Source of the DNA: Chamaelirium japonicum
Lineage: Eukaryota; Streptophyta; Magnoliopsida; Liliales; Melanthiaceae
Length of the DNA: 64,000 nucleotides
Direction: 5' to 3'
Assembly: GCA_947650365.1 (NCBI GenBank)
Contig: OX393552.1
Coordinates: forward strand, 46,640,999-46,704,998
Positions 1-64,000 of the stretch are shown in pieces (within the stretch, counting starts at the first letter, position 1; each line of letters starts with the position of its first letter). Below the pieces are notes generated by a model. It was not told where the DNA came from. It ran no database searches and saw only the letters and a program-made list of their open reading frames with translations. A program made the translations under genes and the position numbers.

Positions 1-420
1 CGTACGATCCATTCTAATTCGTTCGTACGATACATTCTAATTCGTTCGTACGATCCATTCTAATTCGTTCGCACGATCCATTCTAATTCATTCGTATGAT
101 CCATTCTAATTCATTCGTATGATCTATTCTAATTCATTCGCATGATCCATTCTAATTCATTCGTACGATCCATTCTAATTTATTTGCATGAATATACGAT
201 CCATTCTAATTTATTCGCAAGAATGTATCCATTCTAATTCATTCGCACGGTCCATTCTAATTCATTCGTATGATTCATTCTAATTCATTCGTACGATCCA
301 TTCTAATGCATTCGTACGATCCATTGTAATTCATTCGTAAGATTCATTCTAAATCATTCGTACGATCCATTCTAATTTATTCGTACGATCCATTCTAATT
401 CATTCTCACGATCCATTCTA

Positions 421-1100
421 ATTCATTTGTACGATCTAATTCTAATTAGAATAGATACATTTGTGCGAATGAATTAGATTGCATCGTACGAATGAATTTG
501 AATGCATTCCAATTCATTCATATGATCTAATTCTAATGCATTCGCACGATCCATTCTAATTAGAAAGGTTACATTCGAGCGAATGAAATAGAATAGATCG
601 TAGGAATGAATTAGAATGGATCATACGAATTAATTAGAATGGATCGTGCGAATGAATTAGAATGAATCGTACGAATGCATTAGAAAGGATCGTACGAACG
701 AATTAGAATGGATCGTACGAACGAATTAGAATGGATAGTACGAACGAATTAGAATGGATCGTACGAATGAATTAGAATGGATACATTTGAGCGAATGAAT
801 TAGAATGGATCATACGAATGAATTAGAATGGATCATAGGAATGAATTAGAATGGATCGTGCAAATGAATTAGAATGGATACATTCGTGCGAATGAATTAG
901 AATAGATCATACGAATGAATTAGAATGGATCGTACGAATGGATTAGAACGCATTGTACGAATGAATTAGAATGGATCGTACGAATGGATCATACGAATGA
1001 ATTAGAATGGATCGTACGAATGGAACCGAATGAGTTAGAATGGATCATACGAATGAATTAGAATGGATCGTACGAATGAATTAGAATGGATCGTACGAAT
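421..1100. repeat. Internal segmental duplicate A1 (partner at ~4081-4735)
   Basis: An unusual run is repeated about 3.66 kb downstream at 4081-4735. It contains a short forward island inside a reverse block, the variants GAATTAGATTGCATCG and GATTAGAACGCATTG, and a junction containing CTAATTAGAA or CTAGTTAGAA. The order of variant units is conserved over more than 600 bp. One 23-bp unit is missing in the second copy near 4380. The match shows that the array grows by copying multi-unit blocks and not only single units. Confidence 0.8.
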
Positions 1101-4080
1101 GAGTTAGAATCCATTCTAATTCATTTGTATAATCCATTCTAATTCATTGCTCGATCCATTCTAATTAATTCGCTCGAATGTATCCATTCTAATTCATTCG
1201 TACGATCCATTCTAATTCATTCGTACGATCCATTCTAATTCATTCGCACGATCCATTCTAATTCATTTGTACGATCCATTGTAATTCATTTGTATGATCC
1301 ATTCTAACTCATTCGGTGGATCCATTCTAATTCATTCGTACGATCCATTCTAATTCATTCGCACGATCCATTCTAACTCATTCGTACGATCCATTCTAAT
1401 TCATTTGTACGATCCATTCTAATTTATTTGCACGAATATACGATCCATTATAATTCATTTGCACGATCCATTCTAATCCATTCGTACGATCCATTCTAAT
1501 TCATTCGTACGATCTATTCTAATCCATTCGTACGATCCATTCTAATTCATTTGTACTATCCATTCTAATTCATTCGCACGATCCATTCTAATTCATTCGT
1601 TCGATCCATTCTAATTCATTTGTACGAATAAATTAGAATGGATACATTCAAGTGAATGAATTAGAATGGATCGTGTGAATGGATTAGAATGGATCGTATG
1701 AATGGATTAGAATGGATCGTACGAATGGATTAGAATAGATCGTACGAATGAATTAGAATGGATCGTACGAATGGATTAGAATGGATCGTGCAAAAGAATT
1801 AGAATGGATCCTAGAAATGAATTAGAATGGATCGTACGAATGGATTAGAATGGATCATACGAATGGATTAGAATAGATCGTACGAATGAATTAGAATGGA
1901 TCGTGCGAATGAATTAGAATGGATTGTACGAATGAATTAGAATGGATATATTCGTGCGAATGAATTAGAATGGATCTTACGAATGAATTAGAATGGATCG
2001 GACGAATTAATTAGAATGGATCGTACGAATGAATTACAATGGATACATTCGAGCGAATGAATTAGAATGGATCGTACGAATGCATTAGAATGGATACATT
2101 CGTGCGAATGAATTAGAATGGATCATACGAATTAATTAAAATGGATACATTTGTGCGAATGAATTTGAATGGATTGCACGAGTTGAATTAGAATGGATCG
2201 TATGAATGGATTAGAATGGATCGTACGAATGAATTAGAATGGATCATACAAATGAATTAGAAAGGTTACATTCGTGAGAATGAATTAGAATGGATCGTGC
2301 GAATGAATTAGAATTGATCATACGAATGGATTAGAATGGATCGTACGAATGAATTAGAATAGATCGTGTGAATGAATTAGAATGGATCATACAAATGAAT
2401 TAGAAAGGTTACATTCATGAGAATAAATTAGAATGGATCGTACGAATGAATTAGAATGGATCATGCGAATGAATTTGAATGGATCCATTCTAATTCATTC
2501 GCTCGAATGTATCCTTTGTAATTCATTTGTATGATCCATTCTAATTCATTCGTACGATGCATTCTAATCCATTTGTACGATCCATTCTAATCCATTCGCA
2601 CGATCCATTCTAATTCATTCGTATGAATGTATCCATTCTAATTTATTCGTACGATCTAGTCTAATTCGTTCGTACAATCCATTCTAATTCATTCGCACAA
2701 ATGTATCCATTCAAATTCATTCGTACAAACCATTCTAATTAATTCGCACGATCCATTCTAATTCAGTCGTATGATCCATTCTAATTCGTTCGTACGATCC
2801 ATTCTAATTCATTCGTATGATCCATTCTAATTCATTCCTACGATCCATTCTAATTCATTCGTATGATCCATTCTAATTCATTCCTACAATCTATTCTAAT
2901 TCATTCGCTCGAATGTATCCATTCTAATTCATTCGTTCGATCCATTCTAATTCATTCGTACGATCCATTCTAATTCATTCGCTCGAATGTATCCATTCTA
3001 ATTCATTCGTACGAACCATTCTAATTCACTCGCATGAATGTAACCATTCTAATTCATTCGCACGATCCATTCTAATTCATTCATACGATCCATTCTAATT
3101 CATTTCTCACAAATGTAACCTTTCTAATTCATTTGTACGATCCATTCTAATTCATTCGTACAATCCATTCTAATTCATTCGTACGATCTATTCTAATTCA
3201 ATCGCACAATCCATTCTAATTCATTCGCACGAATGTATCCATTCTAATTCATTCGTACGATCCATTCTAATTTATTTGTACGATCCATTCTAATTCATTT
3301 GCATGATCCATTCGTACGATCCATTCTAATCCATTCGTACGATCCATCCTAATTCATTCGCACGAATGTATCCATTCTAATTCATTCGTACAATCCATTC
3401 TAATTCATTCGCACGATCCATTTTAATTCATTCGTATGATCCATTCTAATTTATTCGTACGATCCATTCTAATTCGTTCGTACGATCCATTCTAATTCGT
3501 TCATACGATCCATTCTAATTCATTCGCATAATCCATTCTAATTCATTCGTATGATCCATTCTAATTCATTCGTATGATCCATTCTAACTCATTCGGATCC
3601 ATTCGTACGATCCATTCTAATTCATTCGTATGATCCATTCATACGATCCATTCTAATTCATTCGTACAATGCGTTCAACTCCATTCGTACGATCCATTCT
3701 AATTCATTCGTATGATCTATTCTAATTCATTCGCACGAATGTATCCATTCTAATTCATTTGCACGATCCATTCTAATTCATTCCTATGATCCATTCTAAT
3801 TCATTCGTACGATCCATTCTAATTCATTCGCTCGAATGTATCCATTCTAATTCATTCGTACGATCCATTCTAATTCGTTCGTACGATCCATTCTAATTCG
3901 TTCGTACGATCCATTCTAATTCGTTCGTACGATCCATTCTGATTCATTCGTATGATCCATTCTAATGCATTCGTACGATCCATTCTAATTCATTCGTACG
4001 ATCCATTCTAATTCATTCGTACGATCCATTCTAATTCATTCGTACGATCCATTCTAATTCATTTGCACGATCCATTCTAA

Positions 4081-4735
4081 TTCATTTGTACGATCTAATT
4101 CTAGTTAGAATAGATACATTTGTGCGAATGAATTAGATTGCATCGTACGAATGAATTTGAATGCATTCCAATTCATTCGTATGTTCTAATTCTAATTCAT
4201 TCGCACGATCCATTCTAATTAGAAAGGTTACATTCGAGCGAATGAAATAGAATAGATCGTAGGAATGAATTAGAATGGATCATATGAATGAATTAGAATG
4301 GATCGTGCGAATAAATTAGAATGAATCGTACGAATGCATTAGAATGGATCGTACGAACGAATTAGAATGGATCGTACGAACGAATTAGAATGGATCGTAC
4401 GAATGAATTAGAATGGATACATTCGAGTGAATGAATTAGAATGGATCGTACGAATGAATTAGAATGGATCATAGGAATGAATTAGAATGGATCGTGCAAA
4501 TGAATTAGAATGGATACATTCGTGCGAATGAATTAGAATAGATCATACGAATGAATTAGAATGGATCGTACGAATGGATTAGAACGCATTGTACGAATGA
4601 ATTAGAATGGATCGTACGAATGGATCATACGAATGAATTAGAATGGATCGTACGAATGGATCCGAATGAGTTAGAATGGATCATACGAATGAATTAGAAT
4701 GGATCGTACGAATGAATTAGAATGGATTAGAATGG
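4081..4735. repeat. Internal segmental duplicate A2 (partner at ~421-1100)
   Basis: This is the second copy of the block at 421-1100, with the same order of variant units and the same small orientation switches. It ends in a local run of ATTAGAATGG copies (about 4720-4745) that the first copy lacks. Confidence 0.8.
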
Positions 4736-7700
4736 ATTAGAATGGATCATATGAAAGAATTAGAATGGATCGTACGAATGAATTAGAATGGATCATATGA
4801 ACGAATTAGAATGGATCGGATGAATGAATTAGAATGGATACATTCGTATGATCCATTCTAATTCATTCGTACAATCCATTCTAATTCATTCATACGATCC
4901 ATTCTAATTCATTCGCACGTACGATCCATTCTAATTCATTCGTACGATCCATTCTAATTCATTCGTACGATCCATTCTAATTTATTCGCACGATCCATTC
5001 TAATTCATTCGTATGGTCCATTCTAATTCATTCGTATCCATTCTAATTCATTCGCACGATCCATTCTAATTCATTCGTACAATCCATTCAAATTCATTCG
5101 TACAAATGTATCCATTCTAATTCATTCGTACGATCCATTCTAATCCATTCGTACTATCCATTCTAATTCATTTGTACGATCCATTCTAATTCATTCGTAT
5201 GATCAATTCTAATTCATTCGCACGATCCATTCTAATTCATTCGTATGATCCATTCTAATTCAATTTGTGCAATCCATTCAAATTCATTCGCACAAATATA
5301 TCCATTCTAATTCATTCGTATGATCCATTCTAATTCATTCGCTCGAATGTATCCATTCTAATTCATTCGTACGATCCATTCTAATTCATTCGCACGATCC
5401 ATTCTAATTCATTTGTACGATCCTTTCTAATTCATTCGTACGATCCATTCTAATCCATTCGTACGATCCATTCTAATTCATTCATATGATCCATTCTAAT
5501 CCATTCGTACGATCCATTCTAATTCATTCTCATGAATGAAACCTTTCTAATTCATTTGTATGATCCATTCTAATTCATTCGTACGATCCATTCTAATCCA
5601 TTCGTACGATCCATTCTAATTCATTCGTACGATCTATTCTAATTCATTCGTACGCTCCATTCTTATCCATTTGTACGATCCATTTTAATTCATTCGTACG
5701 ATCCATTCTAATTCATTCGTACGATCCATTCTAATCCATTCGTACAATCCATTCTAATTCATTCCTACGATCTATTCTAATTCATTTGCTCGAATGTATC
5801 CATTCTAATTCATTTGTACGATCCATTCTTATTCATTCGTACGATCCATTCAAATTCATTCGCATGATCCATTCTAATTCATTCGTACGATCGATTCTAA
5901 TTCATTCTCACGAATGTAACCTTTCTAATTCATTTGTATGATCCATTCTAATTCATTCGTACGATCCATTCTAATCCATTTGCACGATCTATTCTAATTC
6001 ATTCGTACGATCCATTCTAATTTATTTGCACGCATGTATCCATTCTGATCCATTCTAATTCATTCGCTCGAATGTATCCATTCTAATTCATTCGTACGAT
6101 CCGTTCTAATTAATTCGTCCGATCCATTCTAATTCATTCGCACGAATGTATCCATTCTTATTCATTCTAATTCATTAGTACGACCCATTCTAGTTCATTC
6201 GCACGATCCATTCTAATTCATTCGTACGATTTATTCTAATTCATTCGTACGATCAATTCTAATTCATTCGCACGATCCATTCTAATTCATTCGCACGAAT
6301 GTATCCATTCTAATTCATTTGCACGATCCATTCAAATTCATTCCTATGATCCATTCTAATTCATTCGTACGATCCATTCTAATTCATTCGCTCGAATGTA
6401 TCCATTCTAATTCATTCGTATGATCCATTCTAATTCGTTCATACGATCCATTCTAATTCGTTCGTACGATCCATTCTAATTCGTTCGTACGATCCATTCT
6501 AATTCATTCGTATGATCCATTCTAATTCATTCGCACGATCCATTCTAATTCATTCGCTCGAATGTATCCATTCTAATTCATTCGTACGATCCATTCTAAT
6601 TCATTCGTACGATCCATTCTAATTCATTCGCTCGAATGTATCCACTCTAATTCATTCGTACGATCCATTCTAATTCGTTCATACGATCCATTCTAATACG
6701 TTCATACGATCCATTCTAATTCATTCCAATGATCTATTCTAGTTCATTCGTACGATCCATTCTAATCCATTCGTACGATCCATTCTAATGAATTAGAATG
6801 GATCGTGTGAATGAATTAAAATGAATCGTATGAATGAATTAGAATGGATACATTCGAGCGAATAAATTAGAATGGATCATACGAATGAATTAGAATGGAT
6901 CATAGGAATGAATTAGAATGGATCGTGCAAATGAATTAGAATGGATACATTCGTGCGAATGAATTAGAATGGATCATAGGAATGAATTAAAATGGATCAT
7001 ACGAATGAATTAGAATGGTTACATTCGTGCGAATGAATTAGAATGGATCGTACGAATGAATTAGAATGGATCGTACGAATGAATTAGAATGGATCGTATG
7101 AACGAATTAGAATGGATCGTATGAACGAATTAGAATGGATCGTACGAATTAATTAGAATGGATCGTACGAATGAATTAGAATGGATACATTCGAGCGAAT
7201 GAATTAGAATGGATCGTACGAATGAATTAGAATGTATCATAGGAATGAATTAGAATGGATCGTGCAAATGAATTAGAATGAATACATTCATGCGAATGAA
7301 TTAGAATGGATCGTAGGAATGAATTAGAATGGATCGTACGAATGAATTTGAATGGTTACATTTGTGCGAATGAATTAGAATGGATCGTACGAATGGATTA
7401 GAATGGATCGTACGAATGGATTAGAATGGATCGTACGAATTAGAATGGATCGTACGAATGAATTAAAATGGATACATTCATACGACTAAGTTAGAATGGA
7501 TAATGCGAATTAATTAGAATGGATCGTACGAAAGAATTTGAATGCATACATTTGTGCGAATGAATCTAAATGGATTGTATGAATGAATTACAATGGATCA
7601 TACGAATGGATTAGAATGGATCGTACGAATGAATTAGAATGGATCATACAAATGAATTAGAATGGATCATACAAATGAATTAGAAAGGTTACATTCGTGA

Positions 7701-8300
7701 GAATTAACTAGAATGGATCATACGAATGAATTAGAATGGATAGTGCGAATGAGTTAGAATGGATCGTAGGAATGAATAAGAATGGATCGTACGAATGAAT
7801 TAGAATGGATCGTGCAAATGAATTAAAATGGATACATTCGTGCGAATGAATTAGAATGGATCGTGCGAATGAATTAGAATGGATCGTACGAATGAATTAG
7901 AATGGATATATTTGAACGAATAAATTAGAATGGATCATACGAATGAATTAGAATGGATCGTACGAATGAAGTAGAATGGATCATACGAATGAATTAGAAA
8001 TCGTACGAATGAATTAGAATGGATCATACGAATGAATTAGATCGTACGAATGAATTAGAATGGATCGTACGATTGAATTAAAATGGATCGTACAAATGAA
8101 TTAGAATAGATCATAGGAATGAATTAGAATGGATTGTGCGAATGAATTAGAATGGATTGTACGAATGAATTGGAATGGATCGTATGAATGAATTAGAATG
8201 GATCGTGCGAATGAATTAGAATGGATACATCCGTGCGAATGAATTAGAATGGATTGTGCGAATGAATTAGAATGGATACATTCGAGCGAATGAATTAGAA

Positions 8301-10400
8301 TGGATCGTACGATGCAATCTAATTCATTCGCACGATCCATTCTAATTCATTCGTACGATCCATTCTAATTCATTCATATGATCCATTCTAATTTATTCGT
8401 TCAAATATATCCATCCTAATTTATTCGTACGATCCGTTCTAATTCATTCGCACATACGATCCACTCTTATTCATTCGCACGAATGCATGCATTCTAATTC
8501 ATTTGCACGATCCATTCTAATTCATTCCTATGATCCATTCTAATTCATTCGTACGATCCATTCTAATTCATTCGTCCGATCCATTAAAATTCATTCGTAT
8601 GATGCAATCTAATTCATTCGCACAAATGTATCTATTCTAATTCATTCGTACAATGCGTTCTAATCTATTCGTACGATCCATTCTAATCCATTCGTACGAT
8701 CCATTCTAATTCATTCGTATGATCCATTCTAATTCATTCGTACGATCCATTCTAATTTTTTTGCATGAATGTATCCATCTAATTCATTCGTACAATCCAT
8801 TCTAATTCTTTCGCACGATCCATTCTAATTCATTCGTATGATCCATTCTAATTCATTCCTACGATCTATTCTAATTCATTCGCTCGAATGTATCTATTCT
8901 AATTCATTCGTTCGATCCATTCTAATTCATTCGTACGATCCATTCAAATTCATTCGCATGATTCATTCTAATTCATTCGTACGATCCATTCTAATTCATT
9001 CTCACGAATGTAACCTTTCTAATTCATTTGTATGATTCATTCTAATCTATTCGTACGATCCGTTCTAATCCATTCGTACGATCCATTCTAATCCATTCGT
9101 ACGATCTATTCTAATTCATTCTCACAAATGTAACCTTTCTAATTCATTTGTACGATCCATTCTAATTCATTTGCACAAATGTATTCATTCTAATTCATTC
9201 GTACGATCCATTCTAATTCATTCGAACGATCCATTCTAATTCATTCGCACGATCCATTCTAATTCATTCGTACGATCCATTCTAATTCATTCGCACGAAT
9301 GTATTTATTCTAATGCATTCGTACGATCCATTCTAATTCATTCGTACGATCCATTCTAATCCATTCGTACGATCCATTCTAATTCATTCATACGATCCAT
9401 TCTAATTCATTCTCACAAATGTAACCTTTCTAATTCATTTGTACGATCCATTCTAATTCATTCGTACGATCCATTCTAAGCCATTCGTACGATCCATTCT
9501 AATCCATTCGTACGATCCATTCCAATTCATTCGCACGAATGTAACCATTCTAATTCATTCGTACGATCCATTCTAATTCATTCCTACGATCCATTCTAAT
9601 TCATTCGCACGAATGTATCCATTCTAATTCATTTGCACGATCCATTCTAATTCATTCCTATGATCCATTCTAATTCATTCATACGATCCATTCTAATTCA
9701 TTCGCTCGAATGTATCCATTCTAATTCTTTCGTACGATCCATTCTAATTCATTTGTAAGATCCATTTTAATTCATTTGTATGATCCATTCTATTTCATTC
9801 GTCTGATACATTCGTGCGAATGAGTTAGAATGGATCATACGAATGAATTAAAATGGATCGTACGAATGAATTTGAAAGGATCGTACGAATGAATTAGAAT
9901 GGATTGTGCGAATGAATTAGAATGGATACATTCGTGCGAATGACTTAGAATGGAATGTAAGAATGAATTAGAATGGATCGTACCAATGAATTAGAATGGA
10001 TCCATTCGTACAAATGAATTAGAATGGATCGTACGAATGAATTAGAATGGATCGTACGAATGGATTAGAATGCATTGTACGAATGAATTAGAATGGATCG
10101 TACGAATGGATTAGAATGGATCGTACGAATGAATTAGAATGGATCGTACGAATGAATTAGAATGGATACATTCGAGCGAATGAATTAGAATGGATCGTAC
10201 GAATGAATTAGAATGGATCATAGGAATGAATTAGAATGGATCGTGCAAATGAATTAGAATGGATCGTAGGAATGAATTAGAATGGATTGTACGAATGAAT
10301 TAGAATGGTTACATTCGTGCGAATGAATTAGAATGTATCGTACGAATGGATTAGAATGGATCATACGAATGGATTAGAATGGATCGTACGAATGAATTAG
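8301..10400. repeat. Internal segmental duplicate B1 (partner at ~36897-40440)
   Basis: From the reverse-to-forward switch at ~8305 onward, the series of variant units recurs from ~36897. Shared marks are ACGATGCAATCTAATTC, TTATTCGTTCAAATATATCC, CGCACATACGATCC and later CATTCTAAGCCATTCG. After the forward-to-reverse switch (9808 here, 39812 in the partner) both copies continue with GAATGAGTTAGAATGG and GGAATGTAAGAATG. The partner is longer because of extra tandem copies inside it. Confidence 0.75.
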
Positions 10401-13400
10401 AATGGATCGTACAAATGAATTAGAAAGGTTACATTTGTGAGAATGAATTAGAATGGATCATACGAATGAATTAGAATGGACCGTACGAATGGATTAGAAT
10501 GGATCGTACGAATGAATTAGAATGGATCGTACGAATGCATTAGAATGGATACATTCGAGAAAATGAATTAGAATGGATCGTACGAATGAATTAGAATGGA
10601 TCATGCGAATGAATTAGAATGGATCGTATGAATGAATTAGAATGGATCGTGCGAATGAATTAGAATGGATCGTACGAATGAATTAGAATGGATACATTTG
10701 GGCGAATGAATTAGAATGGATCGTACGAATGAATTAGAATGGATTGTACGAATGAATTAGAATAGATAGATTCGTGCGAATGAATTTGAATGAATCGTAC
10801 GAATGAATTAGAATGGATCGTATGAATGAATTAGAATGGATTATGCGAATGTATTAGAATGGATTGTATGAATGAATTAGAATGGATCCATTCGTGCGAA
10901 TGAATTAGAATGAATCGTACGAATGAATTAGAATGGATCGTAGGAATGAATTAGAATGGATCGTACGAATGAATTAGAATGGTTACATTCGTGCGAATGA
11001 ATTAGAATGGATCATAGGAATGAATTAGAATGGATACATTCGAGTGAATGAATTAGAATAGATCGTAGGAATTAATTAGAATGGATCATACGAATGAATT
11101 AGAATGGATCGTGCGAATGAATTAGAATGGATTGTACGAATGAATTAGAATGGATACATTCGTGCGAATGAATTAAAATGGATCGTACGAATGAATTAGA
11201 ATGGATCGTGCGAATGAATTAGAATAGTTCGTAGGAATGAATTAGAATGGATCATACGAATGAATTAGAATGGATCGTACAAACGAATTAGAATGGATCG
11301 TACGAACGAATTAGAATGGATCATACGAATGAATTAGAATGGATCGTACGAATGAATTAGAATGGATACATTCGTGCGAATGAATTAGAATGGATCGTAC
11401 GAATGAATTAGACTGGATCGTACGAATAAATTAGAATGGATACATTCATACGAATGAATTAGAATGGATCGTACGAATGAATTACAATGGATCGTGCGAA
11501 TGAATTAGAATGGATCGTACGAATGAATTAGAATGGATCGTGCGAATGAATTAGAATGGATCGTGCGAATGAAATAGAATGGATCGTGCGAATGAATTAG
11601 AATGGATCGTGCGAATGAATTAGAATGGATCGTACGAACAAATTAGAATGGATCGTACGAACGAATTAGAATGGATCATACGAACGAATTAGAATAGATC
11701 GTACGAATGAATTAGAATGGATACATTCGAGCGAATGAATTAGAATGGATCGTACGAATGAATTAGAATGGATCAAAGGAATGAATTAGATTGGATTGTG
11801 CGAATGAATTAGAATGGATCGTACGAATGAATTAGAATGGATTGTACGAATGAATTAGAATGGATCATACGAATGAATTAGAATGGATCGTACGAATGAA
11901 TTAGAATCGATCGTACGAATGAATAAGAATGGATCGTACGAATAAATTAAAATAGATACATTTGTGCGAATGAATTAGAATGGATCGTACGAATAAATTA
12001 GAATGGATCGTACGAATGAATTAGAATGGATCATACAAATGAATTAGAAAGGTTACATTTGTAAGAATGAATTAGAATGGATTGTACGAATGGATTAGAA
12101 TGGATAGTACGAATGGATTAGAATGGATCGTACGAATGAATTAGAATGGATCGTACGAATGAATTAGAATGGATACATTCGTGCGAATGAATTAGAATGG
12201 ATCGGACGAATGAATTAGAATGGATCGCACGATTCATTCTAATTCATTCGTATGATCCATTCTAATGCATTCGTACGATTCATTCTAATTCATTCACACG
12301 ATCTATTCTAATTCATTCGTACGATCCATTCTTATTCATTCATACGATCAATTCTAATTCATTCGCACGAATGTAACCATTCTAATTCATTCGCACGATC
12401 CATTTCTAATTCATTCGTACGATCCATTCTAATTCATTCGCACGATCCATTCTAATCCATTCGTACGATCCATTCCAATCCATTCGTACGATCCATTCTA
12501 ATCCATTCGTACGATCCATTCTAATTTATTCGCTCGAATGTATCCATTCTAATTCATTCGTACGATCCATTCTAATTCGTTCATACGATCCATTCTAATT
12601 CTTTCATATGATCTATTCTAATTCATTTGTACGATCCATTCTAATTCATTCGCATGATCCATTCTAATTCAGTCGCACGAATGTAACCATTCTAATTCAT
12701 TCGTACGATCCATTCTAATTCATTCTCACGAATGTAACCTTTCTAATTCATTTGTACGATCCATTCTAATTCATTCGCTCGAATGTATCCATTCTAATAC
12801 ATTCGCACGAATGTAACCATTCTAATTCATTCGTACGATTCATTCATTCGTATGAGCTATTCTAATTCATTCGTACGATCCATTCTCATTTATTCGTACG
12901 ATCCATTCTAATCCATTCGTACGATTCATTCTAATTCATTCGTACGATCCACTCTAATTCATTCTCACAAATGTAACGTTTCTAATTCATTTGTACGATC
13001 CATTCTAATTCATTCGTACGATCCATTCTAATCCATTCGTACGATCTATTCTAATTCATTCTAATTCATTCGTACGATCCATTCGTATGATCCATTCTAA
13101 TTCATTCGCACAAATGTATCTATTTTAATTCATTCGTACGATCCATTCTAATTTATTCATACGATCCATTCTAATTAATTCGCACGATTCATTCTAATTC
13201 ATTCATACGATCCATTCTAATTCATTCGCATGAATATATCTATTCTAATTCATTCGTATGATCCATTCTAATTTATTCGCACGATCTATTCTAATTCATT
13301 CGTACTATCTATTCTAATTCATTCGCACGATCCATTCTTATTTATTCGTACGATCCATTCTAATTCATTCATACGATCTATTCTAATTCATTCGCACGAT

Positions 13401-16400
13401 CCATTCTAATTCATTCGTACGATCCATTCGTACGAATGAATTAGAAAGGTTACATTCGTGAGAACGAATTGGAATGGATCGTGCGAATGAATTAGAATTG
13501 ATCATACAAATGAATTAGAATGGATCATATGAATGGATCGTACGAATAAATTAGAATAGATCGTGCGAATGAATTAGAATAGATCGTACGAATAAATTAG
13601 AATGGATCGTACGAATAAATTAGAATGGATCGTGCGAATGAATTAGAATGGATAGTATGAATGAATTAGAATAGATCGTGCAAATAAATTAGAATGGATC
13701 ATACGAATGAATTAGAATAGATATATTCATGCGAATGAATTAGAATGGATCGTACGAAAGAATTAGAATGGATCGTGCGAATGAATTAGAATGGATCGTA
13801 TGAATAAATTAGAATGGATCGTACAAATGAATTAAAATAGATACATTTGTGCGAATGAATTAGAATGGATCATACGAATGGATCGTACGAATGAATTAGA
13901 ATGAATTAGAATAGATCGTACGAATGGATTAGAATGGATCGTACGAATGAATTAGAATGGATCGTACAAATGAATTAGAAACGTTACATTTGTGAGAATG
14001 AATTAGAATGGATCGTGCGAATGAATTAGAATGGATCGTACGAACGAATTAGAATGGATCATACGAACGACTTAGAATGGATCATATGAACGAATTAGAA
14101 TGGATCGTACGAATGAATTAGAATGGATACATTCGTACGATCCATTCTAATTCATTCGTACGATCCATTCTAATTCATTCGCATGATCCATTCTAATTCA
14201 TTCGTATGAGTTATTCTAATTCATTCGTACGATCCATTCTAATTCATTCGTACGATCCATTCTAATTCATTCGCACAAATGTATCCATTCTAATCCATTT
14301 GTATAATCCATTCTAATTCATTTGCAAGATTCATTCTAATTCATTCCTATGATCCTTTCTAATTCATTCGTACGATCCATTCTAATTCATTCGCTCGATG
14401 GTATCCATTCTAATTCATTCGTACGATCCATTCTAATTCCTTTTTACGATCAATTCTAATTCGTTCGTACGATCTATTCTAATTCGTTTGTACGATTCAT
14501 TCTAATTCATCCGTACGATCCATTCTAATGCATTCGTACGATTCATTCTAATTCGATTAGAATGGATCGTACGAATGAATTAGAATGGATCGTATGAATG
14601 AATTAGAATGAATCGTACGATCCATTCTAATTCATTCGTCCGATCCATTCTAATTCATTTGTACGATCCATTCTAATTCATTCGCACGAATGTATCCATT
14701 CTAATTCATTCGTACGATCCATTCTAATTCATTCGTATGATCAATTCTAATTCATTCGCACCATCTATTCTAATTCATTCGTACGATCCATTCTAATTCA
14801 TTCGCACGAATGTATCCATTCTAATTCATTCGCACGATCCATTCAAATTCATTCGTACGATCCATTCTAATTTATTCGCACGAATGTGTCCATTCTAATT
14901 CATTCACACGAATGTAACCATTCTAATTCATTCGCACGATCCATTCTAATTCATTTGTACGATCCATTCTAATCCATTCGTACGATCCATTCTAATTCAT
15001 TAGCACGAATGTAACCATTCTAATTCATTCATATGATCCATTCTAATCCATTCCTGCGATCCATTCTAATTCATTCGTATGATCCATTTTAATTCATTCG
15101 TACGATCCATTCTAATTCATTTGCATGAATGTATCTATTCTAATTTATTCGTACGATCCAGTCTAATTCATTCGTACGATCCATTCTAATTCATTCGCAC
15201 GAATATAGATCATACGAATGGATTAGAATGGATCGTACAAATGAGTTATAATGGATCATATGAAAGAATTAGAATGGATCGTGCGAATGAATTAGAAAGG
15301 ATCATACGAATGAATTAGAATGGATATATTCGTGCGAATGAATTAGAATGGATCGTACGAATGAATTAGAATGGATATATTTATCCGAATGAATTAGAAT
15401 GGATCGAACGAATGAATTAGAATGGATACATTTGTGCGAATGAATTAGAATGGATCATACGAATGAATTAGAATAGATATATTCATGCGTATGAATTAGA
15501 ATGGATCGTATGAATGAATTAGAATGGATTGTACGAATGAATTAGAATGGATACATTCGTGCGAATGAATTAGAATGGATCGTGCGAATGAATTAGAATG
15601 GATTAGAATGCGAATGAATTAGAATGGATCGTACGAATGAATTAGAATGGATCGTACAAATGAATTAGAAAGGTTACATTTGTGAGAATGAATTAGAATG
15701 GATCGTACGAATGACTTAGAATGGATCGTACGAATGGATTAGAATGGATCGTACGAATAGATTAGAATGGATCGAACGAATGAATTAGAATGGATACATT
15801 CGAGCGAATGAATTAGAATGGATAGTACGAATGAATTAGAATATATCATGCGAATGAATTTGAATAGATCGTACGAATGAATTAGAATGGATCATACAAA
15901 TGAATTAGAAAGGTTACATTCGTGAGAATGAATTAGAATGGATCGTACGAATGAATTAGAATGGATCATGCGAATCAATTTGAATGGATCGTACGAATGA
16001 ATTAAAATGGATCATACAAATGAATTAGAAAGGTTACATTCGTGAGAATGAATTAGAATGGATCGTACGAATGAATTAGAATGGATACATTCGAGCGAAT
16101 GAATTAGAATGGATCGTATGAATGAATTCGAATGGATCGTGCGAATGAATTAGAATGGATCGTACAAATGAATTATAATGGATACATTTGTGTGAATGAA
16201 TTAGAATAGATTAGAATGGATCGTACGAATGGATTAGAATCCATTCTAATTCATTTGTATAATCCATTCTAATTCATCGCTCGATCCATTCTAATTCATT
16301 CGCTCGAATGTATCCATTCTAATTCATTCATACGATCCATTCTAATGCATTCGTACGATCCATTCTAATTCATTCGTACGATCCATTCTAATTGATTCGT

Positions 16401-18172
16401 ATGATCTATTCTAATTCATTCGCTCGAATGTATCCATTCTAATTCATTCGTACGATCCATTCTAATTCATTCATACGATCCATTCTAATTCATTCGGTCG
16501 AATGTAATCTAATTCATTCACACAAATGTATCTATTCTAATCCATTCGTACGATCCATTCTAATTTATTCATACAAATGTATCCATTCTAATTCATTCGT
16601 ACGATCCGTTCTAATTCATTCGTACGATCCATTCTAATTCATTCGCTCGAATGTATCCATTCTTATTTATTCATACGATCCATTCTAATTCATTCGTACG
16701 ATCCATTCTAATTCATTTGCACGATCCATTCTAATTCATTCGCACAAATGTATCCATTCTAATTCATTCTAATTCATTCGCTCGAATATATCCATTCTAA
16801 TTCATTCGTACGATTCATTCTAATTCATTCGTACGATACATTCTAACTCATTCGTACGATCCTTTCTAATTCATTCGCACGAATGTAACCTTTCTAATTC
16901 ATTTGTATGATCCATTCTAATTCATTTGTACGATCTATTCAAATTCATTCGCATGATCCATTCTAATTCATTCGTACGATCCATTCTAATTCATTTGCTC
17001 GAATTTATGATCCATTCTAATTCATTCGTACGATCAATTCTAATTCATTCCTACGATCCATTCTAATTCATTCGCACGAATGTAACCATTCTAATTCATC
17101 TGCACGATCCATTCTAATTCATTCCTACGATCCATTCTAATTCATTCGCATGAATGTATCCATTCTAATTCATTTGCATGATCCATTCTAATTCATTCGT
17201 ACGATCCATTCTAATCCATTCGTACGATCCATTCTAATTCATTCGAATGATCCATTCTAATTCATTCGTATGATCAATTCTAATTCATTCGCACGATCCA
17301 TTCTAATTCATTCGTATGATCCATTCTAATTCAATTCGTGCCATCCATTCAAATTAATTAGCACAAATGTATCCATTCTAATTCATTCGTATGATCCATT
17401 CTAATTCATTCGCTCGAATGTATCCATAATAATTCATTCGTACGATCCATTCTAATTCATTCGTACGATCCATTCTAATTCATTCGTACGATCTATTCTA
17501 ATCCATTCGTACGATCCATTCTAATCCATTCGTACGATCCATTCTAATTCATTCGCACGTACAATCCATTCTAATCCATTCATACGATTTATTCAAATTT
17601 ATTCGTACAAATGTAGCTATTCTAATTCATTCGTACAATGCGTTCCAATCCATTCGTACGATCCATTCGAATCCATTCGTACGATCCATTCCAATTCATT
17701 CGCACGAATGTTACCATTCTAATTCATTCGTACGATCCATTCTAATTCATTCGCACGATCCATTCTAATTCATTCGCACGTTCCATTCTAATTCATTCGT
17801 ACGATCTATTCTAATTCATTCGCACGAATGTATCCATTCTAATTCATTCGTACAATCCATTCTAATTCATTCGTACGATCAATTCTAATCCATTCGTACT
17901 ATCCATTCTAATCCATTCGTACGATCCATTCTAATTCATATGCACAAAGGTATCCATTCTAATTCATTTGTACGATCTATTCTAATTCATTCGCTCGAAT
18001 GTATGCATTCTAATTCATTCGTTGGAATGGATACATTCGTGCGAATGAATTAGAATGGATCGTACGAATGAATTAGAATGGATCGTGCGAATGAATTATA
18101 ACTGATCATACAAATGAATTAGAATAGATCATACGAATGAATTAGAATGGATCGTACGAATGAATTTGAATG

Positions 18173-18177
18173 GATAC
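18173..18177. other. Target-site duplication, left copy (GATAC)
   Basis: GATAC lies directly before the first base of the 5' LTR and is repeated directly after the last base of the 3' LTR at 31358-31362. Removing the element and one copy restores a normal reverse 28-bp satellite unit (GAATGGATACATTCGTGCG), so the insertion site is exact. Confidence 0.95.
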
Positions 18178-18300
18178 TGTTGGGGGTAGACAGAAACCAC
18201 ATATCTTGGGTAGCATTGCAAACGCATCTGAGATAAGAGTTCTCGAGGGAGCCCGTCCAAAAAGCTCGCCCTCCCAGCCCATCAGGAGCCCGCCCCCCCC

Positions 18301-18482
18301 ACAGGGAGCTGGATGGACACCTTGTATCTGAGTGCAGCTCGCCTCTCCCAACCCCTCAGGAGCTCGCCCCACAGGGAGCTGGATGGACACCTTGTATCTG
18401 AGTGCAGCTCGCCTCTCCCAACCCCTCAGGAGCTCGCCCCACAGGGAGCTGGATGGACACCTTGTATCTGAGTGCAGCTCGC
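18301..18482 (+). repeat. 70-bp tandem repeat in the 5' LTR (about 2.6 copies)
   Basis: ACAGGGAGCTGGATGGACAC recurs at 18301, 18371 and 18441, a period of 70 bp. The third copy diverges after GTGCAGCTCGC near 18482. The same array is present at 30145-30326 in the 3' LTR. Confidence 0.92.
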
Positions 18483-18570
18483 AGGAGTTCGCTCCCCCGT
18501 GCTCACCAAATCACCTTGACAGGGAGCGAGATCCACATTAGGCTGAAAGGGCCCAGGCCAAGAGCACTCT

Positions 18571-18895
18571 TAAGAGCTCGCCTGAGCTCGATGGAGCTCG
18601 CCTGAGATCGCCCAGAAGCTCGCTCAGGAGCTCGCCTGAGCTCGACGGAGCTCGCCCGAGATCGCCCAGAAGCTCGCTCAGGAGCTCGCCCCGTAGCTCG
18701 CCAAGCTCACCCAGGAGCTCGCCTAAGCTCGCTCAGGAGCTCGCCCCGGAGTTCGCCAAGCCCGCGCGAGAACTCGCTGGCAGTGATAGCGGGAGTTAGA
18801 CCGTCATGCATAACGAAGACACCGGCATCGCGAACGCCCCTAGCTCGCGCAGGAGCTCGCCCCTAGCTCGCTCAGGAGCTCGCCCAAGCTCGCCA
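18571..18895 (+). repeat. GAGCTCGC-rich degenerate repeats in the 5' LTR
   Basis: AGCTCGC, often within the palindrome GAGCTC, occurs at very high density. Part is a 54-bp tandem duplication (starts near 18574 and 18628), followed by looser copies to ~18775 and again at 18840-18895. The region is upstream of the LTR TATA box, in the U3 part, where such repeats can act as transcription-factor arrays. That role is an inference. The copy in the 3' LTR is at 30415-30739. Confidence 0.8.
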
Positions 18896-19277
18896 GAATT
18901 CCCCAGTTTATCGAGGAGGTTGCTCCCGCGAGGTCCGACTCTTGATAGATGTGGAAGAGAAGGCGGAGCAATAGAGGGCGAGCTCACTTTAGCTCCCCGT
19001 CGGAGGTCGCCCACAATGTATGAGGAGATGCCAGGTGGCAAAACCCCACGGAAGCTACGTGGACAAACGTGGCCCACGGAAGCTCGCTCGAATCAGTTCG
19101 AGACCTCCCAGACTTGAACATTCCAGAATGGCCACCTGGCCACGACAAGAAAGATTCCCTCCCCCACTCAAACCGCCTGGCAGGCCTGACGACAGAATGT
19201 CAGGGCGCGAGTACCAAGGACTGTCAGACCCACGCGAGCCAGAACGTGGGGGGTCTAGAAGGCGCCGGAAGAATCTC

Positions 19278-19317
19278 CACGTGTCGGGCCACGGTAGGCC
19301 GCCGATTGCTATAAATG
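19278..19317 (+). promoter_or_regulatory. LTR core promoter: G-box and TATA box
   Basis: CACGTG at 19278-19283 is a plant G-box core. CTATAAATG at 19309-19317 is a good TATA box. The LTR runs about 195 bp further to its end, so transcription would start near 19340, marking the U3/R boundary. The same pair lies at 31122-31161 in the 3' LTR. The start site is inferred from spacing only. Confidence 0.75.
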
Positions 19318-19515
19318 CTCACCCCCAGGCTCCATAGTACAGGTTCGAAATCCCTTTTCCTTCCTCTTTGGTCCATTACAGCTCGCCGTTGTGCCACTGT
19401 GACTGACTTGAGCGTCGGAGGGTCTGCGCTCCGGAGGGAGCCAGCCGTTCTCACGTTCTCTTTTCTTTGTCTTGCAGGCAGCCCGCACGGACCAGCGAAA
19501 AATCCCCCGAACATT

Positions 19516-19532
19516 TGGCGCCGTCTGTGGGA
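19516..19532 (+). other. Primer-binding site (tRNA-Asp-like)
   Basis: TGGCGCCGTCTGTGGGA begins two bases after the LTR. Its first nine bases, TGGCGCCGT, are complementary to ACGGCGCCA at the 3' end of plant tRNA-Asp. The later bases match less well. Position and sequence fit the minus-strand primer site of plant Ty3/Gypsy elements. Confidence 0.8.
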
Positions 19533-19603
19533 TCTTCGACTGGTTCCTGCGAGAACGCCTACGACCACGCGGTTGAGCGCAGTTCGCTCTCGTAACCTCA
19601 AGG

Positions 19604-20881
19604 ATGGCTCCGGCGACAAGGGGACGCAGGCGACCGAGGACTCGTGCCAGATCTGCGCGCAGCGAGCCTCCAGTCGAGACCCCTCAGCCCCAGGTCCCGC
19701 TCAGCGACCAACTCTTGTTGGAGATGTTGGCCACCCAGCGGGCGATGATGGAGGAGCTGACACGATTGCGTCAGGCTCCGGCGGCCAGCCGACGATCTGG
19801 GCCGGCGAAGACGGTGTCTCCGGTGCGACCACCGGCGTCAACATCGCGACCGCCCACGGTCGCTCCGGTGCGGCAGGTTTCCCAACCGGAACCCCCAGTC
19901 GGGAGAGCGGCTGTACGCGGGGTGCCGGAAACCCCGCTCACAAGGTTGCAGAAGCTAGTCACCCAGCGATCTAGCAACCAGGCGACCTCGCGCGCGACCA
20001 TTCCCTGCCGCCGTAGCCGGAGCGCCGATTCTGAGGGGTCGGAGGCAAGATCTCTAGAGCGGGATCGCGACCCACGCCATCGGCGACGAGGGAAAGAGCC
20101 CGCGGTGGAAATATCTTCAGGAGCTCGAGAGGCAACGGCCTCCCACAGACCAACTGACGCGCCGAAGGAATCCGTGGGTGGACAGCAAGGAGCCCGCCGA
20201 GCGGTTGCCCCCGAGGGTCGCCGCGGGGTGGGGCCGACCTCGCCACAAGGGAGCGTACGAGACCGCCTAGGACCTGCGCAGCCGCCTCTGGGAGTTCTCC
20301 CCGGGCGCTGGCGGCGACCTAGTGCGCCAGTAGATTTACTTGAAGACCTTGCCGCCCACGGAGGTAGCTCGCCTTTCACCAGCGAGGTCCACCCAGGGGG
20401 ATTTCCGCACCACTGGACCCCCCCGAAGTTTGTATTGTTCGACGGGTCGCAGGATCCCGTTGACCATCTCTTGGCTTACAGAAAGCTTCTATTTTTCCGG
20501 GACCAAGACCACGTCTTGTGCCGAGCATTCCCGAGCAGTTTGACCGGCTCGGCATTGAACTGGTTTCACAAGTTGCCGCCCGGCACGATCCCCGACTTTC
20601 CAACTCTCTCTAGGCTATTCCTGGAGCAGTATCGCTGCAATAGGCAGCCCCCGAAGAGAATCGAGTCTCTGTTTACTTTAACCATGGGAGCTCGCGAGAC
20701 GCTCCGGTGCTTCGCAACGCGATTCCGGAGCGCCTACCTCGCTCTGGAAGACGCGGCGGGCCAAGATCGTACCGTGGTGAGCGCTTTCAGAAGCGCCCTC
20801 CCCGAGGGTTGCAAGCTTCATGACGCTCTAGTGATCAAGGACCCTCGCACGATGGTCGAACTATTTGCCCTGGTCCAGTAA
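19604..20881 (+). CDS. gag: Gag, N-terminal and capsid part, ended by an in-frame TAA
   Basis: This is the structural protein of the retrotransposon particle. The ATG at 19604 sits in a good context (AAGGATGGC), 91 bases after the LTR, and opens 425 codons. Residues 1-240 are basic and rich in Pro, Arg and Ser. From about residue 265 there is a retrotransposon gag (PF03732-type) region with FDGSQDPVDHL, LTGSALNWF and FLEQYRC. The TAA at 20879-20881 cuts the frame just after the capsid-like region. The same frame continues at once with typical Tat Gag sequence (IKLEDA), so the stop looks like a mutation inside gag and not its natural end. The following bases (CACATC) do not match the known CARYYA leaky context. 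Whether the truncated product functions is unknown. Confidence 0.88.
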   Translation: MAPATRGRRRPRTRARSARSEPPVETPQPQVPLSDQLLLEMLATQRAMMEELTRLRQAPAASRRSGPAKTVSPVRPPASTSRPPTVAPVRQVSQPEPPVGRAAVRGVPETPLTRLQKLVTQRSSNQATSRATIPCRRSRSADSEGSEARSLERDRDPRHRRRGKEPAVEISSGAREATASHRPTDAPKESVGGQQGARRAVAPEGRRGVGPTSPQGSVRDRLGPAQPPLGVLPGRWRRPSAPVDLLEDLAAHGGSSPFTSEVHPGGFPHHWTPPKFVLFDGSQDPVDHLLAYRKLLFFRDQDHVLCRAFPSSLTGSALNWFHKLPPGTIPDFPTLSRLFLEQYRCNRQPPKRIESLFTLTMGARETLRCFATRFRSAYLALEDAAGQDRTVVSAFRSALPEGCKLHDALVIKDPRTMVELFALVQ

Positions 20882-22108
20882 CACATCAAGCTTGAAGACG
20901 CTGTGCTAGACCGAAAGGGAAAGGCAGTCGAGCAGCGACCTCCTCCGGCCCCGCGACCGCTCGTCGTCAAGGCCGTGGAGAGAAGGGAGGTGCCCCTGGC
21001 GGTGGCTTTGCCTGGACCGCCCGCTGTTCCTGCTGAACAGCCCGCTGAAGCCCCCACGGCTGTCGCTGGAAGGCCGGCGAACTGGCGCCTGCCTCCAGGA
21101 CCCGGGGAGCGGGATTTCACCGTGCTGACACACTCGCCAGGACAAATCTTCCATCAGATTCGGAATGAACCTTTCTTCCAGTACCCGCCACCCCTACAGG
21201 TCGGAGAGCCTGGCTCTACCGACAACTCGCGGCGGTGCGCCTTTCATCGAAGCCCTGGGCATCACACTAACAGATGCCGGGCTCTCAAGAACCACCTCGA
21301 GGACTTGGTCACCCAGGGCCACTTGAATCAGTTTATTTCGCCTCCAAGGAGGTTCGAGGTAGTACCGACACGGGCCCCTCGGGAGGGAGATCGCCCGGGG
21401 CCCGCTGAGCCCGCCCTGCCTCCGCCTCCCGCGGAGGGACCGGCGATCTGCCATACCATTAGCGGGCGGCTGTGCGGCCCGAGATCCAGTAATGAAGCCC
21501 GCCGACGAGTCAGGGAGATGGAGCGGGCACAAAAGGTATTTTCCGTCTCGCTAAGTCCTACTTTACTTCAAGCACCAAGGGTGGAAGCCCGCGATTTTCT
21601 CTGGTTTTCGGAAGATGACATGACTGGGGTCGTTACGCCCCACAATGACCCCCTCGTCATACGCCTGATGATGGCTAACATCGAGGTGAGGCGAGCTCTG
21701 GTTGATCCGGGGAGCGCCGTGGACATCCTTTTTCTGTCGGCCTACCTACGAATGGGGTTGAGACTCGCCGACCTGTCTCCCTCGACGAGCTCCCTCAGTG
21801 GGTTCACCGGAGAGGTCGCCAGAGTGGCAGGGGAGATAACCCTTACGGTGACCGCTGGCCCAGAGGCTCGCCAAGTCCGCTTCGCGGTAGTGGATGGAAG
21901 TTCCGCATTTAACGCCATCCTTGGGCGGCCTTGGCTAAGGCAAATGAATGCGGTAGCTTCACCCAACCATCAGGCCCTCAAATTCCCGACCGCGAGCGGG
22001 GTCGTAGTAATTCGGGGTGATCAGGTAGCCGCTACCCGATGCGAGCAGGATGTCCTTCACCTCAGGGACATGGAGGTCGCCGAGGCCAAGAGGCCCGCAC
22101 CCTCCTAG
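20882..22108 (+). CDS. Gag C-terminal part with zinc knuckle, plus aspartic protease
   Basis: This is the same frame as gag, directly after its TAA. The open stretch contains GTG but no nearby ATG, so it would normally be made only as part of a Gag-protease polyprotein. Around 21237-21278 there is a C-x2-H-x4-H-x4-C knuckle (CAFHRSPGHHTNRC), as in Tat Gag proteins. The protease active site is LVDPGSAVDILF, with its Asp codon at 21704-21706, followed by AILGRPWL, a typical retropepsin C-terminal motif. The usual DTG/DSG is DPG here, which is seen in Tat-type elements. The protease would cut the polyprotein inside the particle. The frame ends at the TAG at 22106-22108, described separately as a probable leaky stop. 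Confidence 0.85.
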   Translation, partial: HIKLEDAVLDRKGKAVEQRPPPAPRPLVVKAVERREVPLAVALPGPPAVPAEQPAEAPTAVAGRPANWRLPPGPGERDFTVLTHSPGQIFHQIRNEPFFQYPPPLQVGEPGSTDNSRRCAFHRSPGHHTNRCRALKNHLEDLVTQGHLNQFISPPRRFEVVPTRAPREGDRPGPAEPALPPPPAEGPAICHTISGRLCGPRSSNEARRRVREMERAQKVFSVSLSPTLLQAPRVEARDFLWFSEDDMTGVVTPHNDPLVIRLMMANIEVRRALVDPGSAVDILFLSAYLRMGLRLADLSPSTSSLSGFTGEVARVAGEITLTVTAGPEARQVRFAVVDGSSAFNAILGRPWLRQMNAVASPNHQALKFPTASGVVVIRGDQVAATRCEQDVLHLRDMEVAEAKRPAPS

Positions 22109-22114
22109 CAATTA
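22106..22114 (+). promoter_or_regulatory. Probable programmed readthrough stop between protease and Pol (TAG CAA TTA)
   Basis: The stop separating Gag-protease from Pol is TAG followed by CAATTA. This is exactly the tobamovirus leaky context (UAG CAR YYA). Both sides are in the same frame, and the first in-frame ATG of Pol is only at 22409, inside the RT region. A leaky stop would make Gag-protease in excess over Gag-Pol, as particles need. The sequence match is seen directly; function in this element is inferred. Confidence 0.75.
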
Positions 22115-25100
22115 CCGCCCGCTACGAGCGAGCTATTGGGGAGCCCGCTGGAGGCCTCCTCGCTTAAGTCCCCTACTCCACCCCCGGGTGGGAGCGGTGT
22201 GGACCTTAAGTTGGAGGAGGGAGGTCGCCCGACAACCCCCAAGAGAGGAAGTTTTCCAATTGCCGAACCACTTCAAGAGGTCGACATTGGCGGCAAGGAA
22301 GGGCCAGGAGTTGTTAGCCTCGGGACCTCGCTAGCCAAGGGCGAGGTCCTGGCCATAACCAACTTGCTCAGGGAATACCGTGACGTATTCGCCTGGAGCT
22401 TCGCGGACATGCCAGGGATTGACCCGGAGGTCGCCTGTCATCGTCTGCACACCATGAAGGAGTTCCCGCCGGTCAAGCAGAAAGCTCGGCATATACCTGC
22501 TGCAAAGTCCATTGCAGTGGCGGCAGAGATAGACAAGCTGGAGCGAGCCGGCTTCATCCGCGAGGCGCACTTCCCCGAGTGGATCTCCAATATCGTGGCG
22601 GTGCCAAAGAAGAGCGGAGCGGTCAGGGTGTGCATCGACTTCTCCGACCTCAACAAGGCATGCCCGAAGGATGGATTTCCTCTTCCGAGAATAGGCGCAC
22701 TGGTCGACGCAGCTGTCGGGTTCCAGGCCCTGTCCTTCATGGATGGATATTCTGGGTATAACCAGATACCTCTCCACGCCGACGATCAGGAGAAGACCGC
22801 CTTCTACTCCGGAGCGGGCTACCAGAAGTTGTACTGCTATCGAGTGATGCCGTTCGGACTTAAGAACGCTGGAGCGACCTACCAAAGGCTAGTCACTCAG
22901 ATGTTCAAAGATCAGATCGGCAGAAACGTCGAAGTTTATGTAGACGACCTCCTGGTGAAGAGTCGGGAGAGGGAGGGGCATGTTGCCGATCTCCGCGAAA
23001 CCTTCGAGGTACTGAGAAAGTACCAAATGAGGCTAAACCCGGCGAAGTGCGCATTCGGGGTGACGTCGGGGAAATTCCTCGGGTACCTGGTCACCCACAG
23101 GGGGATCGAGGCCGACCCTGGGCAGATCCGAGCACTTGTCGAGATGCCCGCGCCGAGGACCCGGCAGGAAGTCCAGAGGCTGAGCGGGCGAATCGCCGCG
23201 CTCAATCGGTTCATCTCCAAATCCTCAGACAACTGCCGACCTCTTTTCGAGCTGCTACGAAAAGGAGCAAGCATTTGTTGGGATGAGAAGTGCGAGCACG
23301 CCTTCCAAAAGATCAAGGACTACCTGGCGAGCCCACCGATCTTAGCGGCACCAAAAGAGGGCGCCGAACTCGGCGTGTACCTTGCGGTCACTGAGAATGC
23401 GGTGAGCGGGGTCCTGGTTGTGGAAGAAGCAAAGGTGGAGCATCATGTCTACTTTGTAAGCCACACAATGCTTCCCGCCGAGCTCCGGTATCGACCAATC
23501 GAGAAGGTCGCATTGGCCTTGGTCCTTACCGCGAGAAAGCTCCACCCCTACTTCTCGGCGCACCCTGTCAAGGTCATCACGGAGCACCCTCTAAAGAGCG
23601 CGCTCTCCAGGCCCTCAGTAGCCGGCAGGCTCTACCGTTGGTCCGCCGAGCTCGCCGCCTACGGCTTGGAGTATGTCCCTCGAGTTGCGGTCAAAGGACA
23701 GGCGCTCGCCGATTTCTTGGCGGACTTCCCCATAGAAGAACCGGTCCAGTACCGGGAGGATGAGCCAACTGAGGCACACCCTGGGAAGGCGAGGTTCTTG
23801 GACAATCAAGGCGAGCATCCTCCAACTAAGCGTTCAGAGGAGGCAGGCTGGGAATTATTCGTCGATGGATCCTCCAACGCTTTGGGGGCTGGGATCGGGG
23901 TCGCACTGATCGCCCAGTCGGTACTTCTGGAAAAGTCAGTCCGACTGGATTTCGCCGCTACCAACAATGAGGTGGAATATGAGGCGCTGCTGGCCGGCCT
24001 GGAGCTCGCCAAAGAGGTAGGCGCCAAACGCCTGAAGGTCTTTAGCGATTCCCAGCTAATTGTTTGCCAAGTCAATGGGGAGTACGCCTCTCGGGACGCA
24101 CGAATGGCGGGCTACGTGGATCTGGTGAAGCACAAGGCCGCGGAGTTCGAAAAGATTTCCTTGGAGCAAATTCCGCGAGCCGATAATAGGCGAGCTGATG
24201 CTTTGGCAAACGCCGCCTCTTTGCTGGGAACATCAGAGGCTCGCCAGATTCTCATCGAAGTCCAAAGTCAGTCTCGGCTCCAACTGATGGAGCCCGCTGT
24301 TAACCAAGTCTCCGCCAACGTACCACTCAGCGGGTGGACCGCCCCCATTTTTCGCTTTCTCCAGAAGGGCGAGCTACCAGAGGATAGAGAGGAAGCCCGG
24401 CGAGTGGAGAAATGCGCTGGGCGCTATCTCATTCGCTGGGATCGCCTTTTTCGAAGATCCTTTGGCGGGCCAAGTCTCCGTTGCGTCGAGAGCCCGGAAA
24501 CCGAAGAAGTTCTAAAGTGCATTCACTCTGGCGAGCTGGGAAACCACGCTGGTGGGCGGTCTCTTGCTGCGAAAGTACGAAGGCAAGGATACTGGTGGCC
24601 CACTCTGGAGCAAGACGCTTTGAAGGTCGCCCAGAGGTGCATCCAGTGCCAGAAGCACGCCACCACGAACCATATGCCCGCAGAAGAACTGCATCCTCTG
24701 GCGAGCCCCTGGCCTTTCCAGCAATGGGGGTTGGACATTGTGGGACCTTTCCCTGTGTCTACCCGACAGAAGAAATTCATCTTAGTAGCTACGGACTACT
24801 TCACCAAATGGGTGGAAGCGGTCCCGCTAGCTAAGATTGGTGAGAAGCAAGTCAAAGACTTCCTTTGGAAGAATATTTTCTGTCGCTTTGGGCTACCCCG
24901 AGTGCTCATCACCGACAATGGTCGCCAGTTCGACAATCGCTTGATCAGAAGCTTTTGCATCGAATACAGGGTCGACCTAAGGTTCTCGTCTCCGAGGTAC
25001 CCTCAAAGCAACGGGCAGGCCGAAGCAACGAACCGAGTAATCCTAGATAACCTCAAGAAAAGGTTGGAAGGAAAGAAAGGACTATGGGAGCAGGAGCTCG

Positions 25101-25570
25101 ACGGCGTGCTGTGGGCCTATCGTACCACTCCACGTCGCTCGACCGGCGAATCGCCTTTCAGCCTGACTTACGGGTGTGAAGCCGTGCTGCCCACCGAAGC
25201 CGAGCTGCCAACGGAAAGAAAGCTTGCTGCAGGTGAGGTCGATAACGACGTTCTGCTCGCCGACTCCCTAGACCAGCTCGAAGAAAGACGAGAGCGCGCC
25301 AATCTACATCTCGCTGGGTACCGACAAGAAATGAAGCGCGCCTATGACAAAAGAGTCCGCCATCGGGCATTCAAAGCCGGGGACATGGTGATGAGAAAGG
25401 TGTTCGCAAACACGCAGGAGCCTAATGCAGGGAAGCTCGCGGCGAACTGGGAGGGTCCCTACATAATACACGAAGCGCGTGGCTCGGGGGCTTACCAGTT
25501 GATGACCGCTGAAGGCGATTTGTTAGAGCGGCCTTGGAATGCTTTGCACCTTCGCAAGTTCTATGCCTAA
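22109..25570 (+). CDS. pol: Pol: reverse transcriptase, RNase H, second RNase H, integrase
   Basis: The open frame of about 1,153 codons copies the RNA genome into DNA and integrates it. Residue numbers count from the TTG at 22136. RT shows IDFSDLNKACPKD, SFMDGYSGYNQI and YVDDLL (catalytic Asp pair at 270-271). A Gypsy-type RNase H follows, with LGVYLAVTENAVSGVL, where the first catalytic Asp seems lost. The second RNase H keeps LFVDGSSNALGAGIG, NNEVEYEALL, VFSDSQL and ADALA, as in Tat elements. Integrase has an HHCC finger (HSGELGNHAGG ... CIQC) and the catalytic triad D867, D927, E963 with D-35-E spacing. A C-terminal WEGPY module ends near LHLRKFYA. No internal stop or frameshift is visible, so Pol looks intact. 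There is no initiating ATG; expression probably depends on readthrough of the TAG just upstream. Confidence 0.95.
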   Translation, partial: QLPPATSELLGSPLEASSLKSPTPPPGGSGVDLKLEEGGRPTTPKRGSFPIAEPLQEVDIGGKEGPGVVSLGTSLAKGEVLAITNLLREYRDVFAWSFADMPGIDPEVACHRLHTMKEFPPVKQKARHIPAAKSIAVAAEIDKLERAGFIREAHFPEWISNIVAVPKKSGAVRVCIDFSDLNKACPKDGFPLPRIGALVDAAVGFQALSFMDGYSGYNQIPLHADDQEKTAFYSGAGYQKLYCYRVMPFGLKNAGATYQRLVTQMFKDQIGRNVEVYVDDLLVKSREREGHVADLRETFEVLRKYQMRLNPAKCAFGVTSGKFLGYLVTHRGIEADPGQIRALVEMPAPRTRQEVQRLSGRIAALNRFISKSSDNCRPLFELLRKGASICWDEKCEHAFQKIKDYLASPPILAAPKEGAELGVYLAVTENAVSGVLVVEEAKVEHHVYFVSHTMLPAELRYRPIEKVALALVLTARKLHPYFSAHPVKVITEHPLKSALSRPSVAGRLYRWSAELAAYGLEYVPRVAVKGQALADFLADFPIEEPVQYREDEPTEAHPGKARFLDNQGEHPPTKRSEEAGWELFVDGSSNALGAGIGVALIAQSVLLEKSVRLDFAATNNEVEYEALLAGLELAKEVGAKRLKVFSDSQLIVCQVNGEYASRDARMAGYVDLVKHKAAEFEKISLEQIPRADNRRADALANAASLLGTSEARQILIEVQSQSRLQLMEPAVNQVSANVPLSGWTAPIFRFLQKGELPEDREEARRVEKCAGRYLIRWDRLFRRSFGGPSLRCVESPETEEVLKCIHSGELGNHAGGRSLAAKVRRQGYWWPTLEQDALKVAQRCIQCQKHATTNHMPAEELHPLASPWPFQQWGLDIVGPFPVSTRQKKFILVATDYFTKWVEAVPLAKIGEKQVKDFLWKNIFCRFGLPRVLITDNGRQFDNRLIRSFCIEYRVDLRFSSPRYPQSNGQAEATNRVILDNLKKRLEGKKGLWEQELDGVLWAYRTTPRRSTGESPFSLTYGCEAVLPTEAELPTERKLAAGEVDNDVLLADSLDQLEERRERANLHLAGYRQEMKRAYDKRVRHRAFKAGDMVMRKVFANTQEPNAGKLAANWEGPYIIHEARGSGAYQLMTAEGDLLERPWNALHLRKFYA

Positions 25571-25678
25571 GTGAATTTTTGTAAATTATCGTTAGAGGTT
25601 ATGAATGAATGACGGGATTTTCCACAAAGAATTCCACCCGGAAGCTCGCTGCACCAAGAGCTCGCTTGATCTACAAAG

Positions 25679-25990
25679 CAGTCCGCCGTTGTGCGGACTT
25701 AAAGCAAGACCGGGATCCTCAGAGGCAGCCAGTGGGCGACCTTGAGCTTCCCGGGGCAGTCCGCCGTTGTGCGGACTTAAAGCAAGACCGGGATCCTCAG
25801 AGGCAGCCAGTGGGCGACCTTGAGCTTCTCGGGGCAGTCCGCCGTTGTGCGGACTTAAAGCAAGACCGGGATCCTCAGAGGCAGCCAGTGGGCGACCTTG
25901 AGCTTCCCGGGGCAGTCCGCCGTTGTGCGGACTTAAAGCTAGACCGGGATCCTCAGAGGCAGCCAGTGGGCGACCTTGAGCTTCCCGGGG
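25679..25990 (+). repeat. 78-bp tandem repeat, four copies, after pol
   Basis: Four near-identical 78-bp units start at 25679, 25757, 25835 and 25913; a fifth is broken after AAGTCCGCTGCC. Each starts with a 6-bp stem and 6-base loop (GTCCGC CGTTGT GCGGAC). As 78 is divisible by three, open frames run through on both strands, but no start, ending or family resemblance suggests a protein. The block lies in the 3' untranslated part of the sense transcript. Confidence 0.93.
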
Positions 25991-26430
25991 AAGTCCGCTG
26001 CCCAAGAGGACTCTAAGCCTAACTAGGATCCTTCGCGTTCACCTGCCATGAACGGAAGCATCCTGGCGTTGGCGTACCCCTCGAAGGGCGAGCCCGCCGA
26101 ACAGGACCATCGAGAGAAATTAACCGGGCAGGGGGCAGCTAGCACTTATTAGTTTTCTTTTAAAATAAAATTGGTTTAAGTCTCTGAGTGTAGGGAAGTT
26201 TTTGAAGTCTTTTGGTTTGCTTAAACGTTTTCCGGGCTCAGAGACTGTCGAGTTTTTGCGAGCATGCCGAGTTTTTCGTATTGCATATGTTTTAAAAATA
26301 AAAAGATTGAATCGAATTAGCCGCCTCGCTCGGGGTATCACTCTCGAGGTCGCTGTGAACTCCTAGAGCGGACTCATGAGCAACGCAAAGAAAGATAAAA
26401 AGACACAAAGTCGAGCTTAAAAAGATGAAA
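25991..26430 (+). other. Gap between pol repeats and antisense gene, with sense AATAAA motifs
   Basis: No gene is seen here. On the plus strand AATAAA occurs at 26164-26169 and again within TAAAAATAAAAAG near 26293. These could end a short sense transcript before the antisense gene, although a genomic transcript must read through to the 3' LTR. Confidence 0.4.
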
Positions 26431-26432
26431 AT

Positions 26433-26438
26433 TTTATT
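26433..26438 (-). terminator. Poly(A) signal AATAAA of the antisense gene
   Basis: TTTATT on the plus strand is AATAAA on the minus strand. It lies about 41 bases past the antisense stop codon (26479-26481), a normal place for a plant polyadenylation signal. Confidence 0.6.
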
Positions 26439-26478
26439 GATAGACGAGAATTACAAAAACAGTTGCAAAGCTGCGAGC

Positions 26479-29029
26479 TCAAGGCTTGCTTGTCTCCGCC
26501 CCACTGTCGTCTCCTCGGCGCCGCTTCTTCGACCTTTCGGTCTTGTATTTCTCCACAGCGGCCAGGGCGCCTTTCTTGAGGAGATCGTCCAGTTGAGTTT
26601 GGAGGCGGTCTTGCTGAGCCCGAAGGCCGTTGGCGTGCGTCTCTTTCAAGGCAGCGATCTCCGTCTTCAGAGCAGCAGCCTCGCCTTGAAGTTGAGCCGC
26701 CTCCCGCTGCGCGACCTCCCGGGCGGACACAGCTTCGTCTCGCTCCGCCTTGGCCTTGAAGAGGGCGGTAGCGGACAGGCCTTTGGCTACCTCGGCCATG
26801 GCGAGGCCTGACGCCAGGGTTTTGACCCTGCGGTGCAGTGCCTCTGACTCCGCCTTCAGCTCCTCGGAGCCCTTGGCTAGCTGGAGCTCGTGGATGTGCT
26901 CGTCCACCTTGCGTTCAGACCCCCGAAGGGAATCATCGAACAAAGCGGCCAGCGCCTTCCCGGCCCCAGCGACCTCCGCGGCCAGCGCCTGGCTCTGCTT
27001 CTCCGCCTGCATAAGAAAGGTAAAGAGGTTAGCAAGAATTGAGACTAAAATTTACCCAGACAGGTGCGGAGCGTACCTCGGCCAGGCGCTCGCTTATAGA
27101 AGCGAAGGGAGCTCGCGCGAAAACGTTGCGGCCCAGCAGCTGCCGCACGTAGTGGGGCGCCCTCCCTTCCTCTATAGAGGAACCCGCGCTGGGACCGCCG
27201 GGAGCTCCGGAAAGAGGGGGCACGCCGGGAGGAGTGGGGGCTATCACCTCCCCCGGGCGAGCTCCGGCTCCTGACGGGCTCGGAGGGTCCGCCGTGGCCC
27301 CCTTGGCCTCCGACTCCGAGCTGAAGGACTCGGAATCGGAGCCAATGTCTACGAAACTCGGGGACCTGTAGACCAGGTCCCCTAAGCCCTGCTGGGAGCC
27401 CGCTCCCTCCTGGCCCTCTGCAGGAGGCGAGGTCGGAGGGGCGGGGGCTGGAGCGGCCTCCGGTGTAAAGGCCACGGGAGGAGGAGCCGACACCGGCAAG
27501 GAGGTCGCAGCGACGGCGTCTGACTCGCCCTGCTGGATCCCTGCCCCGTCGGCGGGAGATGGCGGCTCCTGCCCGCTTGACCCCGCCCCTGGTACGGGAG
27601 CTGATGGAGTCGCGGGCTTCTCCACTTGGGCGGAAGCAGAAGGCTCCGCCTGGGAAGGCCGAGGAGCGGGCTCTTCCTCCTCGGGGCCTGAGGCCTCTTC
27701 CGCGGAGTCCGTCCAGCTGGGCTCCGAGTCCAAGCCCGCCTCCTCCAGCGCTTTCTGCCGTTGCGCCGCCTGGACGTTAGAAGGCGCGGGCCCCGCACGC
27801 TTGGCCTTCTTCTTCCCGCGCGCCTCCATCTCCGGCGTCATCACTGCTACACGAAGCGGCACGGTCAGATCGCCCGGAAAGTAGCCCATTAAAATTTGAG
27901 CCATCCCGGATTCGACTTCCGCCATGGTTAGCGGGAGGTCGATGTTCGGGTCGTCGGGCTCGACCATTTGGATCTTTCGGCGGACTATGGGAGTTGGGGC
28001 AGTGGGCTGACCTGGGCCGGCGTCCGGGCGAGGAGGTGGCGGGGGAGCGGAGGCTTCACCCTGGCGGAGCATCTCTAGGGTGTCGGGGTCGTCGAAGCGG
28101 ATGGGCGAGGCCCGCCTCCGTGCCACCTTCTTGCGGGGGTTGCCTCCGGAGCTCCCTGCCCCCTTGCTGGCCCCTTTAGAGGGAGGAGGGGCGTTCTGCA
28201 TCGGCGGAATAGCACCGACCTCCTCCTCTTTCTTCTTCCGGACCACTTTCTGCTTCAGCAGAATAGCGCCGGTCTTCCCGTCCTTCAGCTGGAAGGCGAA
28301 GTCGGGAGCGGTGATCTTCTCTGGAGTCCGCCCACCAAGGTAGTGGAGGATCGCCTCGTCCAGAGATCGCTCCCGGTCGGGAGCGATGCACTTCTTCTTC
28401 CCCGCCTTGTAGAAGGAGATCTCCCGGAAGACCGCCGTCGGGGGAACCCCGGGGTGAGCCGGGACTCCGCTGTGCCGCCCGCGCCAGTCGCCGACCGCCA
28501 CGAAAGGATAGTCCTTCCAGTGGCGGTCCTTGCTCTCGATGGTGGAGAAGGGGAGCACCTCGCCAGGCCGCCCGGCGAGGTAGAAGTAGCCGCAGCCCGC
28601 GGTACTGAAGACCGGTGAGGGCTTGAGGAGCCACTTTTTGAGCAAGTAGCTCAGTGGGATCCTAGCCTTCAGAGCGGTCTCCAGCTGGGACAGCCCGTAG
28701 AGTATCCCCCAGGAGTTTCCTGAGAGTTGGGCGGGGCAAAGCCCCGTCAACTCCAGGAGCTCCCCGGCGAGATGACTCAGGGGGAACCGCAGCCCGGACC
28801 ACAGCAGCCCGACAGAAGCTACTGTGCCCTGGGGCGGCCTCCCCGAGAGTGGCATCTCGGTGACGAGGATCTCCCGAGGGAGATCGATCGCCGCCCGGAT
28901 ACTGTCCCCGACAGGCACCCCGACGGGGTTTTGCAGCCAGACCACCGCCCTTTCGGTGGCGGGCTCAGCGGCCTGGGCGGCAGCAGCAGCGGCAGCAACA
29001 GCAGCAGCAACGTCAGCAGCGGAAGCCAT
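26479..29029 (-). CDS. Two-exon antisense gene of the retrotransposon (Transposase_28-like, coiled coil)
   Basis: Exon 1 is 29029-27077 and exon 2 is 27006-26479. The 70-bp intron (GTACGC...TTATGCAG) joins them in phase 0, giving 826 aa. The start is the ATG at 29029 (MASAADVAAA); the frame is open 14 codons further, but only to a TTG. An Ala-rich start is followed (residues ~70-190) by a region with ELLELTGLCPAQLSGNSW and GCGYFYLAGRPGE that resembles PF04195, the so-called putative gypsy-type transposon family. The middle is basic, then Pro/Ser/Glu-rich and acidic. Exon 2 encodes a long Ala/Glu/Lys coiled coil ending in KKRRRGDD, a possible nuclear signal. Antisense genes of this type are known in Tat elements such as Grande; their function is not established. 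The frame is intact. Confidence 0.82.
27007..27076 (-). other. 70-bp intron of the antisense gene
   Basis: On the minus strand the donor is GAG|GTACGC and the acceptor is TTTCTTATGCAG|GCGGAG after a pyrimidine-rich stretch. Without splicing the first frame ends after 15 further codons. With splicing both exons join with no frame change. The length, 70 bp, is not a multiple of three, so its removal matters. Confidence 0.78.
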
Positions 29030-29447
29030 AAGAGCAGAAGGGCTAAAGCGAGCTGAAAGCGCTAGAAGCAAAGGGAGAAGGGAGAGCTGTTTTCACGCAG
29101 CAGTAAAAATTGCCCCCCGTCCCCTATTTAAAGGCGAGCGAGAGACAGGTGAATCGATCCGCATTTAATGCCCAAGCGCGCTCGGCGAGGCGATGTGACG
29201 GCGATCAAAGCGACAGCTCGCTTCTCTCAAATCGTCGAGCGCCACGTGGACCACGCGTGGAAAAAGCTGCGCCGGCGCCAGCACTGTCCTTTATTGACAG
29301 AGAAAGGGACAAATGAGGAGGAGACACGCGTCTCGCGCCGATCGGGGTCTCATGATGAGATTCGCTGTATCAGCGTTGAGCCTCGCGCCGCAGTTAAGGT
29401 GAAGCGACCGTTGGAGATTCGGTGCGATACCCAAGTCACAAGATCGC
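29030..29447 (-). promoter_or_regulatory. Promoter region of the antisense gene, TATA-like box at 29120-29133
   Basis: Read on the minus strand, CCTTTAAATAGGGG lies at 29133-29120, about 95 bases before the antisense ATG at 29029. That leaves a leader of about 60 bases if transcription starts 30 bases after the box. No competing coding region is seen in this stretch. The three 146-bp repeats lie just upstream of it and could serve as enhancer copies. Both roles are inferred. Confidence 0.5.
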
Positions 29448-29885
29448 CCGCGGCAGGCGCCCCAAGCTCGCCCGAAGCAGACCCTGACCGCGTGTGACAA
29501 GCTCGCACCGGAAGGAGATCGCTCGTGGCTGACGCTCGTGGCCCGTCCAGCGTTTGAAAAGTACTGAGAGTCAAAACTCTCGATGCAGACCGCTCGCGGC
29601 AGGTGCCTGCGGCTCGCCCGAGGCAGACCCTGGCCGCGTGTGACAAGCTCGCACCGGAAGGAGATCGCTCGTGGCTGACGCTCGTGGCCCGCCCGGCGTT
29701 TTTGAAAAGTACTGAGAGTCAAAACTCTCGATGCAGACCGCCCACAGCAGGCGCCCAAGCTTGCCCGAAGCTGACCCTGACCGCATGTGAGGAGCTCGCA
29801 TCGCAGGAGATCGCTCATGGCTGATGCTCGTGGCCCGCCCAGCGTTTGTGAAATACTGGCAGTCAAAGTTCTCGGCGCAGGCCGC
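29448..29885. repeat. 146-bp tandem repeat, three copies, before the 3' LTR
   Basis: Three diverged copies of about 146-147 bp share CAGACCCTGACCGCGTGTGA, GGAGATCGCTCGTGGCTGA and CTGAGAGTCAAAACTCT. The GCTCGCA landmark recurs at 29501, 29647 and 29794. Short open frames in either direction are shared between copies and look fortuitous. The block is upstream of the antisense promoter and upstream of the polypurine tract. Confidence 0.88.
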
Positions 29886-30009
29886 CATCGCTACTATCTC
29901 CGCCCCGCAAGAAAATGGTTACGGCAGACATTGATATCAGGCACATTGCCGGGGATAGGAGTTCGCTAAGACTCCTGAGCAAGCGTCGAGTTTCCTCGAT
30001 CACTCCCTC

Positions 30010-30021
30010 AGGAGGGGGTAA
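30010..30021 (+). other. Polypurine tract
   Basis: AGGAGGGGGTAA directly precedes the TGTTGG start of the 3' LTR. This is the position and base composition expected for the plus-strand primer of reverse transcription. Confidence 0.88.
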
Positions 30022-31357
30022 TGTTGGGGGTAGACAGAAACCACATATCTTGGGTAGCATTGCAAACGCATCTGAGATAAGAGTTCTCGAGGGAGCCCGT
30101 CCAAAAAGCTCGCCCTCCCAGCCCATCAGGAGCCCGCCCCCCCCACAGGGAGCTGGATGGACACCTTGTATCTGAGTGCAGCTCGCCTCTCCCAACCCCT
30201 CAGGAGCTCGCCCCACAGGGAGCTGGATGGACACCTTGTATCTGAGTGCAGCTCGCCTCTCCCAACCCCTCAGGAGCTCGCCCCACAGGGAGCTGGATGG
30301 ACACCTTGTATCTGAGTGCAGCTCGCAGGAGTTCGCTCCCCCGTGCTCACCAAATCACCTTGACAGGGAGCGAGATCCACATTAGGCTGAAAGGGCCCAG
30401 GCCAAGAGCACTCTTAAGAGCTCGCCTGAGCTCGATGGAGCTCGCCTGAGATCGCCCAGAAGCTCGCTCAGGAGCTCGCCTGAGCTCGACGGAGCTCGCC
30501 CGAGATCGCCCAGAAGCTCGCTCAGGAGCTCGCCCCGTAGCTCGCCAAGCTCACCCAGGAGCTCGCCTAAGCTCGCTCAGGAGCTCGCCCCGGAGTTCGC
30601 CAAGCCCGCGCGAGAACTCGCTGGCAGTGATAGCGGGAGTTAGACCGTCATGCATAACGAAGACACCGGCATCGCGAACGCCCCTAGCTCGCGCAGGAGC
30701 TCGCCCCTAGCTCGCTCAGGAGCTCGCCCAAGCTCGCCAGAATTCCCCAGTTTATCGAGGAGGTTGCTCCCGCGAGGTCCGACTCTTGATAGATGTGGAA
30801 GAGAAGGCGGAGCAATAGAGGGCGAGCTCACTTTAGCTCCCCGTCGGAGGTCGCCCACAATGTATGAGGAGATGCCAGGTGGCAAAACCCCACGGAAGCT
30901 ACGTGGACAAACGTGGCCCACGGAAGCTCGCTCGAATCAGTTCGAGACCTCCCAGACTTGAACATTCCAGAATGGCCACCTGGCCACGACAAGAAAGATT
31001 CCCTCCCCCACTCAAACCGCCTGGCAGGCCTGACGACAGAATGTCAGGGCGCGAGTACCAAGGACTGTCAGACCCACGCGAGCCAGAACGTGGGGGGTCT
31101 AGAAGGCGCCGGAAGAATCTCCACGTGTCGGGCCACGGTAGGCCGCCGATTGCTATAAATGCTCACCCCCAGGCTCCATAGTACAGGTTCGAAATCCCTT
31201 TTCCTTCCTCTTTGGTCCATTACAGCTCGCCGTTGTGCCACTGTGACTGACTTGAGCGTCGGAGGGTCTGCGCTCCGGAGGGAGCCAGCCGTTCTCACGT
31301 TCTCTTTTCTTTGTCTTGCAGGCAGCCCGCACGGACCAGCGAAAAATCCCCCGAACA
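30022..31357 (+). repeat. 3' LTR (1,336 bp)
   Basis: A direct copy of 18178-19513. It carries the same 70-bp array (30145-30326), GAGCTCGC-rich part, G-box and TATA box. I found no mismatch with the 5' LTR. It ends CCCCCGAACA and is followed at once by the GATAC target duplication and satellite. Confidence 0.96.
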
Positions 31358-31362
31358 GATAC
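31358..31362. other. Target-site duplication, right copy (GATAC)
   Basis: Identical to 18173-18177. It is followed by ATTCGTGCGAATGAATTAG, which continues the reverse satellite unit interrupted on the left side. Confidence 0.95.
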
Positions 31363-34300
31363 ATTCGTGCGAATGAATTAGAATGGATCGTACGAATGGA
31401 TTAGAATGGATCGTACGAATGGATTAGAACGCATTGTACGAATGAATTAGAATAGATACATTTGTGCGAATAAATTAGATTGCATCGTCCGAATGAATTA
31501 GAATGGATATATTTGAATGTATCCATTCTAATTCGTTCGTACGATTCATTGATTCGTATGAGCTATTCTAATTCATTCGTACGATCCATTCTAATTCATT
31601 CATACGATCCATTCTAATTCATTCGCACGAATGTATCCATTCCAATTCATTCGTGCGATCCATTCTAATTCATTCGTACGATCGATTCAAATTCATTCGT
31701 GCGAATGAATTAGAATGGATCGTATGAATGAATTAGAATGGATCGTACGAATGAATTAGAATGGATACATTCGAGCAAATGAATTAGAATAGATCGTACG
31801 AATGAATTAGAATAGAACGTGCGAATGAATTAGAATGGATCGTACGAATGAATTAGAATGGATCGTGCGAATGAATTAGAATGGATCGTACGAATGAATT
31901 AGAATGGTTACATTCGTGCGAATGGATTAGAATGGATCGTACGAATGGATTAGAATGGATCGTACGAATGGATTAGAATGGATCGTACAAATGAATTAGA
32001 ATAGATCGTACAAATGAGTTAGAAAGGTTACATTTGTGAGAATGAATTAGAATGGATCATACGAATGGATTAGAATGGATCGTACGAATGGATTAGAATG
32101 GATCGTATGAATGGATTAGAATGGATCGTACGAATGGATGGATCCATTATAATTCATTCGCACGATCCATTCTAATTCATTCGTACGATCCATTCTAATT
32201 CATTCGCACGTTCCATTCTAATTCATTCGTACGATCAATTCTAATTCATTTGTTCGAATGTATCCATTCTAATTCATTCGTACGATCGATTCTAATTCAT
32301 TCGTACGATCCATTCTAATTCATTCACACGAATGAATTTGAATGGACCGTACGAATGAATTAGAATGAATCGTACGAATGAATTAGAATGGATACATTCG
32401 TGCGAATGAATTAGAATGGATCGTACGAATGAATTAGAATGGATCGTACGAATGAATTAGAATAGCTCATACGAATGAATGAATCGTACGAACGAATTAG
32501 AATGGATACATTCAAATATATCCATTCTAATTCATTCGTACGATGCAATCTAATTTATTCGCACAAATGTATCTATTCTAATTCATTCGTACAATGCGTT
32601 CTAATCCATTCGTACGATCCATTCTAATTCATTCGCACGAATGTATCCACTCAAATTCATTCGTACGATCCCTTCTAATTCATTCGTACGATCTATTCTA
32701 ATTCATTTGTATGATCAATTCTAATTCATTCGCACGATCCATTCTAATTCATTTGTACGATCCATTCTAATTCATTCGCACGAATGTATCCATTCCAACG
32801 AATGAATTAGAATGGATACATTCGAGCGAATGAATTAGAATAGATCGTACAAATGAATTAGAATGGATACCTTTGTGCATATGAATTAGAATGGATCGTA
32901 CGAATGGATTAGAATGGATCATACGAATGGATTAGAATGGATCGTACGAATGAATTAGAATGGATTGTGCGAATGAATTAGAATAGATACATTCGTGCGA
33001 AGGAATTAGAATAGATCGTACGGATGAACTAGAATGGAACGTGCGAATGAATTAGAATGGATTGTACGAATGAATTAGAATGGATCGTGCGAATGAATTA
33101 GAATGGATCATACGAATGAATTAGAATGGTTATATTCATGCGAATGAATTAGAATGGATCGTACGAATGGATTAGAATGGATCGTACGAATGGATTAGAA
33201 CGCATTGTACGAATGAATTAGAATAGATATATTTGTATGAATAAATTTGAATAGATCGTATGAATGGATTAGAATGGATTGTACGTGCGAATGAATTAGA
33301 ATGGATCGTACGAATGGATTAGAATGGATCGTACGAATGGATTAGAATAGATCGTACGAATGAATTAGAATGGATCGTACGAATGAATTAGAATGGATCG
33401 TACGAATGAATTAGAATGGATACATTCGAGCGAATGAATTAGAATGGATCATACGAATGAATTAGAATGGATACATTTGTGCGAATGAATTTGAATGGAT
33501 TGCACGAATTGAATTAGAATGGATCATACGAATGAATTAGAATGGATCGTACGAATGAATTAGAATTGATCATACGAATGAATTAGAATGGATCGTTCGA
33601 ATGAATTAGAATGGAACGTACAAATGGATTAGAATGGATCGTACGAATGAATTAGAATGGATCATGCAAATGAATTAGAATGGATACATTCATGCGAATG
33701 AATTAGAATGGATCGTAGGAATGAATTAGAATGGATCGTGCAGATGAATTAGAATGGTTACATTCGTGCGAATGAATTAGAATGGATCGTAGGAATGAAT
33801 TAGAATGGATCGTACGAATGAATTAGAATGGATCGTAAATTCGAGCAAATGAATTAGAATGGATCGTACGAATGAATTAGAATGGATCATGCGAATGAAT
33901 TTGAATAGATCGTACAAATGAATTAGAATGGATCATACAAATAAATTAGAAAGGTTACATTCGTGCGAATGAATTAGAAAGGATCGTACGAATGAGTTAG
34001 AATGTATCGTACGAATGAATTAGAATGAATCGTACGAATGAATTAGAATGGATATATTCGAGCGAATGAATTAGAATGGATACATTTGTGCGAATGAATT
34101 AGAATGGATCGTGCAAATGAATTAGAATGGATCGTACGAATGAATTAGAATGGATCGTACGAATGATCAAGAATGGATACATTCGAGCAAATGAATTAGA
34201 ATGGATCATACGAATGAATTAGAACGGATCGTACGAATGAATTAGAATGGATACATTTGTACGAATGAATTAGAATGGATCGTATGAATGGATTAGAATA

Positions 34301-36896
34301 GATACATTTGTGCGAATGAATTAGATTACATTCGAGCGAATGAATTAGAATGGATCGTATGAACAAATTAGAATGGATCGTACGAATGAATTAGAATGGA
34401 TACATTCGAGCGAATGAATTAGAATAGATCATACGAATGAATTAGAATGGATCGTACGAATGAATTAGAATGGATCGTACTAATGCATTTGAATGGATCG
34501 TACGAATGAATTAGAATGGATACATTCGAGCGAATGAATTAGAATGGATCGAGCGATGAATTAGAATGGATTATACAAATGAATTAGAATGGATTCTAAT
34601 CCATTCGTACGATCCATTCTAATCTATTCTAATTCATTCGCACAAATGTATCCATTATAATTCATTTGTACGATCCATTCTAATTTATTTGCACGAATAT
34701 ACGATCCATTCTAATTCATTCGCACGATCCATTCGAATTCATTCGTACGATCCATTCTAATTCATTCGCTCGAATGTATCCGTTCAAATTCATTCGTACG
34801 ATCCATTCTAATTCATTCGTACGATCCATTCTAATTCATTCTCACGAATGTAACCTTTCTAATTCATTTGTATGATCCATTTTAATTCATTCGTACGATC
34901 CATTCAAATTCATTCGCATGATCCATTCTAATTCATTCGTTCGATCCATTCTAATTCATTCATATGATCCATTCTAATTCATTCGTATGATCAATTCTAA
35001 TTCATTCGCACGATCCATTAGAATAGATACATTCGAGCGAATGAATTAGAATAGATCGTAGGAATGAATTAGAATGGATCGTACGAATGAATTAGAATGG
35101 ATCGTTCGAATGAATTAGAATAAATCGTACGAATGCATTAGAATGGATCGTACGAATGAATTAGAATGAATTAGAATGGATACATTCGTGCGAATAAATT
35201 AGAATGGATCGTACGAATAAATTACAATGGATTGTACGAATGAATTAGAATGGATCGTACGAATGAATTAGAATGGTTACATTCGTGTGAATGAATTAGA
35301 ATGGATCGTACGAATGAATTAGAATGGATCGTGCGAATGAATTAGAATTGATCATACGAATGAATTAGAATGGATCGTACGAATGGATTAGAACGCATTG
35401 TACGAATGAATTAGAATACATACATTTGTGCGAATGAATTAGATTGCATCGTACGAATGAATTTGAATGGATTGTACGAATGAATTAGAATGGATCATAC
35501 GAATGAATTAGAATGGATCATGCGAATGAATTAGAATAGATTGTACGAATGAATTAGAATGGATCGTACGAATAAATTAGAATGGATCGTGCGAATGAAT
35601 TAGAATGGATCGTACGAAGGAATTAGAATGGATCCACCGAATGAGTTAGATTGGATCATGCGAATGTATTAGAATGGATCGTATGAATGAATTAGAATGG
35701 ATACATTCATGCGAATGAATTAGAATGGATCGGATGAATGAATTAGAATTGATCGTGCGAATGAATTAGAATGAATCATACGATTGAATAGAATGGATCA
35801 TACGAATGAAATAGAATGGATCATACAAATGAATTAGAAAGGTTACATTCGTGAGAATGAATTAGAATGGATCGTACGAATGAATTAGAATGGATCATGC
35901 GAATGAATTTGAATGGATCGTACGGATGAATTAGAATGGATCGAATGAATGAATTAGAATAGATACATTCGAGCGAATGAATTAGAATAGATCGTATGAA
36001 TGAATTAGAATGGATCATAGGAATGAATTAGAATGGATCGTGCGAATGAATTAGAATGGATTGTACGAATGAATTAGAATGGATATATTCCTACAAATGA
36101 ATTAGAATGGATCGAGGAATGGATATATTTATGCGAATGAATTAGAATGGATCGAACGAATGAATTAGAATGGATACATTTGTCCGAATGAATTAGAATG
36201 GATCGTACGAATGAATTAGAATGGATCGTACGAATGAATTAGAATGGATACATTTGTGCGAATGAATTAGAATGGATCGTACGAATGAATTAGAATGGAT
36301 TGTACGAATGAATTAGAATGGATACATTCGAGCGTATGAATTAGAATGGATCGTACGAATGAATTATAATGGATCATAGGAATGAATTAGAATGGATCGT
36401 GCAAATGATTTAGAATGGATCGTACGAATGAATTAGAATGGATCGAACGAATGAATTAGAATGGATACATTCGAGCGTATGAATTAGAATAGATCGTAGG
36501 AATGAATTAGAATGGATCGTACGAATGAATTAGAATGGATCGAGCGTATGAATTAGAATGGTTACATTCGTGCGAATGAATTAGAATGGATCGTACGAAT
36601 GGATTAGAATGGATCGTACGAATGGATTAGAATGCATTGTACAAATGAATTAGAATAGATACATTTGTGCGAATGAATTAGATTGCATCGTACGAATGAA
36701 TTAGAATGGATTGTATGAATGAATTAGAATGGTTCGTACGATTGAATTAGAATGGATCATGCGAATGAATTAGAATAGGTCGTACGAATGAATTAGAATG
36801 GATCGTGCGAACGAATTAGAATGGATCGTATGAACGAATTAGAATGGATCGTACGAATGAATTAGAATGGATACATTCGAGCGAATGAATTAGAAT

Positions 36897-39800
36897 GGAT
36901 CGTACGATGCAATCTAATTCATTCGCACGATCCATTCTAATTCATTCGTACGATCCATTCTAATTCATTCGTATGATCCATTCTAATTTATTCGTTCAAA
37001 TATATCCATTCTAATTCATTCGTACGATCCGTTCTAATTCATTCGCACATACGATCCATTCTAATTCATTCGCACGAATGTATCCATTCTAATTCATTTG
37101 CACGATCCATTCTAATTCATTCCTATGATCCATTCTAATTCATTCGTACGATCCATTCTAATTCATTCGTCCGATCCATTCAAATTCATTCGTACGATGC
37201 ATTCTAATTCATTCGCACAAATGTCTCTATTCTAATTCATTCGTACAATGCGTTCTAATACATTCGTACGATCCATTCTAATCCATTCGTACGATCCATT
37301 CTAATTCATTCGTATGATCCATTCTAATTCATTTGTACGATCCATTCTAATTCATTTGCATGAATGTATCCATTCTAATTCATTCGTACAATCCATTCTA
37401 ATTCATTCGCATCATCCATTCTAATTCATTCGTATGATCCATTCTAATTCATTCCTACGATCTATTCTAATTCATTCGCTCGAATGTATCTGTTCTAATT
37501 CATTCGTTCGATCCATTCTAATTCATTCGTACGATCCATTCAAATTCATTTGCATGATCCATTCTAATTCATTCGTACGATCCATTCTAATTCATACTCA
37601 TGAATGTAACCTTTCTAATTCTTTTGTATCATCCATTCTAATCCATTCGTACGATCCATTCTAATCCATTCGTACGATCCATTCTAATTCATTCTCACAA
37701 ATGTAACCTTTCTAATTCATTTTATACGATCCATTCTAATTCATTCGTATGATCCATTCTAATTCATTCGCACAAATGTATCCATTCTAATTCATTCGTA
37801 CGATCCATTCTTATTCATTCGCACAATCCATTCTAATTCATTCGTACGATCCATTCTAATTCATTCGCACGATCCATTCTAATTCATTCGTACGATCCAT
37901 TCTAATTCATTCGCACGAATGTATTTATTCTAATGCATTCGTACGATCCATTCTAATTCATTCGTACGATTCATTCTAATCCATTCGTACGATCCATTCT
38001 AATTCATTCGTACGATCCATTCTAATTCATTCTCACAAATGTAACCTTTCTAATTTATTTGTACGATCCATTCTAATTCATTCGTACGATCCATTCTAAG
38101 CCATTCATATGATCCATTCTAATCCATTCGTACGATCCATTCTAATTCATTCGCACGAATGTAACCATTCTAATTCATTCGTACGATCCATTCTAATTCA
38201 TTCCTACGATCCATTCTAATTCATTCGCACGAATGTATCCATTCTTATTCATTTGTACGATCCATTCTAATTCATTCCTATAATCCATTCTAATTCATTC
38301 GTACGATCCATTCTAATTCATTCGCTCGAATGTATCCATTCTAATTCATTCGTACGATCCATTCTAATTCGTTCATACGATCCATTCTAATTCGTTCGTA
38401 CGATCCATTCTAATTCGTTCGTACGATCCATTCTATTTCATTTGCACGATCCACTCTAATTCATTTGTACGATCCATTCTAATTCATTCGTACAATCCAT
38501 TCTAATTCATTCTCACAAATGTAACCTTTCTAATTCATTTGTACGATCCATTCAAATTCATTCGTACGATCCATTCTAAGCCATTCGTACGATCCATTCT
38601 AATCCAATCGTACGATCCATTCTAATTCATTCGCACGAATGTAACCATTCTAATTCATTCGTACGATCCATTCTAATTCATTCCTACGATCCATTCTAAT
38701 TCATTCGCACGAATGTATCCATTCTAATTCATTTGCACGATCCATTCTAATTCATTCCTATGATCCATTCTAATTCATTCGTACGATCCATTCTAATTCA
38801 TTCGCTCGAATGTATCCATTCTAATTCATTCGTACGATCCATTCTAATTCATTCATACGATCCATTCTAATTCATTCGCTCGAATGTATCCATTCTAATT
38901 CATTCGTACGATCCATTCTAATTCATTCCTACGATCCATTCTAATTCATTCGCACGAATGTATCCATTCTAATTCATTTGCATGATCCATTCTAATTCAT
39001 TCCTATGATCTATTCTAATTCATTCGTACGATCCATTCTAATTCATTCGCTCGAATGTATCCATTCTAATTCATTCCTATGATCCATTCTAATTCATTCG
39101 TATGATCCATTGTAATTCATTTGCTCGAATGTATCCATTCTAATTCATTCGTACGATCCATTCTAATTCGTTCATACGATCCATTCTAATTCGTTCGTAC
39201 GATCCATTCTAATTCGTTCGTATGATCCATTCTATTTCATTCGCACGATCCATTCTAATTCATTCGCACGACCCATTCTAATCCATTCGTACGATCCATT
39301 CTAATTCATTCGTACGATCCATTCTAATTCATTCTCACAAATATAACCTTTCTAATTCATTTGTACGATCCATTCTAATTCATTCGTACGATCCATTCTA
39401 AGCCATTCGTACGATCCATTCTAATCCATTCGTACGATCCATTCTAATTCATTCGCACGAATGTAACCATTCTAATTCATTCGTACAATCCATTCTAATT
39501 CATTCCTACGATCCATTCTAATTCATTCGCACGAATGTATCCATTCTAATTCATTTGCATGATCCATTCTAATTCATTCCTATGATCCATTCTAATTCAT
39601 TCGTACGATCCATTCTAATTCATTCGCTCGAATGTATCCATTCTAATTCATTCATACGATCCATTCTAATTCGTTCATACGATCCATTCTAATTCGTTCG
39701 TACGATCCATTCTAATTCGATTGTACGATCCATTCTATTTCATTCGCACGATCCATTCTAATTCATTTGTACGATCCATTTTAATTCATTCGCATGATCC

Positions 39801-40440
39801 ATTCTAATTAATTCGGATAATACATTCGTGCGAATGAGTTAGAATGGATCATACGAATGAATTAGAATGGATCGTACGAATGAATTAGAATGGATTGTGC
39901 GAATGAATTAGAATGGATACATTCGTGCGAATGAATTAGAATGGAATGTAAGAATGAATTAGAATGGATCGTACAAATGAATTAGAATGGATCCATTCGT
40001 ACAAATGAATTAGAATGGATCGTACGAATGAATTAGAATGGGTACATTCGAGCGAATGAATTAGAATGGATCGTACAAATGAATTAGAATGGATCGTATG
40101 AATGAATTAGAATGGATCGTATGAATGGATTAGAACGCATTGTACGAATGAATTAGAATGGATCGTACGAATGGATTAGAATGGATCGTACGAATGAATT
40201 AGAATCGATCGTATGAATGAATTAGAATCGATACATTCGAGCGAATGAATTATAATGGATCGTACGAATGAATTAGAATAGATCATCGGAATGAATTAGA
40301 ATGGATCGTGCAAATGAATTCGAATGGATACATTCGTGCGAATGAATTAGAATGGATCGTAGAAATGAATTAGAATGGATCGTACGAATGAATTAGAATG
40401 GTTACATTCGTGCGAATGAATTAGAATGGATCGTACGAAT
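36897..40440. repeat. Internal segmental duplicate B2, with extra ~480-bp and ~820-bp tandem steps
   Basis: This is the partner of 8301-10400. Within it a module starting ATTCTCACAAATGTAACC and containing TAAGCCATTC is found three times (TAAGCC near 38099, 38579 and 39400; spacing 480 and 821 bp), against once near 9479 in the left copy. So this copy has undergone a further round of block amplification. Confidence 0.75.
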
Positions 40441-42199
40441 GGATCGTACGAATTAGAATGGATCGAACGAATGAATTAAAATGGATACATTCATACGACT
40501 GAATTAGAATGGATCGTGCGAATTAATTAGAATGGATCATACAAATGAATTTGAATGGATACATTTGTGTGAATGAATCTGAATGGATTGTATGAATGAA
40601 TTACAATGGATCGTACGAATGGATTAGAATGGATCGTACGAATGAATTAGAATGGATCGTAGGAATGAATTAGAATGGATCACAAGAATGAATTATAATA
40701 GATCGTAAGACTGAATTAGAATGGATCATAGGAATGAATTAGAGCGGATCGTGGGAATGAATTAGAATGGATCGTACGAATGAATTAGAATGGATCGTAC
40801 GAATGAATTAGAATGGATACATTCGTGCGAATGAATTAGAATGGATCGTACGAACGAATTAGAATAGATCATACGAATGAATTAGAATGGATCATGCGAA
40901 AAAATTAGAATGGATCGTACGAATTAATTAGAATGGATACATTCGTGCGAATGATTTAGAATGGATCATTCGAATGAATTAGAATGGATTGTAGGAATGA
41001 ATTAGATTGGATCGTACGAATGAATTAGAATGGTTACATTCGTGCGAATGAATTAGAAAGGATCGTGCGAATGAATTAGAATGGATTGTACGAATGAATT
41101 AGAATGGATACATTCGAGCGAATGAATTAGAATAGATCGTAGGAATGAATTAGAATGGATCATACGAATGAGTTAGAATGCACGATTCATTCTAATTCAT
41201 TCGCACGATCCATTCTAATTCATTCGTACGATCCATTGTAATTAATTCATACGATCCATTCTAATTCATTCGTACGATCCATTCTAATTCATTCTCACAA
41301 ATGTAACCTTTCTAATTCATTTGTACGATCCATTCTAATTCATTCGTACGATCCATTCTAATCCATTCGTACAATCCATTCTAATTCATTCGTATGATCC
41401 ATTCTAATTCATTCTCACGAATGTAACCTTTCTAATTCATTTGTATGATCCATTCTAATTCATTCGTACGATCCATTCTAATCCATTCGTACGATCCATT
41501 CTAGTTCATTCGCACGATCCATTCTAATTCATTCGCTCGAATGTATCCATTCTAATTCATTCGTACGATTCATTCTAATTCATTCGCACGATCCATTCTA
41601 ATTCATTCGTACGATCTATTCTAATTCATTAATACGATCCATTCTAATTCATTCGTACGATCCATTCTAATTCGTTCTCACAAATGTAACCTTTCTAATT
41701 CATTTGTACGATCCATTCTAATTCATTTGTACGATCCATTCTAATCCATTCGGACGATCCATTCTAATTCATTCGTACGATCCATTCTAACTCATTCGGT
41801 GGATCCATTCTAATTCATTCGTACGATCCATTCTAATCCATTCGTACGATCCATTCTAATCTATTCGCACGAATGAATTAGAATGGATCGTGCGAATGAA
41901 TTAGAATGGATCGTACGAATGGATTAGAATGGATCGTACGAATGAATTAGAATGGATAATACAAATGAATTAGAAAGGTTACATTCGTGAGAATGAATTA
42001 GAATGGATCGTACAAATGGATTAGAATGGATCGTACGAATGGATTAGAATGGATCGTACGAATGAATTAGAATGGATCGTACAAATGAATTAGAAAGGTT
42101 ACATTTGTGAGAATGAATTAGAATGGATCGTACGAATGAATTAGAATGGATCATATAAATGAATTAGAATGGATCGTACGAATGAATTAGAATGGATCG

Positions 42200-45100
42200 T
42201 GCGAATGAATTAGAATGAATCGTACGAATGAATTAGAATGGATCGTGCGAATGAATTAGAATGGATCGTACAAATGAATTAGAATGGTTACATTCGTACG
42301 AATGAATTAGAATGGATCGTACGAATGAATTAGAATGAATCGTACGAATGAATTAGAGTGGATCGTGCGAATGAATTAGAATGGATCGTGCGAATGAATT
42401 AGAATGGATACATTCGTCCAAATGAATTAGAATGGATCGTGCGAATGAATTAGAATGGATCGTATGAACGAATTAGAATAGATCGTACGAATAAATTAGA
42501 ATGGAAACATTTGAGCGAATGAATTAGAATGGATCGTACGAATAAATTAGAATGGATTATAGGAATGAATTAGAATGGATCGTGCAACTGAATTACAATG
42601 GATACATTCGTGCGAATGAATAAGAATGGATCGTGCGAATGAATTAGAATGGATCGTACGAATGAATTAGAATGGATACATTCAAGCGAATGAATTAGAA
42701 AGGATCGTACGAATGAATTAGAATTGATATATTCGTGCGAATGAATTTGAATGGATCATACGATTGAATTAGAATTGATCATACGAATGAATTAGAATGG
42801 ATCGTATGAATGAATTAGAATGACTCGTACGAATGGATTAGAATGGATCGTACGAATGGATCATGCGAATAAATTAGAATGGATCGTACGAATGAATTAG
42901 AATGGATCGTACGAATGAATTAGAATGGATACATTTGAGCGAATGAATTAGAATAGATCGTAGGAATGAATTAGAATGGATCATACGAATGAATTAGAAT
43001 GGATCGTGCGAATGAATTAGAATGGATTGTACGAATGAATTAGAATGGATACATTCGAGCGAATGAATTAGAATAGATCGTAGGAATGAATTAGAATGGA
43101 TCATACGAATAAATTAGAATAAATCGTGCGAATGAATTAGAATGGATTGTACGAATGAATTAGAATGAATCATACGAATGAATTAGAATGGATCATATGA
43201 ATGAATTAGAATGGATCATGGGAATGAATTAGAATGGATCGTACGAATAAACTAGAATGGATCATGCGAATGAATTAGAATAGATCGTACGAATGAATTA
43301 GAATGGATCGTACGAATAAATTAGAATGGATCATGCGAATGAATTAGAAAGGATCGTACGAATGAATTAGAATGGATCCACCGAATGAGTTATAATGGAT
43401 CATACAAATGAATTAGAATGGATCATGCGAATGAATTAAAATAGATCGTACGAATGAATTAAAATAGATCGTACGAATAAATTAGAATGGATCGTGTGAT
43501 TGTGCGAATGAATTAGAATGGATCGTATGAATGAATAAGAATGGATCATACGAATGAATTAGAATGGATCGTGCGAATGAATTAGAATGAATCGTACGAA
43601 TGCATTAGAATGGATCGTACAAATGAATTAGAATAAATCATACGATCCATTCTAATTCATTCGTTCGATCCATTCTAATTCATTCGCACGAATGTATCCA
43701 TTCTAATTCATTTGTACAATCCATTCTAATTCATTCGCACGATCCATTCTAATTCATTCATATGATCCATTCTAATTCATTCCTACGATCCATTCTAATT
43801 CATTCTCAGGAATGTAACCTTTCTAATTCATTTGTATGATCCATTCTAATTAGAATGGATCGTGCGAATGAATTAGAATAGATTGTACGAATGAATTAGA
43901 ATGGATACATTCGTGCGAGAATGAATCGTCCGATCCATTCAAATTCATTCGTCCGATCCATTCTAATTCATTCGCACAAATGTATCCATTCTAATTCATT
44001 CGTACGATCCTTTCTAATTCATTCATATGATCCATTCTAATTCATTCTCACGAATATAACCTTTCTAATTCATTTGTACGATCCATTCTAGTTAGAAAGG
44101 TTACATTCGTGCGAATGAATTAGAATAGATCGTAGGAATGAATTAGAATGAATTATACGAATGAATTAGAATGGATCGTGCGAATGAATTAGAATGAATC
44201 GTACGAATGCATTAGAATGGATCGTACGAATGAATTAGAATGAATCGTACGAACGAATTAGAATGGATCGTACGAACGAATTAGAATGGATCGTACGAAC
44301 GAATTAGAATGGATCGTACGAATGAATTAGAATGGATACATTCGAGCGAATGAATTAGAATGGATCGTACGAATGAATTAGAATGGATCGTACGAATGGA
44401 TTAGAATGGATACATTCGAGCGAATGAATTAGAATTGATCGTAGGAATGAATTAGAATGGATCATACGAATGAATTAGAATGGATCGTGCGAATGAATTA
44501 GAATGGATTGTATGAATAAATTAGAATGGATACATTCGAGCGAATGAATTAGAATAGATCGTAAGAATGAATTAGAATGGATCATACGAATGAATTAGAA
44601 TGGATCGTGCGAATGAATTAGAATGGATTGTACGAATGAATTAGAATGGATACATTCGTGCGAATGAATTAGAATGGATCGTACGAATGAATTAGAATTG
44701 ATCGTGCAAATGAATTAGAATGGATACATTCTTGCGTACGAATGAATTAGAATGGATCACAGGAATGAATTAGAATGGATCGAGCAAATGAATTAGTATG
44801 GATCATACGAATGAATTAGAATGGATACATTTGTGCGAATGAATTAGAATGGATCGTACGAATGAATTAGAATGGATTGTACGAACGAATTAGAATGGAT
44901 CGTATGAATGAATTAGAATGGAACGTACGAATGGATTAGAATGGATCGTACGAATGGATCATGCAAATAAATTAGAATGGATCGTACGAATAAATTAGAA
45001 TGGATCGTACGAATGAATTAGAATGGATACATTCGTGCGAATGAATTAGAATGGATTGTGCGAATGAATTAGAAAGGATTGTGAGAATGAATTAGAATGG

Positions 45101-47700
45101 ATCATGCGAATGAATTAGAATGGATCGTATGAATGAATAAAAATGGATCGTATGAATGAATTAGAATGGATACATTCGAGCGAATGAATTTGAATGGATT
45201 AGAATGGATCGTACGAATGAATTAGGATGGATCGTACGAATGAATTAGAATGGATCGTACAAATGAATTAGAATGGATACATTTGTGCGAATTAATTTGA
45301 ATGGATCGTACGAATGAATTAGAATGGATCGTATGAACAAATTAGAATGGATCGTACGAATGAATTAGAATGGATACATTCGAGCGAATGAATTAGAATG
45401 GATCATACGAATGTATTAGAATGGATCGTACGAATGGATTAGAATGGGTCGTACGAATGGATTAGAATGGATCGTACGAATGAATTAGAATGGATAATAC
45501 AAATGGATTAGAAAGGTTACATTCGTGAGAATGAATTAGAATGGATACATTCGAGCGAATGAATTAGAATGGATCGTACGAATGAATTAGAATGGATCAT
45601 AGGAATGAATTAGAATGGATCGTGTAAATGAATTATAATGGATACATTCGTGTGAATGAATTAGAATGGATCGTAGGAATGAATTAGAATGGATCGTACG
45701 AATGAATTAGAATGGTTACATTCGTGCGAATGAATTAGAATGGATCATAGGAATGAATTAGAACGGATCGTGCAAATGAATAAGAATGGATCGTACGAAT
45801 GAATTAGAATGGATCATACGAATGAATTAGAATGGATACATTCGAGCGAATGAATTAGAATGGATCGTACGAATGAATTAGAATGGATCGAACGAATGAA
45901 TTAGAATGGATACATTCGAGCGAATGAATTAGAATAGATCGTAGGAATGAATTGGAATGGATCATACGAATGAATTAGAATAGATCATAGGAATGAATTA
46001 GAATGGATCGTACAAACGAATTAGAATGGATCATATGAACGAATTAGAATGGATCGTACGAATGAATTAAAATGGATACATTCGACCGAATGAATTAGAA
46101 TGGATCGTACGAATGAATTTGAATGGATCATAGGAATGAATTAGAATGGATCATGCAAATGAATTCGAATGGATACATTCGTGCGAATGAATTGGAATGG
46201 ATCGTATGAATGAATTAGAATGGATCGTACGAATGAATTAGAATGGTTACATTCGTGTGAATGAATTAGAATGGATTGTACGAATGGATTAGAATGTTTC
46301 GTACGAATGGATTAGAACGCATTGTACGAATGAATTAGAATAGATACATTTGTGTGAATGAATTAGATTGCATCGTATGAATGAATTTGAATGGATCGGA
46401 CGAATGAATTAGAATGGATCGTACGAATGAATTAGAATGGATCATAGGAATGAATTAGAATGGATCGTGCAAATGAATTAGAATGGATACATTCGTGCGA
46501 ATGAATTAGAATGGATCGTGCAAATGAATTAGAATGGATCGTACGAATGAATTAGAATAGATATATTTGAACGAATAAATTAGAATGGATCGTACGAATG
46601 AATTAGAATGGATCGTACGAATGAATTAGAATGGATCGTGTGAATGAATAAGAATCGATCGTACGAATGAATTAGAATGGATCGTACGAATGAATTAGAT
46701 CGTACGAATGAATTAGAATGGATCGTACTAATGAACTAAAATGGATACATTCATACGACTGAATTAGAATGGATCGTGCGAATTAATTAGAATGGATCGT
46801 ACGAATGAATTTGAATGGATACATTTGTGCGAATGAATCTGAATGGATTGTATGAATGAATTACAATAGATCGTACGAATGAATTACAATGGATCGTACG
46901 GATGAATTAGAATAGCTCATACGAATGACTTAGAATGAATCATACGAATGAATTAGAATGGTTACATTCGTGCGAATGAATTAGAATAGATCGTACGAAT
47001 GAATTAGAATGGATCGTACGAATAAATTTGAATGGATCGTGCGAATGAATTAGAATGGATCGTACGAATGAATTAGAATGGATCCACCGAATGAGTTAGA
47101 ATGGATCATACGAATGAATTAGAATGGATCGTACGAATGAATTAGAATGGATTGTGCGAATGAATTAGAATGTATCGTATGAATGAATAAGAATGGATCG
47201 TACGAATGAATTAGAATGGATCATGCGAATGAATTAGAATGAATCGTACAAATGCATTAGAATGGATCGTACGAATGAATTAGATTGAATCGTACGATCC
47301 ATTCTAATTCATTTGTTCGATCCATTCTAATTCATTCGCATGAATGTATCCATTCTAATTCATTCCTACAATCCATTCTAATTCATTCGCACGATCTATT
47401 CTAATTCATTCGTATGATCCATTCTAATTCATTCCTACGATCTATTCTAATTCATTCGCTTGAATGTATCTAATCTAATTCATTCGTACAATCCATTCTA
47501 ATTCATTCGCACGATCCATTCTAATTCATTCGTATGATCCATTCTAACTCATTCGTACGATCCATTCTAATTCATTCGTATGATCCATTCTAACTCATTC
47601 GCACAAATGTATCCATTCTAATTCATTCGTACGATCCATTCTAATTCATTCGCACGATCCATTCTAATTCATTCGTACGATTCATTCTAATTCATTCGTA
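42200..47700. repeat. Internal segmental duplicate C1 (partner at ~52440-57900)
   Basis: The order of variant units and orientation switches matches the partner at an offset of about 10.2 kb. Anchors are GGTTACATTCGTACG at 42287 and 52521, TGTGATTGTGCGAATG near 43497 and 53755, and the switch to forward at 47291 and 57497. The offset drifts by only a few tens of bases. A stretch of ~120 bp near 44750-44870 is absent from the partner. Confidence 0.85.
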
Positions 47701-50700
47701 CGATCCATTCTAATTCATTCGTACGATCCATTCTAATTCATTCGCACAAATGTATCCATTCTAATTCATTCGTACGATCCATTCTAATTCATTCGCACGA
47801 TCCATTCTAATTCATTCGTACGATCCATTCTAATTCATTCGCATAAATGTAACCTTTCGAATTCATTGTACGATCCATTCTAATTCATTCGTACGATCCA
47901 TTCTAATTCATTCGCACGAATGTAACCATTCTAATTCATTCGTACGATCCATTCTAATTCATTCCTACGATCCATTCTAATTCATTCGCACGAATGTATC
48001 CATTCTAATTCATTTGCACGATCCATTCTAATCCATTCGTATGATCCATTCTAAACCATTCGTACGATCCATTCTAATTCATTCGCACGAATATAACCAT
48101 TCTAATTCATTCATACGATCCATTCTAATTCATTCGCACAATCCATTCTAATGCATTCGTACGATCCATTTTAATTCATTCGTATGATCCATTCTAACTC
48201 ATTTTAGAATGGATCGTACGAACGAATTAGAATAGATCCTATGAACGAATTAGAATGGATACATTCGAGCGAATGAATTAGAATGGATCGTACGAATGGA
48301 TTAGAATGTATCGTACGAATGGATTAGAATGGATCGTACGAATGAATTAGAATGGATCATACAAATGAATTAGAAAGGTTACATTCGTGCGAATGAATTA
48401 GAATGGATCGTACGAATGAATTTGAATGGATTGTACGAATGAATTAGAATGGATCGTACGAATGAATTAGAATGGAATTAGAATTCATTCGTACGATCCA
48501 TTCGAATCCATTCTAATTCATATGCACAAAGGTATCCATTCTAATTCATTCATACGATCTATTCTAATTCATTCGTACGATTCATTCTAATTCATTCGTA
48601 CGATCCATTCTAATTCATTCGCACAATCCGTTCTAATTCATTCCTATGATCCATTCTAATTCATTCGCACGAATATAACCATTCTAATTCATTCGTACAA
48701 TCCATTCTAATTCATTCCTACGATCCATTCTAATTCATTCGCACGAATGTATCCATTCTAATTCATTCGTAGGATCCATTCTAATTCATTAATATGATCC
48801 ATTCTAATTCATACGTACGATCCATTCTAGTTCATATGCACAAAGGTATCCATTCTAATTTATTCGTATGATCCATTCTAATTCATCCGTACGATCTATT
48901 CTAATTCATTCGTATGATCCATTCTAATTCATTCGCACGATCCGTTCTAATTCATTCGTACGATCCATTCTAATTCATTCCTATGATCCATTTTAATTCA
49001 TTCGTATGATCCATTCTAATTCATTCGCTCGAATGTATCCATTCTAATTTATTCGTACGATCCATTCTAATCTATTCTAATTTATTCGCACAAATGTATC
49101 CATTCTAATTCATTCTCACGAATGTAACCTTTCTAATTCATTTGTATGATCCATTTAAATTCATTCGTACGAATGAATAGAATGGATCGTACGAATGAAT
49201 CGTACGAATGAATTAGAATGGATCATGCGAATGAATTAGAATGGATCATGCGAATGAATTAGAATAGATCGTACGAATGAATTAGAATGGATCGTACGAA
49301 TAAATTAGAATGGATCGTGCGAATGAATTAGAATGGATCGTACGAATGAATTAGAATTGATCCACCGAATGAGTTAGAATGGATCATACGAATGAATTAG
49401 AATGGATCTTACGAATGAATTAGAATGGATACATTCGAGCGAATGAATTAGAATAGATCGTAGGAATGAATTAGAATGGATCATACGAATGAATTACAAT
49501 GGATCGTGCGAATAAATTAGAATGGGTACATTCGTGCGAATGAATTAGAATGGATCGTAGGAATGAATTAGAATGGATTGTATGAATGAATTAGAATGGA
49601 TCGTTTGAACGAATTAGAATGGATCGTACGAATGAATTAGAATCATACGATCTAATTCATTCGTACGATCCATTCTAATTCATTCACACGAATGTATCCA
49701 TTCTAATTCATTCGCACAATCCATTCTAATCCATTCGTACTATCCATTCTAATCCATTCGTACGATCCATTCTAATCCATTCGTATGATCCATTCTAATT
49801 CATTCGTATGATCCATTCTAATTCTTTCGTACGATCCATTCTAATTCATTCGCACGAATGTATCCATTCTAATGCATTCGTACGATCCATTCTAATTCAT
49901 TTGTACGATCCATTCTAATCCATTCGTACGATCCATTCTAATTTATTCGTACGATCCATTCTAATTCATTCGTATGATCTATTCTAATTCATTCGCACGA
50001 ATGCAACCATTCTAATTCATTCGTATGATTCATTCTAATTCATTCGTATGAGCTATTCTAATTCATTCGTACGATCCATTCTAATGCATTCGTACGATTC
50101 ATTCTAATTCATTCGCACGATCCATTCTAATTCATTCATACGATCCATTCTTATTCATTCATACGATCCATTCTAATTCATTCGCACAATCCATTCTAAT
50201 TCATTCGTACGATCCATTCTAATTCATTCGTACGATCCATTCTAATTCATTCGTACGATCCATTCTTATTCATTCGTACGATCCATTCTAATTCATTCGC
50301 TCGAATGGCTCCATTCTTATTCATCGCCCAAATGTATCCATTCTAATTCATTCGTACGATCCATTCTAATTCATTCGCACGATCGATTCTAATTCATTCG
50401 TATGGCGAATGAATTAGAACGGATTGTGCGAATGAATTAGAATGGATCGTGCGAATGAATTAGAATGGATCGTATGAATGAATAAGAATGGATCGTACGA
50501 ATGAATTAGAATAGATCGTAGGAATGAATTAGAATGGATCGTACGAATGAATTAGAATGGTTACATTCGTGCGAATGAATTAGAATGGATCGTACGAATG
50601 GATTAGAATGGATCGTACGAATGGATTAGAATGGATTGTATGAATGAATTAGAATGGATCGTACAAATGAATTAGAATGGATTATACGAATGAATTAGAA

Positions 50701-52439
50701 TGGATCGTACGAATGATTTAGAATGGATCGTACGAATGAATTAGAATGGATCGTAGGAATGAATTAGAATGGATCCACCGAATGAGTTAGAATGGATCAT
50801 ACGAATGAATTAGAATGGATCGTACGAATGAATTAGAATGGATCGTATGAATGAATTAGAATGGATCATATGAATGAATTATAATGGATCGTGCGAATGA
50901 ATTAGAATGGATCGTACGAATGAATTAGAATAGATACATTCGTGCGAATGAATTAGAATGGATCGTATGAATAAAAAAGAATGGATCGTACGAATGAATT
51001 AGAATGTATCGTACGAATGAATTTGAATGGATCGTACGAATGAATTAGAATGGATACATTCGTGCGAATGAATTAGAATAGATCATACGAATGAATTAGA
51101 ATGGATCGTACAAATGAATTAGAATCGATACATTCGTGCGAATGAATGAGAATGGATCGTACAAATTAATTAGAATGGATCGTACGAATAAATTAAAATA
51201 GATATATTCGTGTGAATGAATTAGAATGGATCGTACGAATGAATTAGAATTGATACATTCGTGCGAAGGAATTAGAATGGATCGTACGAATGAATTAGAT
51301 CGGCTAGTGCGATTGAATTAGAATAAATCGTATGAATGAATTAGAATAGATCGCACGAATGTATTAGAATGAATCATACTAATGACTTAGAATCGATCGT
51401 GCGAATGAATTAGAATGTATCGTACAAATGAATTAGAAAGGATACATTTGTGATAAAGAATTTGAATAGATCGTACGAATGAATTAGAATGGATCGTAAG
51501 AATAAATTAGAATAGATCGTACGAATGAATTATAATAGATCATACGAATGAAATACAATGGATCGTGCGAATGAATTAGAATGGATCGTACGAATGAATA
51601 AGAATGGATACATTCGTACGAATGAATTAGAATGGATCGTATGAATGAATTAGAATGGATCGTCCGAATGAATAAGAATGGATCATACGAATGAATAAGA
51701 ATGGATTGTGCGAATGAATTAGAATGGATCGTACGAATGAATTAGTACGGATACATTCGTGCGAATGAATTAGAATGGATCGTACGAATGAATTAGAATG
51801 GATACATTCATACGAATGAAATAGAATGGATCGTACGAATGAATTAAAAAGGATACATTCATGCAAATGAATTAGAATAGATCGTACAAATGAATTAGAA
51901 TGGATCGTACAATTGAATTAGAATGGATACATTTGTGCGAATGAATTAGAATGGATCTTCCGAATGAATTAGAATGGATCGTACGAATGAATAAGAATGT
52001 ATCGTGTGAATGAATTAAAATGGATCGTACGAATGAATTAGATTGGATCGTACGAATGGATTAGAATGCATCGTACGAATGAATTAGGTTGGAGCGTACG
52101 AATGAATTCGATTGGAGCGTTCAAATGAAATAGAATGGATCGCACGAAAGAATTAGAATGGATACATTCGTGCGAATGATTTAGAATGGATCGTACGAAT
52201 GAATTAGAATGGATCATACGAATGGATTAGAATGGGTCGTGCGAATGAATTAGAATGAATCGTAAGAATGAATTATAATGGATACATTCGTGCAAATGAA
52301 TTAGAATGGATCATACGATTGGATTAGAATGCATCGTACGAATGAATTAAAATGGATCGTGCGAATGAATTAGAATGAATCGTTCGAATGAATTAGAATG
52401 GATACATTCGTGCGAATGAATAAGAATAGATCGTACGAA

Positions 52440-55400
52440 CAAATTAGAATTGATCGTACGAATAAATTAGAATGGATCGTGCGAATGAATTAGAATGGAT
52501 CGTACAAATGAATTAGAATGGTTACATTCGTACGAATGAATTAGAATGGATCGTACGAATGAATTAGAATGAATCGTACGAATGAATTAGTATGGATCGT
52601 GCGAATGAATTAGAATGGATCGTGCGAATGAATTAGAATGGATACATTCATCCAAATGAATTAGAATGGATCGTGCGAATGAATTAGAATGGATCGTATG
52701 AACGAATTAGAATAGATCGTACGAATGAATTAGAATGGATACATTTGAGCGAATGAATTAGAATGGATCGTACGAATGAATTAGAATGGATCATAGGAAT
52801 GAATTAGAATGGATCGTGCAACTGAATTAGAATGGATACATTCGTGCGAATGAATAAGAATGGATCGTGCGAATGAATTAGAATGGATCGTACGAATGAA
52901 TTAGAATGGATACATTCAAGCGAATGAATTAGAAAGGATCGTACGAATGAATTAGAATGGATATATTTGTGCGAATGAATTAGAATGGATCATATGATTG
53001 AATTAGAATTGATCATACGAATGAATTAGAATGGATCGTATGAATGAATTAGAATGGATCGTACGAATCAATTAGAATGGCTCGTACGAATGGATTAGAA
53101 TGGATCGTATGAATGGATCATGCGAATAAATTAGAATGGATCGTATGAATGAATTAGAATGGATCGTACGAATGAATTAAAATGGATACATTTGAGCGAA
53201 TGAATTAGAATAGATAGTAGGAATGAATTAGAATGGATCATACGAATGAATTAGAATGGATCGTGCGAATGAATTAGAATGGATTGTACGAATGAATTAG
53301 AATGGATACATTCGAGCGAATGAATTAGAATAGATCGTAGGAATGAATTAGAATGGATCATACGAATGAATTAGAATAGATCGTGCGAATGAATTAGAAT
53401 GGATTGTACGAATGAATTAGAATGAATCATACGAATGAATTAGAATGGATCATATGAATGAATTAGAATGGATCATAGGAATGAATTAGAATGGATCGTA
53501 CGAATAAACTAGAATGGATCATGCGAATGAATTAGAATAGATCGTACGAATGAATTAGAATGGATCGTACGAATAAATTAGAATGGATCATGCGAATGAA
53601 TTAGAAAGGATCGTACGAATGAATTAGAATGGATCCACCGAATGAGTTATAATGGATCATACAATTGAATTAGAATGGATCATGCGAATGAATTAAAATA
53701 GATCGTACGAATGAATTAAAATGGATCGTACGAATAAATTTGAATGGATCATGTGATTGTGCGAATGAATTAGAATGGATCGTATGAATGAATAAGAATG
53801 GATCATACGAATGAATTAGAATGGATCGTGCGAATGAATTAGAATGAATCGTACGAATGTATTAGAATGGATCGTACGAATGAATTAGAATAAATCGTAC
53901 GATCCATTCTAATTCATTCGTTCGATCCATTCTAATTCATTCGCACGAATGTATCCATTCTAATTCATTTGTACAATCCATTCTAATTCATTGGCACGAT
54001 CCATTCTAATTCATTCATATGATCCATTCTAATTCATTCCTACGATCCATTCTAATTCATTCTCACGAATGTAACCTTTCTAATTCATTTTTATGATCCA
54101 TTCTAATTAGAATGGATCGTGCGAATGAATTAGAATAGATTGTACGAATGAATTAGAATGGATACATTCGTGCGAGAATGAATCGTACGATCCATTCTAA
54201 TTCATTCGTCCGATCCATTCTAATTCATTCGCACAAATGTATCCATTCTAATTCATTCGTGCGATCCTTTCTAATTCATTCATATGATCCATTCTAATTC
54301 ATTCTCACGAATGTAACCTTTCTAATTCATTTGTACGATCCATTCTAATTAGAAAGGTTACATTCGAGCGAATGAATTAGAATAGATCGTAGGAATGAAT
54401 TAGAATGAATCATACGAATGAATTAGAATGGATCGTGCGAATGAATTAGAATGAATCGTACGAATGCATTAGAATGGATCGTACGAATGAATTAGAATGA
54501 ATCGTACGAACGAATTAGAATGGATGGTACGAACGAATTAGAATGGATCATACGAACGAATTAGAATGGATCGTACGAATGAATTAGAATGGATACATTC
54601 GAGCAAATGAATTAGAATGGATCGTACGAATGAATTAGAATGGATCATACGAATGGATTAGAATGGATACATTCGAGCGAATGAATTAGAATAGATCGTA
54701 GGAATGAATTAGAATGGATCATATGAATGAATTAGAATGGATCGTGCGAATGAATTAGAATGGATTGTATGAATAAATTAGAATGGATACATTCGAGCGA
54801 ATGAATTAGAATAGATCGTAAGAATGAATTAGAATGGATCATACGAATGAATTAGAATGGATCGTGCGAATGAATTAGAATGGATTGTACGAATGAATTA
54901 GAATGGATACATTCGTGCGAATGAATTAGAATGGATCGTACGAATGAATTAGAATTGATCGTGCAAATGAATTAGAATGGATACATTCTTGTGTACGAAT
55001 GAATTAGAATGGATTGTACGAACGAATTAGAATGGATCGTATGAATGAATTACAATGGATCGTACGAATGGATTAGAATGGATCGTACGAATGGATCATG
55101 CAAATGAATTAGAATGGATCGTACGAATGAATTAGAATGGATCGTACGAATGAATTAGAATGGATACATTCGTGCGAATGAATTAGAATGGATTGTGCGA
55201 ATAAATTAGAACGGATTATGAGAATGAATTAGAATGGATCATGCGAATGAATTAGAATGGATCATATGAATGAATAAGAATGGATCGTATGAATGAATTA
55301 GAATGGATACATTCGAGCGAATGAATTTGAATGGATTAGAATGGATCGTACGAATGAATTAGAATGGATCGTACGAATGAATTAGAATGGATCGTACAAA

Positions 55401-57900
55401 TGAATTAGAATGGATACATTTGTGCGAATTAATTTGAATGGATCGTACGAATGAATTAGAATGGATCGTATGAACGAATTAGAATGGATCGTACGAATGA
55501 ATTAGAATGGATACATTCGAGCGAATGAATTAGAATGGATCATACGAAGGGATTAGAATGGATCGTACGAATGGATTAGAATGGATCGTACGAATGGATT
55601 AGAATGGATCGTACGGATGAATTAGAATGGATCATACAAATGGATTAGAAAGGTTACATTCATGAGAATGAATTAGAATGGATCGTACGAATGAATTAGA
55701 ATGGATACATTCGAGTGAATGAATTAGAATGGATCGTACGAATGAATTAGAATGGATCATAGGAATGAATTAGAATGGATCGTGCAAATGAATTATAATG
55801 GATACATTCGTGTGAATGAATTAGAATGGATCGTAGGAAAGAATTAGAATGGATCGTACGAATGAATTAGAATGGTTACATTCGTGCAAATGAATTAGAA
55901 TGGATCATAGGAATGAATTAGAACGGATCGTGCGAATGAATTAGAATGGATCGTACGAATGAATTAGAATGGATCGCACGAATGAATTAGAATGGATCGT
56001 ACGAATGAATTAGAATGGATACATTCGAGCGAATGAATTAGAATGGATCGTACGAATGAATTAGAATGGATCGAACGAATGAATTAGAATGGATACATTC
56101 GAGCGAATGAATTAGAATAGATCGTAGGAATGAATTAGAATGGATCATACAAATGAATTAGAATAGATCGTAGGAATGAATTAGAATGGATGATACGAAT
56201 GAATTAGAATGGATCGTACGAACGAATTAGAATGGATCGTACGAACGAATTAGAATGGATCATATGAACGAATTAGAATGGATCGTACGAATGAATTAGA
56301 ATGGATACATTCGACCGAATGAATTAGAATGGATCGTACGAATGAATTTGAATGGATCATAGGAATGAATTAGAATGGATCGTGCAAATGAATTCGAATG
56401 GATACATTCATGCGAATAAATTGGAATGGATCGTACGAATAAATTAGAATGGATCGTACGAATGAATTAGAATGGTTACATTCGTGCGAATGAATTAGAA
56501 TGGATTGTACGAATGGATTAGAATGGATCGTACAAATGGATTAGAACGCATTGTACGAATGAATTAGAATAGATACATTTGTGTGAATGAATTAGATTGC
56601 ATCGTACGAATGAATTTGAATCGATCGGACGAATGAATTAGAATGGATCGTACGAATGAATTAGAATGGATCATAGGAATGAATTAGAATGGATCGTGCA
56701 AATGAATTAGAATGGATACATTCGTGCGAATGAATTAGAATGGATCGTGCGAATGAATTAGAATGGATCGTACGAATGAATTAGAATGGATATATTTGAA
56801 CGAATAAATTAGAATGGATCATACGAATAAATTAGAATGGATCGTACGAATGAATTAGAATGGATCGTGTGAATGAATTAGAATCGATCGTACGAATGAA
56901 TTAGATCGTACGAATGAATTAGAATGGATCGTACGAATGAACTAAAATGGATACATTCATACGACTGAATTAGAATGGATCGTGTGAATTAATTAGAATG
57001 GATCGTACGAATGAATTTGAATGGATACATTTGTGCGAATGAATCTGAATGGATTGTATGAATGAATTACAATAGATCGTACGAATGAATTAGAATGGAT
57101 CGTACGGATGAATTAGAATAGCTCATACGAATGACTTAGAATGAATCGTACGAATGAATTAGAATGGTTACATTCGTGCGAATGAATTAGAATAGATCGT
57201 ACGAATGAATTAGAATGGATCGTACGAATAAATTAGAATGGATCGTGCGAATGAATTAGAATGGATCGTACGAATGAATTAGAATGGATCCACCGAATGA
57301 GTTAGAATGGATCATACGAATGAATTAGAATGGATCGTACGAATGAATTAGAATGGATTGTGCGAATGAATTAGAATGTATCGTATGAATGAATAAGAAT
57401 GGATCGTATGAATGAATTAGAATGGATCATGCGAATGAATTAGAATGAATCGTACGAATGCATTAGAATGGATCGTACGAATGAATTAGAATGAATCGTA
57501 CGATCCATTCTAATTCATTCGTCCGATCCATTCTAATTCATTCGCACGAATGTATCCATTCTAATTCATTCCTACAATCCATTCTAATTCATTCGCATGA
57601 TCCATTCTAATTCATTCGTATGATCCATTCTAATTCATTCCTACGATCTATTCTAATTCATTCGCTTGAATGTATCCAATCTAATTCATTCGTACAATCA
57701 ATTCTAATTCATTCGCACGATCCATTCTAATTCATTCGTATGATCCATTCTAATTCATTCGTACGATCCATTCTAATTCATTCGTATGATCCATTCTAAC
57801 TCATTCGCACAAATGTATCCATTCTAATTCATTCGTACGATCTATTCTAATTCATTCGCACGATCCATTCTAATTCATTCGTACGATCCATTCTAATTCA
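52440..57900. repeat. Internal segmental duplicate C2 (partner at ~42200-47700)
   Basis: The second copy of the 5.4-kb block, ending where the CACTA element is inserted. Both copies contain the small island of forward units flanked by reverse units (43637-44090 and 53898-54350). The two copies differ by scattered substitutions and a few unit gains or losses. Confidence 0.85.
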
Positions 57901-57903
57901 TTC

Positions 57904-58650
57904 CACTACAACAAAGAGGGTCTTTACCGACGGACATTTTTATCACCGTCGGTAATAATACACTTTTTACCGACGGTGACAATAATATCCGTCGGTATTA
58001 TAACTTCAATTTTTTAAATTTTTTTTGCATATTTATTACCGACGGTCAAATAGTATTCGTCGGTACAATTATTTATACCGACGGTACATATATGTACCGT
58101 CGGTAATATACTTTATACCGACGGCTTCATAAAGACCGTCGATAAAATGTCATGACGGAACTCAGCGTAAAAACCAAGTCTCTGGAAAAAATAGAACCCT
58201 GAGTTTCGTCGGAGATTGTTACCGACGGACTTTATATTTCCGTCGGTATAAATATTTATACCGACGGAGATTATATGGCCGTCGGTACGATACCGACGGT
58301 AATTAAATATCCGTCGGTAAAATTGTCCCGACGAAACTCAGGGTAAAAACCGAGCCTCTGGAAAAAAATGGAACCCTGAGTTTCGTCGGCGGTTTTTACC
58401 GACGGACTAAATATTTCCGTCGGCATAACTAATTATACCGACGGAAATTATATGTCCGTCGATACAATACCGACGGTAATTAAATATCCGTCGGTAAAAT
58501 TGTCCCGACGAAACTCAGGGTGAAAACCCGAGCCTCTGGAAAAAATGGAACCCTGAGTTTCGTCGCTGATTTGTACCGACGGACATTATTATACCGTCGG
58601 TATAAAGTAATTATACCGACGGAAATTATAGTTCCGTCGGTAAAAACTCC
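57904..58650. repeat. CACTA left terminal and subterminal repeats with three foldbacks
   Basis: The terminus CACTACAACAAAG is followed by many copies of ACCGACGG and its complement CCGTCGGT, often in facing pairs, from 57926 to about 58640. Three foldbacks recur. Two have a perfect 15-bp stem GACGAAACTCAGGGT (58330-58344 with 58373-58387; 58507-58521 with 58550-58564). One is imperfect (58154-58168 with 58196-58210). The two perfect ones lie 177 bp apart in a larger tandem unit. Such motifs are binding sites for CACTA transposition proteins in known elements; here that is inference. Confidence 0.85.
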
Positions 58651-59091
58651 TTACTTATCCACCACAGCCTGCACCCTTTTCTTTTTGTGTTTCGACTCCG
58701 GCGCGCGCCCCTCTCTCAATCTCTCTCTCTCTCTCATCGACCCGACCCCCCGGCGACCCCGTCCCCCTCCGGCAGCCCCGCGATCCCCTCCGGCCACCCA
58801 TCCCCCTCCCGGCCACCCATCCCCCTCCCGACCTCCGCCCCTCCCCGGCCTCCCGGCCCTCTCTCTCTCTCCCCGGCCTCCTCCCCCCCTCCCCGGCCTC
58901 CCTAGCAGCCTTCCCTCTCTCTCTCTCTCTCTCTCTCTCTACTTCACCTGTCTCTCTCTCTCTCGATCTAAACCCCCCCTCCGGCCGGCCACCCATCCCC
59001 TCCCTTGCACCTCCGGCCACCCCTCCGCTTTCTCGCGCCACCGACTACGACACCCATCCTCCTCCTTCTCGAGGCCTGCCGACCATCGCTG
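58651..59091 (+). promoter_or_regulatory. GC- and CT-rich stretch, probable promoter and non-coding first exon of the transposase gene
   Basis: Composition changes sharply to C-rich with CT runs (58914-58940 and 58951-58965). Open frames here are low-complexity Pro/Ser/Arg on one strand and Arg/Glu/Gly on the other, so I do not call a protein. A good splice donor (CTG|GTGAGC) at 59091/59092 and an acceptor before the transposase ATG suggest a non-coding leader exon with a CT-rich 5' UTR. No convincing TATA box was found. Confidence 0.45.
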
Positions 59092-59379
59092 GTGAGCTCC
59101 TCCTCCTCCTCCCTTTCCCCCTTCGGTTAATTTGTGGTAATATATTGTGGTAATTTTTATTTAGGTAAAATCACAGGAATTAAATATAGTGTGGTATTGT
59201 GGTAATATATTGTGGTAATTTATTTAGGTAATATATTGTGGTAATTTTTATTAGGTAATTTATTGTGGTAATTTTTATCTTGTGGTAATATATTATGATT
59301 TACAACAATACCATAATTTGTGGTAATATATTTGTGGTAATATATTGTGGTTAATTCCCTCATTTGGTAATTTTTACAC

Positions 59380-59590
59380 TGTTTTAAAACTCGCCGAGTC
59401 GACTCGAAACTCGGCCGAGTTAACTCGACTCGGCTGAGTTTCGATCCGACTCGGTCCAAAACTCGAGTTTCGATCCGACTCGGCTGAGTTTCGATCCGAC
59501 TCGAGTTTTGTCGGGTTTTAGCCGAGTTGTCGTGTCTACTCGACTCATTAAGGTTTCGAGTCGAGTCGAGTTTTCATGTTTTAAAACATT
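59380..59590. mobile_element. MITE-like foldback element, TGTTTTAAAAC ends
   Basis: The left end TGTTTTAAAACTCGCCGAG and the right end (reverse complement TGTTTTAAAACATGAAAAC) form imperfect inverted repeats, each continuing into ACTCGACTCGAAAC-like sequence. The interior is made of CTCGACTCGG and GTTTCGATCCGACTCG repeats. About 210 bp with no coding capacity fits a non-autonomous foldback or MITE. The family is not identified and the target duplication is not clear. Confidence 0.45.
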
Positions 59591-59645
59591 GATTTTTATC
59601 CTATCAAAACTGAATTGAATGGGGGGCAAAATGTAGTTTTTAGAC

Positions 59646-59770
59646 TAGGGTGAGCGTCGGTTTTGTCGGTCGGTTTCGGTGTGGGTTTTGTCGGTTATAT
59701 TTTTTTCGGTTTACGAAAAATCAAGATCGAAACCGAAACCGAAATGGTCGGTTTTTGTCGGTTCGGTGTG
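59646..59770. repeat. CGGTTTCGGT-rich repeat, possible hAT-type MITE remnant
   Basis: It begins TAGGGTGAGCGTCGG and contains repeated CGGTTTCGGT and its complement (GAAACCGAAACCGAAAT). Plant hAT-like MITEs often start TAGGG and hold such stretches. No matching right terminus was found, so the call is weak. Confidence 0.3.
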
Positions 59771-60115
59771 ATATGAGGTATGCTAAAGCCATAAATCTAC
59801 TCGAGCGATAGAGAGAACCGTCAGACCCCAAGTGTTTACTTGATGAGGCTCCCTGACTTGTTGACTTACTGTCGCATAACTTTGGTGCTATGCCTAGCAT
59901 TCGAACTATCAGCAGTTCAAATGCTGGCCAGCAACCCTAGGTTTACTATGTGACTAGTCTACTCATCATAATACACTCATCCATTAGGGATGTGGATGGC
60001 CTGTAGAAGTTTTGGTTCGGTGTTCCATACCCGGGAACCGAAACCGAAATTGTGCGGAGTCTTATAACATTGTTTGAAATTATATGTCAGGTGTTGTATA
60101 GCCAGATAGACGAAG

Positions 60116-63100
60116 ATGTCTTCGATCGATAAGAGTTGGATGCGTAATTCGAATCGCATGAGCCAAGAGTACAGAGAAGGAGTCAGGAAATTTCTGGATT
60201 TTGCATTTGAGCGTCTTGCACCGCTTGATGGAAAAATTGTGTGTCCCTGTATAGACTGCGGAAGGGTGATTAGGAAGGTTCGAGAGGAATGTGAGGTTGA
60301 TCTGGTAATGCGTGGCATTGACGTTACCTATACCTGTTGGTTCTCGCACGGTGAGGAGCTAGATGCAGTCCCCATGGCAGCTCACGGTGAAACTTCAAAC
60401 ACAGTGATCGCTGATGATAATATTAATACAGACGATGACGATGACATGCAGGGTATGATACATGATTTGCAAGGTGGAATAGGCACGGAAACACCGTCAG
60501 GTGATCAGCCCAATATCGAAGCGGACAAGTTCTACAGATTGCTTAAAGATGCCGAACAACCTCTATACCCGGGGTGTGAGAAGTTTTCAAAACTCTCTTT
60601 CACTGTAAAGCTTCTTCATTTGAAGTGCCTCAATGGTTGGAGTAATAAGTCATTTAATATGTTGGTAGAGTTGCTGAAAGAGGCTTTTCCTATGGGTGAG
60701 ACAGTACCGAAATCATTCTATGAGGCGAAGAAGACAATTAAAGATCTCGGTCTGGGTTATGAGAAAATTGATGCATGCGTGAACGATTGTATGTTGTACC
60801 GGAAAGAGTACGAACATGCGCGGTCATGCTACATATGCGGAGCAACGAGATATAAAGAGACGGATGCCGAGTCTAGTACCAGTCTAAGGAAGAAAAATGT
60901 ATCTGCAAAGGTTCTCCTATACTTCCCGCTCAGGGACAGGCTTCAGAGGTTGTTTATGTCATCGAAGACTGCTGAGCACATGAGGTGGCATGCACGAGAA
61001 CGTACAGATGACGGGATTATGAGACATCCGGCCGACTCTCTGACGTGGAAAGATTTTGATCATACATATCCTGAATTCGCATGTGAAGTTCGCAACGTCA
61101 GGTTAGGGCTTGCTAGCGATGGCTTCAATCCCTTTGGGAATATGAGTGTGTCATACAGCATTTGGCCAGTTGTCCTAGTTCCATACAATTTGCCTCCCTG
61201 GATGTGCTTAAAAAAGCCATACACAATGCTCTCCTTGCTCATTCCCGGACCCAGGTCGCCTGGTAATGATATTGACGTTTACTTGCAGCCGTTGATTGAG
61301 GAGTTGAACGAGTTATGGGAAGTTGGGGCCGATACGTATGATGCCTCGTTGCGCCAGAATTTTCGGATGCATGCGGCACTTCTATGGACCATCAACGATT
61401 TTCCTGCATATGCCAACTTATCCGGGTGGAGTACTAAAGGAAAATTGGCGTGCCCTACATGCAATAAGGAGACAGATTCATTACGATTGAAGAACGGAGG
61501 CAAGTTCTGTTATATGGGCCATCGAAGATTCCTTATTGACGGCCATAAGTGGAGGCAGAACAAAAGAGCTTTCAACGGCAAGAAGGAACTTGCAAAGGCC
61601 CCGGAGCAGCTTTCGGGGGTAGAAATCTTGTACGAATTGGATCAGCTTGATGCCGTGGCACTTGGAAAAGGTAAAAAGAAGAGAACGCATGAAGATTCTA
61701 CGCGTGAGCATAACTGGAAGAAGAAGAGTATTTTCTTTAAACTACCGTACTGGAGCAGCCTACTCTTGCGGCATAACTTGGATGTCATGCATATTGAGAA
61801 AAATGTGTGTGACAACATTATAGGAACACTGCTGAATCTCGACGGTAAGACGAAGGATAATCTTAAATCTCGTCTCGATCTTAAGGAGTTGGGCATCCGA
61901 AAATCACTTCATCCCCAAGAGATTGGGGATAAGTATGTGTTGCCAGTTGCATGCTACACCATGAGCTCACAGCAAAAGGCAGCCTTATGTGCATTCCTAC
62001 GGTCTGTGAAAACGCCAGACGGTTATTCTTCGAATATCGCACGATGCGTGCAAGAGAACGGCCGGAAGTTGTCTGGATTAAAGAGCCACGATTGTCATGT
62101 TCTTATGCAGCGATTGTTATCTCTTGCTATACGTGGGAATTTAACCGAAGAGGTGTCCGGTCCGTTAATTGAGCTCAGCACTTTTTTCAGACAGTTGTGC
62201 TCGAAGGTACTTAGAGTGGACCAACTTGAACAGATGGAGAGGGATATTGCGCTCACATTGTGCAAGTTAGAGATGATATTTCCACCTTCATTCTTTGATG
62301 TCATGGTGCATTTGACCGTTCACTTGGCAAATGAGGCCAAACTCGGCGGCCCAGTTCATTACCGGTGGATGTATTTTATCGAGAGGTAATCGTTTCGTCT
62401 CATTCGCACAATGTATTTGATCGTTCTTGATATATTCATACAAATATTTTTTTCTCAAATTAGGTACTTGCGAACATTGAAATCATATGTTCGTAATAAA
62501 AGTCGTCCGGAGGGATCAATTGCTGAAGGATACCTAGCAGAAGAATGTCTAACATTCTGCTCAAGATACCTACATGGTATAGACACGCGATTCAATCAAC
62601 TTGAGCGGAACTATGACGGTGGTCCAATAGACTTCGATGGGGGTCTGTCTATATTTGCCGAAATGGGTAGACCTGTAGGAGGAGGCAAAACCCGTCGATT
62701 GTCTGTAGATGAGATTCAACAGGCACATATGTATGTGTTGCGCCAATGTGATGAAGTGTGGCCATTCATTGAGTAAGCATTTTACGATCATTTACTCATT
62801 CTTTCAGTCCATTCATTAAGTATATGTGCTAATTATAATCTAATTCATAACCGGTAAAACAGAAAGCATAAAGCCATCATTAATAATCGGGGTATTCGAA
62901 ATGCTCCCCAAATTCATGATCGTGAATTCCCATCGTGGTTCGAGAAACACGTAAGTATTCACATCATTACTGAATTTCATTGACATCCATTACCGAACAA
63001 TAATTATGTGTTCATATCATGAATGTCGTGTGGTTATTATAGGCACAGGAGCTGCACGACAACCACGATCCGCTGATGAATGAGGATCTCTGGCGCTTAT

Positions 63101-63717
63101 CTTGTAGTCCTTTGCAAGACGCAATATCGTACGATGGTTATATCGTGAACGGTTATAGATTTCGGACGAAAGATAGTGAAAAATCACGAAGAACCCAAAA
63201 TAGTGGGGTTGTCGTCAACGGTGAGCAAGAAGAATTAGAAAATATCGACTTCTACGGCGTCCTCAACGAGATTCTCGAGATTAAATTCCTTGGCCAAAAT
63301 CAGATCGTATTATTCAAATGCGATTGGTATGATGTTAATAATCGCGGGACTGGTTATAATGTCGACAAATACGGTTTTATCAGCATCAACACTGCCAAGA
63401 GATTGAATACCCAATATGAAGATCAATTCATTCTTGCCTCTCAAGCGCAACAGATATTTTATGCACCGGATAATACCTCTCCAGGTTGGCAAATTATAGT
63501 CAGGTCACCACCCAGAGATTTTTACGACATGGGAGACAAGGATGCGGGGGTCGTCGATGATGATTTGGATGCATACCAGAATGATGAGATAATCATTGTC
63601 GACGCAGTGCACGACGAAAATGAAGATGTCGACAATATAAACTGGACAGCGAATGCAGATCAAATAATAGAAGAGGGAAGCGATGAGAGTGACAGAGATA
63701 AGACAGAAAATGACTAG
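60116..63717 (+). CDS. CACTA transposase, TNP2/TNPD type, four exons
   Basis: Exons by my model: 60116-62385, 62464-62772, 62863-62950, 63043-63717 (1,113 aa). All introns are GT-AG (78, 90 and 92 bp) and keep the frame. The ATG at 60116 gives MSSIDKSWM, the usual start of the Transposase-associated domain (PF13963, residues ~5-85, with CPCIDC). Transposase_21 (PF02992) spans about 140-700 with MRHPADS (302), GLASDGFNPFG (Asp 335), IDVYLQPLIEEL (Asp 387) and HNLDVMHIEKNV (553). The two Asp are probable catalytic residues. A DUF4218-like region crosses the first intron (HYRWMYFIER then YLRTLKSYVRNK). A DUF4216-like region lies in exon 4 (FKCDWYDV, residues ~965-1050). The tail is acidic. No stop or frameshift disrupts the model. 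It would cut and join the element's ends in the nucleus. Confidence 0.9.
62386..62463 (+). other. Transposase intron 1 (78 bp)
   Basis: Donor GAGAG|GTAATC, acceptor TCAAATTAG|GTACTT. Splicing turns an immediate TAA into the conserved join ER-YLRTLK of DUF4218, so the intron is well supported by protein continuity. Confidence 0.88.
62773..62862 (+). other. Transposase intron 2 (90 bp)
   Basis: Donor TTGA|GTAAGC, acceptor GTAAAACAG|AAAGCA. It joins WPFIE to KHKAIINNRGIRNAPQIH in frame, as expected for CACTA transposases. Confidence 0.85.
62951..63042 (+). other. Transposase intron 3 (92 bp)
   Basis: Donor AAACAC|GTAAGT, acceptor TTATTATAG|GCACAG, phase 0. It joins FPSWFEKH to AQELHDNHDPLMNEDL. 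Confidence 0.85.
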
Positions 63718-64000
63718 ACCGTATGTAAATCAAATTGTTTCATATTTAAATCATACTGTTTCACCGATTCATATGTAAATCATACCGTTTCATATGTAAA
63801 TCATACCGTTTCACCGATTTACGATCCGACCGATTCACCGATTTAGAGTCTAAGAGTTGGAAAATCATAAGTTAGCGTGTTTCGGATATGAAATAGGTTT
63901 CGATTCGATCGGATCGTCATCGGATCAGCATCCGATAATTCGAAGTTGGAATTATTCCGTATTTCGGACTTGCGAGCGGGTTCTAATTGGATATTTGACC
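63718..64000. other. Downstream of the transposase: short tandem repeats, no gene seen
   Basis: About 63722-63840 holds imperfect copies of CATATGTAAATCATACC followed by GTTTCACCGATT. The rest (63841-64000) has CGATTCGATCGGATCG-type stretches and no clear coding region. It is probably 3' untranslated or internal CACTA sequence. No AATAAA was recognised. Confidence 0.5.

Follow-up and report, generated by a model that had tools for sequence, protein, structure and literature searches.

A conserved UAG CAR-YYA stop at the gag-protease/pol junction of Retand-like retrotransposons in Chamaelirium japonicum suggests tobamovirus-type readthrough

The window analyzed in this study is a stretch of 64,000 nt from Chamaelirium japonicum contig OX393552.1 (GCA_947650365.1, positions 46,640,999–46,704,998, forward strand), and it contains an LTR retrotransposon that is Retand-like (Tat, Ty3) and very young, its two LTRs showing 0 differences over 1336 nt. 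The features of the element are given below in window positions.

18173–18177 (left) and 31358–31362 (right), no strand: target site duplication GATAC, from the sequence
18178–19513, + strand: 5' LTR, 1336 nt
19516–19533, + strand: putative primer-binding-site-like stretch right after the 5' LTR, from the sequence
19604–20878, + strand: gag, counted from its first ATG
20525–20800, + strand: Retrotrans_gag domain within gag (Pfam match)
20879–20881, + strand: TAA within gag
20882–22105, + strand: remainder of gag, and protease
20882–22108, + strand: gag-protease ORF, from after the TAA through the TAG
22106–22108, + strand: candidate leaky UAG separating gag-protease and pol
22109–22114, + strand: CAATTA, which fits the CAR-YYA tobamovirus-type readthrough hexamer (consensus from PMC2754532)
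22109–25570, + strand: pol ORF, 1153 codons, in the same frame as gag-protease
22115–22408, + strand: in-frame linker and N-terminal pol block, ahead of the first ATG (22409)
22601–23086, + strand: reverse transcriptase, RVT_1 (Pfam match)
23279–23575, + strand: RNase H, RT_RNaseH_2 (Pfam match)
23864–24217, + strand: second RNase H, archaeal-type, RVT_3 (Pfam match; a mark of Tat, PMC6317226)
24491–25003, + strand: integrase, zinc-binding part and catalytic core (Pfam match)
27029–29092, − strand: antisense ORF, 687 codons, between pol and the 3' LTR, the usual Retand location (PMC11963269)
30010–30021, + strand: polypurine tract AGGAGGGGGTAA, from the sequence
30022–31357, + strand: 3' LTR

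The order of domains in pol is that of Tat/Retand elements, with RVT_3 (amino acids 586–703) between RT_RNaseH (423–518) and Integrase_H2C2 (795–851), and an archaeal-type RNase H at this place is common to Ogre and Retand (PMC6317226). The region from the end of pol to the 3' LTR also follows the Tat/Retand pattern, as it carries the antisense ORF and measures 4451 bp, the published Retand range being 2933–6566 bp (PMC11963269). A Pfam search of the 687-codon antisense ORF (E 0.001) returned no match, Transposase_28 (PF04195) included, and there were likewise no Pfam matches in the gag-remainder and protease piece. The latter presumably encodes the protease, judging by an active-site-like DPG motif at 21704–21712 and AILGRPWL farther along.

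An earlier note on this DNA described gag-protease and pol as lying in one frame on either side of TAG CAATTA, with pol intact for more than 1,100 codons, and both observations hold, the nine bases occupying 22106–22114. The same note held the two ORFs to be split only by this TAG, which is incorrect, as the TAA is also in this frame. A stop is present at the place of the TAA in only 4/60 aligned rows of the element's family (family 1), the window copy among them and row L003 lacking the place, so this stop is damage rather than a family trait; because its own gag carries the TAA, the window copy would be unable to use the TAG site cleanly. The first in-frame ATG past the TAG is at 22409, as had been claimed, yet it is not inside the reverse transcriptase profile but 192 nt ahead of the RVT_1 match; upstream of it lies an N-terminal block of pol that is also present in the other families. 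As for chance, CAR-YYA follows 2 of the 1311 TAG triplets on the + strand of the window, one of the two being the junction, and 0 of 965 on the − strand.

The earlier note would have taken a sense codon, or another stop context, in related copies as a refutation; within the family, the comparison came out in favor of its reading. The family 1 alignment comprises 60 rows from 59 distinct places, window copy included, and TAGCAATTA is kept in all 60, while the exact 9-mer occurs at 384 of the 405 places in the genome with exact junction flanks. Twenty copies selected through a pol motif at a distance of 630 bp all have the 9-mer with 0/180 letters changed, against 12.3% changed in their flanks, which are up to 26% different. 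Of 100 listed places in family 1, three have a broken hexamer (CAATTG twice, CTATTA once). The TAG is the sole stop over 20597–23625, with no indel over 20640–23600, in 31/60 rows, or 29/58 once two duplicate rows are removed.

One alternative is that a master copy acquired the TAG as an ordinary nonsense mutation and was then multiplied by proteins that other elements provided in trans, pol being dead in the lineage. Nonsense is indeed common, with 44 further in-frame stops at 29 sites across the 60 rows, some of them common to several rows, and the window copy itself has the TAA in gag; three stops besides the TAG (two in gag, one in reverse transcriptase) are common to at least 3 of 57 rows. 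However, CAR-YYA follows none of the 44, and each recurs in few rows. In addition, pol downstream of the TAG shows strong purifying selection: for variants of the reverse transcriptase present in at least 3 of 57 rows, the N/S ratio relative to neutral is 0.11, compared with 0.53 for singletons, where the neutral N/S was modeled only roughly, using a single weight for transitions. Selection on the linker within family 1 is weak, at 0.67 for shared variants and 0.86 for singletons, with few sites. Four other families also carry this stop, with the same type of hexamer, at the homologous position, and a dead master copy appears extremely improbable.

These other families were reached through PF04195 matches elsewhere in the genome. 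Twelve stretches were chosen in this way, three of which (L071, L072, L080) matched neither gag nor protease nor pol. Nine more stretches gave a junction in L084, L085, L087 and L089, only junction-less parts in L081, L082, L083 and L088, and nothing in L086. Among 40 further stretches, 24 were counted and 14 belong to family 6; the upstream DNA of L119 is unrelated, whereas L121, which belongs to family 5 and has a shifted frame, retains TAGCAATTA outside the pol frame. A route through PF13456 (archaeal-type RNase H) was abandoned, as none of its 8 stretches matched the element by tblastn; by eye, they looked like LINE-type reverse transcriptase. Two scans of viral contigs by protein pattern yielded 3 and 26 matches, with 0 relatives.

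When the junctions of families 2–5 were read in frame, TAG was at the homologous place in 37/37 rows, and CAR-YYA followed it in 34, with YY being TT, TC, CC or CT. The second codon after the stop in those 34 rows is therefore Leu, Ser or Pro, and always YYA; the hexamer is broken in the other three (TAATCA, CAAGCA, AAATTA). Between family 1 and families 2, 3, 4 and 5 the 9-mer is 78–100% identical and the 30-nt flanks 17–33%, although among families 2, 4 and 5 the flanks are still 37–67% shared. Only 52–58% of the reverse transcriptase residues compared are shared between families, family 3, seen only as decayed copies, being represented by one 97-residue piece. All families come from one genome and are related by descent, and so are not independent trials. 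The alignments nevertheless indicate that the hexamer is kept at the nucleotide level in five families while the encoded amino acid varies, extending beyond family 1 the conservation of the TAG and next six bases that the earlier note had asked about. Family 6 counts against this: here the gag-pol frame is open, fused via a long repeat-built linker, and TAG CAR-YYA is absent from all frames of the 14 stretches read. The stop is therefore not needed by every Retand element.

Splicing offers another way to Gag-Pol, whereby an intron across the TAG, as in Ogre, is removed from part of the transcripts. The precedent is close, as Ogre is a sister lineage and the region separating its two ORFs is an intron (PMC6317226), but in the window element the frame is open across the junction. 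A comparison of families 2 and 4 shows mostly silent changes in the codons that directly follow the stop: over codons 1–12, changes affect 6/9.0 synonymous and 6/27.0 nonsynonymous sites (ratio 0.16, small numbers), and over 47 codons dN is 0.26 and dS 2.96, which is near saturation (ratio 0.09). Any intron would then be confined to a few tens of bases, and the conservation of CAA-YYA would go unexplained, making splicing very unlikely. Similarly doubtful is the separate production of Pol, whether ribosomes start internally or reinitiate at an ATG, or transcription starts from a junction promoter. The Candida element Tca2 has been tested for such a promoter (PMC2194720), and an ATG is available early after the stop in family 4 and in the family 3 copy. 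Across families 1, 2, 3, 4 and 5, however, the first ATG after the stop is at codon 101, 52, 13, 7 and 53, respectively (one copy each), a position that is not conserved and that, in families 1, 2 and 5, has most of the linker ahead of it. Neither the hexamer nor the common frame of the two ORFs would be accounted for, and we consider this route highly unlikely.

The TAG is instead very probably a working, programmed readthrough site of the tobamovirus type, because the two ORFs share one frame, the stop is family-wide, the hexamer is kept across five families, and pol is under purifying selection. Sequence conservation likewise supports the interpretation in the earlier note that the stop is tolerated and used. 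Most ribosomes would terminate at the UAG and release Gag-protease, while a minority, aided by the downstream CAA-YYA, would decode it via a near-cognate tRNA and continue in the same frame into Gag-protease-Pol, which would set the ratio of Gag to Gag-Pol. We infer the occurrence and rate of readthrough, the tRNA used and the ratio as its purpose. Downstream RNA structure was dropped as the main signal, being inconsistent across families: folding z-scores in families 1, 2, 4 and 5 were −0.43, −2.48, −0.15 and −2.57 (one copy each, pseudoknot-free), not above shuffles in two of the four. Weak folding is no objection, since the CAR-YYA type of signal needs no structure; it is named as the sole signal for TMV readthrough (PMC2194720).

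We also lean, cautiously, towards UAG-CAA-YYA readthrough being the ancestral Gag-Pol switch of an entire branch within Retand, which may have been under nucleotide-level selection since before these families split and may have been lost in the one that fused gag and pol. If so, plant retrotransposons and tobamoviruses would rely on the same decoding weakness of plant ribosomes. The production of Pol in two-ORF plant Ty3 elements has so far been poorly documented; a conserved signal of six bases brings it within direct reach of the dual reporters already available for plants. The 405 exact-flank places in one genome suggest that genomic elements of an abundant class rely on a plant RNA virus signal.

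The earlier note had overstated how unusual this arrangement is. Two gag/pol ORFs were reported for 26/63 recent Retand clusters in one survey, the excerpted text of which does not contain the words "readthrough" and "translation" (PMC11963269), and readthrough in retroelements is already known (SIRE1, with RIRE2 as a candidate). Our literature search found no UAG CAR-YYA conserved across families at a gag-protease/pol junction. The closest parallel in signal is the TMV replicase, where UAG is directly followed by CAR-YYA, termed essential for readthrough (PMC2754532), and where the stopped product is in excess and the extended one has the polymerase. Flanking CAA codons also matter in TMV (PMC2754532), and family 5 has CAA ahead of its UAG. 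TMV is, on the other hand, an RNA virus using the signal in its replicase, whereas here the putative signal lies at the gag-protease/pol junction of a retrotransposon. RIRE2 of rice belongs to the Retand lineage (PMC6317226) and is cited among gypsy-type rice readthrough candidates (PMC2754532). For SIRE1 of soybean, also a plant LTR retrotransposon, stop codon suppression has been reported (cited in PMC2829016), and it is listed among elements with an in-frame stop (PMC2194720). SIRE1 is, however, a Sirevirus (Ty1/copia), and its stop separates pol from an envelope-like ORF rather than gag-protease from pol. In Moloney murine leukaemia virus the protease is encoded after the stop, whereas that of the window element is encoded before it. 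The virus, too, has Gag and Pol in one frame with a UAG between them, which is read through at ∼5%, but it requires a purine-rich spacer and pseudoknot (PMC2194720), while here it is the hexamer that is conserved. Ogre, the sister lineage within Tat, likewise has gag-protease and pol as two ORFs, but these are 274 bp apart on average, and where species were tested the region between them is an intron that is spliced (PMC6317226), in contrast to the single stop in an open frame found here.

The family 1 element, a Retand-like LTR retrotransposon, sits within a satellite array made of 23-bp units, which flanks it on both sides (2482-17993 and 31697-57503) and also shows longer periods near 74, 97, 120 and 143. 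BLAST aligned the long repeats of the element over 1342 nt with two differences, both of which fall beyond the LTR limits, set at TGTTGG and GAACA with a 5-bp duplication, GATAC, on either side. As the two LTRs themselves are without any difference, the insertion is very young.

Features of the window copy (window positions, forward strand)
18178-19513: 5' LTR, 1336 nt, identical to the 3' LTR, no difference
to 22105: gag-protease
22106-22108: TAG
22109-22114: CAATTA, the first six bases of pol (22109-25570)
30022-31357: 3' LTR, 1336 nt, identical to the 5' LTR, no difference

The Pfam domains follow the order gag, reverse transcriptase, RNase H, second archaeal-type RNase H and integrase, such a second RNase H, placed after the first and before integrase, being the mark of Ogre and Retand elements according to passages of PMC6317226. 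The antisense ORF, in the 4.45 kb that separate pol from the 3' LTR, fits the Retand type as described in parts of PMC11963269, and a Pfam search gave no PF04195 match in it. About five 78-bp repeats stand head-to-tail directly behind pol (25600-26067, the inner ones 99% alike), and 146-bp repeats, 84-90% alike, lie in the stretch that leads from the antisense ORF to the 3' LTR (29441-29886). Elsewhere in the genome, an RNase H-like match that contains one TAG and has the same score each time occurs on more than 100 small contigs (107 of 150 scored matches, e.g., G000:C476 and C2234). Proteases usually carry a D-S/T-G triad; the active-site-like triad at 21704-21712 reads DPG in 37 of 60 family 1 rows, DSG in 22 and DSR in one.

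Gag-protease and pol share one frame around TAG CAATTA, as the earlier note had described, but its statement that they are split only by this TAG is wrong for the window copy, a very young one, whose gag carries an in-frame TAA at 20879-20881. A stop at that position occurs in 4/60 family 1 rows (window copy counted), while the junction TAG is present in 60/60. These rows represent 59 places, because L013 and L051 are one place; L008 and L012 are two distinct places, identical over the compared stretch.

The comparison of related copies that the earlier note had proposed upheld the junction within family 1. The first 30 copies were biased because the query spanned the junction, and the next 30 were chosen through exact matches to the flanks, leaving the nine bases of the junction free to vary. 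All of the latter retain TAGCAATTA, some being up to 11% diverged from the window copy. With a duplicate dropped, the 9-mer is unchanged in all 29 rows, where their mean divergence would predict 12.6 changes, although here the site's own flanks had been the selection criterion; 14 of 983 other 9-mers are equally invariant, so the junction site is exceptional, but not alone. Across this one genome, 405 places have the exact junction flanks, 384 of them with the exact 9-mer; among the 100 listed, all have TAG, followed by CAATTA in 97, CAATTG in two and CTATTA in one. The cleanest sample comprises the first 20 of 494 places with an exact pol motif 630 bp from the junction (six already seen as L031-L036). 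TAGCAATTA is present in 20/20, with 0/180 letters changed compared with 12.3% in the flanks. Eight of these copies differ by 22-26% and look like one subfamily. Also invariant in this sample are three overlapping 9-mers upstream of the TAG (22082-22096).

Related families were reached through PF04195 antisense-ORF matches (family 2 and one family 3 copy) and a protein search that used a piece of family 3 as query (at least 150 places, 40 of these read; copy counts from similarity searches are lower bounds). Judged on one N-terminal reverse transcriptase sequence from each family, identity is 79-91% among families 2, 4 and 5, and 64-70% between families 1 and 6 and between either and those three; family 3, every copy of which is decayed, is 52-58% identical to all others. 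In-frame readings of families 2-5 place a TAG at the homologous position in 37/37 junction rows; the counts below concern hexamers only and say nothing on the presence of TAG, because the row-finding motif included it.

Hexamers behind the junction TAG
Family 2: CAATCA 10, CAATTA 1, TAATCA 1
Family 3: CAACCA 6, CAACTA 2
Family 4: CAATCA 10, CAAGCA 1
Family 5: CAATTA 5, AAATTA 1

The tobamovirus-type hexamer CAR-YYA is matched by 34/37 rows. In these, the codon after Gln varies between Leu, Ser and Pro under an unchanged base rule, and as the amino acid varies but CAR-YYA stays, the sequences point to selection on nucleotides rather than protein. Between family 1 and families 2-5 the 9-mer is 78-100% identical, whereas the 30-nt flanks are 17-33% identical, about chance level; flank identity is 37-67% among families 2, 4 and 5, and 20-50% between these and family 3. 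Families 1-6 are related by descent, and thus are not independent samples.

In family 6, TAG CAR-YYA is absent from every frame in all 14 of the stretches read. A single open frame (up to 2124 codons) takes in both protease and reverse transcriptase across a repeat-rich linker, with frame-shifted stops in L098 and L118. This related Retand family, with a linker of 18-residue repeats and no leaky stop, is represented by L096-L103, L108, L115-L118, L122 and L130.

Coding constraint extends behind the TAG. With 57 family 1 rows, the window copy as reference and a rough model for the neutral N/S ratio, (N/S) over neutral is 0.17 for gag variants found in at least three rows and 0.66 for gag singletons; the corresponding pairs are 0.16 and 0.61 for protease, 0.11 and 0.53 for reverse transcriptase, and 0.67 and 0.86 for the short linker. 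The shared variants include three non-junction stops, two in gag and one in reverse transcriptase. Since TAG is present throughout these rows, pol must have been made and kept under selection in a TAG-bearing lineage. When family 2 is compared with family 4, the first 47 codons behind TAG, which precede the first ATG of family 2, have a dN of 0.26 and a dS of 2.96 (near saturation), a ratio of 0.09; the first 12 give 0.16 from few changes, and dS is incalculable for codons 13-65.

The simplest reading is that most ribosome passages would terminate at UAG and a minority, as predicted from sequence, would read through it, directed by CAA-YYA; consistent downstream folding across families was not found. 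Splicing could formally account for pol behind TAG. Independent initiation of pol is also formally possible, and family 4 has an early ATG at codon 7, yet in one copy per family the first ATG falls at codon 101 (family 1), 52 (2), 13 (3) and 53 (5), and this variation means that families 1-5 have no conserved start codon behind TAG.

Termination with minority readthrough would have its model in tobacco mosaic virus, for which passages of PMC2754532 describe the six bases CAR-YYA adjoining UAG as essential, flanking CAA codons as important and readthrough in vivo as ~10%; family 5 resembles this virus in having CAA on both sides of UAG. Among 63 Retand clusters, gag/pol forms one ORF in 37 and two in the rest (PMC11963269, in part). 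CARYYA was sought in a fungal element and was absent, according to passages of PMC3441728. Rice gypsy-type retrotransposons (RIRE2) are cited as readthrough candidates in parts of PMC2754532, and passages of PMC2829016 cite stop suppression for the envelope-like ORF of SIRE1, yet no report of CAR-YYA being conserved at the gag-pol junction of a plant element was found among titles, abstract openings and passages drawn mostly from outside subscription journals. The proposed readthrough mechanism is therefore of a known kind, while its place and the comparative evidence are new.
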